Shown one piece after another: positions 1-64,000 of a stretch of DNA of 64,000 bases. Source of the stretch: Marchantia polymorpha subsp. ruderalis (taxonomy: Eukaryota; Streptophyta; Marchantiopsida; Marchantiales; Marchantiaceae); contig AP031351.1 in the NCBI GenBank assembly GCA_037833965.1, forward strand, positions 23,138,501 to 23,202,500, in the 5' to 3' direction. The position numbers and the translations under genes were made by a program. Below the pieces are notes generated by a model. The model was not told the origin of the DNA, searched no databases, and was given only the letters and a program-made list of their open reading frames with translations. Each line of letters starts with the position of its first letter. Within the stretch, counting starts at the first letter, position 1.

Positions 1-944
1 CCGCCGCCGCCACCTTCCGGACTCGAGTCCGCTGCAGGGTATACGTCGGCCCTGTTGTCTTTTCCTAACCCGCCCTTCTCCGGAGGCGTGTCGCCGCTGG
101 TGTGTTCATTATCCGTCGGCGCCTTGCTGGAGGCGCACATCCAGCCGGAGCGAATTACGCCGGCGCGCAGTCGTACCGCCTATTTTGTCCTTTATGCCTC
201 GTCCGTTGCTGCCGGCGCATATCCGTCAGCGCAACTCATGCCAGCGCATCCGGCCGTCAGCGCCACGTCGGAGGCGTACATCCGACCGGCGCTTTCCTTC
301 CATGAACAGCCGCCAAGGGCGCTTCCGACTCTGAGTTGGTTTCCTTCTGTGAGCGCGTGATTCCGCCGAAGGCGCATCGCCGAGGGCGTACGGGAATCCT
401 TTCCGGCTGTGAACCCTAGCGCGAACGGCGCATGTCCGGCTACGAGTTTTCCGACGCTCATAACTTCTCCATTCCTGATCCATCTCCGGCGCTCTTGGAC
501 TCGTTAGAACGAGCGTCCCGAGCTCTGTCTAATGCAACTTCCACCAACTGGATCTACCGTGTATCCCGATTGTTATGAAGGTTTTCCCTTTCCGCGCTAG
601 CGGCGCTTCGCCGAAGGCGCACTCATGGTCGGATGCCTTTAGAGGTCCGGGCCCTTCTCCTGACGTCTTTAGCAAAACCTCCTCCTGAGGTGTCTGCGCC
701 GGAAGCGTAGCTTCCTTATACGCTAGAGGCGCGTGAGTAGAGATACCTCAAAAAGGAGCTTCTGCCGAAGGCGCCGAAGACGTTGGCGTTGGTACATCCG
801 ACTACGTGATTCTTTGTGCCCTCGTGACGATCTCATCAATCCACTCTATTTAGCGTACCCTTCTCTAGCTACAAACACTGCTTTGGTACTAGTTTTCTGA
901 AATTGTTTAAATTCTGCAAAAAAAACAAAAAGTGTGTTACCACA
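1..944 (-). repeat. 3' LTR of element A, U3 start only
   Basis: Identical, as far as compared, to 10670-11613. The boundary at 944 is set by the TGTGGTAAC end (minus strand) and the adjoining polypurine tract. Only the first 944 bp of U3 lie in the window. No gene is present in this part. The short open frames here are GC-rich shadows. The segment is rich in the GCCTTCGGC-type motif. Confidence 0.92.
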
Positions 945-957
945 TGCCCCCCTCCTC
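945..957 (-). other. Polypurine tract of element A
   Basis: On the minus strand this reads GAGGAGGGGGGCA and abuts the LTR start TGTGG. It primes plus-strand DNA synthesis in reverse transcription. The same tract stands before the LTR in element B (18932-18944), and a near copy in F and H. Confidence 0.88.
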
Positions 958-981
958 AATTGTGAGCGCCCACGCGAACAT

Positions 982-3723
982 TTACACGTGGTATTTCTTC
1001 AGACGCCATCCGTTCACGCGGGTGCCTAACCATTCTCCCGTCAGTTCTGCGAGTTGGATGGATCCATTTGGAAAAACTTCTATCACCTTGTAAGGTCCCA
1101 TCCACCTCAAGTGGAGCTTGCCTGGAAATCTAGCATGTCTGCTATCGTATAGCAGAGCCAAATCGCCCTTCTCCAGCAGTACTGGTTTGAGCCTTCGATC
1201 GTACTTCTCCTTCCGCCTGAGTTGTTATTGCTTTGTCCGATCTTCGGCCTCTTGACGTCTTTCCTCCAGTGCCATTACCTCTTGCAGTCTATATGCCTGA
1301 CTTTCTTCCGCGTCCAGCCTTCTCTGATCTAAGGTCCTCTTGGTAGGTATCTCGAATTCGATGGGTAAGATCGGATGCTGCCCATAAACTAGGAAGTAAG
1401 GTGTTTGCCTGGTGGTGACTTTTTCTGCCGTTCTATATGCCCATAAGGCGGCCGGTAGCTTGGTGTCCCAGTCATGAGCATGGTTTACAGTTACCTTGAG
1501 GAGTATCTTACAGAGTAATCCATTGGACTTCTCTGTCAGACCATTAGCCTTTGGGTTGTATGGAGTAGTCTTCCGATGCTTAATCTGGAAGTGCCGCGTC
1601 AAACTCTCTATCACCTGATTCAGAAAGTGCGTCCCTCTGTCACTGACTATTTCTAGGGGGCACCCGTAGCGGGTGATGATTGATTCGAATATGAACCGTG
1701 CCACTGCGGCTGCGTCATCGTGCCTTGTGGCTTCTGCCTCCACCATCTTGGTCGCATAGTCTGTTGCTACCAATATGTAGCGCCTGCGCGTGCCTTTAGT
1801 GACAGGTTGTATTGGTCCCACGAAGTCGATCCCCCATTTTTCAAATGGTGCTAATGGCATGATTGGTGTAAGAGGCCATCTCGTGGTCGGAGTCGGCCTT
1901 CCCGTCCTCTGGCAGCTGTCGCATTTGCGAACGTAGTCGTGTACATCTTTGAACATCGTCGGCCACCAGTATCCTGCATTCACAATTTTGGTCACTGTGT
2001 TTCTGGTGGCGTAGTGACCACCAGCGTCTTCTGTGTGCATGGCTTTGACAACTCGCGGTACTTCAGACTCCTCTAGACATCTGCACAACCTCTCGTCTGC
2101 CATTTTCTTGAACAAGACCCCCTGTTGAAGCTGGTAAGGTCCCGCTTTATGAACGAAGACTGTGCGCTGCTCCGCATCCAATCCTTTCGGACATTGGAGT
2201 GTGAGCAGAAACCTGTATAAGTCCGCGTACCTGGACTCATGGCTGGCGGACAACTGAAAAAGTTGTTCGTCGGGAAAATCATCCACTACTTCCTCCTCTA
2301 TGGGTTCGGTCCATAGTCGGGAGAGGTAGTCCGCGTTCTCATGGTGAACGCCTTTCCGTGTCTGTACAGTGTAGGTGAATTCCTGCAGCAGTAGCACCCA
2401 CCTGGCAATTCGTCCGGACAGATCCGCCTTCTTCACCAGGTGCTGTAAGGCGTAATGATCTACATGAAACACGAACTCATAGCAGATCAAATAATGTCGG
2501 AACTTCTTACAGGAGTACACCATTCCCAACGCCTCCCTCTCAGTTGTCGTGTACTTCTTCTCTGCTGCTGACAACTGACGACTCGCGAAGTAAATCGGGT
2601 AGTCTTTCTTGTTGTCGTCCTTCTGACTGAGAACCACCCCGATTGCAAACGCCGACGTGTCTACATAGACATGGAAAGGTCTGTTCCAATCCGGACTTCT
2701 CAGAACCGGAGCAGTCGTCAGTTTGGCTTTGAGCGTTTCAAAGGCCAGCTGTTGCTCCTTGCCCCACACATAGGGTTCATCCTTCTTAAGCAGCTTTGTC
2801 AGATCGGCTGCCAAGATGGCATACATATTTATGAACCTTCTGTAATAACCTACATGGCCAAGGAAGGCCCTCAACTCACGCAGATTCGTTGGCGGCTGCA
2901 GTTCGAGAATAATCTTCACCTTCTCTACATCCACTGCAATGCCATCGGACGAAACTCGGTGCCCCAGCAGGATTCCGCTGGTCATGAAGAAAAAACATTT
3001 CTCAGGGTGTAAGGACAAGCTGCTTTCCCTACACCTGTCGAACGTTTGCCGAAGATGGTTAAGGTGCTCCGACCTCTTACCGAAGACACAAAAGTCGTCG
3101 ATGAAAATTTCTAGGAACTTCCTCAGGTGCTCTTGGAAGATGTTTGTCATCATCCGCTGGAACGTCGCTGGCGCGTTGCACAGACCGAACGGCATCTTGT
3201 GATAAGCATAGGTTCCCCAGTCGGTTGTGAAGGTTGTTTTGTCCTTGTCCTGTTCCCTGATGGACACCTGGTTGTAGCCGGAAAATCCGTCTAGGAAACT
3301 GTAGCATTCATGCCCTGCTACATGGTCCAGAATAGAGTCCGTGAAAGGAAGAGGGTGATGGTCCTTCCGCGTTGCTGCGTTCAGCTTCCTGAAGTCCTGA
3401 CACACCCGGATCTTACCCGTCAGTTTCTTGGGCACGATCACGATAGGCGACACCCACTCGCTACTGAGTACCGGGTAGATGATTCCTGCGCTCAGGTACT
3501 TATCGATTTCGTCCTTCACCAATAATGAATATTTTGGGTTGAGCCTGTATTGGCGTTGGCGAACCGGAACTGCCTCGTCCAACAAGTCGATTCTGTGCTC
3601 TCCATACCTTGCAGGTATGCCTTTCATGTCTTCAATCCTCCATGCGAAGACATCCTCATATTGGCGAAGAAACGCCTGTACCCTGTTCAACTCTTCTCCT
3701 TGTACCTGGCTTGACACCTTCAA
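982..3723 (-). CDS. Element A pol: reverse transcriptase, RNase H, integrase
   Basis: This is a fossil or recent retroelement polyprotein. In order it shows an RT with LDGFSGYNQ and the catalytic FIDDF box, an RNase H with YVDTSA, TEREAL and VDHYAL, an integrase HHCC zinc finger (GGHYATRN to CDSCQ), and a D,D-35-E core (GIDFVGPI, VSDRGTHF, LTEKSNG). It ends in an integrase C-terminal GPYKV segment. It copies element RNA into DNA and inserts it. It lies in the same frame as gag, downstream of a stop in a read-through context. It is almost the same as the pol of element B. It looks nearly whole, with about one break. Confidence 0.9.
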
Positions 3724-3816
3724 GCCTTTACCTGGACTGAGCTGCAGTTCGCAGCAATCACTCGGGTCAACAATCCCCTCTGTGTGACTGATCTCGCTTC
3801 TGCCCAGTCCGGCTGC

Positions 3817-3825
3817 TAGTTGCTA
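3817..3825 (-). promoter_or_regulatory. Gag-pol read-through junction (UAG-CAA-CUA)
   Basis: The gag-protease frame ends in UAG followed directly by CAACUA, which fits the CAR-YYA context known from tobamovirus-type leaky stops. The frame beyond is open into pol. Element B has the same nine bases at 16064-16072. Read-through between gag and pol is known in some plant Ty3/gypsy lineages, and that is the reading preferred here. Direct evidence of use is lacking. Confidence 0.65.
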
Positions 3826-6660
3826 TTCCTCATCCGGATACACCTCGTCTCCTTCCTCCTCAATGGAGCAGCAAGTGACGTAGCCCACAAAGTCTTCCGA
3901 CGTTTCGGTCTCTGAAGTGCATGATGAGCTGGTCTCCCCTCCGGTTGTGTAACCGGAGGTGGTGGAAGGTGTTTCGCCCTCATGGGGTACCTTGGTCCAC
4001 GGTACGGTAATGACAGTCGGAGGGTCCGCAGGGCTACGGAACTGTAATCTCTTCCTACTCCAGTCACACCTTGCTTTGGCATCGTATAGCCAAGGTCTGC
4101 CAAGCAGCACATCATAACCTTTCTTCATCAGAGGTTGCAGTATTATGTAGGACAGTTGAAAGTCCACTCCTCCAATGTTGGTTCTCACATTGCTCAACAT
4201 TCCTAGTGGCATTCTGCGTGTTTGATCGGCCAGTCGCAATACTCGGGATGTAGGCTCGAAGGTCTGGAACCCCAAGGAGTTCGCTGTCTCCTCGGTCATG
4301 ATATTCACGCCCGAGCCGGAGTCCACTGGTACCTTCTGAATGACACAGCCTCCGATCTCTACTTCGATCTCTGGTGGTCCCAGGTCTCCTCCTTCCACTC
4401 TGTACACATCCGGAAGTTTCTCTTTTCGGGGTTTGCGTGGTCGGCGCAACGAAAGCATCAGCATCCTCCTGTACGTCTTATTGTCTTCCAACAACTGGTG
4501 GAAGGAAATATTTGCCCTCTGGTTCCCCATGTCTTTCACTATGTCGTAGGGAGTGTTGGAAGTCACAGCCGGAAGGTTCCCTGTACTCGCGGTCGGAAGG
4601 GGTGTAGGGGGCCTAACCGCCTTCCGGTCGTCGGATGTCATTCCGGCGTTCAGTGCTTCCTTGATGAGGTGACTCACCTCATCTTTGATGTCCGGAAGGT
4701 AATCTCGAGTCCGGAACTCTTCTGAATACCTGTCCGCCTTTTCTGAGTTCTGCTCCGGCTGGGTGTTTCTCATAGCCGGAGGTGTACTTGGCGTTCTCCT
4801 TTGGCCTTCTCTAACTTCTTTAGACTTCCTTCTCTCTTCCTTACGCTCAAGGCGGCGAGTGTCCTCATGGCCTTCTCCTCTCCTCTTCGAACTTCGGGTT
4901 TCTACCCGACCGCACATTACTTCTTCCTCTGGCCATACTTCGTCTCCTTCAGCTGGGTCCAGACTCAGTTCTACCTGGTTGACTTGCACTTCTTCCTTGC
5001 CAGGTGTTGATACGAAACGCACGGCTGGCCTAGGGATTTGGGGCTGGTCACATTCAGCTGCTGTATGTCCGGACTTCTTGCAATTGCTGCACAATGGTGC
5101 ATACCCCATTGGCCTCCTCGGGTGGGGACAACTTGGCGCGTAATGCCCCATGTCTCCGCAGTTGTAGCAACCATCGAATTGTGCTCGAGGTCGGTGATTT
5201 CCTGTGTGATTTCCTGGAGGTGCCATGCGTCTTGGTGGGAGTGTACCCGCCATTTCCCTTGGAACAAAGCGCGGTATATGCACCGGTGGGTTCGGAGTTG
5301 TAGCTGGAGCTGTCTGTACCGAGTAGGCGGTGTCCTCAACCTGCTCAGCATAATACATAGGCGGCTCAGCATAATACATGGGGGTCTCCCACTGTGGTGC
5401 CCATTCGACCGCATTCACTGGGTAAGATGGCCTCGCGGACATGCACTCCGTGTTGGCATGTCCCACCTGTCCGCACGTAGTACACCAGAGATTTGCTCGT
5501 TGTCTCGCAGGTGATTTACGTCGGTCTTGGCCTCCCACTACATGAACTTTCAGGTCCGCAAAATTCTTCACCAGGTTGTCTACCTTGGCTGCGATGTCCC
5601 CTTGAGTCTTCACTGGGATTCCCTTACCTCGATCCTTCTTCTTGATCGCACTGCGTTTCTTCTTCCGTCTTTCTTCTTCTGAAGATGACGAGTCCTCTTC
5701 CTCCTCCGAGGAAGAACTTGATTCGGAGGAGCTTGATTCTTCTGTCGAGGAAGGCGAGTTCCTTCTCTTCCGACGTCCGCCTTGCGACTTCTTCTTCGTC
5801 GACCGTCGGTCGCGTCTTCGAGTGTCAAGGGTTGACGTCTCAAAGGTCTCCGCGGAAGCTATCACATCTTGGATTGTGTCAGTCTTGCCTCTCCTACAGA
5901 AGGTCTCCATTTCTCTTGAGAGCCCCGTCACATACCAATCCACTGCCTGTTGTACCGAATACGGTTCTCCCGGGCCTGTCTTCGGAATTCGATCTAGGAG
6001 GTCTTGGAATCTCTCCGTGTAGTCTCGAAGATTCTCCTTCCGCTCGCGTCGAAGATTTCGAAGCCGGGTCAGAACTCGACTGTCGTATCCGAGTTCGCGG
6101 AACCGCTTCAGAAACTTTTCCTTGAGCTGAGCCCAGGTCCGGATGCCAGTGGGGTCGGTGCTCTCATGGTTGTACCAGCTACGCGCTCGTCTGCGTAGCA
6201 GGCTAGGAAAGATTCGTAATCTGTCTTCATCACTGGTCTCACGATTGGCGATGGAGACAGACTCGAAGAGCTTTATGTATGAATCTGCATCATCGTCGTC
6301 GCCCGTTCCCGTGTATCTTGGATACGAATGTTTGGTGGTAGGTTGGGAAAACACCTGGCGGAGATTGGCTTGATGTTCTGCCATCGGTGATCCTGTCGAC
6401 GGACTGATCCTAGGTTGGCCAAACTCAGGAAGAGTTCCCGTCGGAGGGATGTCCAATAGAACTGTTAGCTCAATGCTCTCGGTAGGTGAACTGGAACGCC
6501 TTTGTCTTCCAGTAGTCGGTGATGGCGATCTTTCTGCAGAGTCCTCACTGGGAGTCTTCTTTTTAGTTCGCCGTTTTGTTTCCACGGCTTTTTCTGAATC
6601 TCGACGGAGTTTCCGTGTGGCTCTCGCACTCAGGTTTCCCACACTATCGCTCGTCGACAT
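3823..6660 (-). CDS. Element A gag-protease polyprotein (945 aa)
   Basis: The N-terminus is basic and serine-rich. Residues about 125-275 carry a Retrotrans_gag-type capsid region (SWYNHE, WAQLKEKFLKRF, LRDYTERFQDLL). A Ser/Glu/Lys-rich linker lies at 300-345. Three CCHC zinc knuckles, which bind the RNA genome, are at 393-406, 498-511 and 524-537. An aspartic protease follows with the active-site motif VDSGSGVNIM at 779-788 and the flap or C-terminal part LLGRPWLYDAKA further on. The start codon is 44 bp downstream of the PBS, which fits a gag start. Pol follows in the same frame after a stop in a leaky context. The frame looks whole. The product builds the virus-like particle. Confidence 0.9.
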   Translation of the reverse strand: MSTSDSVGNLSARATRKLRRDSEKAVETKRRTKKKTPSEDSAERSPSPTTGRQRRSSSPTESIELTVLLDIPPTGTLPEFGQPRISPSTGSPMAEHQANLRQVFSQPTTKHSYPRYTGTGDDDDADSYIKLFESVSIANRETSDEDRLRIFPSLLRRRARSWYNHESTDPTGIRTWAQLKEKFLKRFRELGYDSRVLTRLRNLRRERKENLRDYTERFQDLLDRIPKTGPGEPYSVQQAVDWYVTGLSREMETFCRRGKTDTIQDVIASAETFETSTLDTRRRDRRSTKKKSQGGRRKRRNSPSSTEESSSSESSSSSEEEEDSSSSEEERRKKKRSAIKKKDRGKGIPVKTQGDIAAKVDNLVKNFADLKVHVVGGQDRRKSPARQRANLWCTTCGQVGHANTECMSARPSYPVNAVEWAPQWETPMYYAEPPMYYAEQVEDTAYSVQTAPATTPNPPVHIPRFVPREMAGTLPPRRMAPPGNHTGNHRPRAQFDGCYNCGDMGHYAPSCPHPRRPMGYAPLCSNCKKSGHTAAECDQPQIPRPAVRFVSTPGKEEVQVNQVELSLDPAEGDEVWPEEEVMCGRVETRSSKRRGEGHEDTRRLERKEERRKSKEVREGQRRTPSTPPAMRNTQPEQNSEKADRYSEEFRTRDYLPDIKDEVSHLIKEALNAGMTSDDRKAVRPPTPLPTASTGNLPAVTSNTPYDIVKDMGNQRANISFHQLLEDNKTYRRMLMLSLRRPRKPRKEKLPDVYRVEGGDLGPPEIEVEIGGCVIQKVPVDSGSGVNIMTEETANSLGFQTFEPTSRVLRLADQTRRMPLGMLSNVRTNIGGVDFQLSYIILQPLMKKGYDVLLGRPWLYDAKARCDWSRKRLQFRSPADPPTVITVPWTKVPHEGETPSTTSGYTTGGETSSSCTSETETSEDFVGYVTCCSIEEEGDEVYPDEE

Positions 6661-6703
6661 TCACCGAGCATTGCTGCTCAAGGTTTCTGGTGTTGACGCA
6701 CTG

Positions 6704-6721
6704 TCCCCGGCAGCGGCGCCA
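6704..6721 (-). other. Primer binding site, tRNA-Asp type
   Basis: On the minus strand the site reads TGGCGCCGCTGCCGGGGA. This matches the complement of the 3' end of plant tRNA-Asp, including CCA, except for one base, from my memory of that tRNA. It lies 22 bp inside the LTR end at 6744, as in the Athila/Tat group, where the same TGGCGCCGTTGCCGGGGA type is usual. Its place fixes 6744 as the inner edge of the 5' LTR. Confidence 0.85.
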
Positions 6722-7661
6722 AAAAGAAGTTGTCGGCTCCTTATGTAATAACCCACCAAAGGCTAAAACTGCAGTATGGTGGTAAAAAGATCGAACCCAC
6801 AGGGACAGAGGCAACACACAGAGTAAAAGTGTCACGTTTAACAGACTTTTGGTAGAGTTTGAATTCTAGGCGACTGTCACTCCCAGAAATACTGTAGTGC
6901 TCGACTCGGAGGCTCGACTCGGAGGAGGAACTCAACTCGGAGGATGCTCGGAGGATGCACGGTACAGCTTGGTCACTCAACACACACACACACACACCTG
7001 AAACTGGCAAAAAGCACAACTCGGAGGTCGGTCAGGACCTCCGCTTCGGATTTCAGGAGGAAAGTGTCTCGCAAGTTCACTCAGAGGTTCTGCAGGAAGT
7101 GCCTCCCACTCCGGCTTTTACTGCCCTTCCGCCAGGAACTAGCGGGGGTACCCGGACTGGACTTCTCACTTCGGAACGAAGCCTCTACGTACGCCGTGGA
7201 CGTCACCCTCGACTATCACACAAAACGCAGGGAGTGCAGACCCGACTGAGAACTTACTGAAAACACGATCCAGTAACACACACACAACCTGAATTACAAA
7301 CCAAGGTTTACACGAAGTAATGAAACTTCACATTGGCATTCAGGGGAAACTTCCCGTAGGAGTACAATCAGGATATGTCACTCGAAGGAGTAAGGGGGAA
7401 CTGTTCAAGTCTCTAACTCGCAGCCGGCTCTGAGTATCAGAAATCACCCGCAGGTGCAGATCCGCACTACTCAAGTCTCTAACCGGGTGCGAGCTCTGAA
7501 CATTCAGCCGAAGGCCTTCAACTACAACATACGGTAACTTCGCTATGCTGCAGCTTCTCTACGTGGTGCCAGGACCAAAATGCACAAACACGCCAAGAAA
7601 GTGAGTTCCTGATCTGCACTTCCGAAACTGGAAGAGTCCCAAGGCAAAACGCCTTGATCTA

Positions 7662-7668
7662 CTTTATA
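7662..7668 (-). promoter_or_regulatory. TATA box of element A 5' LTR
   Basis: TATAAAG on the minus strand, followed downstream by a conserved segment that ends in CAAGGCGTTTTGCC. It lies 34 bp after the stop of the U3 ORF, so the ORF is upstream of the likely transcription start, in U3. The same box is found in all five families or copies that reach this point. Confidence 0.7.
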
Positions 7669-7701
7669 CTCTCAAAAGATCCTAACTAGCACTACGCTAT
7701 C

Positions 7702-10257
7702 CTATCTACCACTCGCAGCATCTGCGCGAAACCAAACTACTCTACTGCACTCGGCAGATCCGGTGCTGCGCCTCCTGCGCGCCGGACTGCTCCGCGTACT
7801 ATCTCTACCCTGCCAGTCTTCCGACCGGCTGCGTAACCCCAGGCGTCGGAGCGCTGCAGTGACTTCCGACTGCAAGTGCGCCATAGTGTCGCGCGCACCC
7901 GACAGAAAAGTTTCTAATTTCCTTGCCACTCGCCGCCGACTCCGACTGTCACCTTCCGTCAATGCCGCCGCCCGAAGCTCGAACTCCCGGAGTGTAACCC
8001 TCTCTTGAGCTGCCACCTCCCAATGGGTGTATCCGTTTAGACAACGAGTCACCCGTGTCGCCAACTCTCCTCGTGCCCTGCTGCTGCTCTCCACCTCTGC
8101 CAGCTGCATTTCTAAATCCGCACGTTGTGTCCTCAAATCCGAGCACTCGGTTTGCAAGTTGCACAACAACTCCTCATCCTCCTTCCGGGCTCTTTGACTT
8201 TCCTCTAAGGCGCGCGTCTGGCGCGCAAGCTCGGCTGCTAGGACTTCGTTCTGTCTCCGCTCCTCCTGCAGTTCCGACTCGATCTTTGCCCGTATTAGTT
8301 CGGCCTCCGCCTGACTCTTCGTCGCCGCATCCTCCTTCTGCTGCTGCAAGGCTTGGTACAGCTTCTGGGTGACCGCCAGGTGTTGTCGGAGGGCGGTGTT
8401 CCTATCCACATATACTCCGCATCTAGAGGCCCACCTTGCCACCTTGCTCCTCGTCCTTCGCCTGATTGTCTCCACATAAGACTGCGGTTTTAAGGCACTT
8501 CCGTATTTGGATGTCTTGCGATCCAGATATCGCAGGAGTGGAACTATCTGTTCGCACAGCACCCCTGTTGGCGTTTTCTGCACTGACTCCTCTTCCTGCT
8601 CTTCCGAGCTCGTATCATCCTCAGTCGCGAGGATTTCAGTCGCCACCGAATCCCTTGGCGACTCCCTGGAACTGTGGCGCGCAGCAGCTTCTGCTGCGAC
8701 TGCTGCTCCACTGCCTGCTAAAATATCCAGGGCAGTGGGAGATCCCACTGCTTGAGCCCCTGTTCCGGCTCGATCTTCGGTTTGTGAAGGGGTCGACGCC
8801 GTAGTGACTTTTGTCACTCTTGCACCGCCCGCTTCTGCTGCCTGTCCTTCCGGCGCAATCTGCGCGGAAGGTGTCCTTGCTGAAGGTGCGTCCGCCGAAG
8901 GCGTCCGCACACTGGTCGTTGGCCCCATCCGTCTTGCAGTCGGCGAATCCGGCTGACTCTCTGTTGTCCGACTCGCAGTCGGCCGACCATTAGTTGTCCG
9001 ACTGGGAGTCGGATACACCCTGCGCGTCTTGACTCCACTTGGCCTACTTGTTGGTGGCGTTCTTCCAGAAGTGCCTTCCGCCGAAGACGACCCTCTGAGG
9101 ATTGTTGGCTCGTCAGCCAAACTCTCTCCCGCTTCCGGCCTGCTGTCCGGTTCAACGCGCCGTTCAGTTGGCCTTCCTTCCGTCTGTCGACCTTCAGTCA
9201 TCCGACTCGCAGTCGGCCGGTCGTCAGTCCGTCCATCTCCTCCCGAAGGCCGTGGTGCCTTCTGTGCAGAGGTTTCTGCCGTCTTCCCTAGAACCTGAGT
9301 GATTATCTCTTCCTGTGTGAGATTCCGCCGGGTCGGAGTTCGCCTGGTCTCCTCAGTAACAGTTGGCATTCTGCGTGCCCTCTGTTTTGGTCGACTATGA
9401 GGCTCGGGGGTGGGCCGACCACGAGTCGGCGCAGCTGGTACTTCCGGCTGCCTGTCCTCAGGTCTCTCATCCCACTTCCGCTTGCGCGGAATGCGCTCAC
9501 TTCGACGTTCTTCTGCTACTCTGGCTGGAGCCGGAGCCGGAGGCGTACTGGCAGGTTCCTCGTCCGGATCCGTGTCTACTTCGGCCTCCCTCGAATATCT
9601 ACCTGGATAAGACCGGCTCAGCTGCGGAAACCGAGTTTTCTCAGCATTCGTCAAACATCCCATCGCCCGGTAAAACACGATTAAGTAAGGCGATAGATGA
9701 TTGAGCGTTCCTCCCCTCTCTTCTTGCGCATGTTGGCGCGTCACCTTCCACAGAAGTCGTGCCCAATGCACCGGAGCTCCTGACAACACTAGCTCCACGA
9801 ACTCTACCTGCCAACCATGCATGTAAGCGGTCTTGGTCGGCTGCAATATCTGCAGCAATGCTGTCGCGACATTTCTCCGCAATCGATCCTTGTAATCCCG
9901 AGTCCGGAAACCGTTCTTGGGATGTCTAGCCACCTTGAAGAGCTCATTGTAAGAGACTTCTTCCTCTTGGGACACTTTCACGCTGTCGGCCTCGAAGAGG
10001 AGATCCCCTTCCTCGCCGGCACACCTGCCCAACACCTGCGCCCAATTGCCAATTTCCCATCTCTCTGGGTGTGGGCGAAATCCGCGAGAAGGCTTGTGTC
10101 TCTCTTGCAGATACTCGCGCACCATCTCCGGACACGTCCAATTCCACCCCCATAGGAGAAAATCGAGCTTCAACCTCAACAGCACATCTTGAAATGCGCG
10201 TAGACCGATCTGCGGCACCCTGAGTGGAGACACTCGCAGCTGGGGAACCTTCGACAT
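7702..10257 (-). CDS. U3-encoded ORF of element A, unknown function (851 aa)
   Basis: The ATG at 10257 (MSKVPQLRV) is chosen because homology with family 2 begins there; an upstream ATG at 10542 would only add a non-conserved leader. Residues about 5-215 form a conserved domain with KLDFLLWGWN, RDYKDRLRRN and GTLNHLSPYL. Residues about 215-630 are low-complexity, rich in Pro, Thr, Arg and Ser, and full of GRPTASR-like repeats. Residues about 633-735 are a clear coiled coil. The basic C-terminal 115 residues are conserved. No signal peptide, membrane segment or zinc knuckle is seen, so it is not an obvious env. The N-terminal part vaguely recalls plant-retroelement accessory proteins of the ATHILA ORF-1 kind, but this is only an impression. 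The frame looks whole. Confidence 0.8.
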   Translation of the reverse strand: MSKVPQLRVSPLRVPQIGLRAFQDVLLRLKLDFLLWGWNWTCPEMVREYLQERHKPSRGFRPHPERWEIGNWAQVLGRCAGEEGDLLFEADSVKVSQEEEVSYNELFKVARHPKNGFRTRDYKDRLRRNVATALLQILQPTKTAYMHGWQVEFVELVLSGAPVHWARLLWKVTRQHAQEERGGTLNHLSPYLIVFYRAMGCLTNAEKTRFPQLSRSYPGRYSREAEVDTDPDEEPASTPPAPAPARVAEERRSERIPRKRKWDERPEDRQPEVPAAPTRGRPTPEPHSRPKQRARRMPTVTEETRRTPTRRNLTQEEIITQVLGKTAETSAQKAPRPSGGDGRTDDRPTASRMTEGRQTEGRPTERRVEPDSRPEAGESLADEPTILRGSSSAEGTSGRTPPTSRPSGVKTRRVYPTPSRTTNGRPTASRTTESQPDSPTARRMGPTTSVRTPSADAPSARTPSAQIAPEGQAAEAGGARVTKVTTASTPSQTEDRAGTGAQAVGSPTALDILAGSGAAVAAEAAARHSSRESPRDSVATEILATEDDTSSEEQEEESVQKTPTGVLCEQIVPLLRYLDRKTSKYGSALKPQSYVETIRRRTRSKVARWASRCGVYVDRNTALRQHLAVTQKLYQALQQQKEDAATKSQAEAELIRAKIESELQEERRQNEVLAAELARQTRALEESQRARKEDEELLCNLQTECSDLRTQRADLEMQLAEVESSSRARGELATRVTRCLNGYTHWEVAAQERVTLREFELRAAALTEGDSRSRRRVARKLETFLSGARDTMAHLQSEVTAALRRLGLRSRSEDWQGRDSTRSSPARRRRSTGSAECSRVVWFRADAASGR

Positions 10258-11613
10258 TGCGTTGCCTGCACACACACAAACGTTCTCCCTTTCGCTCGCT
10301 CTCTCACAATCGCCACTGCGCGTCGGCCACTCAAGCACTGACTGCTCACTCTCTCTGCGCTCGTTCGAGATCGCTACTCCAATTCTTTCAAGGTCCGCCA
10401 AGATCCTTGCGCAACTCGTCTCCGCACTCTCTACTCTCACTGCAGGTCGCTCCGCCCTTGCGCGTAATCTTGGAACTGGAAATCGCAAAGTCAAGAATGA
10501 GAGAATGAGACTGGAGCGCAGTCTTTTCTTCTCCGATTTCAAAAACGTCCAACGTTCTTACTGGTTGCAACGTACGCAGCCGGCTATACGGCTTAACGGT
10601 TCGCCCTTTGCATGCGCGAATTCACGTCTCCGCCTTGCGCGCATTCGCATGCTTAAACGTTGAATTCTCCCGCCGCCGCCACCTTCCGGACTCGAGTCCG
10701 CTGCAGGGTATACGTCGGCCCTGTTGTCTTTTCCTAACCCGCCCTTCTCCGGAGGCGTGTCGCCGCTGGTGTGTTCATTATCCGTCGGCGCCTTGCTGGA
10801 GGCGCACATCCAGCCGGAGCGAATTACGCCGGCGCGCAGTCGTACCGCCTATTTTGTCCTTTATGCCTCGTCCGTTGCTGCCGGCGCATATCCGTCAGCG
10901 CAACTCATGCCAGCGCATCCGGCCGTCAGCGCCACGTCGGAGGCGTACATCCGACCGGCGCTTTCCTTCCATGAACAGCCGCCAAGGGCGCTTCCGACTC
11001 TGAGTTGGTTTCCTTCTGTGAGCGCGTGATTCCGCCGAAGGCGCATCGCCGAGGGCGTACGGGAATCCTTTCCGGCTGTGAACCCTAGCGCGAACGGCGC
11101 ATGTCCGGCTACGAGTTTTCCGACGCTCATAACTTCTCCATTCCTGATCCATCTCCGGCGCTCTTGGACTCGTTAGAACGAGCGTCCCGAGCTCTGTCTA
11201 ATGCAACTTCCACCAACTGGATCTACCGTGTATCCCGATTGTTATGAAGGTTTTCCCTTTCCGCGCTAGCGGCGCTTCGCCGAAGGCGCACTCATGGTCG
11301 GATGCCTTTAGAGGTCCGGGCCCTTCTCCTGACGTCTTTAGCAAAACCTCCTCCTGAGGTGTCTGCGCCGGAAGCGTAGCTTCCTTATACGCTAGAGGCG
11401 CGTGAGTAGAGATACCTCAAAAAGGAGCTTCTGCCGAAGGCGCCGAAGACGTTGGCGTTGGTACATCCGACTACGTGATTCTTTGTGCCCTCGTGACGAT
11501 CTCATCAATCCACTCTATTTAGCGTACCCTTCTCTAGCTACAAACACTGCTTTGGTACTAGTTTTCTGAAATTGTTTAAATTCTGCAAAAAAAACAAAAA
11601 GTGTGTTACCACA

Positions 11614-14413
11614 ACTGTCCACTCTCAGGTTTGGTCCCAAGGTTACCAAGGAGGAAAAGGCAAAGTTTCTGGATATATTTCGCAAATATATTCATGTTTT
11701 TGCCTTTAGTTACAAGGATCTTAAGCATGTGACGTTGGAGACTCATCGCATCGAGTTGGAGGAGAAAGCTCGTCCTATTCGGCAAAAGCAACGCCGAATA
11801 AATCCACCTACGGCTCTTGTGGTGAAGGAGGAGATCGACAAGCTCAAGGAGGCTGGCTTCATCTACGAGGTAGAAAATTCTGAATGGGTGTCTCCAATTG
11901 TGATAGTGAAGAAGAAGAATGGTAAGCTACGAGTGTGCGTAGATTACAAAAAGTTGAATGCTGTCACAAAGAAAGACTACTATCCCTTGCCTTTCATAGA
12001 TGAGATTCTAGAGGAGGTTGCTGGCCATGAGTGGTATAGTTTTGGAGATGGTTATAGTGGCTATAACCAAATCCAAATTGCCTTAGAAGACCAACTCAAA
12101 ACAACTTTTACTACTCCATGGGGAACCTTCGCTTTTAGAGTGATGCCGTTTGGTCTATGTAATGCTCCTGCCACTTTTCAAAGGTTCATGAATAGAGTGT
12201 TTGAACCTTTCATTGGAAAGTTTGTAAGGGATTTCATAGATGATTTTTGTGTTTACGGGAGGAAAGCGGATCATTTTGATCATTTGATCAAAATACTTCA
12301 ACGGCTGGAGGAAGCTAAGGCTTCACTCAATCCAGAAAAATGCATTTTTGGATGTGAGGAAGGCCTATTGTTGGGGCATATCATCTCCAAGAATGGTATA
12401 GCGGTGGACCCAGAGAAGGTGACACGGATCATGGAGTTACCTTTTCCGGCGACTTTAACCAAGTTGAGGCAATTCCTTGGTATGGTGGGGTACTATCGAC
12501 GGTTCATCTTGTCCTTCTCCAACAAAGCTCATGCCTTGACAAATTACATGAAGAAGGGAGTGGAGTACGAACTCATTTTCAAGGATGAAGCTGCAAAGAC
12601 GGCGTTCGAAGTTCTCAAGAAGGCGTTGGTGACGGCTCCAATTTTGGCGAAACCGGATTGGGGTAAACCTTTCATTCTCTACACAGATGCATCAAATATT
12701 GCTGTAGGATGCACCTTGAGTCAATTAGATGATGAAAAGCATGATCATCCAATTGCCTATGCTAGTAGACAAATGGTTCAAGCGGAGAAGAACTACTCAG
12801 TGACAGAGAGAGAGGCGTTAGCTGTAATCTTCTCACTTAAGAAGTTTCGACATTATTTGTTGGGTGGGAGATTCACTATAGTGACTGATCATAAGGCTTT
12901 GAAATACATTTTCAACAAGCCTAATGCTGAAGGGAGGATAGCTAGATGGAAGCTACTACTAGCAGAGTTTGATTATACCATTGAGGATAGACCTGGAAAG
13001 AAGCATGCTAATGCGGATTTGATGTCGAGAGCATATGATGATGGAGGAGATCAGTCAGTAGATGACACCTTTCCGGATGAGGACTTGCTAGTCATGGACA
13101 CGGTGACAACAGTACCGGAGGAGTACAAGGAAATTTGGGATTTCATCTCTAGAGGAGAGTTTCCTCAAGGAATGCATCAAAGGGAGAAAAATGCATTAGT
13201 GAAGAGATGTCAACCTTATATGATCATGGAGAAGGTACTTTTTCATCAAGGAGCTGACGGACCTCTACGAAGGGCGGTTGGGAGAGGAGAGGCACTACAA
13301 CTCATGAAGGAGTTTCATGATGGTGCAGTATGTGGAGGACATTTTGCGGGGAAGGTAACTGCCTTCAAAATTCTTGATGCTGGTTATCATTGGAAGGGTA
13401 TTTTTAAGGATTGTGTGGAATATTGCAAAAGTTGTGATGTGTGTCAAGCTTTTGCTAAAAAGTCCATGAAAACCCCTCCTATGATTTCTGTACCAGTGTT
13501 AGGTCCTTTTGAAAAGTGGGGAATAGATTTTGTAGGTCCTTTGAATCTTACTCCTCGAGGGAATAAGTTCATTGTGATAGCTACAGATTATCTTACGAAG
13601 TGGGTAGAGGCAAGACCACTTAAATCTACTAATGAGAAGGAGGTTGGTAGATTTTTATATGAGAGAATCATTACTCGATTTGGTTGTCCATTGGAGTTAG
13701 TATCAGATAGAGGAGGAGAATTTGTGGGAAGTATGATTCAAGCCATGTTGGAGCACTTTTCCATCAAGGCTCGAGTGACCACTTCCTACAAACCTAACGC
13801 TAATGGGTTGGCGGAGCGGACCAACTACACTTTGTGTATGATGTTGGCCAAGGATGCAGACATGGACGGGAGTAAACACAATTGGGACAAGAGGCTCCAT
13901 GCTATCTTATGGGAGTATCGCACAACATGGAAGACATCTACTGGATACTCACCTTTTCGGATGGTGTATGGAGTTGAGTCAAAACTTCCCATACAGTTTG
14001 ACTTGACAACATTCACAACAATCCAGCAAAGGTTGAAGAAATCAAATGGAGCAGAAGCCATCAAGTCTCGCCAACAACAATTGATGGAGTTGGAGGAAGC
14101 TCGAGCATTAGCCATGGTACGAGTGGAGCGGGCTCAACAGTTGCAGAAGAAGTATCACGACAAACGAAGTGGAAACCAGAACTTGAAGCCGTTCAAGGAA
14201 GGTGATTGGGTGATGCTCTTTGATGCAATTAGATACAAGAGAGCTAGGAAAAAGTTTCTTCCTAAGTATTTTGGACCTTTCATAGTTGAGAAGGTGTGGG
14301 GAAATTTCACTTATGACATCAAGGAGTTAGGAGGACGTCACTTCGATCGAGTCAACCACGACAAGTTGAAGTTATTCCATCGAAGATCAGATTCTTTCAC
14401 TCCGAGGGCGTAG
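11614..14413 (+). CDS. Element C pol: RT, RNase H, integrase
   Basis: The pol domains appear in normal gypsy order. The RT has the motifs EWVSPIVIVKKKNG, MPFGLCNAPATFQRF and FIDDFCVYG. The RNase H has LYTDAS, TEREAL and TDHKAL. The integrase has a zinc finger (GGHFAGK to CKSCDVCQ) and D,D,E core motifs (GIDFVGPL, VSDRGGEF, LAERTN). The C-terminal segment carries the GPF-type motif YFGPFIVEKVW. I see no chromodomain after it. The open frame nominally begins in the LTR of A, but only sequence from 11614 belongs to C. Upstream gag and protease are not in the window. It is only distantly similar to the pol of A, B, F and H. Confidence 0.9.
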
Positions 14414-14424
14414 TGAAATCTTGG

Positions 14425-14436
14425 TCCGGGGGTAAA
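14425..14436 (+). other. Polypurine-like tract of element C
   Basis: CCGGGGGTAAA-type purine-rich run directly before the LTR start TGTAAGACC. It is the likely plus-strand primer of element C. It is not as clean as the tracts of the family 1 and 2 elements. Confidence 0.6.
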
Positions 14437-15294
14437 TGTAAGACCGGGTGTTGCACATATGTACTAAGTCTTAGAAGTGGTCAAGGGAATAAGGATGATT
14501 AGCCAAGGCATAGCTAAGACTAGCTAGTTATGACTAAACTAGTTAGTTATAACTAAGTTTATCTAGTCATGACTAAGTTTAGCTACAATGTCTATAGTTG
14601 GCGGAATAATTAGCGGAGTTCTAGAAGAATGGAGTGAGCACTTCTATTTTGTCTTTTACAAGGAGTGAGCACTTCTATTTTGTCTTATACAAAAGTTCTA
14701 GATTCCAAGGGATTAGATATTTGACTAGAAGCTTGGATTTGATTGGTTTGACTAAATGTATGAAAGATGATTGGCTAGACTAAGTCTAATGTTGACTTAG
14801 TGGCTAGGAAGCTTGTAGAAGTTTAAAAGCTTCCAATGGCATGTCGCCACCTCAACCTTGGATTCCGGAAGCTTCTAGAAGGTTTAGGTAGGCCAATGGC
14901 ATGTTGCCACGTAGAGAAGGTTAGTCAAACTTACCTAGGTAAAAGTAAGTTAGGAGAAATTACCACATGTTACTATGGTAACTTCTCAAGTAGTATAAAT
15001 AGAGAGGTAGAGTAGCACCTCTCAAGCAAGTTTGGAGAGTCATGTGTGAGGACTTGTTTCAGTAATGAAGGAGTGAAGTTTTTGAGTATCTTGGAGTATC
15101 GACGTGTGTTTGCATTTATGTGAAGAGGGTGATGTGAGGAGAGTTGTGTGTGAGTTGGAGTGATACATGAGAGTTTGTAAGAGAAGGTGTTTGGGACATG
15201 AGTGAGAGTATGAATCTTAGTCTTCTAGAACCATGATGCGCTACCACAAAGCCATCAGAGGTAAACCTGAGTGAGAGTCAGCCCGGAGGTTGCA
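14437..15294 (+). repeat. 3' LTR of element C (about 858 bp)
   Basis: Begins TGTAAGACCGGG just after the PPT and ends in TTGCA where element B gag resumes. It is AT-rich and carries a TATA box at 14994-15001. The right edge is placed by the return of gag sequence homologous to element A, and could be off by a few bases. Confidence 0.75.
14994..15001 (+). promoter_or_regulatory. TATA box of element C LTR
   Basis: TATAAATA in a short AT-rich setting within the LTR, followed by GAGAGGTAGAG. It is the only good TATA box in this LTR and would place R about 30 bp downstream. Confidence 0.6.
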
Positions 15295-16066
15295 GACCGC
15301 GAGTACAGGAAAACTTCCGGCTGTGACTTCCAACACTCCCTACGACATAGTGGAAGACATAGGGAGCCAGAGGGCAAATATTTCCTTCCACCAGTTGTTG
15401 GAAGACAATAAGACGTACAGAAGGATGCTGATGCTTTCGTTGCGCCGACCACGCAAACCCCGAAAAGAGAAACTTCCGGCTGTGTACAGAGTGGAAGGAG
15501 GAGACCTGGGACCTCCAGAGATCGAAGTAGAGATCGGAGGCTGCGTCATTCAGAAGGTACCAGTGGACTCCGGCTCGGGCGTGAATATCATGACCGAGGA
15601 GACAGCGAACTCCTTGGGGTTCCAGACCTTCGAGCCTACATCCCGAGTATTGCGACTGGCCGATCAAACACGCAGAATGCCACTAGGAATGTTGAGCAAT
15701 GTGAGAACCAACATTGGAGGAGTGGACTTTCAACTGTCCTACATAATACTGCAACCTCTGATGAAGAAAGGTTATGATGTGCTGCTTGGCAGACCTTGGC
15801 TATACGATGCCAAAGCAAGGTGTGACTGGAGTAGGAAGAGATTACAGTTCCGTAGCCCTGCTGACCCTCCGACTGTCATTACCGTACCGTGGACCAAGGT
15901 ACCCCATGAGGGCGAAACACCTTCCACCACCTCCGGTTACACAACCGGAGGGGAGACCAGCTCATCATGCACTTCAGAGACCGAAACGTCGGAGGACTTT
16001 GTGGGCTACGTCACTTGCTGCTCCATTGAGGAGGAAGGAGACGAGGTGTATCCGGATGAGGAATAG
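15295..16066 (+). CDS. Element B gag C-terminus and protease
   Basis: It corresponds to residues from about 690 onward of the element A gag-protease, with only a few amino-acid differences. It holds the retropepsin motif VDSGSGVNIM and LLGRPWLYDAKA. The zinc knuckles and capsid lie left of the element C insertion, outside the window. It ends in the same UAG-CAA-CUA junction as element A. Confidence 0.88.
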
Positions 16067-16072
16067 CAACTA
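16064..16072 (+). promoter_or_regulatory. Gag-pol read-through junction of element B
   Basis: Identical to the junction of element A at 3817-3825: UAG followed by CAACUA with an open frame beyond. Conservation between two copies supports a natural recoding signal of this family. Confidence 0.65.
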
Positions 16073-18907
16073 GCAGCCGGACTGGGCAGAAGCGAGATCA
16101 GTCACACAGAGGGGATTGTTGACCCGAGTGATTGCTGCGAACTGCAGCTCAGTCTAGGTAAAGGCTTGAAGGTGTCAAGCCAGGTACAAGGAGAAGAGTT
16201 GAACAGGATACAGGCGTTTCTTCGCCAGTATGAGGATGTCTTCGCATGGAAGATTGAAGACATGAAAGGCATACCTGCAAGGTATGGAGAGCACAGGATC
16301 GACTTGTTGGACGAGGCAGTTCCGGTTCGCCAACGCCAATACAGGCTCAACCCAAAATATTCATTATTGGTGAAGGACGAAATCGATAAGTACCTGAGCG
16401 CAGGAATCATCTACCCGGTACTCAGTAGCGAGTGGGTGTCGCCTATCGTGATCGTGCCCAAGAAACTGACGGGTAAGATCCGGGTGTGCCAGGATTTCCG
16501 AAAGCTGAACGCAGCAACGAGGAAGGACCATCACCCTCTTCCTTTCACGGACTCTATTTTAGACCATGTAGCAGGGCATGAATGCTACAGTTTCCTAGAC
16601 GGATTCTCCGGCTACAACCAGGTGTCCATCAGGGAACAGGACAAGGACAAAACAACCTTCACGACCGACTGGGGAACCTATGCTTATCACAAGATGCCGT
16701 TCGGTCTGTGCAACGCGCCAGCGACGTTCCAGCGGATGATGACAAACATTTTCCAAGAGCACCTGAGGAAGTTCCTAGAAATTTTCATCGACGACTTTTG
16801 TGTCTTTGGTAAGAGGTCGGAGCACCTTAACCATCTTCGGCAAACGTTCGACAGATGTAGGGAGAGCAGCTTGTCCTTACACCCGGAGAAATGTTTTTTC
16901 TTCATGACCAGCGGAATCCTGCTAGGGCACCGAGTTTCGTCCGATGGCATTGCAGTGGATGTAGAGAAGGTGAAGATTATTCTTGAACTACAGCCGCCAA
17001 CGAATCTGCGTGAGTTGAGGGCCTTCCTTGGCCATGTAGGTTATTACCGAAGGTTCATAAATATGTATGCCATCTTGGCAGCCGATCTGACGAAGCTGCT
17101 TAAGAAGGATGAACCCTATGTGTGGGGCAAGGAGCAACAGCTGGCCTTTGAAACGCTCAAAGCCAAACTGACGACTGCTCCGGTTCTGAGAAGTCCGGAT
17201 TGGAATAGACCTTTCCATGTCTATGTAGACACGTCGGCGTTTGCAATCGGGGTGGTTCTCAGTCAGAAGGATGACAACAAGAAAGACTACCCGATTTACT
17301 TCGCGAGTCGTCAGTTGTCAGCAGCAGAGAAGAAGTACACGACAACTGAGAGGGAGGCGTTGGGAATGGTGTACTCCTGCAAGAAGTTCCGACATTATTT
17401 GATCTGCTATGAGTTCGTGTTTCATGTAGATCATTACGCCTTACAGCACCTGGTGAAGAAGGCGGATCTGTCCGGACGAATTGCCAGGTGGGTACTACTG
17501 CTGCAAGAATTCACCTATACTGTACAGACACGGAAAGGCGTTAACCATGAGAACGCGGACTACCTCTCCCGACTATGGACCGAACCCATAGAGGAGGAAG
17601 TAGTGGATGATTTTCCCGACGAACAACTTTTTCAGTTGTCCGCCAGCCATGAGTCCAGGTACGCGGACTTATACAGGTTCCTGCTCACACTCCAATGTCC
17701 GGAAGGATTGGATGCAGAGCAGCGCACAGTCTTCGTTCATAAAGCGGGACCTTACCAGCTCCAACAAGGGGTCTTGTTCAAGAAAATGGCAGACGAGAGG
17801 TTGTGCAGATGTCTAGAGGAGTCTGAAGTACCGCGAGTTGTCAAAGCCATGCACACAGAAGACGCTGGTGGTCACTACGCCACCAGAAACACAGTGACCA
17901 AAATTGTGAATGCAGGATACTGGTGGCCGACGATGTTCAAAGATGTACACGACTACGTTCGCAAATGCGACAGCTGCCAGAGGACGGGAAGGCCGACTCC
18001 GACCACGAGATGGCCTCTTACACCAATCATGCCATTGGCACCATTTGAAAAATGGGGGATCGACTTCGTGGGACCAATACAACCTGTCACTAAAGGCACG
18101 CGCAGGCGCTACATATTGGTAGCAACAGACTATGCGACCAAGATGGTGGAGGCAGAAGCCACAAGGCACGACGACGCAGCCGCAGTAGCACGGTTCCTAT
18201 TCGAATCAATCATCACCCGCTACGGGTGCCCCCTAGAAATAGTCAGTGACAGAGGGACGCACTTTCTGAATCAGGTGATAGAGAGTTTGACGCGGCACTT
18301 CCAGATTAAGCATCGAAAGACTACACCTTACAACCCCAAGGCAAATGGTCTGACAGAGAAGTCCAATGGATTACTCTGTAAGATACTCCTCAAGGTAACT
18401 GTAAACCATGCTCATGACTGGGACACCAAGCTACCGGCCGCCTTATGGGCATATAGAACGGCAGAAAAAGTCACCACCAGGCAAACACCTTACTTCCTAG
18501 TTTATGGGCAGCATCCGATCTTACCCATCGAATTCGAGATACCTACGAAGAGGACCTTAGATCAGAGAAGGCTGGACGCGGAGGAAAGTCAGGCATATCA
18601 ACTGCAAGAGGTAATGGCACTGGAGGAAAGACGTCAAGAGGCCGAAGATCGGACAAAGCAATTACAACTCAGGCGGAAGGAGAAGTACGATCGAAGGCTC
18701 AAACCAGTACTGCTGGAGAAGGGCGACTTGGCTCTGCTATACGATAGCAGACATGCTAGATTTCCAGGCAAGCTCCACTTGAGGTGGATGGGACCTTACA
18801 AGGTGATAGAAGTTTTCCCAAATGGATCCATCCAACTCGCAGAACTGACGGGAGAATGGTTAGGCACCCGCGTGAACGGATGGCGTCTGAAGAAATACCA
18901 CGTGTAA
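16067..18907 (+). CDS. Element B pol: RT, RNase H, integrase
   Basis: Open from the read-through junction to 18907; the first ATG is at 16166. Numbered from that ATG, the RT catalytic FIDD is at residues 207-210 and LDGFSGYNQ at 144-152. The RNase H acidic residues are D355, E395 and D422. The integrase zinc ligands are H563, H570, C601 and C604, and the catalytic triad D633, D695 and E731 has 35 residues between the last two. The C-terminal GPYKVIEVF segment follows, with no chromodomain. The frame looks whole and is the best pol copy in the window. The PPT starts 25 bp after the stop. Confidence 0.93.
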   Translation, partial: QLAAGLGRSEISHTEGIVDPSDCCELQLSLGKGLKVSSQVQGEELNRIQAFLRQYEDVFAWKIEDMKGIPARYGEHRIDLLDEAVPVRQRQYRLNPKYSLLVKDEIDKYLSAGIIYPVLSSEWVSPIVIVPKKLTGKIRVCQDFRKLNAATRKDHHPLPFTDSILDHVAGHECYSFLDGFSGYNQVSIREQDKDKTTFTTDWGTYAYHKMPFGLCNAPATFQRMMTNIFQEHLRKFLEIFIDDFCVFGKRSEHLNHLRQTFDRCRESSLSLHPEKCFFFMTSGILLGHRVSSDGIAVDVEKVKIILELQPPTNLRELRAFLGHVGYYRRFINMYAILAADLTKLLKKDEPYVWGKEQQLAFETLKAKLTTAPVLRSPDWNRPFHVYVDTSAFAIGVVLSQKDDNKKDYPIYFASRQLSAAEKKYTTTEREALGMVYSCKKFRHYLICYEFVFHVDHYALQHLVKKADLSGRIARWVLLLQEFTYTVQTRKGVNHENADYLSRLWTEPIEEEVVDDFPDEQLFQLSASHESRYADLYRFLLTLQCPEGLDAEQRTVFVHKAGPYQLQQGVLFKKMADERLCRCLEESEVPRVVKAMHTEDAGGHYATRNTVTKIVNAGYWWPTMFKDVHDYVRKCDSCQRTGRPTPTTRWPLTPIMPLAPFEKWGIDFVGPIQPVTKGTRRRYILVATDYATKMVEAEATRHDDAAAVARFLFESIITRYGCPLEIVSDRGTHFLNQVIESLTRHFQIKHRKTTPYNPKANGLTEKSNGLLCKILLKVTVNHAHDWDTKLPAALWAYRTAEKVTTRQTPYFLVYGQHPILPIEFEIPTKRTLDQRRLDAEESQAYQLQEVMALEERRQEAEDRTKQLQLRRKEKYDRRLKPVLLEKGDLALLYDSRHARFPGKLHLRWMGPYKVIEVFPNGSIQLAELTGEWLGTRVNGWRLKKYHV

Positions 18908-18931
18908 ATGTTCGCGTGGGCGCTCACAATT

Positions 18932-18944
18932 GAGGAGGGGGGCA
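18932..18944 (+). other. Polypurine tract of element B
   Basis: GAGGAGGGGGGCA directly before the LTR start TGTGGTAAC. Identical to the tract of element A. Confidence 0.88.
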
Positions 18945-21900
18945 TGTGGTAACACACTTTTTGTTTTTTTGCAGAATTTAAACAATTTTAGAAAACTAGT
19001 ACCAAAGCAGTGTTTGTAGCTAGAGAAGGGTACGCTAAATAGAGTGGATTGATGAGATCGTCACGAGGGCACAAAGAATCACGTAGTCGGATGTACCAAC
19101 GCCAACGTCTTCGGCGCCTTCGGCAAAAGCTCCTTTTTGAGGTGTCTCTACTCACGCGCCTCTAGCGTATAAGGAAGCTACGTTTCCGGCGCAGACACCT
19201 CAGGAGGAGGTTTTGCTAAAGACGTCCGGAGAAGGGCCCGGACCTCTAAAAGCATCCGACCATGAGTGCGCCTTCGGCGAAGCGCCGCTAGCGCGGAAAG
19301 GGAAAACCTTCATAACAATCGGGATACACGGTAGATCCAGTTGGTTGAAGTTGCATTAGAAAGAGCTCGGGACGCTCGTTCTAACGAGTCCAAGAGCGCC
19401 GGAGATGGATCAGGAATGGAGAAGTTATGAGCGTCGGAAAACTCGTAGCCGGACATGCGCCGTTCGCGCTAGGGTTCACAGCCGGAAAGGATTCCCGTAC
19501 GCCCTCGGCGATGCGCCTTCGGCGGAATCACGCGCTCACAGGAGGAAACCAACTCAGAGTCGGAAGCGCCCTTGGCGGCTGTTCATGGAAGGAAAGCGCC
19601 GGTCGGATGTACGCCTCCGACGTGGCGCTGACGGCCGGATGCGCTGGCATGAGTTGCGCTGACGGATATGCGCTGGCAGCAACGGACGAGGCATAAAGGA
19701 CAAAATAGGCGGTACGACTGCGCGCCGGCGTAATTCGCTCCGGCTGGATGTGCGCCTCCAGCAAGGCGCCGACGGATAATGAACGCACCAGCGGCGACAC
19801 GCCTCCAGAGAAGGGCGGGTTAGGAAAAGACAACAGGGCCGACGTATACCCTGCAGCGGACTCGAGTCCGGAAGGTGGCGGCGGCGGGAGAATTCAACGT
19901 TTAAACATGCGAATGCGCGCAATGCGGAGACGTGAATTCGCGCATGCAAAGGGCGAACCGTTAAGCCGTATAGCCGGCTGCGTACGTTGCAACCAGTAAG
20001 AACGTTGGACGTTCTTGAAATCGGAGAAGAAAAGACTGCGCTCCAGTCTCATTCTCTCATTCTTGACTTTGCGATTTCCAGTTCCAAGATTACGCGCAAG
20101 GGCGGAGCGACCTGCAGTGAGAGTAGAGAGTGCGGAGACGAGTTGCGCAAGGATCTTGGCGGACCTTGAAAGAATTGTGAGTAGCGATCTTGAACGAGCG
20201 CAGAGAGAGTGAGCAGTCAGTGCTTGAGTGGCCGACGCACAGTGGCGATTGTGAGAGAGCGAGCGAAAGGGAGAACGTTTGTGTGTGTGCAGGCAACGCA
20301 ATGTCGAAGGTTCCCCAGCTGCGAGTGTCTCCACTCAGGGTGCCGCAGATCGGTCTACGCGCATTTCAAGATGTGCTGTTGAGGTTGAAGCTCGATTTTC
20401 TCCTATGGGGGTGGAATTGGACATGTCCGGAGATGGTGCGCGAGTATCTGCAGGAGAGACACAAGCCTTCTCGCGGATTTCGCCCACACCCAGAGAGATG
20501 GGACATTTGCAATTGGGCGCAGGTGTTGGGCAGGTGTGCCGGCGAGGAAGGGGATCTCCTCTTCGAGGCCGATAGCGTGAAGGTGTCCCAGGAGGAAGAA
20601 GTCTCTTACAATGAGCTCTTCAAAGTGGCCAGACATCCCAAGAACGGTTTCCGGACACGGGATTACAAGGATCGATTGCGGAGAAATGTCGCGACGGCAT
20701 TGCTGCAGATATTGCAGCCGACCAAGACCGCTTACATGCATGGTTGGCAGGTAGAGTTCGTGGAGCTAGTGCTGTCAGGAGCTCCGGTGCATTGGGCACG
20801 GCTCCTGTGGAAGGTGACGCGCCAACATGCGCAAGAAGAGAAGGGAGGAACCCTCAATCATCTATCGCCTTACTTAATCGTGTTTTACCGGGCGATGGGA
20901 TGTTTGACAAATGCTGAGAAAACTCGATTTCCGCAGCTGACCCGGACTTATCCAGGAAGATATTCGAGGGAGGCCGAAGTAGACACGGATCCGGACGAGG
21001 AACCTGCTAGTACGCCTCCGGCTCCGGCTCCAGCAAGAGCAGCAGAAGAACGTCGAAGTGAGCGCATTCCGCGAAAGCGGAAGTGGGATGAGAGACCTGA
21101 GGACAGGCAGCCGGAAGTGCCAGCTGCGCCTACTCGTGGTCGGCCCACCCCCGAGCCTCACAGTCGACCAAAACAGAGGGCACGCAAAATGCCAACTGTT
21201 ACTGAGGAGACCAGGCGAACTCCGACCCGGCGGAATCTCACACAGGAAGAGATAATCGCTCAGATTCTAGGGAAGACGGCAGAAACCTCTGCACAGAAGG
21301 CACCACGGCCTTCGGGAGGAGATGGACGGACTGACGGCCGGCCGACTGCGAGTCGGATGACTGAAGGTCGACAAGCGGAAGGAAGGCCAACTGAACGGCG
21401 CGTTGAACCGGACAGCAGGCCGGAAGCAGAAGAGAGTTTGGCTGACGAGCCAACAATCCTCAGAGGGTCGTCTTCGGCGGAAGGCACTTCTGGAAGAACG
21501 CCACCAACAAGCAGGCCAAGTGGAGTCAAGACGCGCAGGGTGTATCCGACTCCCAGTCGGACAACTGCTGGTCGGCCGACTGCGAGTCGGACAACAGAGA
21601 GTCAGCCGGATTCGCCGACTGCGAGACGGATGGGGCCAACGACCAGTGTGCGGACGCCTTCGGCGGACGCACCTTCAGCAAGGACACCTTCCGCGCAGAT
21701 GGCGCCGGAAGGACAGGCAGCAGAAGCGGGCGGTGCAAGAGTGACAAAAGTCACTGCGGCGTCGACCCCTTCACAAACCGAAGATCGAGCCGGAACAGGG
21801 GCTCAAGCAGTGGGATCTCCCACTGCCCTGGATATTTTAGCAGGCAGTGGAGCAGCGGTCGCAGCAGAAGCTGCTGCGCGCCACAGTTCCAGGGAGTCGC

Positions 21901-22389
21901 CAAGGGATTCGGTGGCGACTGAAATCCTCGAGACTGAGGATGATACGAGCTCGGAAGAGCAGGAAGCGGATTCGGTGCAGAGAACGCCAACAGGGGTGCT
22001 GTGCGAACAGATAGTTCCACTCCTGCGATATCTGGATCGCAAGACATCCAAATACGGAAGTGCCTTAAAACCGCAGTCTTATGTGGAGACTATCAGGCGA
22101 AGGACGAGGATCAAGGTGGCAAAGTGGGCCTCTAGTTGCCAAGTATATGTGGAAAGGAACACCGCCCTCAAACAACACCTGGCGGTCACCCAGAAGCTAT
22201 ACCAAGCCTTACAGCAGCAGAAGGAGGATGCGGCGACGAAAAGTCAGGCGGATGCCGAACTGATACGGGCAAAGATCGAGTTGGAACTGCAGGAGGAGCG
22301 GAGACAGAACAACGTCCTAGCAGCCGAGCTTGCGCGCCAGACGCGCGCCTTAGAAGAAAGTCAAAGAGCCCGCAAGGAGGATGAGGAGT
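18945..22389 (+). repeat. 3' LTR of element B, U3 part before the family 3 LTR
   Basis: Begins TGTGGTAACACAC after the PPT and follows the U3 of element A closely through the GC-rich leader and into the U3 ORF. At 22390 it is interrupted by TGTGGTAACCC, the start of a family 3 LTR. The remainder of its U3 is not found after that LTR. Confidence 0.88.
20301..22389 (+). CDS. U3 ORF of element B, cut by a family 3 LTR
   Basis: The ATG at 20301 (MSKVPQLRVSP) matches the chosen start of the element A copy. The N-terminal domain, the Pro/Thr/Arg-rich middle and the first half of the coiled coil are all present and very similar to A. The C-terminal half lies beyond the inserted LTR and is missing. 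The gene is therefore interrupted by insertion. Function is unknown; see the element A copy for domains. Confidence 0.8.
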
Positions 22390-22841
22390 TGTGGTAACCC
22401 ACTTTTTGTTTTTCGTCGGAATTAGAACATTTTTGATTAGTAAGTACCGTGGTAGCAGCTGTAAATAGTAATCGGTACGCAAAGCCAGAGTAAAAAGAGG
22501 ATCGAGGACAGTCAAGGGGTTTTGGGCTTAGGCCACAGTGGAACACTTGGAATGGAACGGGCGGTTCACGCTGCAGGACTCGCTTCGAGCACCTTCGGCG
22601 GTAGATCACTCATAACTTCCTCAATTCTTAACGCCTTGAGTTACTTAGGGTTTTGTTGGAAAGAACTCGACGCGCTCGTTCTAACGAGCCCAAGAAAGCC
22701 TGGAACGGATGAGGACTCAGGGAGTTGTGACTGTCGGAAGATGCGAAGGACAACGCCTACGGATAGGCGGAAGGAGTTCGTCGTCAGCAGAATATCCACC
22801 TTCGGCCCTAGATGTTCGCCTTCGGCGACGGACGTCTTCGG

Positions 22842-23536
22842 GTCAACTTCAAGTCGGCAAACTCGAGGTCGGAGAACTCGAGGTCGGAAAACTTGAGGTC
22901 GGCGAACTCGAGGTCGGAGAACTTGAGATCGGCGAACTCGAGGTCAAAGAACTTCAAGTCAGCAAACTCGAGGTCGGAAAACTTGAGGTCGGCGAACTCG
23001 AGGTCGGAGAACTTGAGATCGGCGAACTCGAGGTCAAAGAACTTCAAGTCAGCAAACTCGAGGTCGGAAAACTTGAGGTCGGCGAACTCGAGGTCGGAAA
23101 ACTTGAGGTCGGCGAACTCGAGGTCGGAGAACTTGAGATCGGCGAACTCGAGGTCAAAGAACTTCAAGTCAGCAAACTCGAGGTCGGAAAACTTGAGGTC
23201 GGCGAACTCGAGGTCGGAGAACTTCAAGTCAGCAAACTCGGAGTCGGCAAACTTGAGGTCGGCGAACTCGAGGTCAAAGAACTTCAAGTCAGCAAACTCG
23301 AGGTCGGAAAACTTGAGGTCGGCGAACTCGAGGTCAAAGAACTTCAAGTCAGCAAACTCGAGGTCGGCAAACTTGAGGTCGGCGAACTCGAGGTCAAAGA
23401 ACTTCAAGTCGGAGAACTCGAGGTCGGCGAACTTCAAGTCGGAGAACTCGAGGTCGGAGAACTTGAGGTCGGCGAACTCGAGGTCGGCGAACTTCAAGTC
23501 GGAAAACTTGAGGTCAGAGAACTCGGAGTCGGCGAA
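22842..23536 (+). repeat. 15-bp minisatellite in family 3 U3
   Basis: About 46 units of the type GAACTCGAGGTCGGC, with variants GAACTTGAGGTCGGC and GAACTTCAAGTCAGC, arranged in a higher-order pattern of roughly 60 and 120 bp. Because 15 is a multiple of three, several frames stay open on both strands. These frames (for example 22709-23563 plus, with LEVGE/KLEVG repeats) are most simply by-products of the repeat. Confidence 0.9.
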
Positions 23537-23652
23537 ACATCGTGCGGGCGCCTTCGGCGATAACAGATAACAAGCCTTCGACAGTGTGCCTTCGGCGAAG
23601 GATAAAACTGGCATAACTCTTTCAACTCGTAACGGTTTGACTCAGTTAGGGT

Positions 23653-23689
23653 CTCGTTAGAAAGAGCTTGACGCGCTCGTTCCAACGAG
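23653..23689 (+). repeat. Shared U3 inverted repeat (family 3 copy)
   Basis: Arms CTCGTTAGAA and TTCCAACGAG around a 17-nt loop, with one mismatch in the stem. A second family 3 copy lies near 22655-22697. It is homologous to inverted repeats in families 1 and 2, in otherwise diverged U3 sequence. Confidence 0.65.
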
Positions 23690-23800
23690 CCCAAGAACTC
23701 TTGAAATAGATCAAGGATCTGTGAGTTATGGGTGTCGGAAGTGACTGTTACAAATAGGCAAAGGTGCGGAAGTGCGTCTTCGGCGGTCAACGCCTTCGGA

Positions 23801-23877
23801 GAACTCGGAGTCGGCGAACTTGAGGTCGGCGAACTCGAGGTCGGCGAACTTCAAGTCGGCAAACTCGGAGTCGGAAA
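23801..23877 (+). repeat. Second short block of the 15-bp minisatellite
   Basis: About five further units of the same 15-bp repeat, 265 bp downstream of the main array. The spacer holds a GCCTTCGGCG motif and one copy of the shared inverted repeat. Confidence 0.85.
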
Positions 23878-24040
23878 ACCGGATGCGGTTCAGAGATCTT
23901 GCGGAGTCCATATCTCTGCGATGGACGGTCGGATGGATCTGAAATTTGGTGGGGCCGTTGATCTCAGTCGGCCACGCATGCCTGCAAATATTCAGCCTCA
24001 GATCTCGGATGTAAAGACGCTGGCGGCTCTGTACAGTAGG

Positions 24041-24081
24041 CTTAGGATTTAGATTTAGGGTTAGGGTTAGATTTAGGTTGT
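24041..24081 (+). repeat. Interstitial telomere-like stretch (TTTAGGG type)
   Basis: A 41-bp run of degenerate plant telomere units, including TTTAGGGTTAGGGTTAGATT. It lies about 100 bp upstream of the TATA box in family 3 U3, so it could act as a telo-box-like promoter element rather than mark a telomere fusion. Confidence 0.6.
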
Positions 24082-24179
24082 AAGTTAGAGGGGAAGGTAG
24101 CCGCCGACTTCTCAGGTGTAGGATCTGTTGCGGCTCGCACCCTAGCGGGTAGTGTAGTGTTAGTTAGGACCTTAGAAGG

Positions 24180-24186
24180 TATAAAG
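24180..24186 (+). promoter_or_regulatory. TATA box of the family 3 LTR
   Basis: TATAAAG at the same relative place as in family 1 (7662-7668), followed by the shared CAAGGCGTTTTGCC segment. Confidence 0.7.
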
Positions 24187-25102
24187 TAGTTCAAGGCGTT
24201 TTGCCTTTTGACTCTTCCAGTTTCGGAAGTGCAGATCAGGAACTCACTTTCTTGGCGTGTTTGTGCGTTTTGGTCCTGGCACCACGTAGAGAAGCTGCAG
24301 CATAGCGAAGTTACCGTATGTTGTAGTTGAAGGCCTTCGGCTGAATGTTCAGAGCTAGTACCCGGTTAGAGACTTGAGTAGTGCGGATCTGCACCTGCGG
24401 GTGATTTCTGATACTCAGAGCCGGCTGCGAGTTAGATACTTGAACAGTTCCCCCTTACTCCTTCGAGTGACATATCCTGATTGTACTCCTACGGGAAGTT
24501 TCCCCTGAATGCCAATGTGAAGTTTCATTACTTCGTGTAAACCTTGGTTTGTAATTCAGGTTGTGTGTGTGTTACTGGATCGTGTTTTCAGTAAGTTCTC
24601 AGTCGGGTCTGCACTCCCTGCGTTTTGTGTGATAGTCGAGGGTGACGTCCACGGCGTACGTAGAGGCTTCGTTCCGAAGTGAGAAGTCCAGTCCGGGTAC
24701 CCCCGCTAGTTCCTGGCGGAAGGGCAGTAAAAGCCGGAGTGGGAGGCACTTCCTGCAGAACCTCTGAGTGAACTTGCGAGACACTTTCCTCCTGAAATCC
24801 GAAGCGGAGGTCCTGACCGACCTCCGAGTTGTGCTTTTTGCCAGTTTCAGGTGTGTGTGTGTGTGTTGAGTGACCAAGCTGTACCGTGCATCCTCCGAGC
24901 ATCCTCCGAGTTGAGATCCTCCTCCGAGTCGAGCCTCCGAGTCGAGCACTGCAGTATTTCTGGGAGTGACAGTCGCCTAGAATTCAAACTCTACCAAAAG
25001 TCTGTTAAATGTGACACTTTTACTCTGTGTGTTGCCTCTGTCCCTGTGGGTTCGATCTTTTTACCACCATACTGCAGTTTTAGCCTTTGGTGGGTTATTA
25101 CA

Positions 25103-26963
25103 CGTGTGCTGCCTGCGAAGGCACGGCTGCAGCCTCGCTGCTCGTCGCCAAAATGTCTAAGGCGGAAGGCGAATGTATCCGAGCGGCATCCCCGTCGCTT
25201 ACTTGTTGATTGCCTCCCGCATTCTCTCTGTCGCCGTCGTCCGTCGCCGGAGGTGATTGAGCGGAGGGTGGCTGCGCGGGGTTGGATTGCGCATCGCGCA
25301 TCGAGATTTCATCCCGCTGACAGTCACTCCGCTCCTCCGTCTGCTGCTCCCTTGATCGGTCCGTGGGGGCTGTGCCCGGCCCGTGCGCAGGCGCATTTGC
25401 CGGCGCCTTGTCCGCCGCAGGCGTAGTGCCGCGGACATCTATCGCCGAAGGCGACATGGCCGGGGGCCGCACGCCCGATGTTCCTTGGCCTATAGGCCCT
25501 ACCGCCGAAGGCGCATCTATCGGCGGACTTTCCGCCGACGGTGCGGCCTCCGCACGCTCTCTGCTCGTATCCCCTCTGCTCGAAGGCCCTGGCGCCGAAG
25601 GCGCAAATTGCGGCGCGTGGTGCGCCGGAGGGTCTGGCCCCGAGGGTCGGTGTCTCGTAGGCGGTTCTTCCGCCGGCTCCTTCCCCTTCCTGCGTTGGAA
25701 CGGGGGTGATTCTTGCCTGTGCACAGGTGGCACGTGTGGAGGTGTCCTGTTCACAGGCGACCTGTGCACAGGCGAGCGCCTGTGCACAGGCGGACTGCTC
25801 CTTCCCACGCGTAAGCGTAGATCCACGTCCACTTGTGTTCGCCGGTCCGCGGAGGCTCGTCCGTCCGCGGAGGTTCGCCTGTGCGCAAACGGAACATCTG
25901 TCCGCATCGCACGTGGTAACTCCGGAGGCCCTTGGCCCGTAGGCGGCCTCTCTCCCGACGAGGTTGCAGCGTGGCCCGTCTCTCGTGCGGTCGTCCGCGC
26001 TTCCTCTCGCCTCTCTGGCGACGCACTTCCTATCTCCGTCGCAATCGTCGCCGTGTCTGCACTGTCAGCTGGTAACACCAGTCTGCGTGCCTTCTGCTTC
26101 GGCCGGCTGTATGGCTCGCACAGCGGCCGCGGTCGAACGGGAGCAGAGGGTTCTTGATGCTGCTCCTCTTCGGACTCTTCCCTCCATCGCCGCTTCCGCG
26201 GCACTCGCGCTGCAGGAGTGTGTCGCCCTTCGTCCCTCCGTCTTGATGGGGTAGAAGTCGGTGACTCCTCTGCGTCAGTATCGACCTCGTTCTCCCGCAC
26301 ATACTTCCCGGGATGGTCGATGGACAATGGCGGAAAATGTTCAAGCTCCGCCGCTGTCAAACAATTCCGCTGTCGATAAAAATTGATGAGGAAAGGAGAA
26401 AGATGGTTTAGAGTTCCCCCCTTCTCCTCAAACGCGTGCTGTCGCATCACCCTGTGCAGGATGCTCGCCCAGTGAATTGGAGTTCCCTCGATGACGCACT
26501 CCACAAAAGAGACCTGCCACAATGTGATGTAGCAGGCACGGTGCGGCTGCAGTAATTGCATCAGCGCCGCGGACAAAGTCCGGCGAAATCGATCTTTGTA
26601 GTCACGGGTCCTGTACCCATTCTTGGTAGACCTCCCGGTCTTGAACAGCTCCACAAATTGCGCCTCTTCTTGCTTGGTCACCTTGATGCTCTCACTGTCG
26701 AAAAGGAGATGCCCTGGCATGCCAGCACATCTTCCCAACGCCTGCGCCCAATCTTGGACTGTCCACCGATCAACATGCGGACGCAATCCGCGCGAGGGTG
26801 GTCCCTGTGGCTCTAGCCACTCGCGCACCATATTCGCGCAGATGTAATTCCATCCCCATAGCAAGAAATCGAGCTTTCTTGCTATTAAGCGCTCTTCGAA
26901 AGCGCGCAGCCCGTTCTGCGGCAGGCGAAGTGGCACCATCCGCAATCTGCTCGGTCTCGTCAT
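25103..26963 (-). CDS. U3 ORF of element D, cut by element B
   Basis: The ATG at 26963 (MTRPSRLRMVPL) aligns with the family 1 start. The N-terminal conserved domain has KLDFLLWGWN, RDYKDRFRRT and GTLNHLSPFL. Then follows a Pro/Arg/Ser/Ala-rich low-complexity region. The coiled-coil and C-terminal parts are lost beyond the insertion. An ATG at 27215 is possible, but the added 84 residues have no counterpart in family 1. Function is unknown. Confidence 0.75.
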
Positions 26964-28458
26964 TGCGTTCCTGGGGTTCGCTCGCCCGCTCATTCTACTT
27001 CCGCACTGTCCGCGTTTCTTTCTCTCTCGGCAAACTCTAATCGCTCTCAATTCCAAATCACGCGCACTCACTTCTCCCTCAATCAACAAGAAATCTCCTG
27101 TGTGACGACGTCGGGAATGGTCCGCAGCCAGCAGATGGATGCGCGCAGCGCGCACAAGAGATTGGAATCGCGAATTCAAGAATGGGACGTTCTCCGCCGC
27201 CCGGTCGAAGGTCATGGTCGTCTCTTGGTCGTGAAGAACGTCTCACTTGATGGCCGCGCCGGCTGTACGCTGGAACGGTCTTCGCTCTCACGCGCGGCTT
27301 CACGCTCCGCCGTCGTCGATTAAACTCTCACGCTCGAATTGGCGGATTTGAACTCCGCGAGCGTGTCACCCTCCGGTCATGGGGGCGTAGCGCCGAAGGC
27401 GAGTTTTCCGCCTTGCGCGGTACACTTGTTCGTACCGCCCCTCGGCCAATCTCCTTCTGTCTTGACGCGTGTGTCCGCATGTCGGACAAAAATTCAACTC
27501 CTGCCTGTGCGCAGGCAGGAACCTCGGCGGATCCTCCGCCGGTGCGGAACTCCATCCTCCTGTGCCCAGGCGTTCGCCTGTGCGCAGGCGAATTCCGTCC
27601 GCGGCGCTGCGCTGGCGCGGAAGGCGTTGACCGTGGTCAGCCGTCTCCGTCCAGTCTGTCCGTTCCTTGTCTCTCCGTCGGCGCTTCCGCCGCCGCAACT
27701 CCGTCCGTCCAAGAGCGCATCCACCCGTGCCGTCCGCACGGTCCGTACCTGTTGGATTACTCTGGCGGCTCTTCCGACGTACGCGGCGCTGCGCTGGCGT
27801 GGAAGGCGCCGTACACTTTCTACCTCACAAGGCGCATTTCTAGGGCCCAAGGCGGATTTTCCGCCGACGCCGAAGTGCCTGTGCACAGGCGTACGCCTGT
27901 GCGTAGGCGGACTTCGCGCCTTCCCTAACCCTACTTCGCCTGTGCACAGGCGAACGCCTTCGTCCGCGCATAGGACAAAACTTGAATCCCCCTTTCGCGT
28001 AGGCGGAATTCGCGCCGGTGGCGAACTCCTTCCGCCGTAGGCGACCGCCTCTGTTTCTTCCGGTAGCGATAACTCCCTAAGTCCTCGTCCGTTCCAAACG
28101 TTCTTGGGCTCGTTAGAATCAGCGCGTCGAGCTCTTTCCAACGGGACCCTAACTTGGTCAAGGCGCCCGAGGGTTCACCTAATTACGGGGGTTTCCCTAC
28201 AGCCGCGGACGCAGCCTCCGAAGGCGGGTTTTGCGCCTTGCGCCGTAGAGATCCTAACTGCGGAGCTCGCAGGGAGGGTGGTGCCTGTGCTTGCTGCGGC
28301 TCCCCAAATCCCAGATTCTACAAGATCCCTCGAGAATCCCCGCGATCTTCCGGATTCACTCTGTTTTGATGTACCGAAGGCTATTTACAATGCTGCCAGG
28401 GTACAGTTTTCCAAAAATGTTTTAATTTCCTCAAAATTGCCAAAAGTGGGGTACCACA
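25103..28458 (-). mobile_element. Element D: family 2 LTR, U3 part
   Basis: Starts at 28458 with TGTGGTACCCCAC (minus strand) and runs left through a 1.5-kb GC-rich leader into the U3 ORF, which is interrupted at 25102 by element B. The rest of D lies outside the window. The right flank (ACGTC) is the U3 ORF of element E, so D is inserted in E. Whether it is a 5', 3' or solo LTR cannot be seen. Confidence 0.82.
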
Positions 28459-29972
28459 ACGTCCATCGCCAAAGGCGACATGGCCGGGGGCCGCTCGCCC
28501 GATGTCCCTTGGCCCTGAGGCCCTACCGCCGAAGGCGCATCTACCGGCGGATTACCCGCCGATGGTGCGGCCTCCGCACGCTCCCTGCTCGTATCTCCTA
28601 GGGTCGAAGGCCCTGGCGCCGAAGGCGCAAATCGCGGCGCGTTGTGCGCCGGAGGGTCTGGCCCCGAAGGCCGGTGTCTCGTAGGCGGATCTTCCGCCGG
28701 CTCCTTCGCCTTCCTACGTTGGAACGGGGGTGATTCCTGCCTGTGCATAGGCGGCACGTGTGGAGGTGACCTGCGCACCGGCGGACTGCTTCTTCCCACG
28801 CGTAGGCGTAGGTCCACGTCCGCTTGTGGTCGTCTGTCCGCGGAGTCTCGCCTGTCCGCGGAGGCTCGTCCGTCCGCGGAGTCTCGCCTGTGCGCAAACG
28901 GAACACCTGTCCGCAACGCACGTGGTAACTCCGGAGGCCCTCGGCCCGTAGGCGGCCTCTCGTCTGTCGAGGGTGCAGTGCGGTCCGTTGCTCCTGCGGA
29001 CGTCCGCGCTCCCTCGTTCCTCTCTGACGACGCACTTCCGTTCTCCGTCGCAATCGTCGCCGTGTCCGCGCTGTTGGCTGGTAACACCAGCCTGCGCGCC
29101 TTCTGCTTCGGCCGGCTGTATGACTCGTACAATGGCCGCGGTTGAATGGGAGCAGAGGGTTCTTGATGCTGCTCTTCTTCAGACTCCTCTCTCCATCGCC
29201 GCTTCCGCGGCGCCCGTGCTGCAGGAGTATTCCTCCCTTCGTCCCTCCGCCTTGACGGAGTAGAAGTCGGTGACTCCTCTGCCTCAGTGTCGACCTCATT
29301 CTCCCGTACATACTTCCCGGGATGGTCGACGGACAACGGCGGAAAACGCGCAAGCTCCGCCGCTGTCAAACAATTCCGCTGTCGATAAAAATTAATGAGG
29401 AAAGGAGAGAGATGGTTTAGAGTTCCCCCCTTCTCCTCAAAAGCGTGCTGTCGCATCACCCTGTGCAGGATGCTCGCCAAGTGAATTGGAGTTCCCTCGA
29501 TGACTCACTCCACAAAAGAGACCTGCCACAATGTGATGTAGCAGGCGCGGTGTGGCTACAGTAATTGCAGCAGCGCCGCGGACAAAGTCCGGCCAAATCG
29601 ATCCTTGTAATCGCGGGTCTTGTACCCATTCTTGGTAGACCTCCCGTTCTTGAACAGCTCCACGAATTGTGCCTCTTCCTGCTTGGTCACCTTGATGCTC
29701 TCACTGTCGAAGAGGAGGTGCCCTGGCATGCCGGCACATCTCCCCAATGCCTGCGCCCAATCTTGGACTGTCCACCGATCAACATGCGGACGCAATCCGC
29801 GCAAAGGTGGTCCCTGTGGCTCTAGCCACTCGCGCACCATATCCGCACAGATGTAGTTCCATCCCCATAGCAAGAAATCGAGCTTTCTTGCTATCAGGCG
29901 CTCCTCGAAAGCGCGCAGCCCGTTCTGTGGTAGACGGAGCGGCAGCATCCGCAATCGGCCCGGTCTCGTCAT
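28459..29972 (-). CDS. U3 ORF of element E, cut by element D
   Basis: ATG at 29972 (MTRPGRLRMLPL). It shows the conserved N-terminal domain and part of the low-complexity middle, close to elements F and H. The C-terminal half is beyond the D insertion. The fragment is broken, with about two breaks visible. Function is unknown. Confidence 0.7.
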
Positions 29973-31434
29973 TGCGTTCTTGGAGTTCGCCCGCTCGCTC
30001 ATTCTACTTCCGCTCCGCTCGAGCTCCTTTCTTTCTCGGCAAACTCTAATCGCCCTCAATTCCAAATCACGCGCACTCACTCCTCCCTCAATCACCAAGA
30101 AATCCTCTGCGCGGCGATGTCGAGAATGCTTAGCAGCCAGCAGATGGACGCGCGCAGCTCGCACTAGAGAATGGAATCGCGAATTCAAGAATGGGACGCT
30201 CTCCGCCGCTCGGTCGAAGGTCATTGCGTTCTTGCTCGTGGAGGACGACTCAATTGATGGCAGCGCCGGCTCTACGCTGAAACGGTCTCCGCTCTCACGC
30301 CCGGCTTCACGCTCCGCCGTCGCCGATTAAACTCTCACGCTCGAATTAGCGAATTTGAACTCCGCGAGCGTACTACGCCGCAGACATGGGTGCGCAGCGC
30401 CGAAGGCGGATTTTCCGCCTTGCGCGGTACACTCGTTCGTACCGCTCCTCAGCCAATCCTCTTCTGCCTCGGCGCGTGTGTCCGCATGTCGGACAAAAGT
30501 TCAACTCCCGCCTGCGCGCAGGCAGACTCCTCGGCGGATTCTTCGCCGGCGCGGAACTTCACCCTCCTGTGCACAGGCGCTCGCCTGTGCGCAGGCGAAG
30601 TCCGTCCGCGTCGATGTGCTGGCGCGGAAGGCGTTGACCGCGGTCAACCGACTCCGTCCAGACTGTCCGTTCCTTGTCTCTCCGTCGGCGCTCTCGCCGC
30701 CGCAACTCCGTCCGTCCAAGAGCGCATCCATCCGTCCCGTCCGTACAGTCCGCACGGTCCGTACGGATTTTACTATTCTGGCGGCTCCTTGCTCGTCCGC
30801 GGCGCTGCGCTGGCGCAGAAGGCGCCGTACAATTTCTACCTCACAAGGCGCATTTCTAGGGCCCAAGGCGGATTTCCCGCCGACCCCGAAGCGCCTGTGC
30901 ACAGGCGCACGCCTGTGCGTAGGCAAACTTCGCGCCTACCTCAAACCCTATTTCGCCTGTGCGCAGGCGAACTTCCTTCGTCCGCGCATAGGACAAAACT
31001 TCTCCACCTGTGCACAGGCGAAGAGCTGAGTATCTTACAACCTTCATAACTCCCGGAGTCCTTATCCGTTGTGGGCGTTCTTGGGCTCGTTGGAATCAGT
31101 GCGTCAAGCTCTCTGCAACGAGACCCTAACTAAGTCAAGGCGTCCGGGGGTTGACCTAAATATGAAGGATTTCCCTACCGCCGCGGACAAAGCTCCGAAG
31201 GCGGGTTTTGCGCCTTGCGCCGTAGGGATCCTAACTGCAGAGCTCGCAGGGAGGGTGGTGCCCTTCCTTACCGCTACACCCAACTCCTAGATTCTACGAG
31301 ATTCCTTGAGAATCTCTGCGATCTTCCGAATTCACTCTGTTTTGATGCACCGAAGGCTATTTACATTGCTGCAAGGGTACAGTTTTCCAAAAATGTTTTA
31401 ATTTACTCAAAATTACCAAAAGTGGGGTACCACA
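28459..31434 (-). mobile_element. Element E: family 2 LTR, U3 part, outermost of the left nest
   Basis: Starts at 31434 with TGTGGTACCCC (minus strand), directly against host DNA (flank AACTT). It runs left through the leader into the U3 ORF, where D is inserted at 28458/28459. Since host sequence rather than pol adjoins its start, it is a 5' or solo LTR. It is the oldest insertion on the left side, because all others lie inside it. Confidence 0.82.
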
Positions 31435-31517
31435 AACTTGCTATGCTAGCACTCGAAGATGATAATATCATCAGTTTTGAGAGTTTTAGCCATGTGCTGA
31501 TATATTCCTACTACTAG
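31435..31517 (+). pseudogene. Third, inverted copy of the host gene's putative last exon
   Basis: An open stretch ending in a stop at 31515-31517. Its last residues (ALEDDNII, then FSHVLIYSYY) parallel the candidate last exon of the two tandem copies on the other strand (ALEDDNTT..HVLTYADF and ALEDHNII..HVLTYAYH). Similarity continues downstream to about 31660 in what would be 3' untranslated sequence (CATCCAGCAT, GCTGCCTCAGGATCTAG). Everything upstream is replaced by element E. It is therefore the truncated 3' end of a paralogue on the plus strand. Confidence 0.55.
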
Positions 31518-31660
31518 AGGTGTCCTACGATCGTTCCTGATTGCTCAAGGCATCCAGCATCTAGAATACCATGCGCGCAGAATGTACACAACTTGCTCCA
31601 GTGCTGCCTCAGGATCTAGAATTAGCGCTTAGGTTACATAACTGGACCTGATCGGAGATA

Positions 31661-32487
31661 ATTACAAGGTATTGTCAAGCAAAGACTGCACCATCATGTG
31701 CTTGGATAGATACAATGAGCAGTGTGATCTGTTTAGTGTGATGGTAATAGAGCTAGATCGAACTGCAAGAATAGTTGCTGGCTGCATTCAGCAACTCATT
31801 GAAGACTTAATTTCCTTACACTGATACAGGTGAGGAATTATAAACAACGATATATTCTGTCTCTCGTGAACTTGAGTTTTTCCGGAAAAAAAGAATGAAG
31901 TTTTGATCGAGAAATCAAGGCCATATTCTACTTCGGACTTCTTCCAGAACTGGTTTTGAAAGGAGCTTGAACATTATGGTAAGTAGATTGTAAATCAGCT
32001 GGATTTCAGATTTTTGAACCTTTCGAAACCTTAAAAGCTTTCCCATCTATGTTTGTTTGTTCTGAATTCTCAAAGTTTAACAAGAAGAATAAACCTTCTA
32101 TGGACGGATTTGTCTTATTTCTTTTAGCCTCTAAGGTTTATAATCTGGACAGCTTCAGTTTAGGATGGTTTGCGTCATCCTGTAGATAGCTCCAGGGATG
32201 AATCAAATCAAGAACTTATCAGCTCCTTGTTTTCTTTTTTACTTCTGTTTATAAGGAAAACATAAATGTCATTTGTTCGTACTTTTAGGAGCAATTGTTG
32301 AACTGAAGATAGTATTATTTATGAACTATGGAGAATCTGGTTTTTCTAATTCTTGAAAAGATTCAAATAGCCACGATGTCAAATTAGAAGTAACAAGTTG
32401 TAGGAGTTTGGAATAATTTCCCACGGAAATTTCATGGTTAAGTAGTATTGAAATGTAACAACGTGAGTTATATCTCACTTTGGAATA
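31661..32487. other. AT-rich intergenic DNA
   Basis: No convincing gene. A short open frame (31696-31824, plus, beginning MCLDRYNEQCDLF) continues from the paralogue fragment, but nothing supports it as coding. Confidence 0.5.
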
Positions 32488-33291
32488 TTTTGGAATAGGT
32501 TTCTGCCCAGGGGCAGAAGGACAACGAATATGGCATCCCGACGTCAAAATGGTGACCGACATTCAGCATGAACACAAAAGCACGAGGACCTAACATGACA
32601 CGAGAACCCTTCTTCGGAATCTGCACCAGCTTCCGCGAGCTCGAATGTAGAACCAATGAGCACGACAAGCCACCGAAGCTGGGAGTGAGCGCTCGTTTAA
32701 ATATCTTTCAGTATGCCCTGACGGCCAGGCGTGTGAATGAAGAATGATCGGGAGGGCTGCCTACGTGTGGAGAACAAGGTGCTGACTCCTTGACATGTAA
32801 GCAGATCGCACCTTCCAACGCACACTTGAGACAAGACGAGGTCGAGTTGTTCAGACAGGAAATGTCGGGGGACCTGAACCTCCAGCATCCTAGAGTAGCT
32901 TCATCACTGGTGGCGATGGAGGAGGCTCACAGCAGCACATCCGCAGGAGGGTACGGTTCTTCACTAGAGAAGGCGTCCAGGTGCAATAATGTCCCCATCT
33001 TTCAACCTTCTTAACAACGCAATCGTCGTCAACATGCAGCGTGCAATAGCAACAAGTATCCTGACCCGACAAAGCGCATAGACAAGGATTTACATCCTTG
33101 TCTAATCGAAATAATCAAGAATCTCTTCATACAAGCCCTCATACCGTACTCTTCATTCAAGAGTACGGTCTCAGATCTAGCAGGACCTTTGCATGCAAAG
33201 CAAGTACTGTAGTATATCTCATCATAGATTAGGATCTGAACGGGAGTGGAGGAATACCTTAGACTATGATATCAATTCGTCAATAGCTAGT

Positions 33292-33480
33292 TCACATCTC
33301 ATGAACTGTCACTAGAGGTGAACTGGTTGGTGTAGCAGATATGACAACGTTCACCTGACTATTATGTTTATACAGAACTCGGTGAAGTGTTAACCTACTG
33401 ATCATGTGCATACCGTTCACACACATTTCTGCACATTTCCACAGCTGAAGTGGACAATTGCATGATATGCCTCCTAGCAT
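33292..33480 (-). pseudogene. Conserved anonymous block, unit 1 copy
   Basis: Minus-strand frame with LTLHRVLYKHN and VNVVISATPTSSP, matching 38867-39106 in unit 2 (ITLHRIRYEHN, VNVVISATPTSSP). It may be an exon of a downstream gene or conserved non-coding DNA. Reading frames of the two copies are only partly the same, so coding is uncertain. Confidence 0.3.
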
Positions 33481-34739
33481 GAGATGCTATCTTTGTCCCT
33501 CGATGTTGCTTCTGTTTTCTTCCGTAGCCATGTGCTCAATTTCCTTCACGAGATGCAGGCACGAGGGTGATATTTAATTTACTACTTTTAATAAAGTGAG
33601 ATTGGCTACGCGTGTAGAACTATCTCTGGCTAGTCTCTGCATTGATTCCCATAGATTATCGATAGGTCGCCACCATTCTAATATACCCGTAATTATACGA
33701 GAAGCAAAACTAAGGTAACAGTATCTTCTCTTGAACTGAAACCAAGTTAAACTCTAGTGAGAATGATAACGTAACTTACTCTTCTCAGAAAAAATTGTGA
33801 TCATAATCGGAAGCCATAATTTTCGATGTGGTGTATATTTGGATTTGTAATCTGCCAGTATGAACAGATTGCATAGCTTAAAGTTTGGAGCACTAAAAGT
33901 TCACTTTAGGTGCTTGATGACCAACATAAACTGTATATTCTGATGTTCTTTCCTTACATTGAACACACACATACACCAAAGAGTCTTTTTAGGTGGAAGA
34001 CTCCTTAGGTGTGTTTGTTCAGAAGACATTATCACCCTTCTTCTATACCTTGTTCCAGCTCTTTGAAGCCCCTCGTATTTGCTACTCTAATTTGTTTCGG
34101 TTTTATTTCTTGTTTCTCATCACTAAATACAATATGATTTTATTTAAAATATTCATTATCTTCTCCACTTTGATTTTACTTTGATAATAAGTTATATGTT
34201 ATTACTAATGAGGTTTCGGAGTGCTGGATGCCTCTATATTCTCTTCACTCAATTATATACAATTATGATTTAATCAGCAACATACAAATACAGTACTTGA
34301 TGGTGTTTTCATATTTTTGCAACTTGATATATATCCTTCCAGATTATAATTTTGAGCATTGAAAACTCACAAGCGTATTTGCAAAGTTGTTAACGGTTAC
34401 TAATGGTTCACATAATATGAAATGATGCTGGGAGACAGTGTACTTGAGACGCTGTTGAGACTCCTCTCAGAACCAGTTCATGACATTTGACGTCGCTCTG
34501 CAATACTAAATTCCAGAATAAGGAGTAAAATCACTTTTTAATGGCAGTACAAGAATCACTGCCCATTTATAAAATCCTATTATAGTCATCGGATCGCTTC
34601 GTGAGGTCTGGTTTATTCGTATCATTACAAATGTACCAATAAACAAATAATGATTTTATTGAAAGCCAAAATTGTCCAAACTATTTTGTTGATTTTATCG
34701 AAAAAACAGAAATGTAGTCTGCTTTAGACTAGATATGTA

Positions 34740-34970
34740 AAATTCTACTCACAATAATCAATGATTTCCATAAGAATATCAACGGCATGTAGAAGAACTG
34801 GAAAGAAGTCAAAAGTAGAGTATGCCCTTTATTTCTTGATCAACAATTGGAGCCCAGCAGTTGAGGAGACACATTGTTCCATGATAGACAGAGGCTTCAG
34901 CAGTATCTTTGATCCTAAGCGTGTATCACGGTAGGCAGATTTAGTCTTCACTGCTGTGCTGACCGCAGTT
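34740..34970 (-). pseudogene. Decayed copy of the NCWAP exon-like block
   Basis: Homologous to 40625-40834. The stretch encoding LLNCWAPIVDQEIKG is open, but the frame is disrupted soon after, unlike in unit 2. It is best read as a degraded exon-like block. Confidence 0.35.
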
Positions 34971-35209
34971 AGCAGTTCTTATTCAATTTTAATCTAGCCT
35001 GATTATCGTGGCATTAAATTTGAGCAGATTCTAATGCTTATTACATTTATTTTCGAAAACAACTGAATTTGTCTTCTATCCGGTCCAGATCTGTAGAGTT
35101 AAAGCTTAATCTAGATCCTGAGGCAGCAATGAGAGCAGAATTCTCATCGCACTTCCAGGATATTGGATGCTGGATGCCTGTAATTACCAGTTCCAATAGT
35201 AGAACACAC

Positions 35210-35305
35210 TCAGAAGTCAGCATATGTCAGCACATGGATCAATACACCCAAGGTGGTGGTATTATCATCCTCGAGTGCCTCCGTATAAATGCTAATAGAA
35301 ACTTC
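35210..35305 (-). CDS. Candidate last exon of the proline-rich gene, copy 1
   Basis: A 31-codon open block with stop at 35210-35212, starting EVSISIYTEALEDD and ending HVLTYADF. Unit 2 has an equal-length block at 41088-41183 and the third fragment at 31435-31517 has the same ending. Open reading and stop position are kept in all three copies despite indels elsewhere, which suggests coding. A GAAG before the block could be an acceptor, but splice sites are not certain. It may be joined to the proline-rich exon upstream or belong to another frame. Confidence 0.35.
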   Translation of the reverse strand, partial: EVSISIYTEALEDDNTTTLGVLIHVLTYADF

Positions 35306-35568
35306 AAGTGTTAGAGGCGAAAATCCACCTCCGACGAGGCTGACGAAGATGGCGGCGAACATTCAGGAGGTAGACTTTCATTCTGTAAAAGCTGAAAACA
35401 GAGGGGATCACCACTTAACAAGTGCTGGAAGACAGACGATGTGTCCCAATGTTGCCTCACCGTGCTTGGAGTCTGACGGCGAAGGATTCAAATCAAAGAC
35501 CTGTGGATGGTAGTGGAGAAGCAATAGAACTTGGGGAACCTTCAGGAACACCAAAAGAGCGACTAGAA

Positions 35569-36003
35569 TCAAGGATTTGGAGATGGTGATGGAGAAGGAG
35601 GAGCAGGAGTAGAAGTTGGGGAAGCTGCAGGAGCTCCAGAAGGGGAAATCGAAGGAAGAGAAGAAGTTGGAGGTGGAGATGGTGATTTAGGAAGAGGGGG
35701 AGGAAGATGGGCAAAACGAGGAAGCTTTGGGATTTTGGGAAGAAAAGAGGGACGAGGTGGAAGGGTGGGAAGCTTTGGAATGTACGAAGGACGAGGGGGA
35801 AGGGTGGGAAGCTTTGGATTGTAAGAAGGACGAGGGGGAAGAGGGGGAAGAGTGGGAAGAGTGGGAAGAGGTGGAAGATTGGAAGGAAGAGTTGGGAGAG
35901 GAGGCAGCGTTGGAAAATCAAGAATGGTGCGAGCTCCCACGACCGAAGGTAAACATGTTGCTGTGAAGAAAATGAAACACATCACTTTCACTGGGAATTC
36001 CAT
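35569..36003 (-). CDS. Secreted proline-rich protein, copy 1 (shortened C-terminus)
   Basis: The ATG at 36003 (MEFPVKVMCF) is preferred; ATGs at 36024 and 36021 would add up to seven residues. A hydrophobic signal peptide (VMCFIFFTATCLPSVVGA) precedes a mature part built from motifs such as PTLPPLPTLP and KLPTLPPRPSYIP, then a Ser/Pro-rich tail. Such proteins are typical structural or signalling proteins of the plant cell wall; the exact role is not recognised. Relative to copy 2, a net 4-nt loss near the end shifts the frame and ends the protein about 26 residues earlier. The old C-terminal sequence (GVPEGSPSS) survives in another frame. A TATA box lies at 36152-36159. Leu-rich readings in other frames are shadows. 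Confidence 0.7.
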   Translation of the reverse strand: MEFPVKVMCFIFFTATCLPSVVGARTILDFPTLPPLPTLPSNLPPLPTLPTLPPLPPRPSYNPKLPTLPPRPSYIPKLPTLPPRPSFLPKIPKLPRFAHLPPPLPKSPSPPPTSSLPSISPSGAPAASPTSTPAPPSPSPSPNP

Positions 36004-36151
36004 CTGAGCTCGATACGTCATCATTATCTCGACAGAAGACTCGACTGGACCTCTCCTTCGTCAAAGAACTGTGCTTTGTCTCGAGCTTCTTCCTGTTCTC
36101 CAAGTGGATACTTAATCTTTCATGCTGATGAAGGATGTGCAGAAAGTGAGG

Positions 36152-36159
36152 TACTTATA
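36152..36159 (-). promoter_or_regulatory. TATA box of proline-rich gene copy 1
   Basis: TATAAGTA on the minus strand, about 150 bp before the ATG, in a block conserved with unit 2 (GGCCCCCTATAA). The conserved region continues about 130 bp further upstream. Confidence 0.6.
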
Positions 36160-36290
36160 GGGGGCCAGATTGTGATTCAGAGCCATGATGGTTTTACTGG
36201 AGGCGTGACTTGAGAGTCAGGGCGGGGGTTCGTAATTCCGTCGTAAGTAAGACTATCATGGTAGGTAGGATCTGAGGTTGGCAGTTCGGT

Positions 36291-38103
36291 AGTAAGTTCT
36301 ATTTTCCTTGCCGTAGAAGACAATGCGCACGTTCTACGCCTGCAAAACTTGGTTTCTTTCTGACCAATGCTTGAATCTAGGGACCATAGTAATGACCTTT
36401 AGAAGTAGTGCTGGATCATGCAGTTTCTGCAGCCAATTCTGCGGAATATTATGTTCAAAATTCTAACTGTCTATGTCAAAATCTATTGTGTTATTAATTC
36501 ATACCTTGATGCTCGCTGTGAACTAGTCAAATCACCTTTTAAAAAAAGAAAATTGGTCTTTAACCTTTAGTGGCAACAACCCGCAGGAATGTGCCAGGAT
36601 AGGATCCAGACTTTCAATTTGCCAGATATCCATTTACGTTCTTGGAATTAGATATAATATATTGACACATATGCATATATTTTAAACCATGTATTGCAAA
36701 TCAAAAACTCTAACACATATTATTATGCATCCACACAATATTAGACATCTGAACAATAGTTTTGCATGCTAAATAGAGACGAAGTTTTTTGCTCATTCAT
36801 TACAATTGTTAATGTTTTTGGAAATATCGTTGTATGGAGCAACGGTATAATTAAAACTTGGTTTTTCATCTCTCTTATTGCGTAATTTCAAAAGTACTTA
36901 TGATTTTTCTATGCACAAAATGATAATTCAATTATCCAAGATATTTACGATTTATTAGTAAGTAAATACATGAATATTACAATCGTTACAGATTATGAGA
37001 TTTATTATCTTGATTAAGTTCTAACCATTTCAAGGTTAAACTAATATGAAATTTTCAATGTGATCTTTGAAGAATCAAGAATATACTACTACAAATATAA
37101 TTTTCATTTTTTAAGAAGCATACGTTAATTTAAATTTTTTGGAAACTTCGTCTATTCAGATAGAAAAGAGTGATTTTGAAGCATGTAAAATTTCGCATGT
37201 TTGGAAGTCAATTTGGGTAGAAATCTTAATTTTATTATTTTATGTTCTGTGAAAAAATATGTGTTGATTAAAGGTAAATTTTTTTAAAAAGATTAAACTT
37301 AATGTACATCTAACAACATACATAGTATTTGATGTCGTTAAATAAAACTCTTCACAAATATATATTAATGTTTATGTGATACATCTTTCGGAAGAGAATA
37401 TACATCTCTATGATTTATATTGACTTACTTTTCAATCAATTGTTGTAGCATATGAAAAAAACTGTATGATATAAAATTAAAGGAAATAAATCAATATAAT
37501 GAAAAGATTTTAAATTCCAACTCAACTTACATATTTTTTTAATTTGGTATTAGCAAATTGAACTTGAAATTATATTAGAAAAACAAAGTGTTTGCACAAT
37601 TTATATTTGAGCGTTTTATCTTTTTTGAATGTCATTTTGTGCAAACGGATTACAATGAAATTTAATGAAGTGATTAAAAAACATCTTTAGAAAGTACTCA
37701 AAATCACAGTTAAATTTCATTTCAATAAAGTTCATCTGATTTTGTTTATTCCATTTTCTTAAAATAAAATTTTTAATGATTTTTTTAAGATTATTTTCTT
37801 GCATTATTGCATCTAACTTTGATTTATACTGTTCGTTAATTTCGATGCAAATAGGTGAAAATACTTCCTGTCTCCGTTCCACTCCATCGGTTGGCTCGTT
37901 GTACCGGGTCCTTGGGTGAACGGAGACAGATAGCGGGTAACAATTTCATTCTTTCCAGCAGCTAAGTCAGAGAAAGAAATGGAGTCTCATTTCGAATTAT
38001 TGTCATTCACCAAAGCAAGAGTAGACGGCGCCAAGAACGGGTAAACAGGAATGCACTAACCGGGCTCGGCTCTGAAGGTCGATGAGCAGAGGCACCGCGT
38101 GTG
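36291..38103. other. AT-rich spacer between the two tandem units
   Basis: Very AT-rich, with no reading frame that looks like a gene. Open frames such as 37616-37882 (minus) are Asn/Lys/Phe-rich and look like chance. Nothing else was recognised. Confidence 0.6.
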
Positions 38104-38866
38104 CCTTTGGAATACGTTTCTGCCCAGGGGCAGAAGGGCAACGAATATGGATGGCATCCCGATGGCGACCGACAATCAGCGTGAACCCAAAAGCACGAGG
38201 ACCTAACATGACACGAGAACGCTCCCCCGGAATCTGCACCAGCTTCCGTGAGCTCGAATGTAGACCTGATGAGCACGACAAGCCACCGAAGCTGGCACTG
38301 AGCACTAGTCGAAATATTTTTCAGTATTCTCAGACGGACAGGCGCATGACGAATGGTCGGGGTGGTGACTCCTTGACACGTGGGCGGATCGCTCCCTCAG
38401 ACGCACACTTGAGACAAGACGAGGTCGAGTTGTGCAGACAGGAAACGGAAGGGGACCTCAACCTCCAGGGCCCTAGAGAAGCTTCACCAGCGGTGACGAT
38501 GTAGCAGCCACAACAGGGCACGGTTCTTCAGTAGAGGAGGCCTCCAGGTGCAATAATGTCCCCCTATTTGAAGCTTCTTGACGACGCAATCGTCGTCAGC
38601 ATGCAACGTGCAAGAGCACTCTGGCCACCAACAATTATTCTGATCCGATAGAGCGCGTAGACATGGATTGTCATTTGACAAGCAAAAAAATTAGAAAAAT
38701 TTCTGGATACAATCACACTTCTGTAACCCTCACACTTTGGTCTCACACTTTGGTCTCGGATCTGGCAAGACCTCTGCATGCTCATGCTGGGCATGCAGAG
38801 TAAGTAACATACCTCATCATAGATTGAGATCTGAATGGGAGTGGAGAAATATCATAGAGTAAGATA

Positions 38867-39106
38867 TCAGTTCTTCGATGGTGAGATAGCATCTTCTGAA
38901 CTTCCCAACATCTTCTTATGAACTGTCACTCGAGGTGAACTGGTTGGTGTAGCAGATATGACAACGTTCACCAGACGATTATGTTCATACCGAATCCGGT
39001 GAAGCGTGATGTCACTGATCAGCTTCCTGCACATTTCTATAGCTGAAGTGGACAATTGCATGATTCGCTTCGCAACGGTCATCATAAGCAGAAGCATCTT
39101 CCACAA
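38867..39106 (-). CDS. Conserved anonymous block, unit 2 copy (possible exon)
   Basis: 79-codon minus-strand frame with ITLHRIRYEHN and VNVVISATPTSSPR. No family is recognised. Conservation with unit 1 is strong at the base level, but the frames are only partly kept, so it could be untranslated or regulatory sequence. Confidence 0.25.
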   Translation of the reverse strand: MWKMLLLMMTVAKRIMQLSTSAIEMCRKLISDITLHRIRYEHNRLVNVVISATPTSSPRVTVHKKMLGSSEDAISPSKN

Positions 39107-40624
39107 ATTATATTTGGATCTAAATTTCCGGTAGACTGATGTCGCTGTTCACGTGATCTGTTATCGTGGGCTCAGCTCATAATTGACCATAGACAATTTA
39201 CTTCCCTTTCGTTCTCCATCTGTCGATGGTTCAGCCCTCTGACGCCAACAAATATACCTTCCAAAGTTATACCACCTTGGCCACCCTATCGTATTTAGGC
39301 AATCCAAAAGTGGGTGAGCTTAAGTTCAGGATGCTTGCTTTGTACTTCGATCTTCTATAACATGCTTCTGTATTCTTTCGGAGCCATTTGCTATAATTTC
39401 CTGCACCAGATTCGGGCACGCGGATGATCTTGAGTTTATTTCGGTTATTAAGCGAATTTGTTGCAACGTGTGTAATACGATCATTGGATGTTCTTTGACT
39501 CCCTTAGATTAGCAATAGGTCGCCACCAATACATCAGTATAAGAGAAGCAACACTGAGATAGTAGCTTTTTCTCTTGAACTGAAATCAAGCTAAAATTTA
39601 TCGAGATTGATAACCTCACCAGGTCTTCCCAGCCAAGGTTTTGATCATAATCGGAAGCAATAATCATTGATGAGGTGTGTACTTTGATTTCTCGGTATTG
39701 GATTTCCGAGTGTTAGCTATTTTCCACAAACCTTTTTGCATCGAAGATGTCATATAGAAATTTGCATTCAGAGTATGATGGTAAGTTTCTTCGATTGCAA
39801 GTTTGATTCATCTCATTTTGCACGTGGTTTCTACACTTTTCCGTTTGTATAAATTCATGTATAAGTTCATGAATATGAGACATGCTATCATTAATTTGAG
39901 TATACCAAGCCAAATAAAGTATGTGAAGCGTTGTGCGTAAGATAGTAGGAAATCCCAAGGTTTTCATGCAATGCCTTCTCCCTGCATGATACCAACCTGA
40001 ACCTCATGGAAGAAGATCAACTCTAATGATCAGAAAGTAACATACCTGAAAAAAATACGATGATGCATATTAAACATTCAAATATGAAATTCCAAGTTCA
40101 GCATAGCTCAGGTTAAGCCCAATCATATAAAATATCATTGAATCTGCAACGTATAATTCCAGTGATGAAGGTGTTTTCATATGTTTGCACCGTGATATAC
40201 ATCCTTCCAGGCTACAAATTTGAGCATCCAAAACTCACAAATATATTTGAAAAACGGATCGCAAAATGTGAAATGATGCTGAGTGACAATCTACTTAAGA
40301 CGCTCTTCAGACTCCTCTCATTACCAGTTCATTATATTTGAAGTCGATCTGCAATCCTTAAAGCTTCCAGAGCAGGGAGTGAAACTGAGTTTTCAATTGC
40401 GGTACAATATTCTCTGTTCATTACTTGCTCCTATTCTAGTCATCGGAAATCGAAGGAATTGATTCGTAAGTTACAGTTGATGCACAAATCGCACAATGTA
40501 CCAGAAAACTGTTGAACTGATTTGCTTCAGATCAAAATATATCCGAAGTTTGTTGTTCCTTCATCTTGAGAGACTGCTATGGAGCGTGCTTCAAATAAGA
40601 ACTGCAATATTCTACCTACAGCAA

Positions 40625-40834
40625 TTAAATGGTGTCCACGAGAATATCCAAGGCATGTAGAAGAATTGGGAAGAAGTCTCCGAAGTTGAGCATGGCCTTT
40701 ATTTCTTGATCAACAAATGGAGCCCAGCAGTTCCAGAGACATGCTCTTTCATGATAGAAAGAGGCTTCATCAGTATCTATTATCATACGCATGTATAACG
40801 GTGGGCACTCTTTGTCTTCACTGCTGAGCTCCAC
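40625..40834 (-). CDS. Conserved exon-like frame (NCWAP block), unit 2
   Basis: A 69-codon minus-strand frame, MELSSEDKECPPLY to HALDILVDTI, containing CLWNCWAPFVDQEIK. Its counterpart in unit 1 is disrupted. It lies 254 bp beyond the candidate last exon of the proline-rich gene, on the same strand, so it may be 3' sequence of that gene or an exon of another. No domain is recognised. Confidence 0.3.
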   Translation of the reverse strand: MELSSEDKECPPLYMRMIIDTDEASFYHERACLWNCWAPFVDQEIKAMLNFGDFFPILLHALDILVDTI

Positions 40835-41087
40835 GAAGCTGGCAGTTCTTATTCAATTTCAATCTAGCTTGACTACCATGGCGATAAACTTTAGCAAATT
40901 TTACTGCTTATTACATTTATGCAGTTTTTATCAAAATAACTGAAAATCGTCTCTGATCCGGTCCTGATATGGAGAGTAAACGCCTAGTCTAGATCCTCAG
41001 GCAGGAGAAAGAACGGATTCTACATCGCCCTTCCTTGACACTGGATGATGGATGCCTTGAACTACCAGTCTAAACTGTGGAACACAT

Positions 41088-41183
41088 TCAATGATAGGCA
41101 TATGTCAGCACATGGATAAATATACCCAAAGTGATGATATTGTGATCCTCGAGTGCCTCTGTATAAATCTCAAGAGAAACTTC
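41088..41183 (-). CDS. Candidate last exon of the proline-rich gene, copy 2
   Basis: 31 codons plus stop, EVSLEIYTEALEDH to HVLTYAYH. It matches 35210-35305 in length, frame and stop. It also lies at the end of a longer 93-codon frame (41088-41369) that overlaps the stop of the proline-rich frame. A CAG/GTCTTT at the end of the proline-rich frame, conserved in both units, is a possible donor. Confidence 0.35.
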   Translation of the reverse strand, partial: EVSLEIYTEALEDHNIITLGIFIHVLTYAYH

Positions 41184-41365
41184 AGGTGTTGGGGGGAACA
41201 GTGGAGGTGACGAGGCTGACGAAGATGACGACAAACATTCAAGAAGTAGAATTCTCTTTAAAAGCTGAAGCCAGAGAAGATCACCCGTTGACAGGTGGTG
41301 GAAGATAGCCAATGTGTCCCAATGTTGCCTGACCGTTTTACGAATCTGACTGCGAGGGACTAAAA

Positions 41366-41920
41366 TCAAAGACCTGTGGATGGTAGTGGAGAAGCAAGAG
41401 AACTTGGGGAATCTTCAGGAACACCAGAAGAGGGAGTAGAAACAAGAGAAGGAGTTGGAGATGGTGATGGATAAGGAGGAGGAGGTGAAATTGGGGAAGC
41501 TGCAGGAGCTCCAGAAGGGGAAATCGAAGGAAGAGAAGGAGTTGGAGGTGGAGATGGTGATTTAGGAAAAGGAGGAGGAAGATGAGCGAAACGAGGAAGC
41601 TTTGGGATTTTGGGAAGAAAAGAGGGACGAGGTGGAAGGGTGGGAAGCTTTGGAATGTAAGAAGGACGAGGGGGAAGGGTGGGAAGCTTTGGAATGTAAG
41701 AAGGACGAGGGGGAAGAGTGGGTAGAGAAGGCAGCTTTGGACTGCGGCTAGGAAGAGGTGGAAGAGTTGGAAGATTGGAAGGAAGAGCTGGGAGAGGAGG
41801 CAGCGTTGGAAAATCAAGAATGGTGCGAGCTCCCAAGACCGAAGGTAAACATGTTGCTGTGAAGAAAATGAAACACATCAGTTTCACGGGAATTTCCATC
41901 TGAGCTCGATACGTCCTCAT
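41366..41920 (-). CDS. Secreted proline-rich protein, copy 2
   Basis: Start chosen at 41920 (MRTYRAQMEIPVKL) or 41899 (MEIPVKLMCF). The frame extends to 42019, but the extra residues are basic and absent from copy 1. A signal peptide (LMCFIFFTATCLPSVLGA) is followed by repeats of the type KLPTLPPRPSYIP (two to three copies), KIPKLPRFAHLPPP and a Ser/Pro tail ending PLPSTGL. About 185 residues. Probably a hydroxyproline-rich cell-wall protein, acting outside the cell. It is the longer of the two tandem copies, with one more repeat unit and a longer tail than copy 1. The TATA box is at 42048-42055. Confidence 0.72.
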   Translation of the reverse strand: MRTYRAQMEIPVKLMCFIFFTATCLPSVLGARTILDFPTLPPLPALPSNLPTLPPLPSRSPKLPSLPTLPPRPSYIPKLPTLPPRPSYIPKLPTLPPRPSFLPKIPKLPRFAHLPPPFPKSPSPPPTPSLPSISPSGAPAASPISPPPPYPSPSPTPSLVSTPSSGVPEDSPSSLASPLPSTGL

Positions 41921-42047
41921 TATCTCGACAGAATGCTCGACTGGATCTCTCCTTCGTCGAAGAACTTTGCTTTGTCTCGAGCTTCTTCCTGTTATCCAAG
42001 TGAGTACTTTGTCTTTCATGCTGATTTAGGATGCAGTGAAAGAGAGG

Positions 42048-42055
42048 TATTTATA
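42048..42055 (-). promoter_or_regulatory. TATA box of proline-rich gene copy 2
   Basis: TATAAATA on the minus strand, about 130 bp before the ATG, in the block conserved with unit 1. Confidence 0.65.
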
Positions 42056-42190
42056 GGGGGCCAGATTGCGACTCAGTCCATGATAGTTTTACGGGCATCG
42101 TGACTTGAGAGTCAGGGCGGGGATTCGTAATTCGGTGGTAAGTGACACTGTCATGGTAGGTGTGATCTGAGAGTTGGAACTTTCGGTCGT

Positions 42191-43363
42191 AAGTAACATT
42201 GATTCTACCTACTAGAGGATGCACCCTTTCGGAATTCTAAGTCCATAAGACCATAGTTATGATGTTTAAAAGTCATGATCCAGCAAGAATATATATAAAC
42301 GAATTTCATTGTGGAATTTCAATAAAATCGAAAGATTGAAATAATTCTTGTATTAAACTTCATGAATAAACTACTTTGTCCTAGGAGCATTTTTTCTTAT
42401 GGGATGTAGAATATGTCTATGTCTATTTCATAATATGTCTATCTTAAAATTGAGCTTCTTGTGCATACTGAGTCAAGTTTGAGTATTTAAGTGAAGTGAC
42501 CAAAGCCACTACTTTTCCATAGTGTCTCAAAATAGTATTATATAACTCCTACACAACAGAGTTCAAGTACTCTTTGGCACCATGTTGCGGCACCGTGAAT
42601 AAAAGTAACAATTTATTTGGAACTCTCTTCAAAGAAGTTTAATTTATCAATAGAAGATCATACTGTATGAAATTCTTTGATTTTATCAAGTATATTTCAG
42701 CTTTAATTATTTGATACATGAAATGTAAAATATAATAATAAAACAAAACAAACATATATTGATAGCATCTCAAAGAAGATTCAAATATAAATTATCAAAA
42801 TGAATAACTCTTCAATTACTGCAATTTTGGATGTGGTAATGTGATTACTATTCTGTAAAATAATATATTATCATAAAGTTGAAACATAAATGTGCATCAA
42901 TTCAAGAGAATATAAATTGTTAACAAATTTATTTGTAAATTTTAAGAATTTAAACTCACATAAATTTTAAAGTTCATTTTTTACTTATTTATTTTCAAAT
43001 ATATATGTATATATATATATACATATTTTGAGTTTCAAGTTTCAAGATTTGAGGGAAAAAAATTCAATTTTTATGCAAGCTATTTTTTCAAGCTTGAATG
43101 TGCACTGGACCTGAAATTTTGTGAGAGCTTGCACTTGGACAAAATGCACGAGCCTGCAAAATCTTAGATCAAACGCAATTGCAAGTTTAAATTTGAAACA
43201 CCTTTGAGTCTTGAGTTTTTGAGAGACATTCACATGATGACTTCAAGAGAATTTGATACTCAATTTTTTGCAAACGATTTTGGATAGTTGAAAATATTTT
43301 GTGAAAAATTCAAGGTACAGAATTCTATTTTGATTGTTGTTCAATATAAAACTCGGGAGTTGA
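42191..43363. other. AT-rich intergenic DNA with an AT microsatellite
   Basis: No gene was recognised. A short TATATA/TATGTA microsatellite lies at about 43001-43025. The rest is AT-rich with chance frames only. Confidence 0.6.
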
Positions 43364-43597
43364 AACTCTCTCAGAAAAGATATTTTTGAACATGTTGAGT
43401 ACTTTCATAAGAAAGTTGGTGTTCAAGCTTCCACTGTTGTTACTCTTAGATTGCATGAAGTGGTTGAAAGTCTAGAGCTGAAGATGAAATCTTATGGTGA
43501 AGCCACCAAGTCTCCTCATATCTCTTTTGGTCAAGAGCAAGAGATTGAAAAGTCAAATCAATTTGCTTGTAGAAAGAATTTGATGATTTTTGTCTAA
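43364..43597 (+). pseudogene. Orphan open frame without start codon
   Basis: 77 codons open between two stops, with protein-like composition (KDIFEHVEYFHKKVGVQ, then LRLHEVVESLELKM). There is no ATG near the start, no splice sites I trust, and the family is not recognised. It may be an exon or a fragment of an old element. Confidence 0.25.
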
Positions 43598-43689
43598 CTG
43601 AATCTGAAAAGTAAGAAGTGAAGAGTATTATCACCAAGCTTTTGGCTATAACACTTGATGTTCCTGTCGAACCCTGTGAGTGCCAAGAA

Positions 43690-45271
43690 AACTGAATTAG
43701 AGTTTTAGAATAGTTTAGAATGCATAGGAGAAAGAAGAATAGGTGTAGAAGAGTCGAATTAGGTTTTGTTGGGTGTTTTGAGCGATTAGAGTTGCGCGCA
43801 CGCCTTAGTCAGATCCTTAGGCCTATCGGTTGGAGATGGAGAACTGGCGTAGGGTAGGTAATAAGGGTTTTCATCTTTACTCCAGCGGGTCTCAACAGCT
43901 ACCGACAGATATCACCGGCGACGAAGGACCGATGTTGGACCCGGCCGAAGAATGACAAGCCAACTAGCGCACTCTCAATTTGGCGGCGCACTTGTTTTTT
44001 GAGCGCGAGCACTCAATTTTGAGCACGCTTCCTGTTTTCACGCCCTCGCGAGTAGAGATAATTAGCTCTGATCGTCTTGCGAGTGAGAAATTTAAGCTCA
44101 AGCCATTTGAGGGTCTACGTAACTAGAGCAATCAAAGATTCTGCACTGGAGGGAGAAGAGGCATCATTGGTGGAATACCAATTGAACAACCTCAAGAGGT
44201 TGAAGCACCAGTGATCATACAAATGGTGAAGGAGCCATTAGTAGTACCGGAGGCATCAAGGGAGGAGTTGGACGTCTTATCGGTGAGCAAGGTCGTATCC
44301 ACTGAGTACGCACCGGCTAGAGTAGTCTCGGAGGAAGTCGGGATGGAGGCAAGTGGCTCAGAGATGCGCATCCTCGGTTTGACGGTGCCTCTAGAAGGAA
44401 CACAGGGGAGATGAATAGAGTACAATGACCCCTACCCAACTAATGAACTAACTCTTGACACCGGAGGCATTCAAGAAGAAGCGGGGGCTTCTATGCAAGG
44501 GGACGATAGTGTGCCAAAGGGGCCCATTAGTATCAAGACTCTACCGGTGGCGGGAGAGGAGGTACCGGTGCAGGGAGAGAAGGCACTGTTGGCTGCTAGA
44601 GAAGAGACTCTATTGCTGGCGCGAGAGAAGATACCGGTGACGGAAGAGGAGGTACTGGTGGTCACCTCGCCGGTAGGCGAGAGCTAAGAGGAGGTACCGG
44701 TGGTATCTTTAACGGTGGGTGAGAGCCAAGAAGAGGTCGTTCTAGGGGCAGAGATTGCGGGACGAGGGGCACTGACGGATGACGACACTTAGAAGGATAC
44801 ACCGGTTGAGGAGGGCACCATCAAGGAAGGAGAACCCGACTTACCGGAGCTGGTGGTCGCCTCTGGGCTAGGAAATATCTTTCTCCAGTAGGGGATGACT
44901 CGTATGACTAGTTCCAAGAGAGGAGAGCGTCGTAGGGCTGCAGGTGTGAACGGAGTGGAGGAGAGCTAAATGACGTGGCTCGTGGGGCCAGCTGGAAGCT
45001 TTGGCAAAGGCGGAATCAAGGCGTTGACCCGGTTTTCAGCGGCGACAAGTCAGCACCAGAATTCGTGGCGGTCTTGTCAAACTTTGGATAGGCGGTTGCA
45101 TTTTAACTTGTAGTAGCTTTTGTAGGTCTTTTTCAAGACTTAGTAGACAGCGTGGCCGCCTTTGCATTTAGGGTAGCCGCCACCTACTTTTTACCCCTCC
45201 GATTTTCGTGGAGTTGGGAAATCTTAGAAAGTAGAGCCGGTGGCATTATTTAAAGGGAGAATGTTGGACAT
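43690..45271 (+). mobile_element. Degraded LTR-retroelement tail, cut by element F
   Basis: The composition changes to moderate GC at about 43690. The stretch 44160-44900 reads in fragments as a Glu/Val-rich protein with repeats such as EEVPV and VGES. It ends in AAAGGGAGAA followed by TGTTGGACAT, which looks like a polypurine tract and LTR start directly before element F. I take it as the 3' end of an old, much-broken LTR element of unknown family. The evidence is modest. Confidence 0.35.
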
Positions 45272-45588
45272 TGTAATAACCCACTAAAGGCTAAAACTGC
45301 AATATAGTGGTAGAAAGGTCAAACCCACAGGGACAGAGGAACACACAGGGTACAAAGTGTCACGTTTAACAGACTATTGAGGAGTTTGAATTCTCAGGCT
45401 ACTGTCACTCCCAGAAATACTGCAAGTGTCCACTCGGAGCTCACTCGGAGGTCGCACAGTGCAGCGTAACACACACACACACACACCTGAAACTACAGAA
45501 ACACAACCCAGAGATCCGTTAGGACCTCTTCTCAAGATTTCAGGGGGGAAGGTCTCTCAAGGGTCACTCAGCGAAGCTGCGGGTAGTG

Positions 45589-45593
45589 ACTCC
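45589..45593. repeat. Target site duplication of solo LTR G, left copy (ACTCC)
   Basis: ACTCC directly before the G end TGTAATAAC. The right copy is at 50472-50476. Confidence 0.9.
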
Positions 45594-46510
45594 TGTAATA
45601 ACCCACCAAAGGCTAAAACTGCAGTATGGTGGTAAAAAGATCGAACCCACAGGGACAGAGGCAACACACAGAGTAAAAGTGTCACGTTTAACAGACTTTT
45701 GTAGAGTTTGAATTCTAGGCGACTGTCACTCCCAGAAATACTGCAGTGCTCGACTCGGAGGCTCGACTCGGAGGAGGATCTCGACTCGGAGGATGCTCGG
45801 AGGATGCACGGTACAGCGTGGTCACTCAACACACACACACACACACCTGAAACTGGCAAAAAGCACAACTCGGAGGTTGGTCAGGACCTCCGCTTCGGAT
45901 TTCAGGAGGAAAGTGTCTCACAAGTTCACTCAGAGGTTCTGCAGGTAGTGCCTCCCACTCCGGCTTTTACTGCCCTTCCGCCAGGAACTAGCGGGGGTAC
46001 CCGGACTGGACTTCCCACTTCGGAACGAAGCCTCTACATACGCCGTGGACGTCACCCTCGACTATCACACCAAACGCAGGGAGTGCAGACCCGACTGAGA
46101 ACTTACTGAAAACACGATCCAGTAACACACACACAACCTGAATTACAAACCAAGGTTTACACGAAGTAATGAAACTTCACATTGGCATTCAGGGGAAACT
46201 TCCCGTAGGAGTACAATCAGGATATGTCACTCGAAGGAGTAAGGGGGAACTGTTCAAGTATCTAACTCGCAGCCGGCTCTGAGCATCAGAAATCACCCGC
46301 AGGTGCAGATCCACACTACTCAAGTCTCTAACCGGGTACTAGCTCTGAACATTCAGCCGAAGGCCTTCAACTACAACATACGGTAACTTCGCTATGCTGC
46401 AGCTTCTCTACGTGGTGCCAGGACCAAAATGCACAAACACGCCAAGAAAGTGAGTTCCTGATCTGCACTTCCGAAACTGGAAGAGTCCCAAGGCAAAACG
46501 CCTTGATCTA

Positions 46511-46517
46511 CTTTATA
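46511..46517 (-). promoter_or_regulatory. TATA box of solo LTR G
   Basis: TATAAAG on the minus strand, at the same relative position as in element A, downstream of the U3 ORF. Confidence 0.7.
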
Positions 46518-46550
46518 CCCTCAAAAGATCCTAACTAGCACTACGCTATC

Positions 46551-49094
46551 CTATCTACTACTCGCAGCATCTGCGCGAAACCAAACTACTCTACTGCACT
46601 CAGCAGATCCGGTGCTGCGCCTCCTGCGCGCCGGACTGCTCCGCTTACTGTCTCTACCTTGCCAGTCTTCCGACCGGCTGCGTAACCCCAGGCGTCGGAG
46701 CGCTGTGGTGACCTCCGACTGCAAGTGCGCCATAGTGTCGCGCGCACCCGACAAGAAGGTTTCTAATTTTCTCGCCACTCGCCGCCGACTCCGACTGTCA
46801 CCTTCCGTCAATGCCGCCGCCCGAAGCTCGAACTCCCTGAGTGTGATCCTCGCTTGAGCTGCCACCTCCCAATGGGTGTATCCTTTTAGACAACGAGTCA
46901 CCCGTGCCGCCAACTCTCCTCGCGCCCTGCAGCTGCTCTCCACCTCTGCCAGCTGCATTTCTAATTCCGCACGTTGTGCCCTCAAATCCGAGCACTCGGA
47001 TTGCAAGTTGCGCAACAACTCCTCATCCTCCTTGCGGGCTCTTTGACTTTCTTCTAAGGCGCGCGTCTGGCGCGCAAGCTCGGCTGCTAGGACTTTGTTC
47101 TGTCTCCGCTCCTCCTGCAATTCCGACTCGATCTTTGCCCGTATTAGCTCGGCATCCGCCTGACTTTTCGTCGCCGCATCGTCCCTTTGCTGCTGCAAGG
47201 CTTGGTATAGCTTCTGTGTGACCGCCAGGTGTTGTCGGAGGGCGGTGTTCCTATCCACATATACTCCGCACCTAGAGGCCCACTTTGCCACCTTGCTCCT
47301 CGTCCTTCTCCTGATAGTCTCCACATAAGACTGCGGTTTTAAAGCACTTGCGTATTTGGATGTCTTGCGATCCAGATATCGCAGGAGTGGAACTATCTGT
47401 TCGCACAGCACCCCTGTTGGCGTTTTCTGCACCGAATCCGCTTCTTGCTCTTTCGAGCTCGTCTCATCCTCAGTCTCGAGGATTTCAGTCGCCACCGAAT
47501 CCCTTGGCGACTCCCTGGAACTGTGGCGCGCAGCAGCTTCCGCTGCGACTGCTGCTCCACTGCCTGCTAAAATATCCAGGGCAGTGGGAGATCCCACTGC
47601 TTGAGCCCCTGTTCCGGCTCGATCTTCGGTTTGTGAAGGGGTCGACGCCGCAGTGACTTTTGTCACTCTTGCACCGCCCGCTTCTGCTGCCTGCCCTTCC
47701 GGCGCAATCTGCGCGGAAGGTGTCCTTGTTGAGGGTGCGTCCGCCGAAGGCGTCCGCACACTGGTCGTTGGCCCCATCTGTCTCGCAGTCGGCGAATCCG
47801 GCCGGCTCTCTGTTGTCCGACTCGCAGTCGGCCGACCAGCAGTTGTCCGACTGGGAGTCGGATACACCCTGCGCGTCTTGACTCCACTTGGCCTGCTTGC
47901 TGGTGGCGTTCTCCCAGAAGTGCCTTCCGCCGAAGACGACCCTCTGAGGATTGTTGGCTCGTCAGCCAAACTCTCTTCTGCTTCCGGCCTGCTGTCCGAT
48001 TCAACGCGCCGTTCAGTTGGCCTTCCTTCCGCTTGTCGGCCTTCAGTCATCCGACTCGCAGTCGGCCGACTGTCAGTCCGTCCATCTCCTCCCGAAGGCC
48101 GTGGTGCCTTCTGTGCAGAGGTATCTGCCGTCTTCCCTAGAATCTGAGCGATTATCTCCTCCTGTGTGAGATTCCGCCGGGTCGGAGCTCGCCCGGTCTC
48201 CTCAGTACCAGTTGGCATTTTTCGTGCCCTCTGTTTTGGTCGACTGTGAGGCTCGGGGGTGGGCCGACCACGAGTCGGCGCAGCTGGCACTTCCGGCTGC
48301 CTGTCCTCAGGTCTCTCATCCCACTTCCGCTTTCGCGGAATGCGCTCACTTCGACGTTCTTCTGCTGCTCTTGCCGGAGCCGGAGCCGGAGCCGGAGGCG
48401 TACTGGCAGGTTCCTCGTCCGGATCCGTGTCTACTTCGGCCTCCCTCGAATATCTACCTGGATAGTTCCGGGTCAGCTGCGGAAACCGTGTTTTCTCAGC
48501 ATTTGTCAAACATCCCATCGCCCGATAAAACACGATTAAGTAAGGCGATAGATGATTGAGGGTTCCTCCCTTCTCTTCTTGCGCATGTTGGCGCGTCACC
48601 TTCCACAGGAGCCGTGCCCAATGCACTGGAGCTCCTGACAACACTAGCTCTACAAACTCTACCTGCCAACCATGCATGTAAGCGGTCTTGGTCGGCTGCA
48701 ATATCTGCAGCAATGCCGTCGCGACATTTCTCCGCAATCGATCCTTGTAATCCCGTGTCCGGAAACCGTTCTTGGGATGTCTGGCAACTTTGAAGAGCTC
48801 ATTGTAAGAGACTTCTTCCTCCTGGGACACCTTCACGCTATCGGCCTCGAAGAGGAGATACCCTTCCTCGCCGGCACACCTGCCCAACACCTGCGCCCAG
48901 TTGCAAATGTCCCATCTCTCTGGGTGTGGGCGGAATCCGCGAGAGGGCTTGTGTCTCTCCTGCATATACTCGCGCACCATCTCCGGACATGTCCAGTTCC
49001 ACCCCCATAGGAGAAAATCAAGCTTCAGCCTCAGCAGCACATCTTGAAATGCGCGTAGACCGATATGCGGCACCCTGAGTGGAGACACTCGCAA
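46551..49094 (-). CDS. U3 ORF of solo LTR G, unknown function
   Basis: Very similar to the element A product along its length: N-terminal domain (KLDFLLWGWN, GTLNHLSPYL), Pro/Thr/Arg-rich middle, coiled coil and basic C-terminus. It is open for 847 codons from an in-frame ATG slightly downstream of the family start. It looks nearly whole, with about one break. The long open frame in a solo LTR, which has no gag or pol of its own, could still be expressed only from a flanking promoter. Confidence 0.75.
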   Translation of the reverse strand: MRVSPLRVPHIGLRAFQDVLLRLKLDFLLWGWNWTCPEMVREYMQERHKPSRGFRPHPERWDICNWAQVLGRCAGEEGYLLFEADSVKVSQEEEVSYNELFKVARHPKNGFRTRDYKDRLRRNVATALLQILQPTKTAYMHGWQVEFVELVLSGAPVHWARLLWKVTRQHAQEEKGGTLNHLSPYLIVFYRAMGCLTNAEKTRFPQLTRNYPGRYSREAEVDTDPDEEPASTPPAPAPAPARAAEERRSERIPRKRKWDERPEDRQPEVPAAPTRGRPTPEPHSRPKQRARKMPTGTEETGRAPTRRNLTQEEIIAQILGKTADTSAQKAPRPSGGDGRTDSRPTASRMTEGRQAEGRPTERRVESDSRPEAEESLADEPTILRGSSSAEGTSGRTPPASRPSGVKTRRVYPTPSRTTAGRPTASRTTESRPDSPTARQMGPTTSVRTPSADAPSTRTPSAQIAPEGQAAEAGGARVTKVTAASTPSQTEDRAGTGAQAVGSPTALDILAGSGAAVAAEAAARHSSRESPRDSVATEILETEDETSSKEQEADSVQKTPTGVLCEQIVPLLRYLDRKTSKYASALKPQSYVETIRRRTRSKVAKWASRCGVYVDRNTALRQHLAVTQKLYQALQQQRDDAATKSQADAELIRAKIESELQEERRQNKVLAAELARQTRALEESQRARKEDEELLRNLQSECSDLRAQRAELEMQLAEVESSCRARGELAARVTRCLKGYTHWEVAAQARITLREFELRAAALTEGDSRSRRRVARKLETFLSGARDTMAHLQSEVTTALRRLGLRSRSEDWQGRDSKRSSPARRRRSTGSAECSRVVWFRADAASSR

Positions 49095-50471
49095 CTAGGG
49101 AACCTTCGACATTGCCTCGCCTGCACACACAAACGTTCTCCCTTTCGCTCGCTCTCTCACAATCGCCACTGCGCGTCGGCCGCTCAAGCACTGACTGCTC
49201 ACCCTCTCTGCGCTCAAGCTCAAGATCGCTACTCGCAATTCTTTCAAGGTCCGCCAAGATCCTTGCGCAACTCGTCTCCGCACTCTCTACTCTCACTGCA
49301 GGTCGCTCCGCCCTTGCGCGTAATCTTGGAAACTGGAAATCGCAAAGTCAAGAATGAGAGAATGAGACTAGAGCGCAGTCTTTTCTTCTCCGATTTCAAG
49401 AACGTCCAACGTTCTTACTGGTTACAACGTACGCAGCCGGCTATACGGCTTAACGGTTCGCCCTTTGCATGCGCGAATTCACGTCTCCGCACTGCGCGCA
49501 TTCGCATGCGTAAACGTTGAATTCTCCTGCCGCCGCCACCTTCCGGACTCGAGTCCGCTGCAGGGTATACGTCGGCCCTGTTGTCTTTTCCTAACCCGTC
49601 CCTCACCGGAGGCGTGTCGCCGCTGGTGCGTTCATTATCCGTCGGCGCCTTGCTGGAGGCGCACATCTAGTCGGATCGAATTACGCCGGCGCGCAGTCGT
49701 ACCGCCTATTTTGTCCTTTATGCCTCGTCCGTTGCTGCCGGCGCATATCCGCCAGCGCAACTCATGCCAGCGCATCCGGCCGTCAGCGCCACGTCGGAGG
49801 CGTACATCCGACCGGCGCTTTCCTTCCATGAACCGCCGCCAAAGGCGCTTCCGACTCTGAGTTGGTTTCCTCCTATGAGCGCGTGATTCCGCAGAAGGCG
49901 CATCGCCGAGGGCGTACGGGAATCCTTTCCGGCTGTGAACCCTAGCGCGAACGGCGCATGTCCGGCTACGAGTTTTCTGACGCTCATAACTTCTCTATTC
50001 CTGATCCATCTCCGACGCTCTTGGGCTCGTTAGAACGAGCGTCCTGAGCTCTTTCTAATGCGACTTCAACCAACTGGATCTACCGTGTATCCCGATTGTT
50101 ATGAAGGTTTCCCCTTTCCGCGCTAGCGGCGCTTCGCCGAAGGCGCACTCATGGTCGGACGCCTTTAGAGGTCCGGGCCCTTCTCCTGACGTTTTTAGCA
50201 AAACCTCCTCCTGAGGTGTCTGCGCCAGAAGCGTAGCTTCCTTATACGCTGGAGGCGCGTGAGTAGAGACACCTCAGAAAAGGAGCTTTTGCCGAAGGCG
50301 CCGAAGACATTGGCGTTGGTACATCCGACTACGTGATTCTTTGTGTCCTCGTGACGATCTCATCAATCCACTCTATTTAGCGTACCCTTCTCTAGCTACA
50401 AACACTGCTTCGGTACTAGTTTTCTAAAATTGTTTAAATTCTGCAAAAAAAACAAAAAGTGTGTTACCACA

Positions 50472-50476
50472 ACTCC
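50472..50476. repeat. Target site duplication of solo LTR G, right copy (ACTCC)
   Basis: ACTCC directly after the G start; pairs with 45589-45593. Confidence 0.9.
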
Positions 50477-51119
50477 CAACTCCGGCTTTTACAACACTTC
50501 CACCAGCTTACTACTAGCGTAGGAAACCCGGTTTGGACTGCCTACTTCGGATCGAAGTCACTCATACGCGGTGAACAACACTCTCAACTCACAAAACACG
50601 CAGAGAACACAGGTCCGCACTGAAGGACTCACTGAGAAACATTCCAGTAACACAATAACAGTCTATTGAAGAGTTTGAATTCTCAGGCACTTGTCATTCC
50701 CAGAAATACTACAGGGGTTACCCTCAAGGCACCTGCTGCAGCGTAACCTGAATTTACAACCAAGGCTTACACGAAGTAACAAAACTTCACTTTGGCATTC
50801 AGGGGAAAAATCCCGAAGGAGTACAATCAGAGAGAAACACTCGAAGGTGTAGGGGCGGAACTATTCAAGTATCTAACTAGTCACTGGCTCTGAGCATCGG
50901 CAGTCACCCGCAGGTGCAGTTCCGAACTACTCAAGTCTCTAACCAATGTACTAGCTCTGAACATTCGGCCGAAGGCCTTCAGCTACAAAATGCGTAACGC
51001 TAAGTTGTAACTCCTCTTGCGTGGTGACAGAACTTAAGGACACAAACACGCAGAGAAAATGGGTTCCTCATCTGCACTTCCGAAATTGGGAAAGAACCCC
51101 AGGCAAAACGCCTGGAACT

Positions 51120-51127
51120 ATTTTATA
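51120..51127 (-). promoter_or_regulatory. TATA box of element F 3' LTR
   Basis: TATAAAAT on the minus strand, 37 bp beyond the end of the U3 ORF and before the family 2 CCAGGCGTTTTGCC segment. Confidence 0.65.
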
Positions 51128-51163
51128 CCTTCTAAGTCCTAACTAGCACTACACTGCACTACA

Positions 51164-54014
51164 CTATGCACCTGCACGGAACCACGCTACACTACACTCC
51201 GCGGAACCAGTGCTACGTCTCCTGCGCGACGGATTGCCGCGCACTAACTCCCTACCCTGCCAGTCTTCCGCTCGACTGCGCAGTCCCAACCGCTGCAACG
51301 CCGCGGACACCTCCACCTCGAGGGTGGACATGGTATCCCGCGCCTTCGACAGAAAAGCGTCGAGCTTCTTCGCTACCTTCCGCTGACTCCTGCTGTCGCC
51401 TGCCAACAACCCTGCTGCGCGAAGTTCAAACTCACGCAGTGTGAGTTTCTCCTGCGCCGCCGCTTCCCAGTGGGCGTAGCCCTTGAGACAGTGGGCGACA
51501 CGCCTCGCCGTCTCCTCCTTCGTGCGATCTGCCTCTCGCCTGCGATCCTCTTCAATTACCACTAACTGCGATTCGGCCTCCGCACGCTGCGCTCTCAATT
51601 CGCCACACTCTGACTGTAGTCTGCGGATTAAATCCTCATCCGCCTGCCGTGCGAGCTAACACTTCGCCAACAAACGCGTCTGTCGCACGAGCTCTTCTGA
51701 CAGATTCTGATTCTGAGTTTTCTCAGACATCAAATCCTGCGTGGTCTGCAACACATCCCTGGTGAGCTCTTCCACTCTATCCTTCCGCATCCTGTCGAGG
51801 GCGTGCGATTTCCTCTCAAGGTTGTACTGCCCCCATAAACAGGCATGCCTCTCCTTCAATTCCCTCAACTCCTGGTCCACCCTAGCTAGTAGCTTGCTAG
51901 TGTGGACTTTAGTGCGAGTCCGCCTGCGCACTAATTCGATGTAAGATCCCGGCTGAAGTGGATCGGCGTATTTATCGATTTTGCGATCCAAGTACTTCAG
52001 CAACGGAATCACCTGCTCAGAGAGCGCCGCCGCCGGCGCTCCAACAATTTTCTCCTCCTCCTCCTCGGTATCCCCTGCTCCCGACAGTGCTTCGGTGGAG
52101 CCTCCGTCGTCATCATCCGAGCTGAGGATTTCAGTCGCCATTGATTGCGTCGGCGACTGACCCGAGTGGGGCTGCACGTCGTCGACGTGTGCTGCCTGCG
52201 AAGGCACCGCTGCAGCCTCGCTGCTCTTCGCTAAAATGTCTAAGGCGGTGGGCAAATGTGGCCGTGCTACATCCCCGTCGCCCGCTTGTCGGTCTTCAAT
52301 CGTATCCTCTCTGCCGCCGACGTCCGCCGCCGAAGGCGATCGAGCGGAGGGTGTCTGCGCGGGGTTTGATTGCGCATCGCGCACCGAAATTTCGTCCCGC
52401 GAACAGTCAGTCCGCTCCTCTGTCAGGTGCTGCTCCCTCGATCGGTCTTGCGCGAGGGCTGTGTCCGGCCTGTGCACAGGCGACCTGCGCACAGGCGCAA
52501 ATGCCGGCGCCTTGTCCGCCGCAGGCGCAGCGCCGAAGGCGTCTATCGCCGAAGGCGACATAGCCGGGGGCCGCTCGCCCGATGTCCCTTGGCCCGTAGG
52601 CCCTACCGCCGAAGGCGCTTCTACCGGCGGATTACCCTTTGATGGTGCGGCCTCCGCACGCTCCCTGCTTGCATCTCCTCGGCCCGAAGGCCCTGGCGTC
52701 GAAGGCGCAAATCGCGGCGCGTTGTGCGCCGGAGGGTCTGGCCCCGAAGGCCTGTGTCCCGTAGGCGGATCTTCCGCCGGCTCCTTCCCCTTCCTACGTT
52801 GGAACGGGGGTGATTCCTGCCTGTGCACATGCGGCACGTGTGGAGGTGACCTGTGCACAGGCGGACTGCTTCTTCCCACGCGTAGGCGTAGGTCCACGTC
52901 CGCTTGTGGTCGTCTGTCCGTCGAGGCTCGCCGGTGCGCAGGCGGAACACCTGTACGCAACGCACGTGGTAACTCCGGAGGCCCTTGGCCCGTAGGCGGC
53001 CTCTCGTCCGTCGAGGGTGCAGCGTGGTCCGTTGCTCCTGCAGACGTCAGCGCCCCTCGTTCTTCTCCGGCGACGCACTTCCTTTCTCCGTTGCAATCGT
53101 CGCCGTGTCCTCGCTGCTGGCTGGTAACACAAGCATGCGCGCCTTCTGCTTCGCCGGCTGTACGATTCGTACAACGGCCGCGGTCGAATGGGAGCAGTGG
53201 GTTCTTGATGCTGCTCCTCTTCGGACTCTTCTCTCCATCGCCGCTTCCGCGGCACTCTTGCTGCAGGAGTATTTCTCCCTTCGTCCCTCCGCCTTGACGG
53301 AGTAGAAGTCGGCGACTCCTTTGCATCAGTGTCGACCTCATTCTCCCGCACATACCTCCCGGGATGGTCGATGGACAACGGCGGAAAACGAGCAAGCTCC
53401 GCCGCGGTCAAACAATTTCGCTGTCGATAAAAATTGATGAGGAAAGGAGAGAGATGATTTAGAGTTCTCCCCTTCTCCTCAAAAGCGTGCTGTCGCATCA
53501 CCCTATGCAGTATGCTCGCCCAGTGAATTGGAGTTCCCTCGATGATGCACTCCACAAAAGAGACCTGCCACAATGTGATGTAGCAGGCGCGGTGTGGCTG
53601 CAGTAATTGCAGCAACGCCGTAGCCAAAGTTCGGCGGAATCGATCCTTGTAATCGCGGGTCTTGTACCCATTCTTGGTAGACTTCCCCTTCTTGAACAGC
53701 TCCACAAATTGTGCCTCTTCCTGCTTGGTCACCTTGACACTCTCACTATCGAAGAGGAGGTGCCCTGGCATGCCGGCACATCTCCCCAATGCATGCGCCC
53801 AATCTTGGACCGTCCACCGATCAACATGCGGACGCAATCCGCGCAAAGGTGGACCCTGTGGCTCTAGCCACTCGCGCACCATATCCACACAGATGTGGTT
53901 CCATCCCCATAGCAAGAAATCGAGCTTTCTTGCTATCAGCCGCTCCTTAAAAGCGCGCAGCCCGTTCTGTGGTAGTCGGAGCGGCAGCATCCGCAATCGG
54001 CCCAGTCTCGTCAT
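51164..54014 (-). pseudogene. U3 ORF region of element F (broken)
   Basis: The start (MTRLGRLRMLPL) is at 54014 and the end (VAWFRAGA) at 51164. It carries the conserved N-terminal domain, a Pro/Arg/Ala-rich middle with many CTGTGCACAG-type palindromes, the coiled coil and the C-terminal domain (REFELRAAGLL, RRRRSTGSAEC). It is broken in a few places. Its homology to H covers the full length. Function is unknown. Confidence 0.75.
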
Positions 54015-55462
54015 TGCGTTCTTGGAGGTCGCCCGTTCGCTAATTCTCCTTCCGCTCCGCTCGAGCTCCTTCCTTCCTCGGCAAACTCTAATCGCCCTCA
54101 ATTCCAAATCACGAGCACTCACTTCTCCCTCAATCAACAAGAAATCCTCTGCGCGGCGATGTCTAGAATGCTTAGCAGCTAGCAGATTGACGCGCGCAGC
54201 TCGCACTAGAGAATGGAATCGCGAATTCAAGAATGGGACGCTCTCCGCCTCCCGGTCGAAGGTCATGGTCGGCTCTTGCTCGTGAAGGACGACTCAATTG
54301 ATGGCCGCGCCGGCTCTACGCTTAAACGGTCTCCGCTCTCACGCGCGGCTTCACGCTCCGCCGTCGCCGATTTAACTCTCACGCTCGAATTGGCGAATTT
54401 GAACTCCGCGAGCGTACTACGCCGCAGACACGGGTGCGCAGCGCCGAAGGCGTCTTTTCCGCCTTGCGCGGTACACTCGTACGTACCGCCCCTCAGCCAA
54501 TCCTCCTCTGCCTCGGCGCGTGTGTCCGCATGTCGGACAAAAGTTCAACTCCCGCCTGCGCGCAGGCGGGACTCCTCGGCGGATTCTCCGCCGGCGCGGA
54601 ACTTCACCCTCCTGTGCACAGGCGAGCGCTTGTGCGCAGGCAAAGTCCGTCCGCGTCGATGCGCTGGCGCGGAAGGCGTTGACCGCGGTCAACCGACTCC
54701 GTCCAGACTGTCCGTTCCTTGTCTCTCCGTCCGCGCTCTCGCCGCCGCAACTCCGTCCGTCCAAGGGCGCATCCACCCGTCCCGTCCGTACAGTCCGTAC
54801 GGTCCATACGGATTTTACTATTCTGGCGACTCCTTGCTCGTCCGCGGCGTTGCGCTGGCGCAGAAGGCGCCGTACAGTTTCTACCTCACAAGGCGCGTTT
54901 CTAGGGCCCAAGGCGGATTTCCCGCCGACGCCGAAGCGCCTGTGCACAGGCGCACTTCGCGCCTACATCAAAACCCTATTTCGCCTGTGCACAGGCGAAC
55001 TTCTCTCGTCCGCGCATAGGACAAAACTTCTCCGCCTTTGCGTAGGCGAAGAGCTGAGTATCTTACAACCTTCATAACTCCCGGAGTCCTTATCCGTTGT
55101 TGGCGTTCTTGGGCTCGTTGAAATCAGCGCGTCGAGCTCTTTCCAACGAGACCCTAACTAAGTCAAGATGTTTGGGGATTGACCTAAATATGAAGGATTT
55201 CCCTACCGCCGCGGACGCAGCACCGAAGGCGGATTTTGCGCCTTGCGCCGTAGGGATCCTAACTGCAGAGCTCGTAGGGAGGGTGATGCCCTTCCTTACC
55301 GCTGCACCCAACTCCTAGATTCTACGAGGTCCCTCGAGAATCTCTGTGATCTTCCGAATTCACTCTGTTTTGATGCACCGAAGGCTATTTACATTGCTGC
55401 CGTGGTACAGTTTTCCAAAAATGTTTTAATTTCCTCAAAATTACCAAAAGTGGGGTACCACA

Positions 55463-55475
55463 TGCTCCCCTCCTC
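55463..55475 (-). other. Polypurine tract of element F
   Basis: GAGGAGGGGAGCA on the minus strand, directly before the LTR start at 55462. Identical in element H. Confidence 0.85.
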
Positions 55476-55499
55476 AATTGTGAGCGCCCACGCGAACAC

Positions 55500-56864
55500 T
55501 CACATGTGGTATTTCTTCAACCGCCACCCGTTCACTCGGGTGCCTAACAAATCGCCGGCCAGGTCCGCAAGTTGGATGGATCCATTCGAGAAGACTTCGA
55601 CAACCTTGTAAGGTCCCATCCATCTTAGGTGCAGTTTGCCTGGGAATCTGGCATGCCTGCTGTCGTAGAGCAGTGCCAAATCACCCTCCTGCAAGAGTAC
55701 AGGTTTTATGTTTTTATCGTATCTCTCCTTCCGGCGGAGCTGAATTCTCCTGGTGCGTTCCTCGGCTTCTCGTCTCCTCTCATCCAGCAGCATGACCTCC
55801 TGTAATCTAGAGCTTACTCTCCTCTGCGCTCACCCTCTGTAAATCCAACGTTCGTTGGGTGGGTACTTCGAACTCGATTGGGAGGATCGGGTGTTGACCA
55901 TACACCAGAAAGTATGGTGTCTGTTTGGTCGTAATTTTCTCAGCCGTCCGGTACGCCCATAGAGCGGCTGCTAACTTTGTATCCCAGTCGTGAGCGTGAT
56001 TTACCGTGACTTTCACTAGTATTTTACACAGCAGACCATTGGACTTCTCCGTCAACCCATTCGCCTTGGGATTGTATGGAGTAGTCTTCCGGTGCTTGAT
56101 GTGGAAATACCGTGTCAGGTCTTCGATGATCTGATTCAAAAAATGCGTGCCCCGGTCGCTGACTAGCTCTAAGGGACAACCGTAGCGCGTGATAATCGAC
56201 TCGAACAAGAAGGCTGCCACTGTGGCTGCATCATCCCTTCTGGTGGCCTTGGCCTCCACCATTTTGGTGGCGTAGTCCGTAGCTACAAGAATGTAGCGCC
56301 TTCGTGTGTTCCTAGTCACTGGTTGTATCGGCCCTACAAAGCCCCACTTTTCGAAAGGTGCTAGAGGCATGATGGGAGTGAGGGGCCATCGTGTTGTAGG
56401 CGTTGGTCTCCCCGTCCTCTGGCAACTATCGCATTTGCGGATGTAATCGAGAACATCCTTAAACATGGTCGGCCACCAATACCCCGCATTTACAATCTTT
56501 GTGACCGTGTTCCGGGTGGCATAGTGTCCACCCGCCTCCTCGGTATGCATTGCACTTACTACTCTTGGGACCTCTGATTCCTCCAGACACCTGCACAAGC
56601 GTTCATCTGCCATCTTTTTGAACAAAACACCCTGCTGGAGTTGGTACGGGCCTGCCTTATGAATAAAGACAGTCCTTTGTTCTAAGTCCATGCCTACGGG
56701 ACACTTAAGTGTTAGCAAATATCGGTACAGGTCGGCGTAGCGGGACTCGTGCCCCGCAGACAACTGAAACAATTCTTCATCTGGGAAATCGTCCACCAAT
56801 TCCTCTTCGGTAGGCTGGGTCCATAGTCTTGACAAGTAATCTGCATTTTCGTGATGCACCCCTT
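55500..56864 (-). pseudogene. Element F pol, RNase H end and integrase (partial, broken)
   Basis: From the segment after RNase H (HHENADYLSRLW) through the integrase zinc finger (GGHYATRN, CDSCQ), the core (VSDRGTHF, LTEKSNG) and the C-terminal GPYKVVEVF. The upstream part of pol is cut off by element H. The remaining part is broken, with about two breaks. It is close to H pol and clearly homologous to A and B. Confidence 0.85.
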
Positions 56865-57830
56865 TGTAATAACCCACTAAAGGCTAAAACTGCAATATAG
56901 TGGTAGAAAGGTCGAACCCACAGGGACAGAGGAACACATAGGGTACAAAGTGTCACGTTTAACAGACTATTGATGAGTTTGAATTCTCAGGCGACTGTCA
57001 CTCCCAGAAATACTGCAAGTGTCCACTCGGAGCGCACTCGGAGGTCGCACAGTGCAGCGTAACACCCACACACACACACCTGAAACTACAGAAATACAAC
57101 CCAGAGATCCGTTAGGACCTCTACTTCAAGATTTCAGGGGGAAAGTCTCTCGCGAGCACACTCGGCAAAGCTGCGGGCAGTGACTTCCAACTCCGGCTTT
57201 TACAACACTTCCACTAGCTTGCTGCTAGTGTAGGAAACCCGGTTTGGACTGCCTACTTCGGATCGAAGTCACTCCTACGCGGTGAACAACACTCTCAACT
57301 CACAAAACGCGCAGAGAACACAGGTCCGCACTGAAGGACTCACTGTGAAACATTCCAGTAACACAACAACAGTCTATTGAAGAGTTTGAATTCTCAGGCA
57401 CTTGTCATTCCCAGAAATACTACAGGGGTTACCCTCAAGGCACCTGCTGCAGCGTAACCTGAATTTACAACCAAGGCTTACACGAAGTAGCAAAACTTCA
57501 CTTTGGCATTCAGGGGAAAAATCCCAAAGGAGTACAATCAGAAAGAAACACTCGAAGGTGTAGGGGCGAAACTGTTCAAGTATCTAACTAGTCACTGGCT
57601 CTGAGCATCGGCAGTCACCCGCAGGTGCAGTTCCGAACTACTCAAGTCTCTAACCAATGTACTAGCTCTGAACATTCGGCCGAAGGCCTTCAGCTACAAA
57701 ATGCGGAACGCTAAGTTGTAACTCCTCATGCGTGGTGACAGAACTCAAGGACACAAACACGCAAAGGAAATGGGTTCCTGATCTATACTTCTGAGTTTGG
57801 GAAAGAACCCCAGGCAAAACGCCTGGAACT

Positions 57831-57838
57831 ATTTTATA
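57831..57838 (-). promoter_or_regulatory. TATA box of element H 3' LTR
   Basis: TATAAAAT on the minus strand, 37 bp beyond the end of the U3 ORF, as in element F. Confidence 0.65.
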
Positions 57839-57874
57839 CCTTCTAAGTCCTAACTAGCACTACACTGCACTACG

Positions 57875-60760
57875 CTACACGCCTGCACGGAACCACGCTA
57901 CACTACACTCCGCGGAACCTGTGCTACGTCTCCTGCGCGGCGGACTGCCGCGCACTAGCTCCCTACCCTGCCAGTCTTCCGCTCGACTGCGCAGTCCCAA
58001 CCGCTGCAACGCCGCGGACACCTCCACTTCGAGGGCGGACATGGTATCCTGCGCCTTCAACAGAAAAGCATCGAGCTTCTTTGCTACCTTCCGCCGACTC
58101 CTACTGTCGCCTGACAACAACCCGGCTGCGCGAAGTTCAAACTCACGCAGTGTGAGTTTCTCCTGCGCCTTCACTTCCCAGTGGGCGTAGCCCTTGAGAC
58201 AGTGGGCGACACGCTTCGCCGTCTCCACCTTTGTGCGATCTGCCTCCTTCCTGCGATCCTCTTCAACTATCACTAATTGCGATTCGGCCTCAGCACGTTG
58301 CGCTCTCAATTCGCCGCACTCTGACTGTAGCCTGCGGATTACCTCCTCATCCGCCTGCCGTGCGAGCTGACACTGTTCCAACAACCGCGTCTGTCGCACG
58401 AGCTCCTCTGACAAAATCCGATTCTGGGCCTGCTCAGAAATTAGTGCTTCCGTGACCTTCACCTGCTCCTTGGTGAGCTCTTCCAGTTTCCCATCCCTCA
58501 CCTTCTCGGAGTACTTGTAGAATTTCTGATTAAGTTTATACTGACCCCACAAGCATTCATGCTTCTCCTTCAATTCCCTCAACTCCTGGTCCACTCTAGC
58601 TAATAGCTTGCTGGTGTGGACTTTAGTGCGAGTCCGCCTGCGCACTAACTCGATGTAAGATCCCGGCTGAAGTGGGTCGGCGTATTTATCGACTTTGCGA
58701 TCCAAGTACCTCAGCAACGGAATCACCTGCTCAGAGAGCGCCGCCGCCGGCGCTCCAACAATTTCCTCCTCCTCCTCGGTGTCCTCTGCTCCTTACATTT
58801 CTTCGGTGGAGCCTCCGTCGTCATCATCCGAGTGGAGAATTTCAGTCGCCATTGATTGCGTCGGCGACTGACCCGAGTGGGGCTGCACGTCGTCGACGTG
58901 TGCTGCCTGCGAAGGCACGGCTGCAGCCTCGCTGCTTTTCGCCAAAATGTCTAAGGCGGTAGGCGAATGTGCCCGTGCGGCATCCCCGCCGCTCGCTTGT
59001 TGGTCGTCTACCGTGTCCTCTCTGCCACCGACGCCCGCCGCCGAAGGCGATCGAGCGGAGGGTGGCTGCGCGGGGTTTGATTGCGCATCGCGCATCGAAA
59101 TTTCATCCCGCGGACAGTCACTCCGCTCCTCCGTCTGTTGCTGCTCCCTTGATCGGTCCGCGGGGGCTGTGCTTGGCCTGTGCGCAGGCGCAAATGCCGG
59201 CGCCTTGTCTGCTGCAGGCGCAGCGCCGAAGGCGTCTATCGCCAAAGGCGACATAGCCGGGGGCCGCTCGCTTGCTGTCCCTTGGCCCATAGGCCCTACC
59301 GCCGAAGGCGCATCTATCGGCGGACTACCCGCCGATGGTGCGGCCTCCGCACGCTCCCTGCTCGTATCTCCTCGGCTCGAAGGCCCTGGCGCCGAAGGCG
59401 CAAATTGCGGCGCGTGGTGCGCCGGAGGGTCTGGCCCCGAGGGCCGGTGTCTCGTAGGCGGCTCTTCCGCCGGCTCCTTCCCCTTCCTACGTTGGAACGG
59501 GGGTGATTCCTGCCTGTGCACAGGCGGCACGTGTGGAGGTGACCTGTGCACAGGCGACCTGTGCACAGGCGAGCGCCTGTGCACAGGCGGACTGCTCCTT
59601 CCCACGCGTAAGCGTAGATCTACGTCCACTTGTGATCGCCTGTCCGCGGAGGCTCGTCCGTCCGCGGAGTCTCGTCTGTGCGCAAACGGAACACCTGTCC
59701 GCAACGCACGTGGTAACTCCGGAGGCCCTTGGCCCGTAGGCGGCCTCTCGCCCGTCGAGGCTGCAGCGTGGTCCGTTGCTCCTGCGGTCGTCCGCGCTTC
59801 CTCATGCTTCTCTGGCGACGCACTTCCTTTCTCCGTCGCAATCGTCGCCGTGTCCGCACTGTTGGCTGGTAACACCAGTCTGCGTGCCTTCTGCTTCGGC
59901 CGGCTGTATGACTCGTACAACGGCCGCGGTCGAATGGGAGCAGAGGGTTCTTGATGCTGCTCCTCTTCGGACTCTTCTCTCCATCGCCGCTTCCGCGGCG
60001 CTCGCGCTGCAGGAGTGTTTCTCCCTTCGTCCCTCCGCCTTGATGGGGTGGAGGTCGGTGACTCCTCTGCATCAGTGTCGACCTCATTCTCCCGCACATA
60101 CTTCCCGGGATGGTCGACGGAAAACGGCGGAAAATGCTCAAGCTCCGCCGCTGTCAAACAATTCTGCTGTCGATAAAAATTGATGAGGAAAGGAGAGAGA
60201 TGGTTTAGAGTTCCCCCCTTCTCCTCAAAAGCGTGCTGTCGCATCACCCTGTGTAGGATGCTCGCCCAGTGAATTGGAGTTCCCTCGATGACGCACTCCA
60301 CAAAAGAGACCTGCCACAATGTGATGTAGCAGGCGCGGTGTGGCTGCAGTAATTGCATCAGCGCCGCGGACAAAGTCCGGCGAAATCGATCCTTGTAATC
60401 ACGGGTCCTGTACCCATTCTTGGTAGACCTCCCGGTCTTGAACAGCTCCACAAATTGCGCTTCTTCCTGCTTGGTCACCTTGATGCTCTCACTGTCGAAG
60501 AGGAGATGCCCTGGCATGCCGGCACATCTTCCCAATGCCTGCGCCCAATCTTGGACTGTCCACCGATCAACATGCGGACGCAATCCGCGCGAGGGTGGTC
60601 CCTGTGGCTCTAGCCACTCGCGCACCATATTCGCACAGATGTAGTTCCATCCCCATAGCAAGAAATCGAGCTTTCTTGCTATTAAGCGCTCCTCGAAAGC
60701 GCGCAGCCCGTTCTGTGGTAAGCGAAGCGGCACCATCCGCAATCTCCCCGGTCTCGTCAT
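57875..60760 (-). pseudogene. U3 ORF region of element H (about one break)
   Basis: The best family 2 representative, about 960 codons. The start at 60760 (MTRPGRLRMVPL) aligns with the family 1 start. Order: conserved N-terminal domain (about 210 residues: KLDFLLWGWN, RDYKDRFRRT, GTLNHLSPFL), a long Pro/Ala/Arg/Ser-rich region, a coiled coil, then a conserved C-terminal domain with REFELRAAGLL and RRRRSTGSAEC. Both ends are homologous to family 1, but the middle is not alignable by eye. No membrane or signal sequence. Function is unknown. Confidence 0.78.
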
Positions 60761-61905
60761 TGCGTTCCTGGAGTTCGCTCGCCCGCTCATTCTACTTCCG
60801 CACCGCTCGAGCCCCTTTCTCTCTCGGCAAACTCTAATCGCCCTCAATTCCAAATCACGCGCACTCACTTCTCCCTCAATCACCAAGAAATCCCCTGTGC
60901 GGCGACGTCGAGAATGTTTAGCAGCCAGCAGATGGACGCGCGCAGCGCGCACAAGAGATTGGAATCGCGAATTCAAGAATGGGACGCTCTCCGCCGCCCG
61001 GTCGAAGGTCATGGTCGGCTCTTGCTCGTGGAGGACGTCTCACTTGATGGCCGCGCCGGCTCTACGCTGGAACGGTCTCCGCTCTCACGCGCGGCTTCAC
61101 GCTCCGCCGTCGCCGATTAAACTCTCACGCTCGAATTGGCGGATTTGAACTCCGCGAGCGTATTACCCCGCGGACATGGGAGCGCAGCGCCGAAGGCGAG
61201 TTTTCCGCCTTGCGCGGTACACTTGTTCGTACCGCCCCTCGGCCAATCCCCTTCTGCCTCGACGCGTGTGTCCGCATGTCGGACAAAAGTTCGACTCCTA
61301 CCTGTGCGCAGGCAGACTCCTCGGCGGATTCTCCGCCGGCGCGGAACTTCATCCTCCTGTGCACAGGCGCTCGCCTGTGCGCAGGCGAATTCCGTGCGCG
61401 GCGTCGCGCTGGCGCGGAAGGCGTTGACCGTGGTCAGCCGTCTCCGTCCAGTCTGTCCGTTCCTTGTCTCTTCGTCGGCGCTTCCGCCGCCGCACTCCGT
61501 CCGTCCAAGAGCGCATCCACCCGTCCCGTCCGCATGGTCCGTACGGATTTGATTACTCTGGCGGCTCCTTGCTCGTCCGCGGCGCCGCGCTGGCGCAGAA
61601 GGCGCCGTACACTTTCTACCTCACAAGGCGCATTTCTAGGGCCCAAGGCGGATTTTCCGCCGACGCCGAAGCGCCTGTGCACAGGCGAACGCCTGTGCGT
61701 AGGCGGACTTCGCGCCTCCCCAAACCCTACTTCGCCTGTGCACAGGCGAACTTCCTTCGTCCGCGCATAGGACAAAACTTGATTCCCCCTTCCGCGTAGG
61801 CGGAATTCCCGCCGGTGGCGAACTCCTTCCGCCGAAGGCGAACGTCTACGTATCTTCTAATAGTGATAACTCCCTAAGTCCTCATCCGTTTCAAGCGTTC
61901 TTGGA

Positions 61906-61942
61906 CTCGTTGGAATCAGTGCGTCGAGCTCTTTCCAACGAG
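61906..61942 (-). repeat. Shared U3 inverted repeat (family 2 copy)
   Basis: Perfect 10-bp arms CTCGTTGGAA and TTCCAACGAG around a 17-nt loop containing GAGCTC. Equivalent sites lie near 28109-28147 (D), 31085-31127 (E) and 55111-55154 (F). Family 1 has a related block near 500-530, 11169-11200, 19352-19390 and 50022-50060. Confidence 0.7.
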
Positions 61943-62258
61943 ACCCTAACTCGGTCAAGGCGCCCGAGGGTTGACCTAATTATGAAGGATTTCCCTACCG
62001 CCGCGGACGCAACCTCCGAAGGCGGGTTTTGCGCCTTGCGTCGTAGGGATCCTAACTGCAGAGCTCGCAGGGAGGGTGGTGCCCATCCTTACTGCTGCAC
62101 CCCAAATCCTAGATTCTACAAGATCCCTCGAGAATCCCCGCGATCTTCCGGATTCACTCTGTTTTGATGTACCGAAGGCTATTTACAATGCTGCCAGGGT
62201 ACAGTTTTTTCCGAAAATGTTTTAATTTCCTCAAAATTACCAAAAGTGGGGTACCACA

Positions 62259-62271
62259 TGCTCCCCTCCTC
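62259..62271 (-). other. Polypurine tract of element H
   Basis: GAGGAGGGGAGCA on the minus strand, adjoining the LTR start at 62258. Confidence 0.87.
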
Positions 62272-62295
62272 AATTGTGAGCGCCCACGCGAACAC

Positions 62296-64000
62296 TCACA
62301 TGTGGTATTTCTTCAACTGCCACCCGTTCACTCGGGTGCCTAACAAATCGCCGGCCAGGTCCGCAAGTTGGATGGATCCATTCGAGAAGACTTCGACAAC
62401 CCTGTAAGGTCCCATCCATCTTAGGTGCAGTTTGCCTGGGAATCTGGCATGCCTGCTGTCGTAGAGCAATGCCAAATCACCCGCCTGTAGGAGTACAGGT
62501 TTGATCTTTTTATCGTATCTCTCCTTCCGGCGGAGCTGGATTTTCCTGGTGCGATCTTCGGCGTCTCGTCTCCTCTCATCCAGCAGCGTGACCTCCTGTA
62601 ACCTGTATAGCTGACTCTCCTCCGTGCCCATCCTCTGCAAATCCAACGTTCGTTGGGTGGGTACTTCAAACTCGATCGGGAGGATCGGGTGTTGCCCATA
62701 CATCAGAAAGTATGGTGTCTGTTTGGTCGTGATCTTCTCAGCTGTCCGGTACGCCCATAGAGCGGCTGCTAGCTTCGTATCCCAGTCGTGAGCGTGATTC
62801 ACCGTGACCTTGAGTAGTATTTTACACAGCAGACCATTGGACTTCTCCGTCAGTCCATTCGCCTTGGGATTGTATGGAGTAGTCTTCCGGTGCTTGATGT
62901 GGAAATACCGTGTCAGATCTTCGATGATCTGATTTAGAAAATGCGTGCCCCGGTCGCTGACTAGCTCCAAGGGACATCCGTAGCGTGTGATAATCGACTC
63001 AAACAAGAAGGTTGCCACTGTGGCAGCATCATCCCTTCTGGTGGCCCTTGCCTCCACCATTTTGGTGGCGTAGTCCGTTGCTACCAGAATGTAGCGCCTT
63101 CGTGTGCTTCTAGTCACTGGTTGTATCGGCCCTACAAAGTCAATGCCCCACTTTTCGAAAGGTGCTAGAGGCATGATGAGAGTCAGGGGCCAGCGTGTTG
63201 TAGGCGTTGGTCTCCCCGTCCTCTGGCAACTGTCGCACTTGCGGATGTAATCGAGAACATCCTTAAACATGGTCGGCCACCAATACCCCGCATTTAGAAT
63301 CTTGGTGACCGTGTTCCTGGTGGCATAGTGTCCACCCGCCTCCTCTGTATGCATCGCACTCACTATTCTTGGTACCTCTGATTCCTCCAGGCATCTGCAT
63401 AAGCGCTCATCTGCCATCTTTTTGAACAAAACCCCCTGCTGGAGTTGGTACGGGCCTGCCTTATGAATAAAGACAGTTCGCTGTTCCAAATCCATGCCTA
63501 CGGGACACTGAAGGGTTAGCAGATATCGATACAGGTCGGCATAGCGGGACTCATGCCCCGCAGACAACTGAAATAACTCTTCATCTGGAAAATCTTCCAC
63601 CAATTCCTCCTCTGTCGGCTGGGTCCATAATCGGGACAAGTAATCCGCATTTTCGTGGTGCACCCCTTTCCTGGTCTGGACTGTGTAGGTGAACTCTTGT
63701 AGCAACAACACCCACCTGGCGATCCGACCGGATAGGTCGGCTTTCTTGACTAGGTGTTGCAATGCGTAGTGGTCCACATGGAACACAAACTCGTAGCAGA
63801 TTAGGTAGTGACGGAACTTTTTACAGGAGTACACCATCCCCAACGCTTCTCTCTCCGTCGTGGTGTACTTCCGCTCTGCTAGAGACAACTGTCGGCTCGC
63901 GAAATAGATCGGGTAGTCCTTTTTGTTGTCATCCTTTTGACTCAGTACTACACCGATGGCGAATGCAGATGTGTCAACGTAAACATGGAATGATCGATTC
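62296..64000 (-). CDS. Element H pol, RNase H and integrase (runs off the window)
   Basis: Open from the window edge to 62296. It shows RNase H (YVDTSAFAIG, TEREAL, VDHYAL), the integrase zinc finger (GGHYATRN, CDSCQ), D,D,E core motifs (GIDFVGPI, VSDRGTHF, LTEKSNG) and the C-terminal GPYRVVEVF. The RT lies outside the window. It is very similar to A and B pol by eye, far more so than the U3 ORFs are to each other. No break is seen in the visible part. Confidence 0.9.
   Translation of the reverse strand, partial: NRSFHVYVDTSAFAIGVVLSQKDDNKKDYPIYFASRQLSLAERKYTTTEREALGMVYSCKKFRHYLICYEFVFHVDHYALQHLVKKADLSGRIARWVLLLQEFTYTVQTRKGVHHENADYLSRLWTQPTEEELVEDFPDEELFQLSAGHESRYADLYRYLLTLQCPVGMDLEQRTVFIHKAGPYQLQQGVLFKKMADERLCRCLEESEVPRIVSAMHTEEAGGHYATRNTVTKILNAGYWWPTMFKDVLDYIRKCDSCQRTGRPTPTTRWPLTLIMPLAPFEKWGIDFVGPIQPVTRSTRRRYILVATDYATKMVEARATRRDDAATVATFLFESIITRYGCPLELVSDRGTHFLNQIIEDLTRYFHIKHRKTTPYNPKANGLTEKSNGLLCKILLKVTVNHAHDWDTKLAAALWAYRTAEKITTKQTPYFLMYGQHPILPIEFEVPTQRTLDLQRMGTEESQLYRLQEVTLLDERRRDAEDRTRKIQLRRKERYDKKIKPVLLQAGDLALLYDSRHARFPGKLHLRWMGPYRVVEVFSNGSIQLADLAGDLLGTRVNGWQLKKYHM

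What the first reader, a model, noticed from the sequence alone, without database searches (positions are those of the whole stretch)
6744..11613. Giant LTRs (4.9-5.4 kb) that each carry a long accessory ORF
Seen: complete LTR units at 6744-11613, 45594-50471 and 56865-62258, with matching TGT...ACA ends, a PBS inside one end and PPTs beside the other. Each holds a frame of about 850-960 codons. Known: most plant Ty3/gypsy LTRs are shorter and non-coding, while extra ORFs of Tat/Ogre/Athila elements lie between the LTRs. Inference: here the accessory gene has become part of the LTR, so every full element has two copies and every solo LTR keeps one.
Basis: partly seen in the sequence, partly recalled or inferred. 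Interest (0 to 1): 0.92.

Follow-up and report, generated by a model that had tools for sequence, protein, structure and literature searches.

The report
Retrotransposon gene inside its terminal repeats
An abundant group of mobile elements in a liverwort genome (almost certainly Marchantia polymorpha) keeps a conserved protein gene inside its two long terminal repeats instead of between them, an arrangement known from a mouse retrovirus but that I did not find reported for plant elements.

Summary
The three LTR units are real. 6744-11613 is the 5' LTR of a complete 15.5-kb Ty3/gypsy element: its partner LTR differs at 1 of 4,870 bases, and 5-bp target duplications (TSDs) flank the element. 45594-50471 is a solo LTR with its own TSD. 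56865-62258 is a 3' LTR of a second family. All carry the same accessory ORF: intact (851 codons from a conserved ATG) in the first, damaged in the other two. Near the window, four complete first-family elements could be delimited; all eight of their LTRs hold the intact ORF. Of the 48 best genome copies, 44 form 22 pairs at LTR spacing. The ORF is under purifying selection (median dN/dS 0.27; p down to 6e-34), and LTRs of at least four families carry it or its remains, the most distant only 41% identical over 104 residues. A conserved TATA box just after the ORF puts the gene in U3, so genomic RNA should carry it only at its 3' end, as with MMTV sag. The protein has no membrane segment, no Pfam or fold match, and no named homologue outside Marchantia in the searches run. 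Function unknown; my best guess is a nuclear regulator. New variant of a known kind.

The parts
6744..11613 (-). 5' LTR (4,870 bp) of complete first-family element A; LTR start = 11613, end = 6744
   Evidence: Partner LTR 1/4,870 different, TSD ACAGT both sides
7702..10257 (-). U3 accessory ORF, 851 codons from the conserved ATG (open frame continues upstream to 10542)
   Evidence: homologues with a similar start; dN/dS
7663..7668 (-). TATA box about 33 nt after the ORF stop; marks the inferred U3/R boundary region
   Evidence: Conserved in three families; extended motif exact 4,154 times in the genome, reversed control 0
6744..7640 (-). inferred R-U5, about 0.9 kb; the best conserved non-coding part between families
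   Evidence: boundary inferred from the TATA box
6704..6721 (-). PBS-like TGGCGCCGCTGCCGGGGA, 22 nt beyond the LTR 3' end (resembles the complement of a tRNA-Asp 3' end; recalled, not tested)
   Evidence: LTR-leader junction 1,181 exact copies
3823..6660 (-). gag-pro ORF, 945 aa (gag, zinc knuckles, aspartic protease)
   Evidence: Pfam
1225..3723 (-). pol ORF, 832 aa (RT, RNase H, integrase); ends earlier than the 913-aa frame of copy B
   Evidence: Pfam
945..957 (-). polypurine tract GAGGAGGGGGGCA directly before the 3' LTR
   Evidence: PPT-LTR junction 1,138 exact copies
1..944 (-). start of the 3' LTR of element A; it continues to -3925 (L001:4575)
45594..50471 (-). solo LTR, 4,878 bp, inserted into second-family LTR F
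   Evidence: TSD GGAGT both sides
46551..49094 (-). U3 ORF of the solo LTR, 847 codons open; an in-frame stop near the start
56865..62258 (-). 3' LTR (5,394 bp) of a second-family (E) element; pol-like ORF 62296-63888 and a PPT precede it
58793..61012 (-). E-family U3 ORF, first part (739 aa open); second part 57875-58726 (283 aa) after a stop
   Evidence: intact E copies of 951 and 966 aa in L004 and L012
18945..25102 (+). 3' LTR (6,158 bp) of first-family element B; ORF cut to 698 codons; 60-bp tandem repeats at 22868-23536
16166..18907 (+). pol ORF of element B, 913 aa, ends 37 nt before the LTR; no chromodomain found
50472..55462 (-). second-family LTR F, interrupted by the solo LTR; its last part is at 45272-45593
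10266..10267 (-). AG of a possible splice acceptor (GTGTGTGCAG) 8 nt before the ORF start
   Evidence: inference only
7252..7257 (-). possible splice donor GTAAGT in the leader; a similar site in family E, none in the third family
   Evidence: inference only

Best explanation
Shown: this is a Ty3/gypsy group, with no chromodomain detected, in which a conserved accessory gene (851-966 codons where intact) lies inside both LTRs and is kept by selection on the protein (tested within the first and second families and between the first and third). In these three families it lies upstream of the LTR's own TATA box; in the first two the polypurine tract that starts U3 was seen as well. Inferred from standard reverse-transcription logic: the gene is the 3'-terminal gene of the genomic RNA (R-U5-gag-pro-pol-PPT-U3[ORF]-R) and is copied into both LTRs of each new insertion from that single 3' copy, as with MMTV sag. 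Most likely origin: a downstream extra ORF was engulfed when the polypurine tract came to lie directly after pol, which moves the U3 boundary upstream. Inferred and weak: the protein (helical N-terminal domain, low-complexity middle with a basic stretch, coiled-coil-like C-terminus, no membrane segment) is a nuclear, self-associating regulator of the element, made from a spliced or U3-initiated message. I give the architecture about 0.95 and this function about 0.35.
For: Architecture: paired LTRs with TSDs; 8 of 8 frames intact in the 4 complete elements delimited, plus LTR x1; 22 same-strand pairs spaced 10,588-10,671 bp among the 48 scored copies, 47 of 48 without a stop. Selection: median dN/dS 0.27 for the ORF (30 of 36 pairs with dS > 0.02), 0.15 gag-pro, 0.04 pol (pairs are not independent); A against A26 0.255, p 6e-34; N-terminal domain 0.016-0.21 in four pairs; A against S gives 0.22 in frame, 0.85 and 2.07 in the other frames, A against e1 0.28, 0.84 and 1.23. 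U3 placement: TATA box about 33 nt after the stop in A, 36 in E, conserved in the third family. Breadth: LTR-borne ORF with TSDs in the third family and, broken, in family V, one copy of which is 41% identical to A over 104 residues, E 1e-26. Function hints: PRKRKWDE-like basic stretch after the N-domain in A and E, Kyte-Doolittle maximum at most 1.37 in 4 of 4 proteins.
Against: No RNA data: transcription start, splicing and translation are unproven. The splice-donor-like site is in families A and E but not in the third. The frame signal is weak for copy B (0.59 in frame against 0.94 and 0.85), whose alignment is full of gaps. For family V a TATA-like site was seen in one of two copies only, both copies are broken and no complete element was read, so U3 placement is untested there. 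The basic stretch was not flagged in A26 by the same pattern. Pfam, NCBIfam, PDB and BFVD gave no lead; no coiled-coil predictor was run. The origin by a PPT shift rests on no intermediate element.
Confidence: 0.85

Rival explanations
1. The ORF is a chance open frame in a long G+C-rich LTR and codes for nothing.
For: It is G+C-rich, its middle part is low-complexity and fast-changing (dN/dS 0.37-0.49), and many copies in old LTRs are broken.
Against: Synonymous excess with p from 2e-8 to 6e-34 in the true frame in four pairs; N-domain dN/dS as low as 0.016; similar start and end in separate families; shifted frames of A-S and A-e1 look neutral.
Confidence: 0.02
2. The units are not LTRs; the ORF lies in an internal or tandemly repeated stretch.
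For: One LTR (x1) lies between two internal regions, and tandem or segmental copies exist.
Against: TSDs at both ends of complete elements and of solo LTRs, PBS-like leader on one side and PPT on the other.
Confidence: 0.01
3. The gene was captured straight into U3 from the host or from another mobile element, not engulfed by a shift of the polypurine tract.
For: No relative with the gene in an internal position was found that would show an ancestral state; gene capture by plant retrotransposons is described in general in PMC7264820 (first of three parts read).
Against: No host homologue among named hits outside Marchantia (capped candidate lists); no remains of a second element's ends were noticed, though none were searched for specifically.
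Confidence: 0.3
4. The protein is env-like or a cell-to-cell movement factor.
For: Env-like ORFs of plant elements occupy the same 3' sense place in the RNA (PMC7264820).
Against: No membrane segment in 4 of 4 intact proteins tested (19-residue Kyte-Doolittle maximum 1.14-1.37).
Confidence: 0.08
5. The protein is a structural or RNA-binding cofactor of the particle (a second gag-like protein).
For: Helical domain, coiled-coil-like C-terminus and basic stretches; selection strength closer to gag-pro than to pol.
Against: No zinc knuckle or capsid match; no fold match for the N-domain model.
Confidence: 0.2

Closest known systems
Mouse mammary tumour virus sag (superantigen, LTR-encoded); passages of PMC11998498 seen
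   Same: An accessory protein encoded within the LTR.
   Different: Betaretrovirus of mice; Sag is a type II membrane protein; the liverwort protein has no membrane segment and no named relative outside Marchantia; it is 851-966 aa and the LTR about 5 kb.
HIV-1 nef (overlaps the 3' LTR; recalled) and foamy virus tas and bel-2 (PMC7828637, passages and figure legends)
   Same: 3'-terminal accessory genes; Tas regulates viral transcription, a possible functional parallel (its nuclear place is recalled).
   Different: bel genes are named for lying between env and LTR; nef overlaps the LTR only in part (recalled); here the whole gene is inside U3.
Plant LTR retrotransposons with additional ORFs (aORF/eORF): Athila, Bagy2, Grande, RIRE2, Retand, SIRE (PMC7264820, first of three parts; PMC6317226, passages)
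   Same: LTR retrotransposons with a conserved extra gene; 3' sense position in the RNA as described for Athila and SIRE.
   Different: Those ORFs are described as lying in the internal region; here the ORF is inside both LTRs. The word Marchantia does not occur in the main text of PMC6317226.
Retrosat2 / RIRE3 / RIRE8 of rice (PMC3485330, abstract and passages)
   Same: Unusually long LTRs (about 3 kb and more) together with a fast-evolving extra ORF0.
   Different: ORF0 is described as upstream of the gag-pol ORF, not in the LTR.
Barley LARD LTRs and Revolver (PMC2851119, two passages)
   Same: 5-kb LTRs that share both end regions with Revolver, an element with a 139-aa ORF.
   Different: The passages seen report shared ends only, not a conserved gene inside the LTR; I did not read the rest.

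Membership tests
Ty3/gypsy LTR retrotransposon | gag, protease, RT, RNase H, then integrase | tested here: met
   Pfam on gag-pro and pol ORFs
Ty3/gypsy LTR retrotransposon | paired LTRs TG..CA with short target duplication, PBS and PPT | tested here: met
   exact 5-bp TSD in 3 of 4 complete elements, 4 of 5 bases in the fourth, whose 3' LTR ends in ACT; the PBS is judged by sequence only
Plant chromovirus | chromodomain at the C-terminus of pol | tested here: not met
   No chromodomain at E <= 1 in the 913-aa pol of B
Tat lineage | second RNase H domain (aRH) | tested here: inconclusive
   Only the RT-linked RNase H models match; a diverged aRH could be missed, and no RT tree was built
Athila lineage (OTA without aRH) | RT phylogeny | not tested
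   No reference RT set was at hand
Plant elements with eORF/aORF | extra ORF between the LTRs | tested here: not met
   The ORF lies within the LTR in the copies delimited
MMTV-type U3 accessory gene | complete ORF between PPT and U3 promoter, present in both LTRs | tested here: met
   the promoter is inferred from a conserved TATA box
MMTV-type U3 accessory gene | expression from a spliced or internally started message | not testable with these tools
   No RNA data; splice-like sites only partly conserved
MMTV Sag protein family | type II transmembrane protein | tested here: not met
   No segment reaches 1.6 on the Kyte-Doolittle scale in 4 proteins

The most novel reading that the evidence does not exclude
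A plant retrotransposon group has made its LTR a portable gene: promoter, terminator and a selected nuclear regulatory gene in one 5-kb repeat, so that solo LTRs, normally the silent leftovers of an element, can go on carrying a protein that acts on the whole family or on host chromatin. The related proteins annotated as Marchantia host genes would then be LTR-encoded, and some could have been taken over by the host.
Probability: 0.3. Interest if true: 0.88.

Novelty: new variant of a known kind. Interest (0 to 1): 0.72.

Why it matters
LTRs of plant retrotransposons are treated as regulatory, non-coding DNA, and solo LTRs as coding-dead (general knowledge). Here a gene under purifying selection is part of the LTR, with the gene or its remains in at least four families and 4,154 exact copies of the LTR promoter motif in one 241-Mb genome. 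It gives a plant parallel to MMTV sag, a case that extra-gene surveys limited to the internal region can miss, and a likely reason why copies are annotated as host proteins (34 of 38 hits and 86 of 92 bear a Marchantia polymorpha name). It also makes a question testable in a model liverwort: does a retrotransposon gain by placing an accessory gene downstream of its polypurine tract?

Tried and rejected
Chance ORF and wrong boundaries were tested and rejected (see rivals). I first weighed a leader gene in R-U5; the TATA box after the stop moved it to U3. A splice donor in the leader looked conserved between families A and E, but the third family lacks it, so I keep splicing only as a possibility. 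My first dN/dS frame was off; its 'shift 2' rows are the true frame, as one search confirms. The e1 against x2 row (0.62 overall) is not used: that copy's frame runs off the end of the fetched piece and its C-terminal part does not align; the A against E951 row gives no usable dS (saturated). The C6 match of P0014, for which one search gives a 902-aa open frame, looked like a lone intact gene; the fetched DNA shows one 296-aa frame and a piece of LTR-like sequence at 74-77% identity, no LTR pair, so I read it as a decayed remnant. The pattern for a tRNA-Asp gene end found nothing, so the tRNA identity of the PBS-like site is untested.

Literature: ten searches and passages of the papers that I opened showed no report of an ORF inside plant LTRs; only openly licensed PMC papers are held and only the top rows of each listing were seen, so this is not proof of absence.
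Full report
What was checked. The window lies on contig C2 (23138501-23202500) of a 241-Mb genome in 9 contigs. Named relatives of the LTR ORF all bear the name Marchantia polymorpha subsp. ruderalis: 10 of 10 hits, 34 of 38 and 86 of 92; the rest are unnamed. One of them (P0014) is 100% identical over 254 residues to a locus of this genome, and Mp_8g15400 (P0024) is 95% identical to the window ORF over 53% of the query. I therefore read the source as M. polymorpha or a very close form; this is inference.

Boundaries. Element A runs from 11613 to -3925 on the minus strand: 15,539 bp, LTRs of 4,870 bp with one difference, TSD ACAGT on both sides. In the 280 kb around the window I could delimit three more complete elements of the same family (15,522, 15,524 and 15,534 bp); their LTR pairs differ at 9, 6 and 1 positions; TSDs are TGCAC and CATAA in two, 4 of 5 bases alike in the third. 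Other copies there are truncated, nested or tandem and were not counted as complete. 45594-50471 is a solo LTR with TSD GGAGT. 56865-62258 belongs to a second family (E); its left end follows a PPT and pol-like sequence, its right end lies in pol-like sequence of another copy. A separate E-family LTR (C2:23062233-23067601) has TSD GGGAG. Genome-wide exact counts: LTR right end 5,443, U3/R TATA motif 4,154, LTR-leader junction 1,181, PPT-LTR junction 1,138, all with 0 in the reversed control. By these exact matches about one right end in five is joined to a leader, so many LTRs are 3', solo or truncated.

The ORF. Nine first-family LTRs near the window hold the 851-codon frame: eight in the four complete elements and one in LTR x1. 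Other first-family copies there do not: the solo LTR has an in-frame stop, B has 698 codons, a copy at 23266077 (86% identity) has frameshifts. Genome-wide, 48 copies were scored of 14,899 first-look candidates; 47 have no stop, and 44 form 22 same-strand pairs spaced 10,588-10,671 bp, the LTR-to-LTR distance. These are the best-scoring copies, so the intact share is not that of all copies. In the E family two intact frames of 951 and 966 codons were read and several broken ones. Matches to older relatives mostly hold stops.

Selection. For the ORF the median dN/dS is 0.27 (range 0.20-0.45, 30 of 36 pairs with dS over 0.02), for gag-pro 0.15 (6 of 6 pairs), for pol 0.04 (9 of 10 pairs); pairs share copies and are not independent. 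In one search: A against e1 0.278 (p 1e-8), A against x1 0.291 (p 2e-8), A against A26 0.255 (p 6e-34), E951 against E966 0.268 (p 8e-13). The N-terminal 230 residues are tightest (0.016-0.21 in these four pairs), the middle loosest (0.37-0.49), the C-terminus 0.22-0.40. In the other two frames A-S gives 0.85 and 2.07, A-e1 0.84 and 1.23; A-B is weak (0.59 in frame, 0.94 and 0.85 out of frame) because of B's gaps. This reflects selection on the lineage of active copies.

Where in the LTR. In A the ORF ends at LTR position 3912 and a TATA box starts at 3946; in E the ORF ends at 4384 and the TATA box starts at 4421. The sequence around it is conserved in three families, including a short hairpin (CAAGGCGTTTTGCCTTG in A, CCAGGCGTTTTGCCTGG in E) in which one pair is changed on both sides. 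From there to the LTR end A and E are 66-93% alike in 150-bp windows; the 1.35 kb before the ORF is 39-58% alike in a forced alignment, close to chance. So the ORF is in U3 in these families. By standard reverse-transcription logic (established knowledge, not tested here) U3 begins at the PPT and genomic RNA holds U3 only at its 3' end. The gene is thus the last gene of the RNA and is copied into both LTRs of each new insertion.

Breadth. A third family (about 79% DNA identity to A) was read as three solo LTRs, two with exact 5-bp TSDs and one with 4 of 5 bases alike, with one intact ORF (853 codons from its ATG), one cut short and one split. A fourth group (V) has a homologous protein: its copy L027:699-1694 is 41% identical to the A N-domain over 104 residues, E 1e-26 for that single comparison. 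Two copies delimited by comparison are LTR-like units of 3,529 and 3,478 bp, TGTGGG to CATTACA, with TSD TCTTC in one and 4 of 5 bases alike in the other; both ORFs are broken. A further old group (P0014) was read only as one decayed remnant.

The protein. N-terminal helical domain (model residues 81-170 in blocks of 77-94 pLDDT, one good model of five), P/S/T-rich low-complexity middle, C-terminal part with weak hits to coiled-coil families, a basic stretch PRKRKWDE / PRKRRWRE after the N-domain in A and E, no membrane segment in 4 of 4 proteins. No convincing family and no fold match.

What it is like. MMTV sag is called an LTR-encoded protein (PMC11998498, passages). The plant review and the survey that I saw in part place extra ORFs in the internal region (PMC7264820: first of three parts, and a term check of the main text; PMC6317226: passages). 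Rice Retrosat2 has long LTRs and an extra ORF0, but upstream of gag-pol (PMC3485330, abstract and passages). Barley LARD LTRs share end regions with Revolver (PMC2851119, two passages). My ten answered literature searches showed no plant LTR with a coding gene inside; the library holds openly licensed papers only and I saw the top rows of each listing.

Verdict. The architecture is firm. The origin by a shift of the polypurine tract is the simplest account but has no intermediate. The function is open; a nuclear regulator is my best guess at about 0.35. New variant of a known kind (LTR retrotransposon with an accessory gene), interest 0.72.

Noticed in passing
window 6704-6743; junctions in L002, L006, L010 (first family) and L002, L009 (E family): The PBS-like site begins 22 nt beyond the LTR 3' end in the four complete first-family elements and two E-family junctions read; the right end of the cDNA would have to lose about 22 nt before integration, which looks unusual.
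   Followed up: partly
window 22868-23536 (element B LTR): An array of 60-bp units (11 copies) lies in the region of this LTR that departs from A, in a 6,158-bp LTR with a shortened ORF; around the TATA box B resembles the third family (mosaic).
   Followed up: partly
G000 C5:17.58-17.99 Mb and C1:2.2-3.2 Mb: Element copies recur at about 102-kb (once 202-kb) steps on C5, and LTR motifs at about 393- and 366-kb steps on C1: probably large segmental duplications.
   Followed up: no
G000 C2:23195365, 23223434 and 23235795: Two E-family LTR right ends lie at the same pol position with nearly the same flank, suggesting a local duplication of a nested insertion.
   Followed up: no
L022 (C2:23123380-23128247): An LTR with a PPT on its left and a leader on its right: probably a tandem element sharing one LTR.
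   Followed up: no
window 11603-14413: pol of another Ty3/gypsy family (936 aa, with a weak SH3_Tf2-1 match) next to the 5' end of element A, which seems to have inserted into it.
   Followed up: no
M. polymorpha annotation: 34 named proteins, 86: Relatives of these LTR ORFs are annotated as host hypothetical proteins, a few with gag, RNase H or integrase domains in the same gene model (P0057, P0128, P0129).
   Followed up: partly
G000 C7:22096583 (+) and 22107168 (-): Two intact first-family ORF copies in opposite orientation about 10.6 kb apart.
   Followed up: no
window 7640-7656: A short hairpin follows the TATA box; one of its pairs is A-T in family A and C-G in family E.
   Followed up: no
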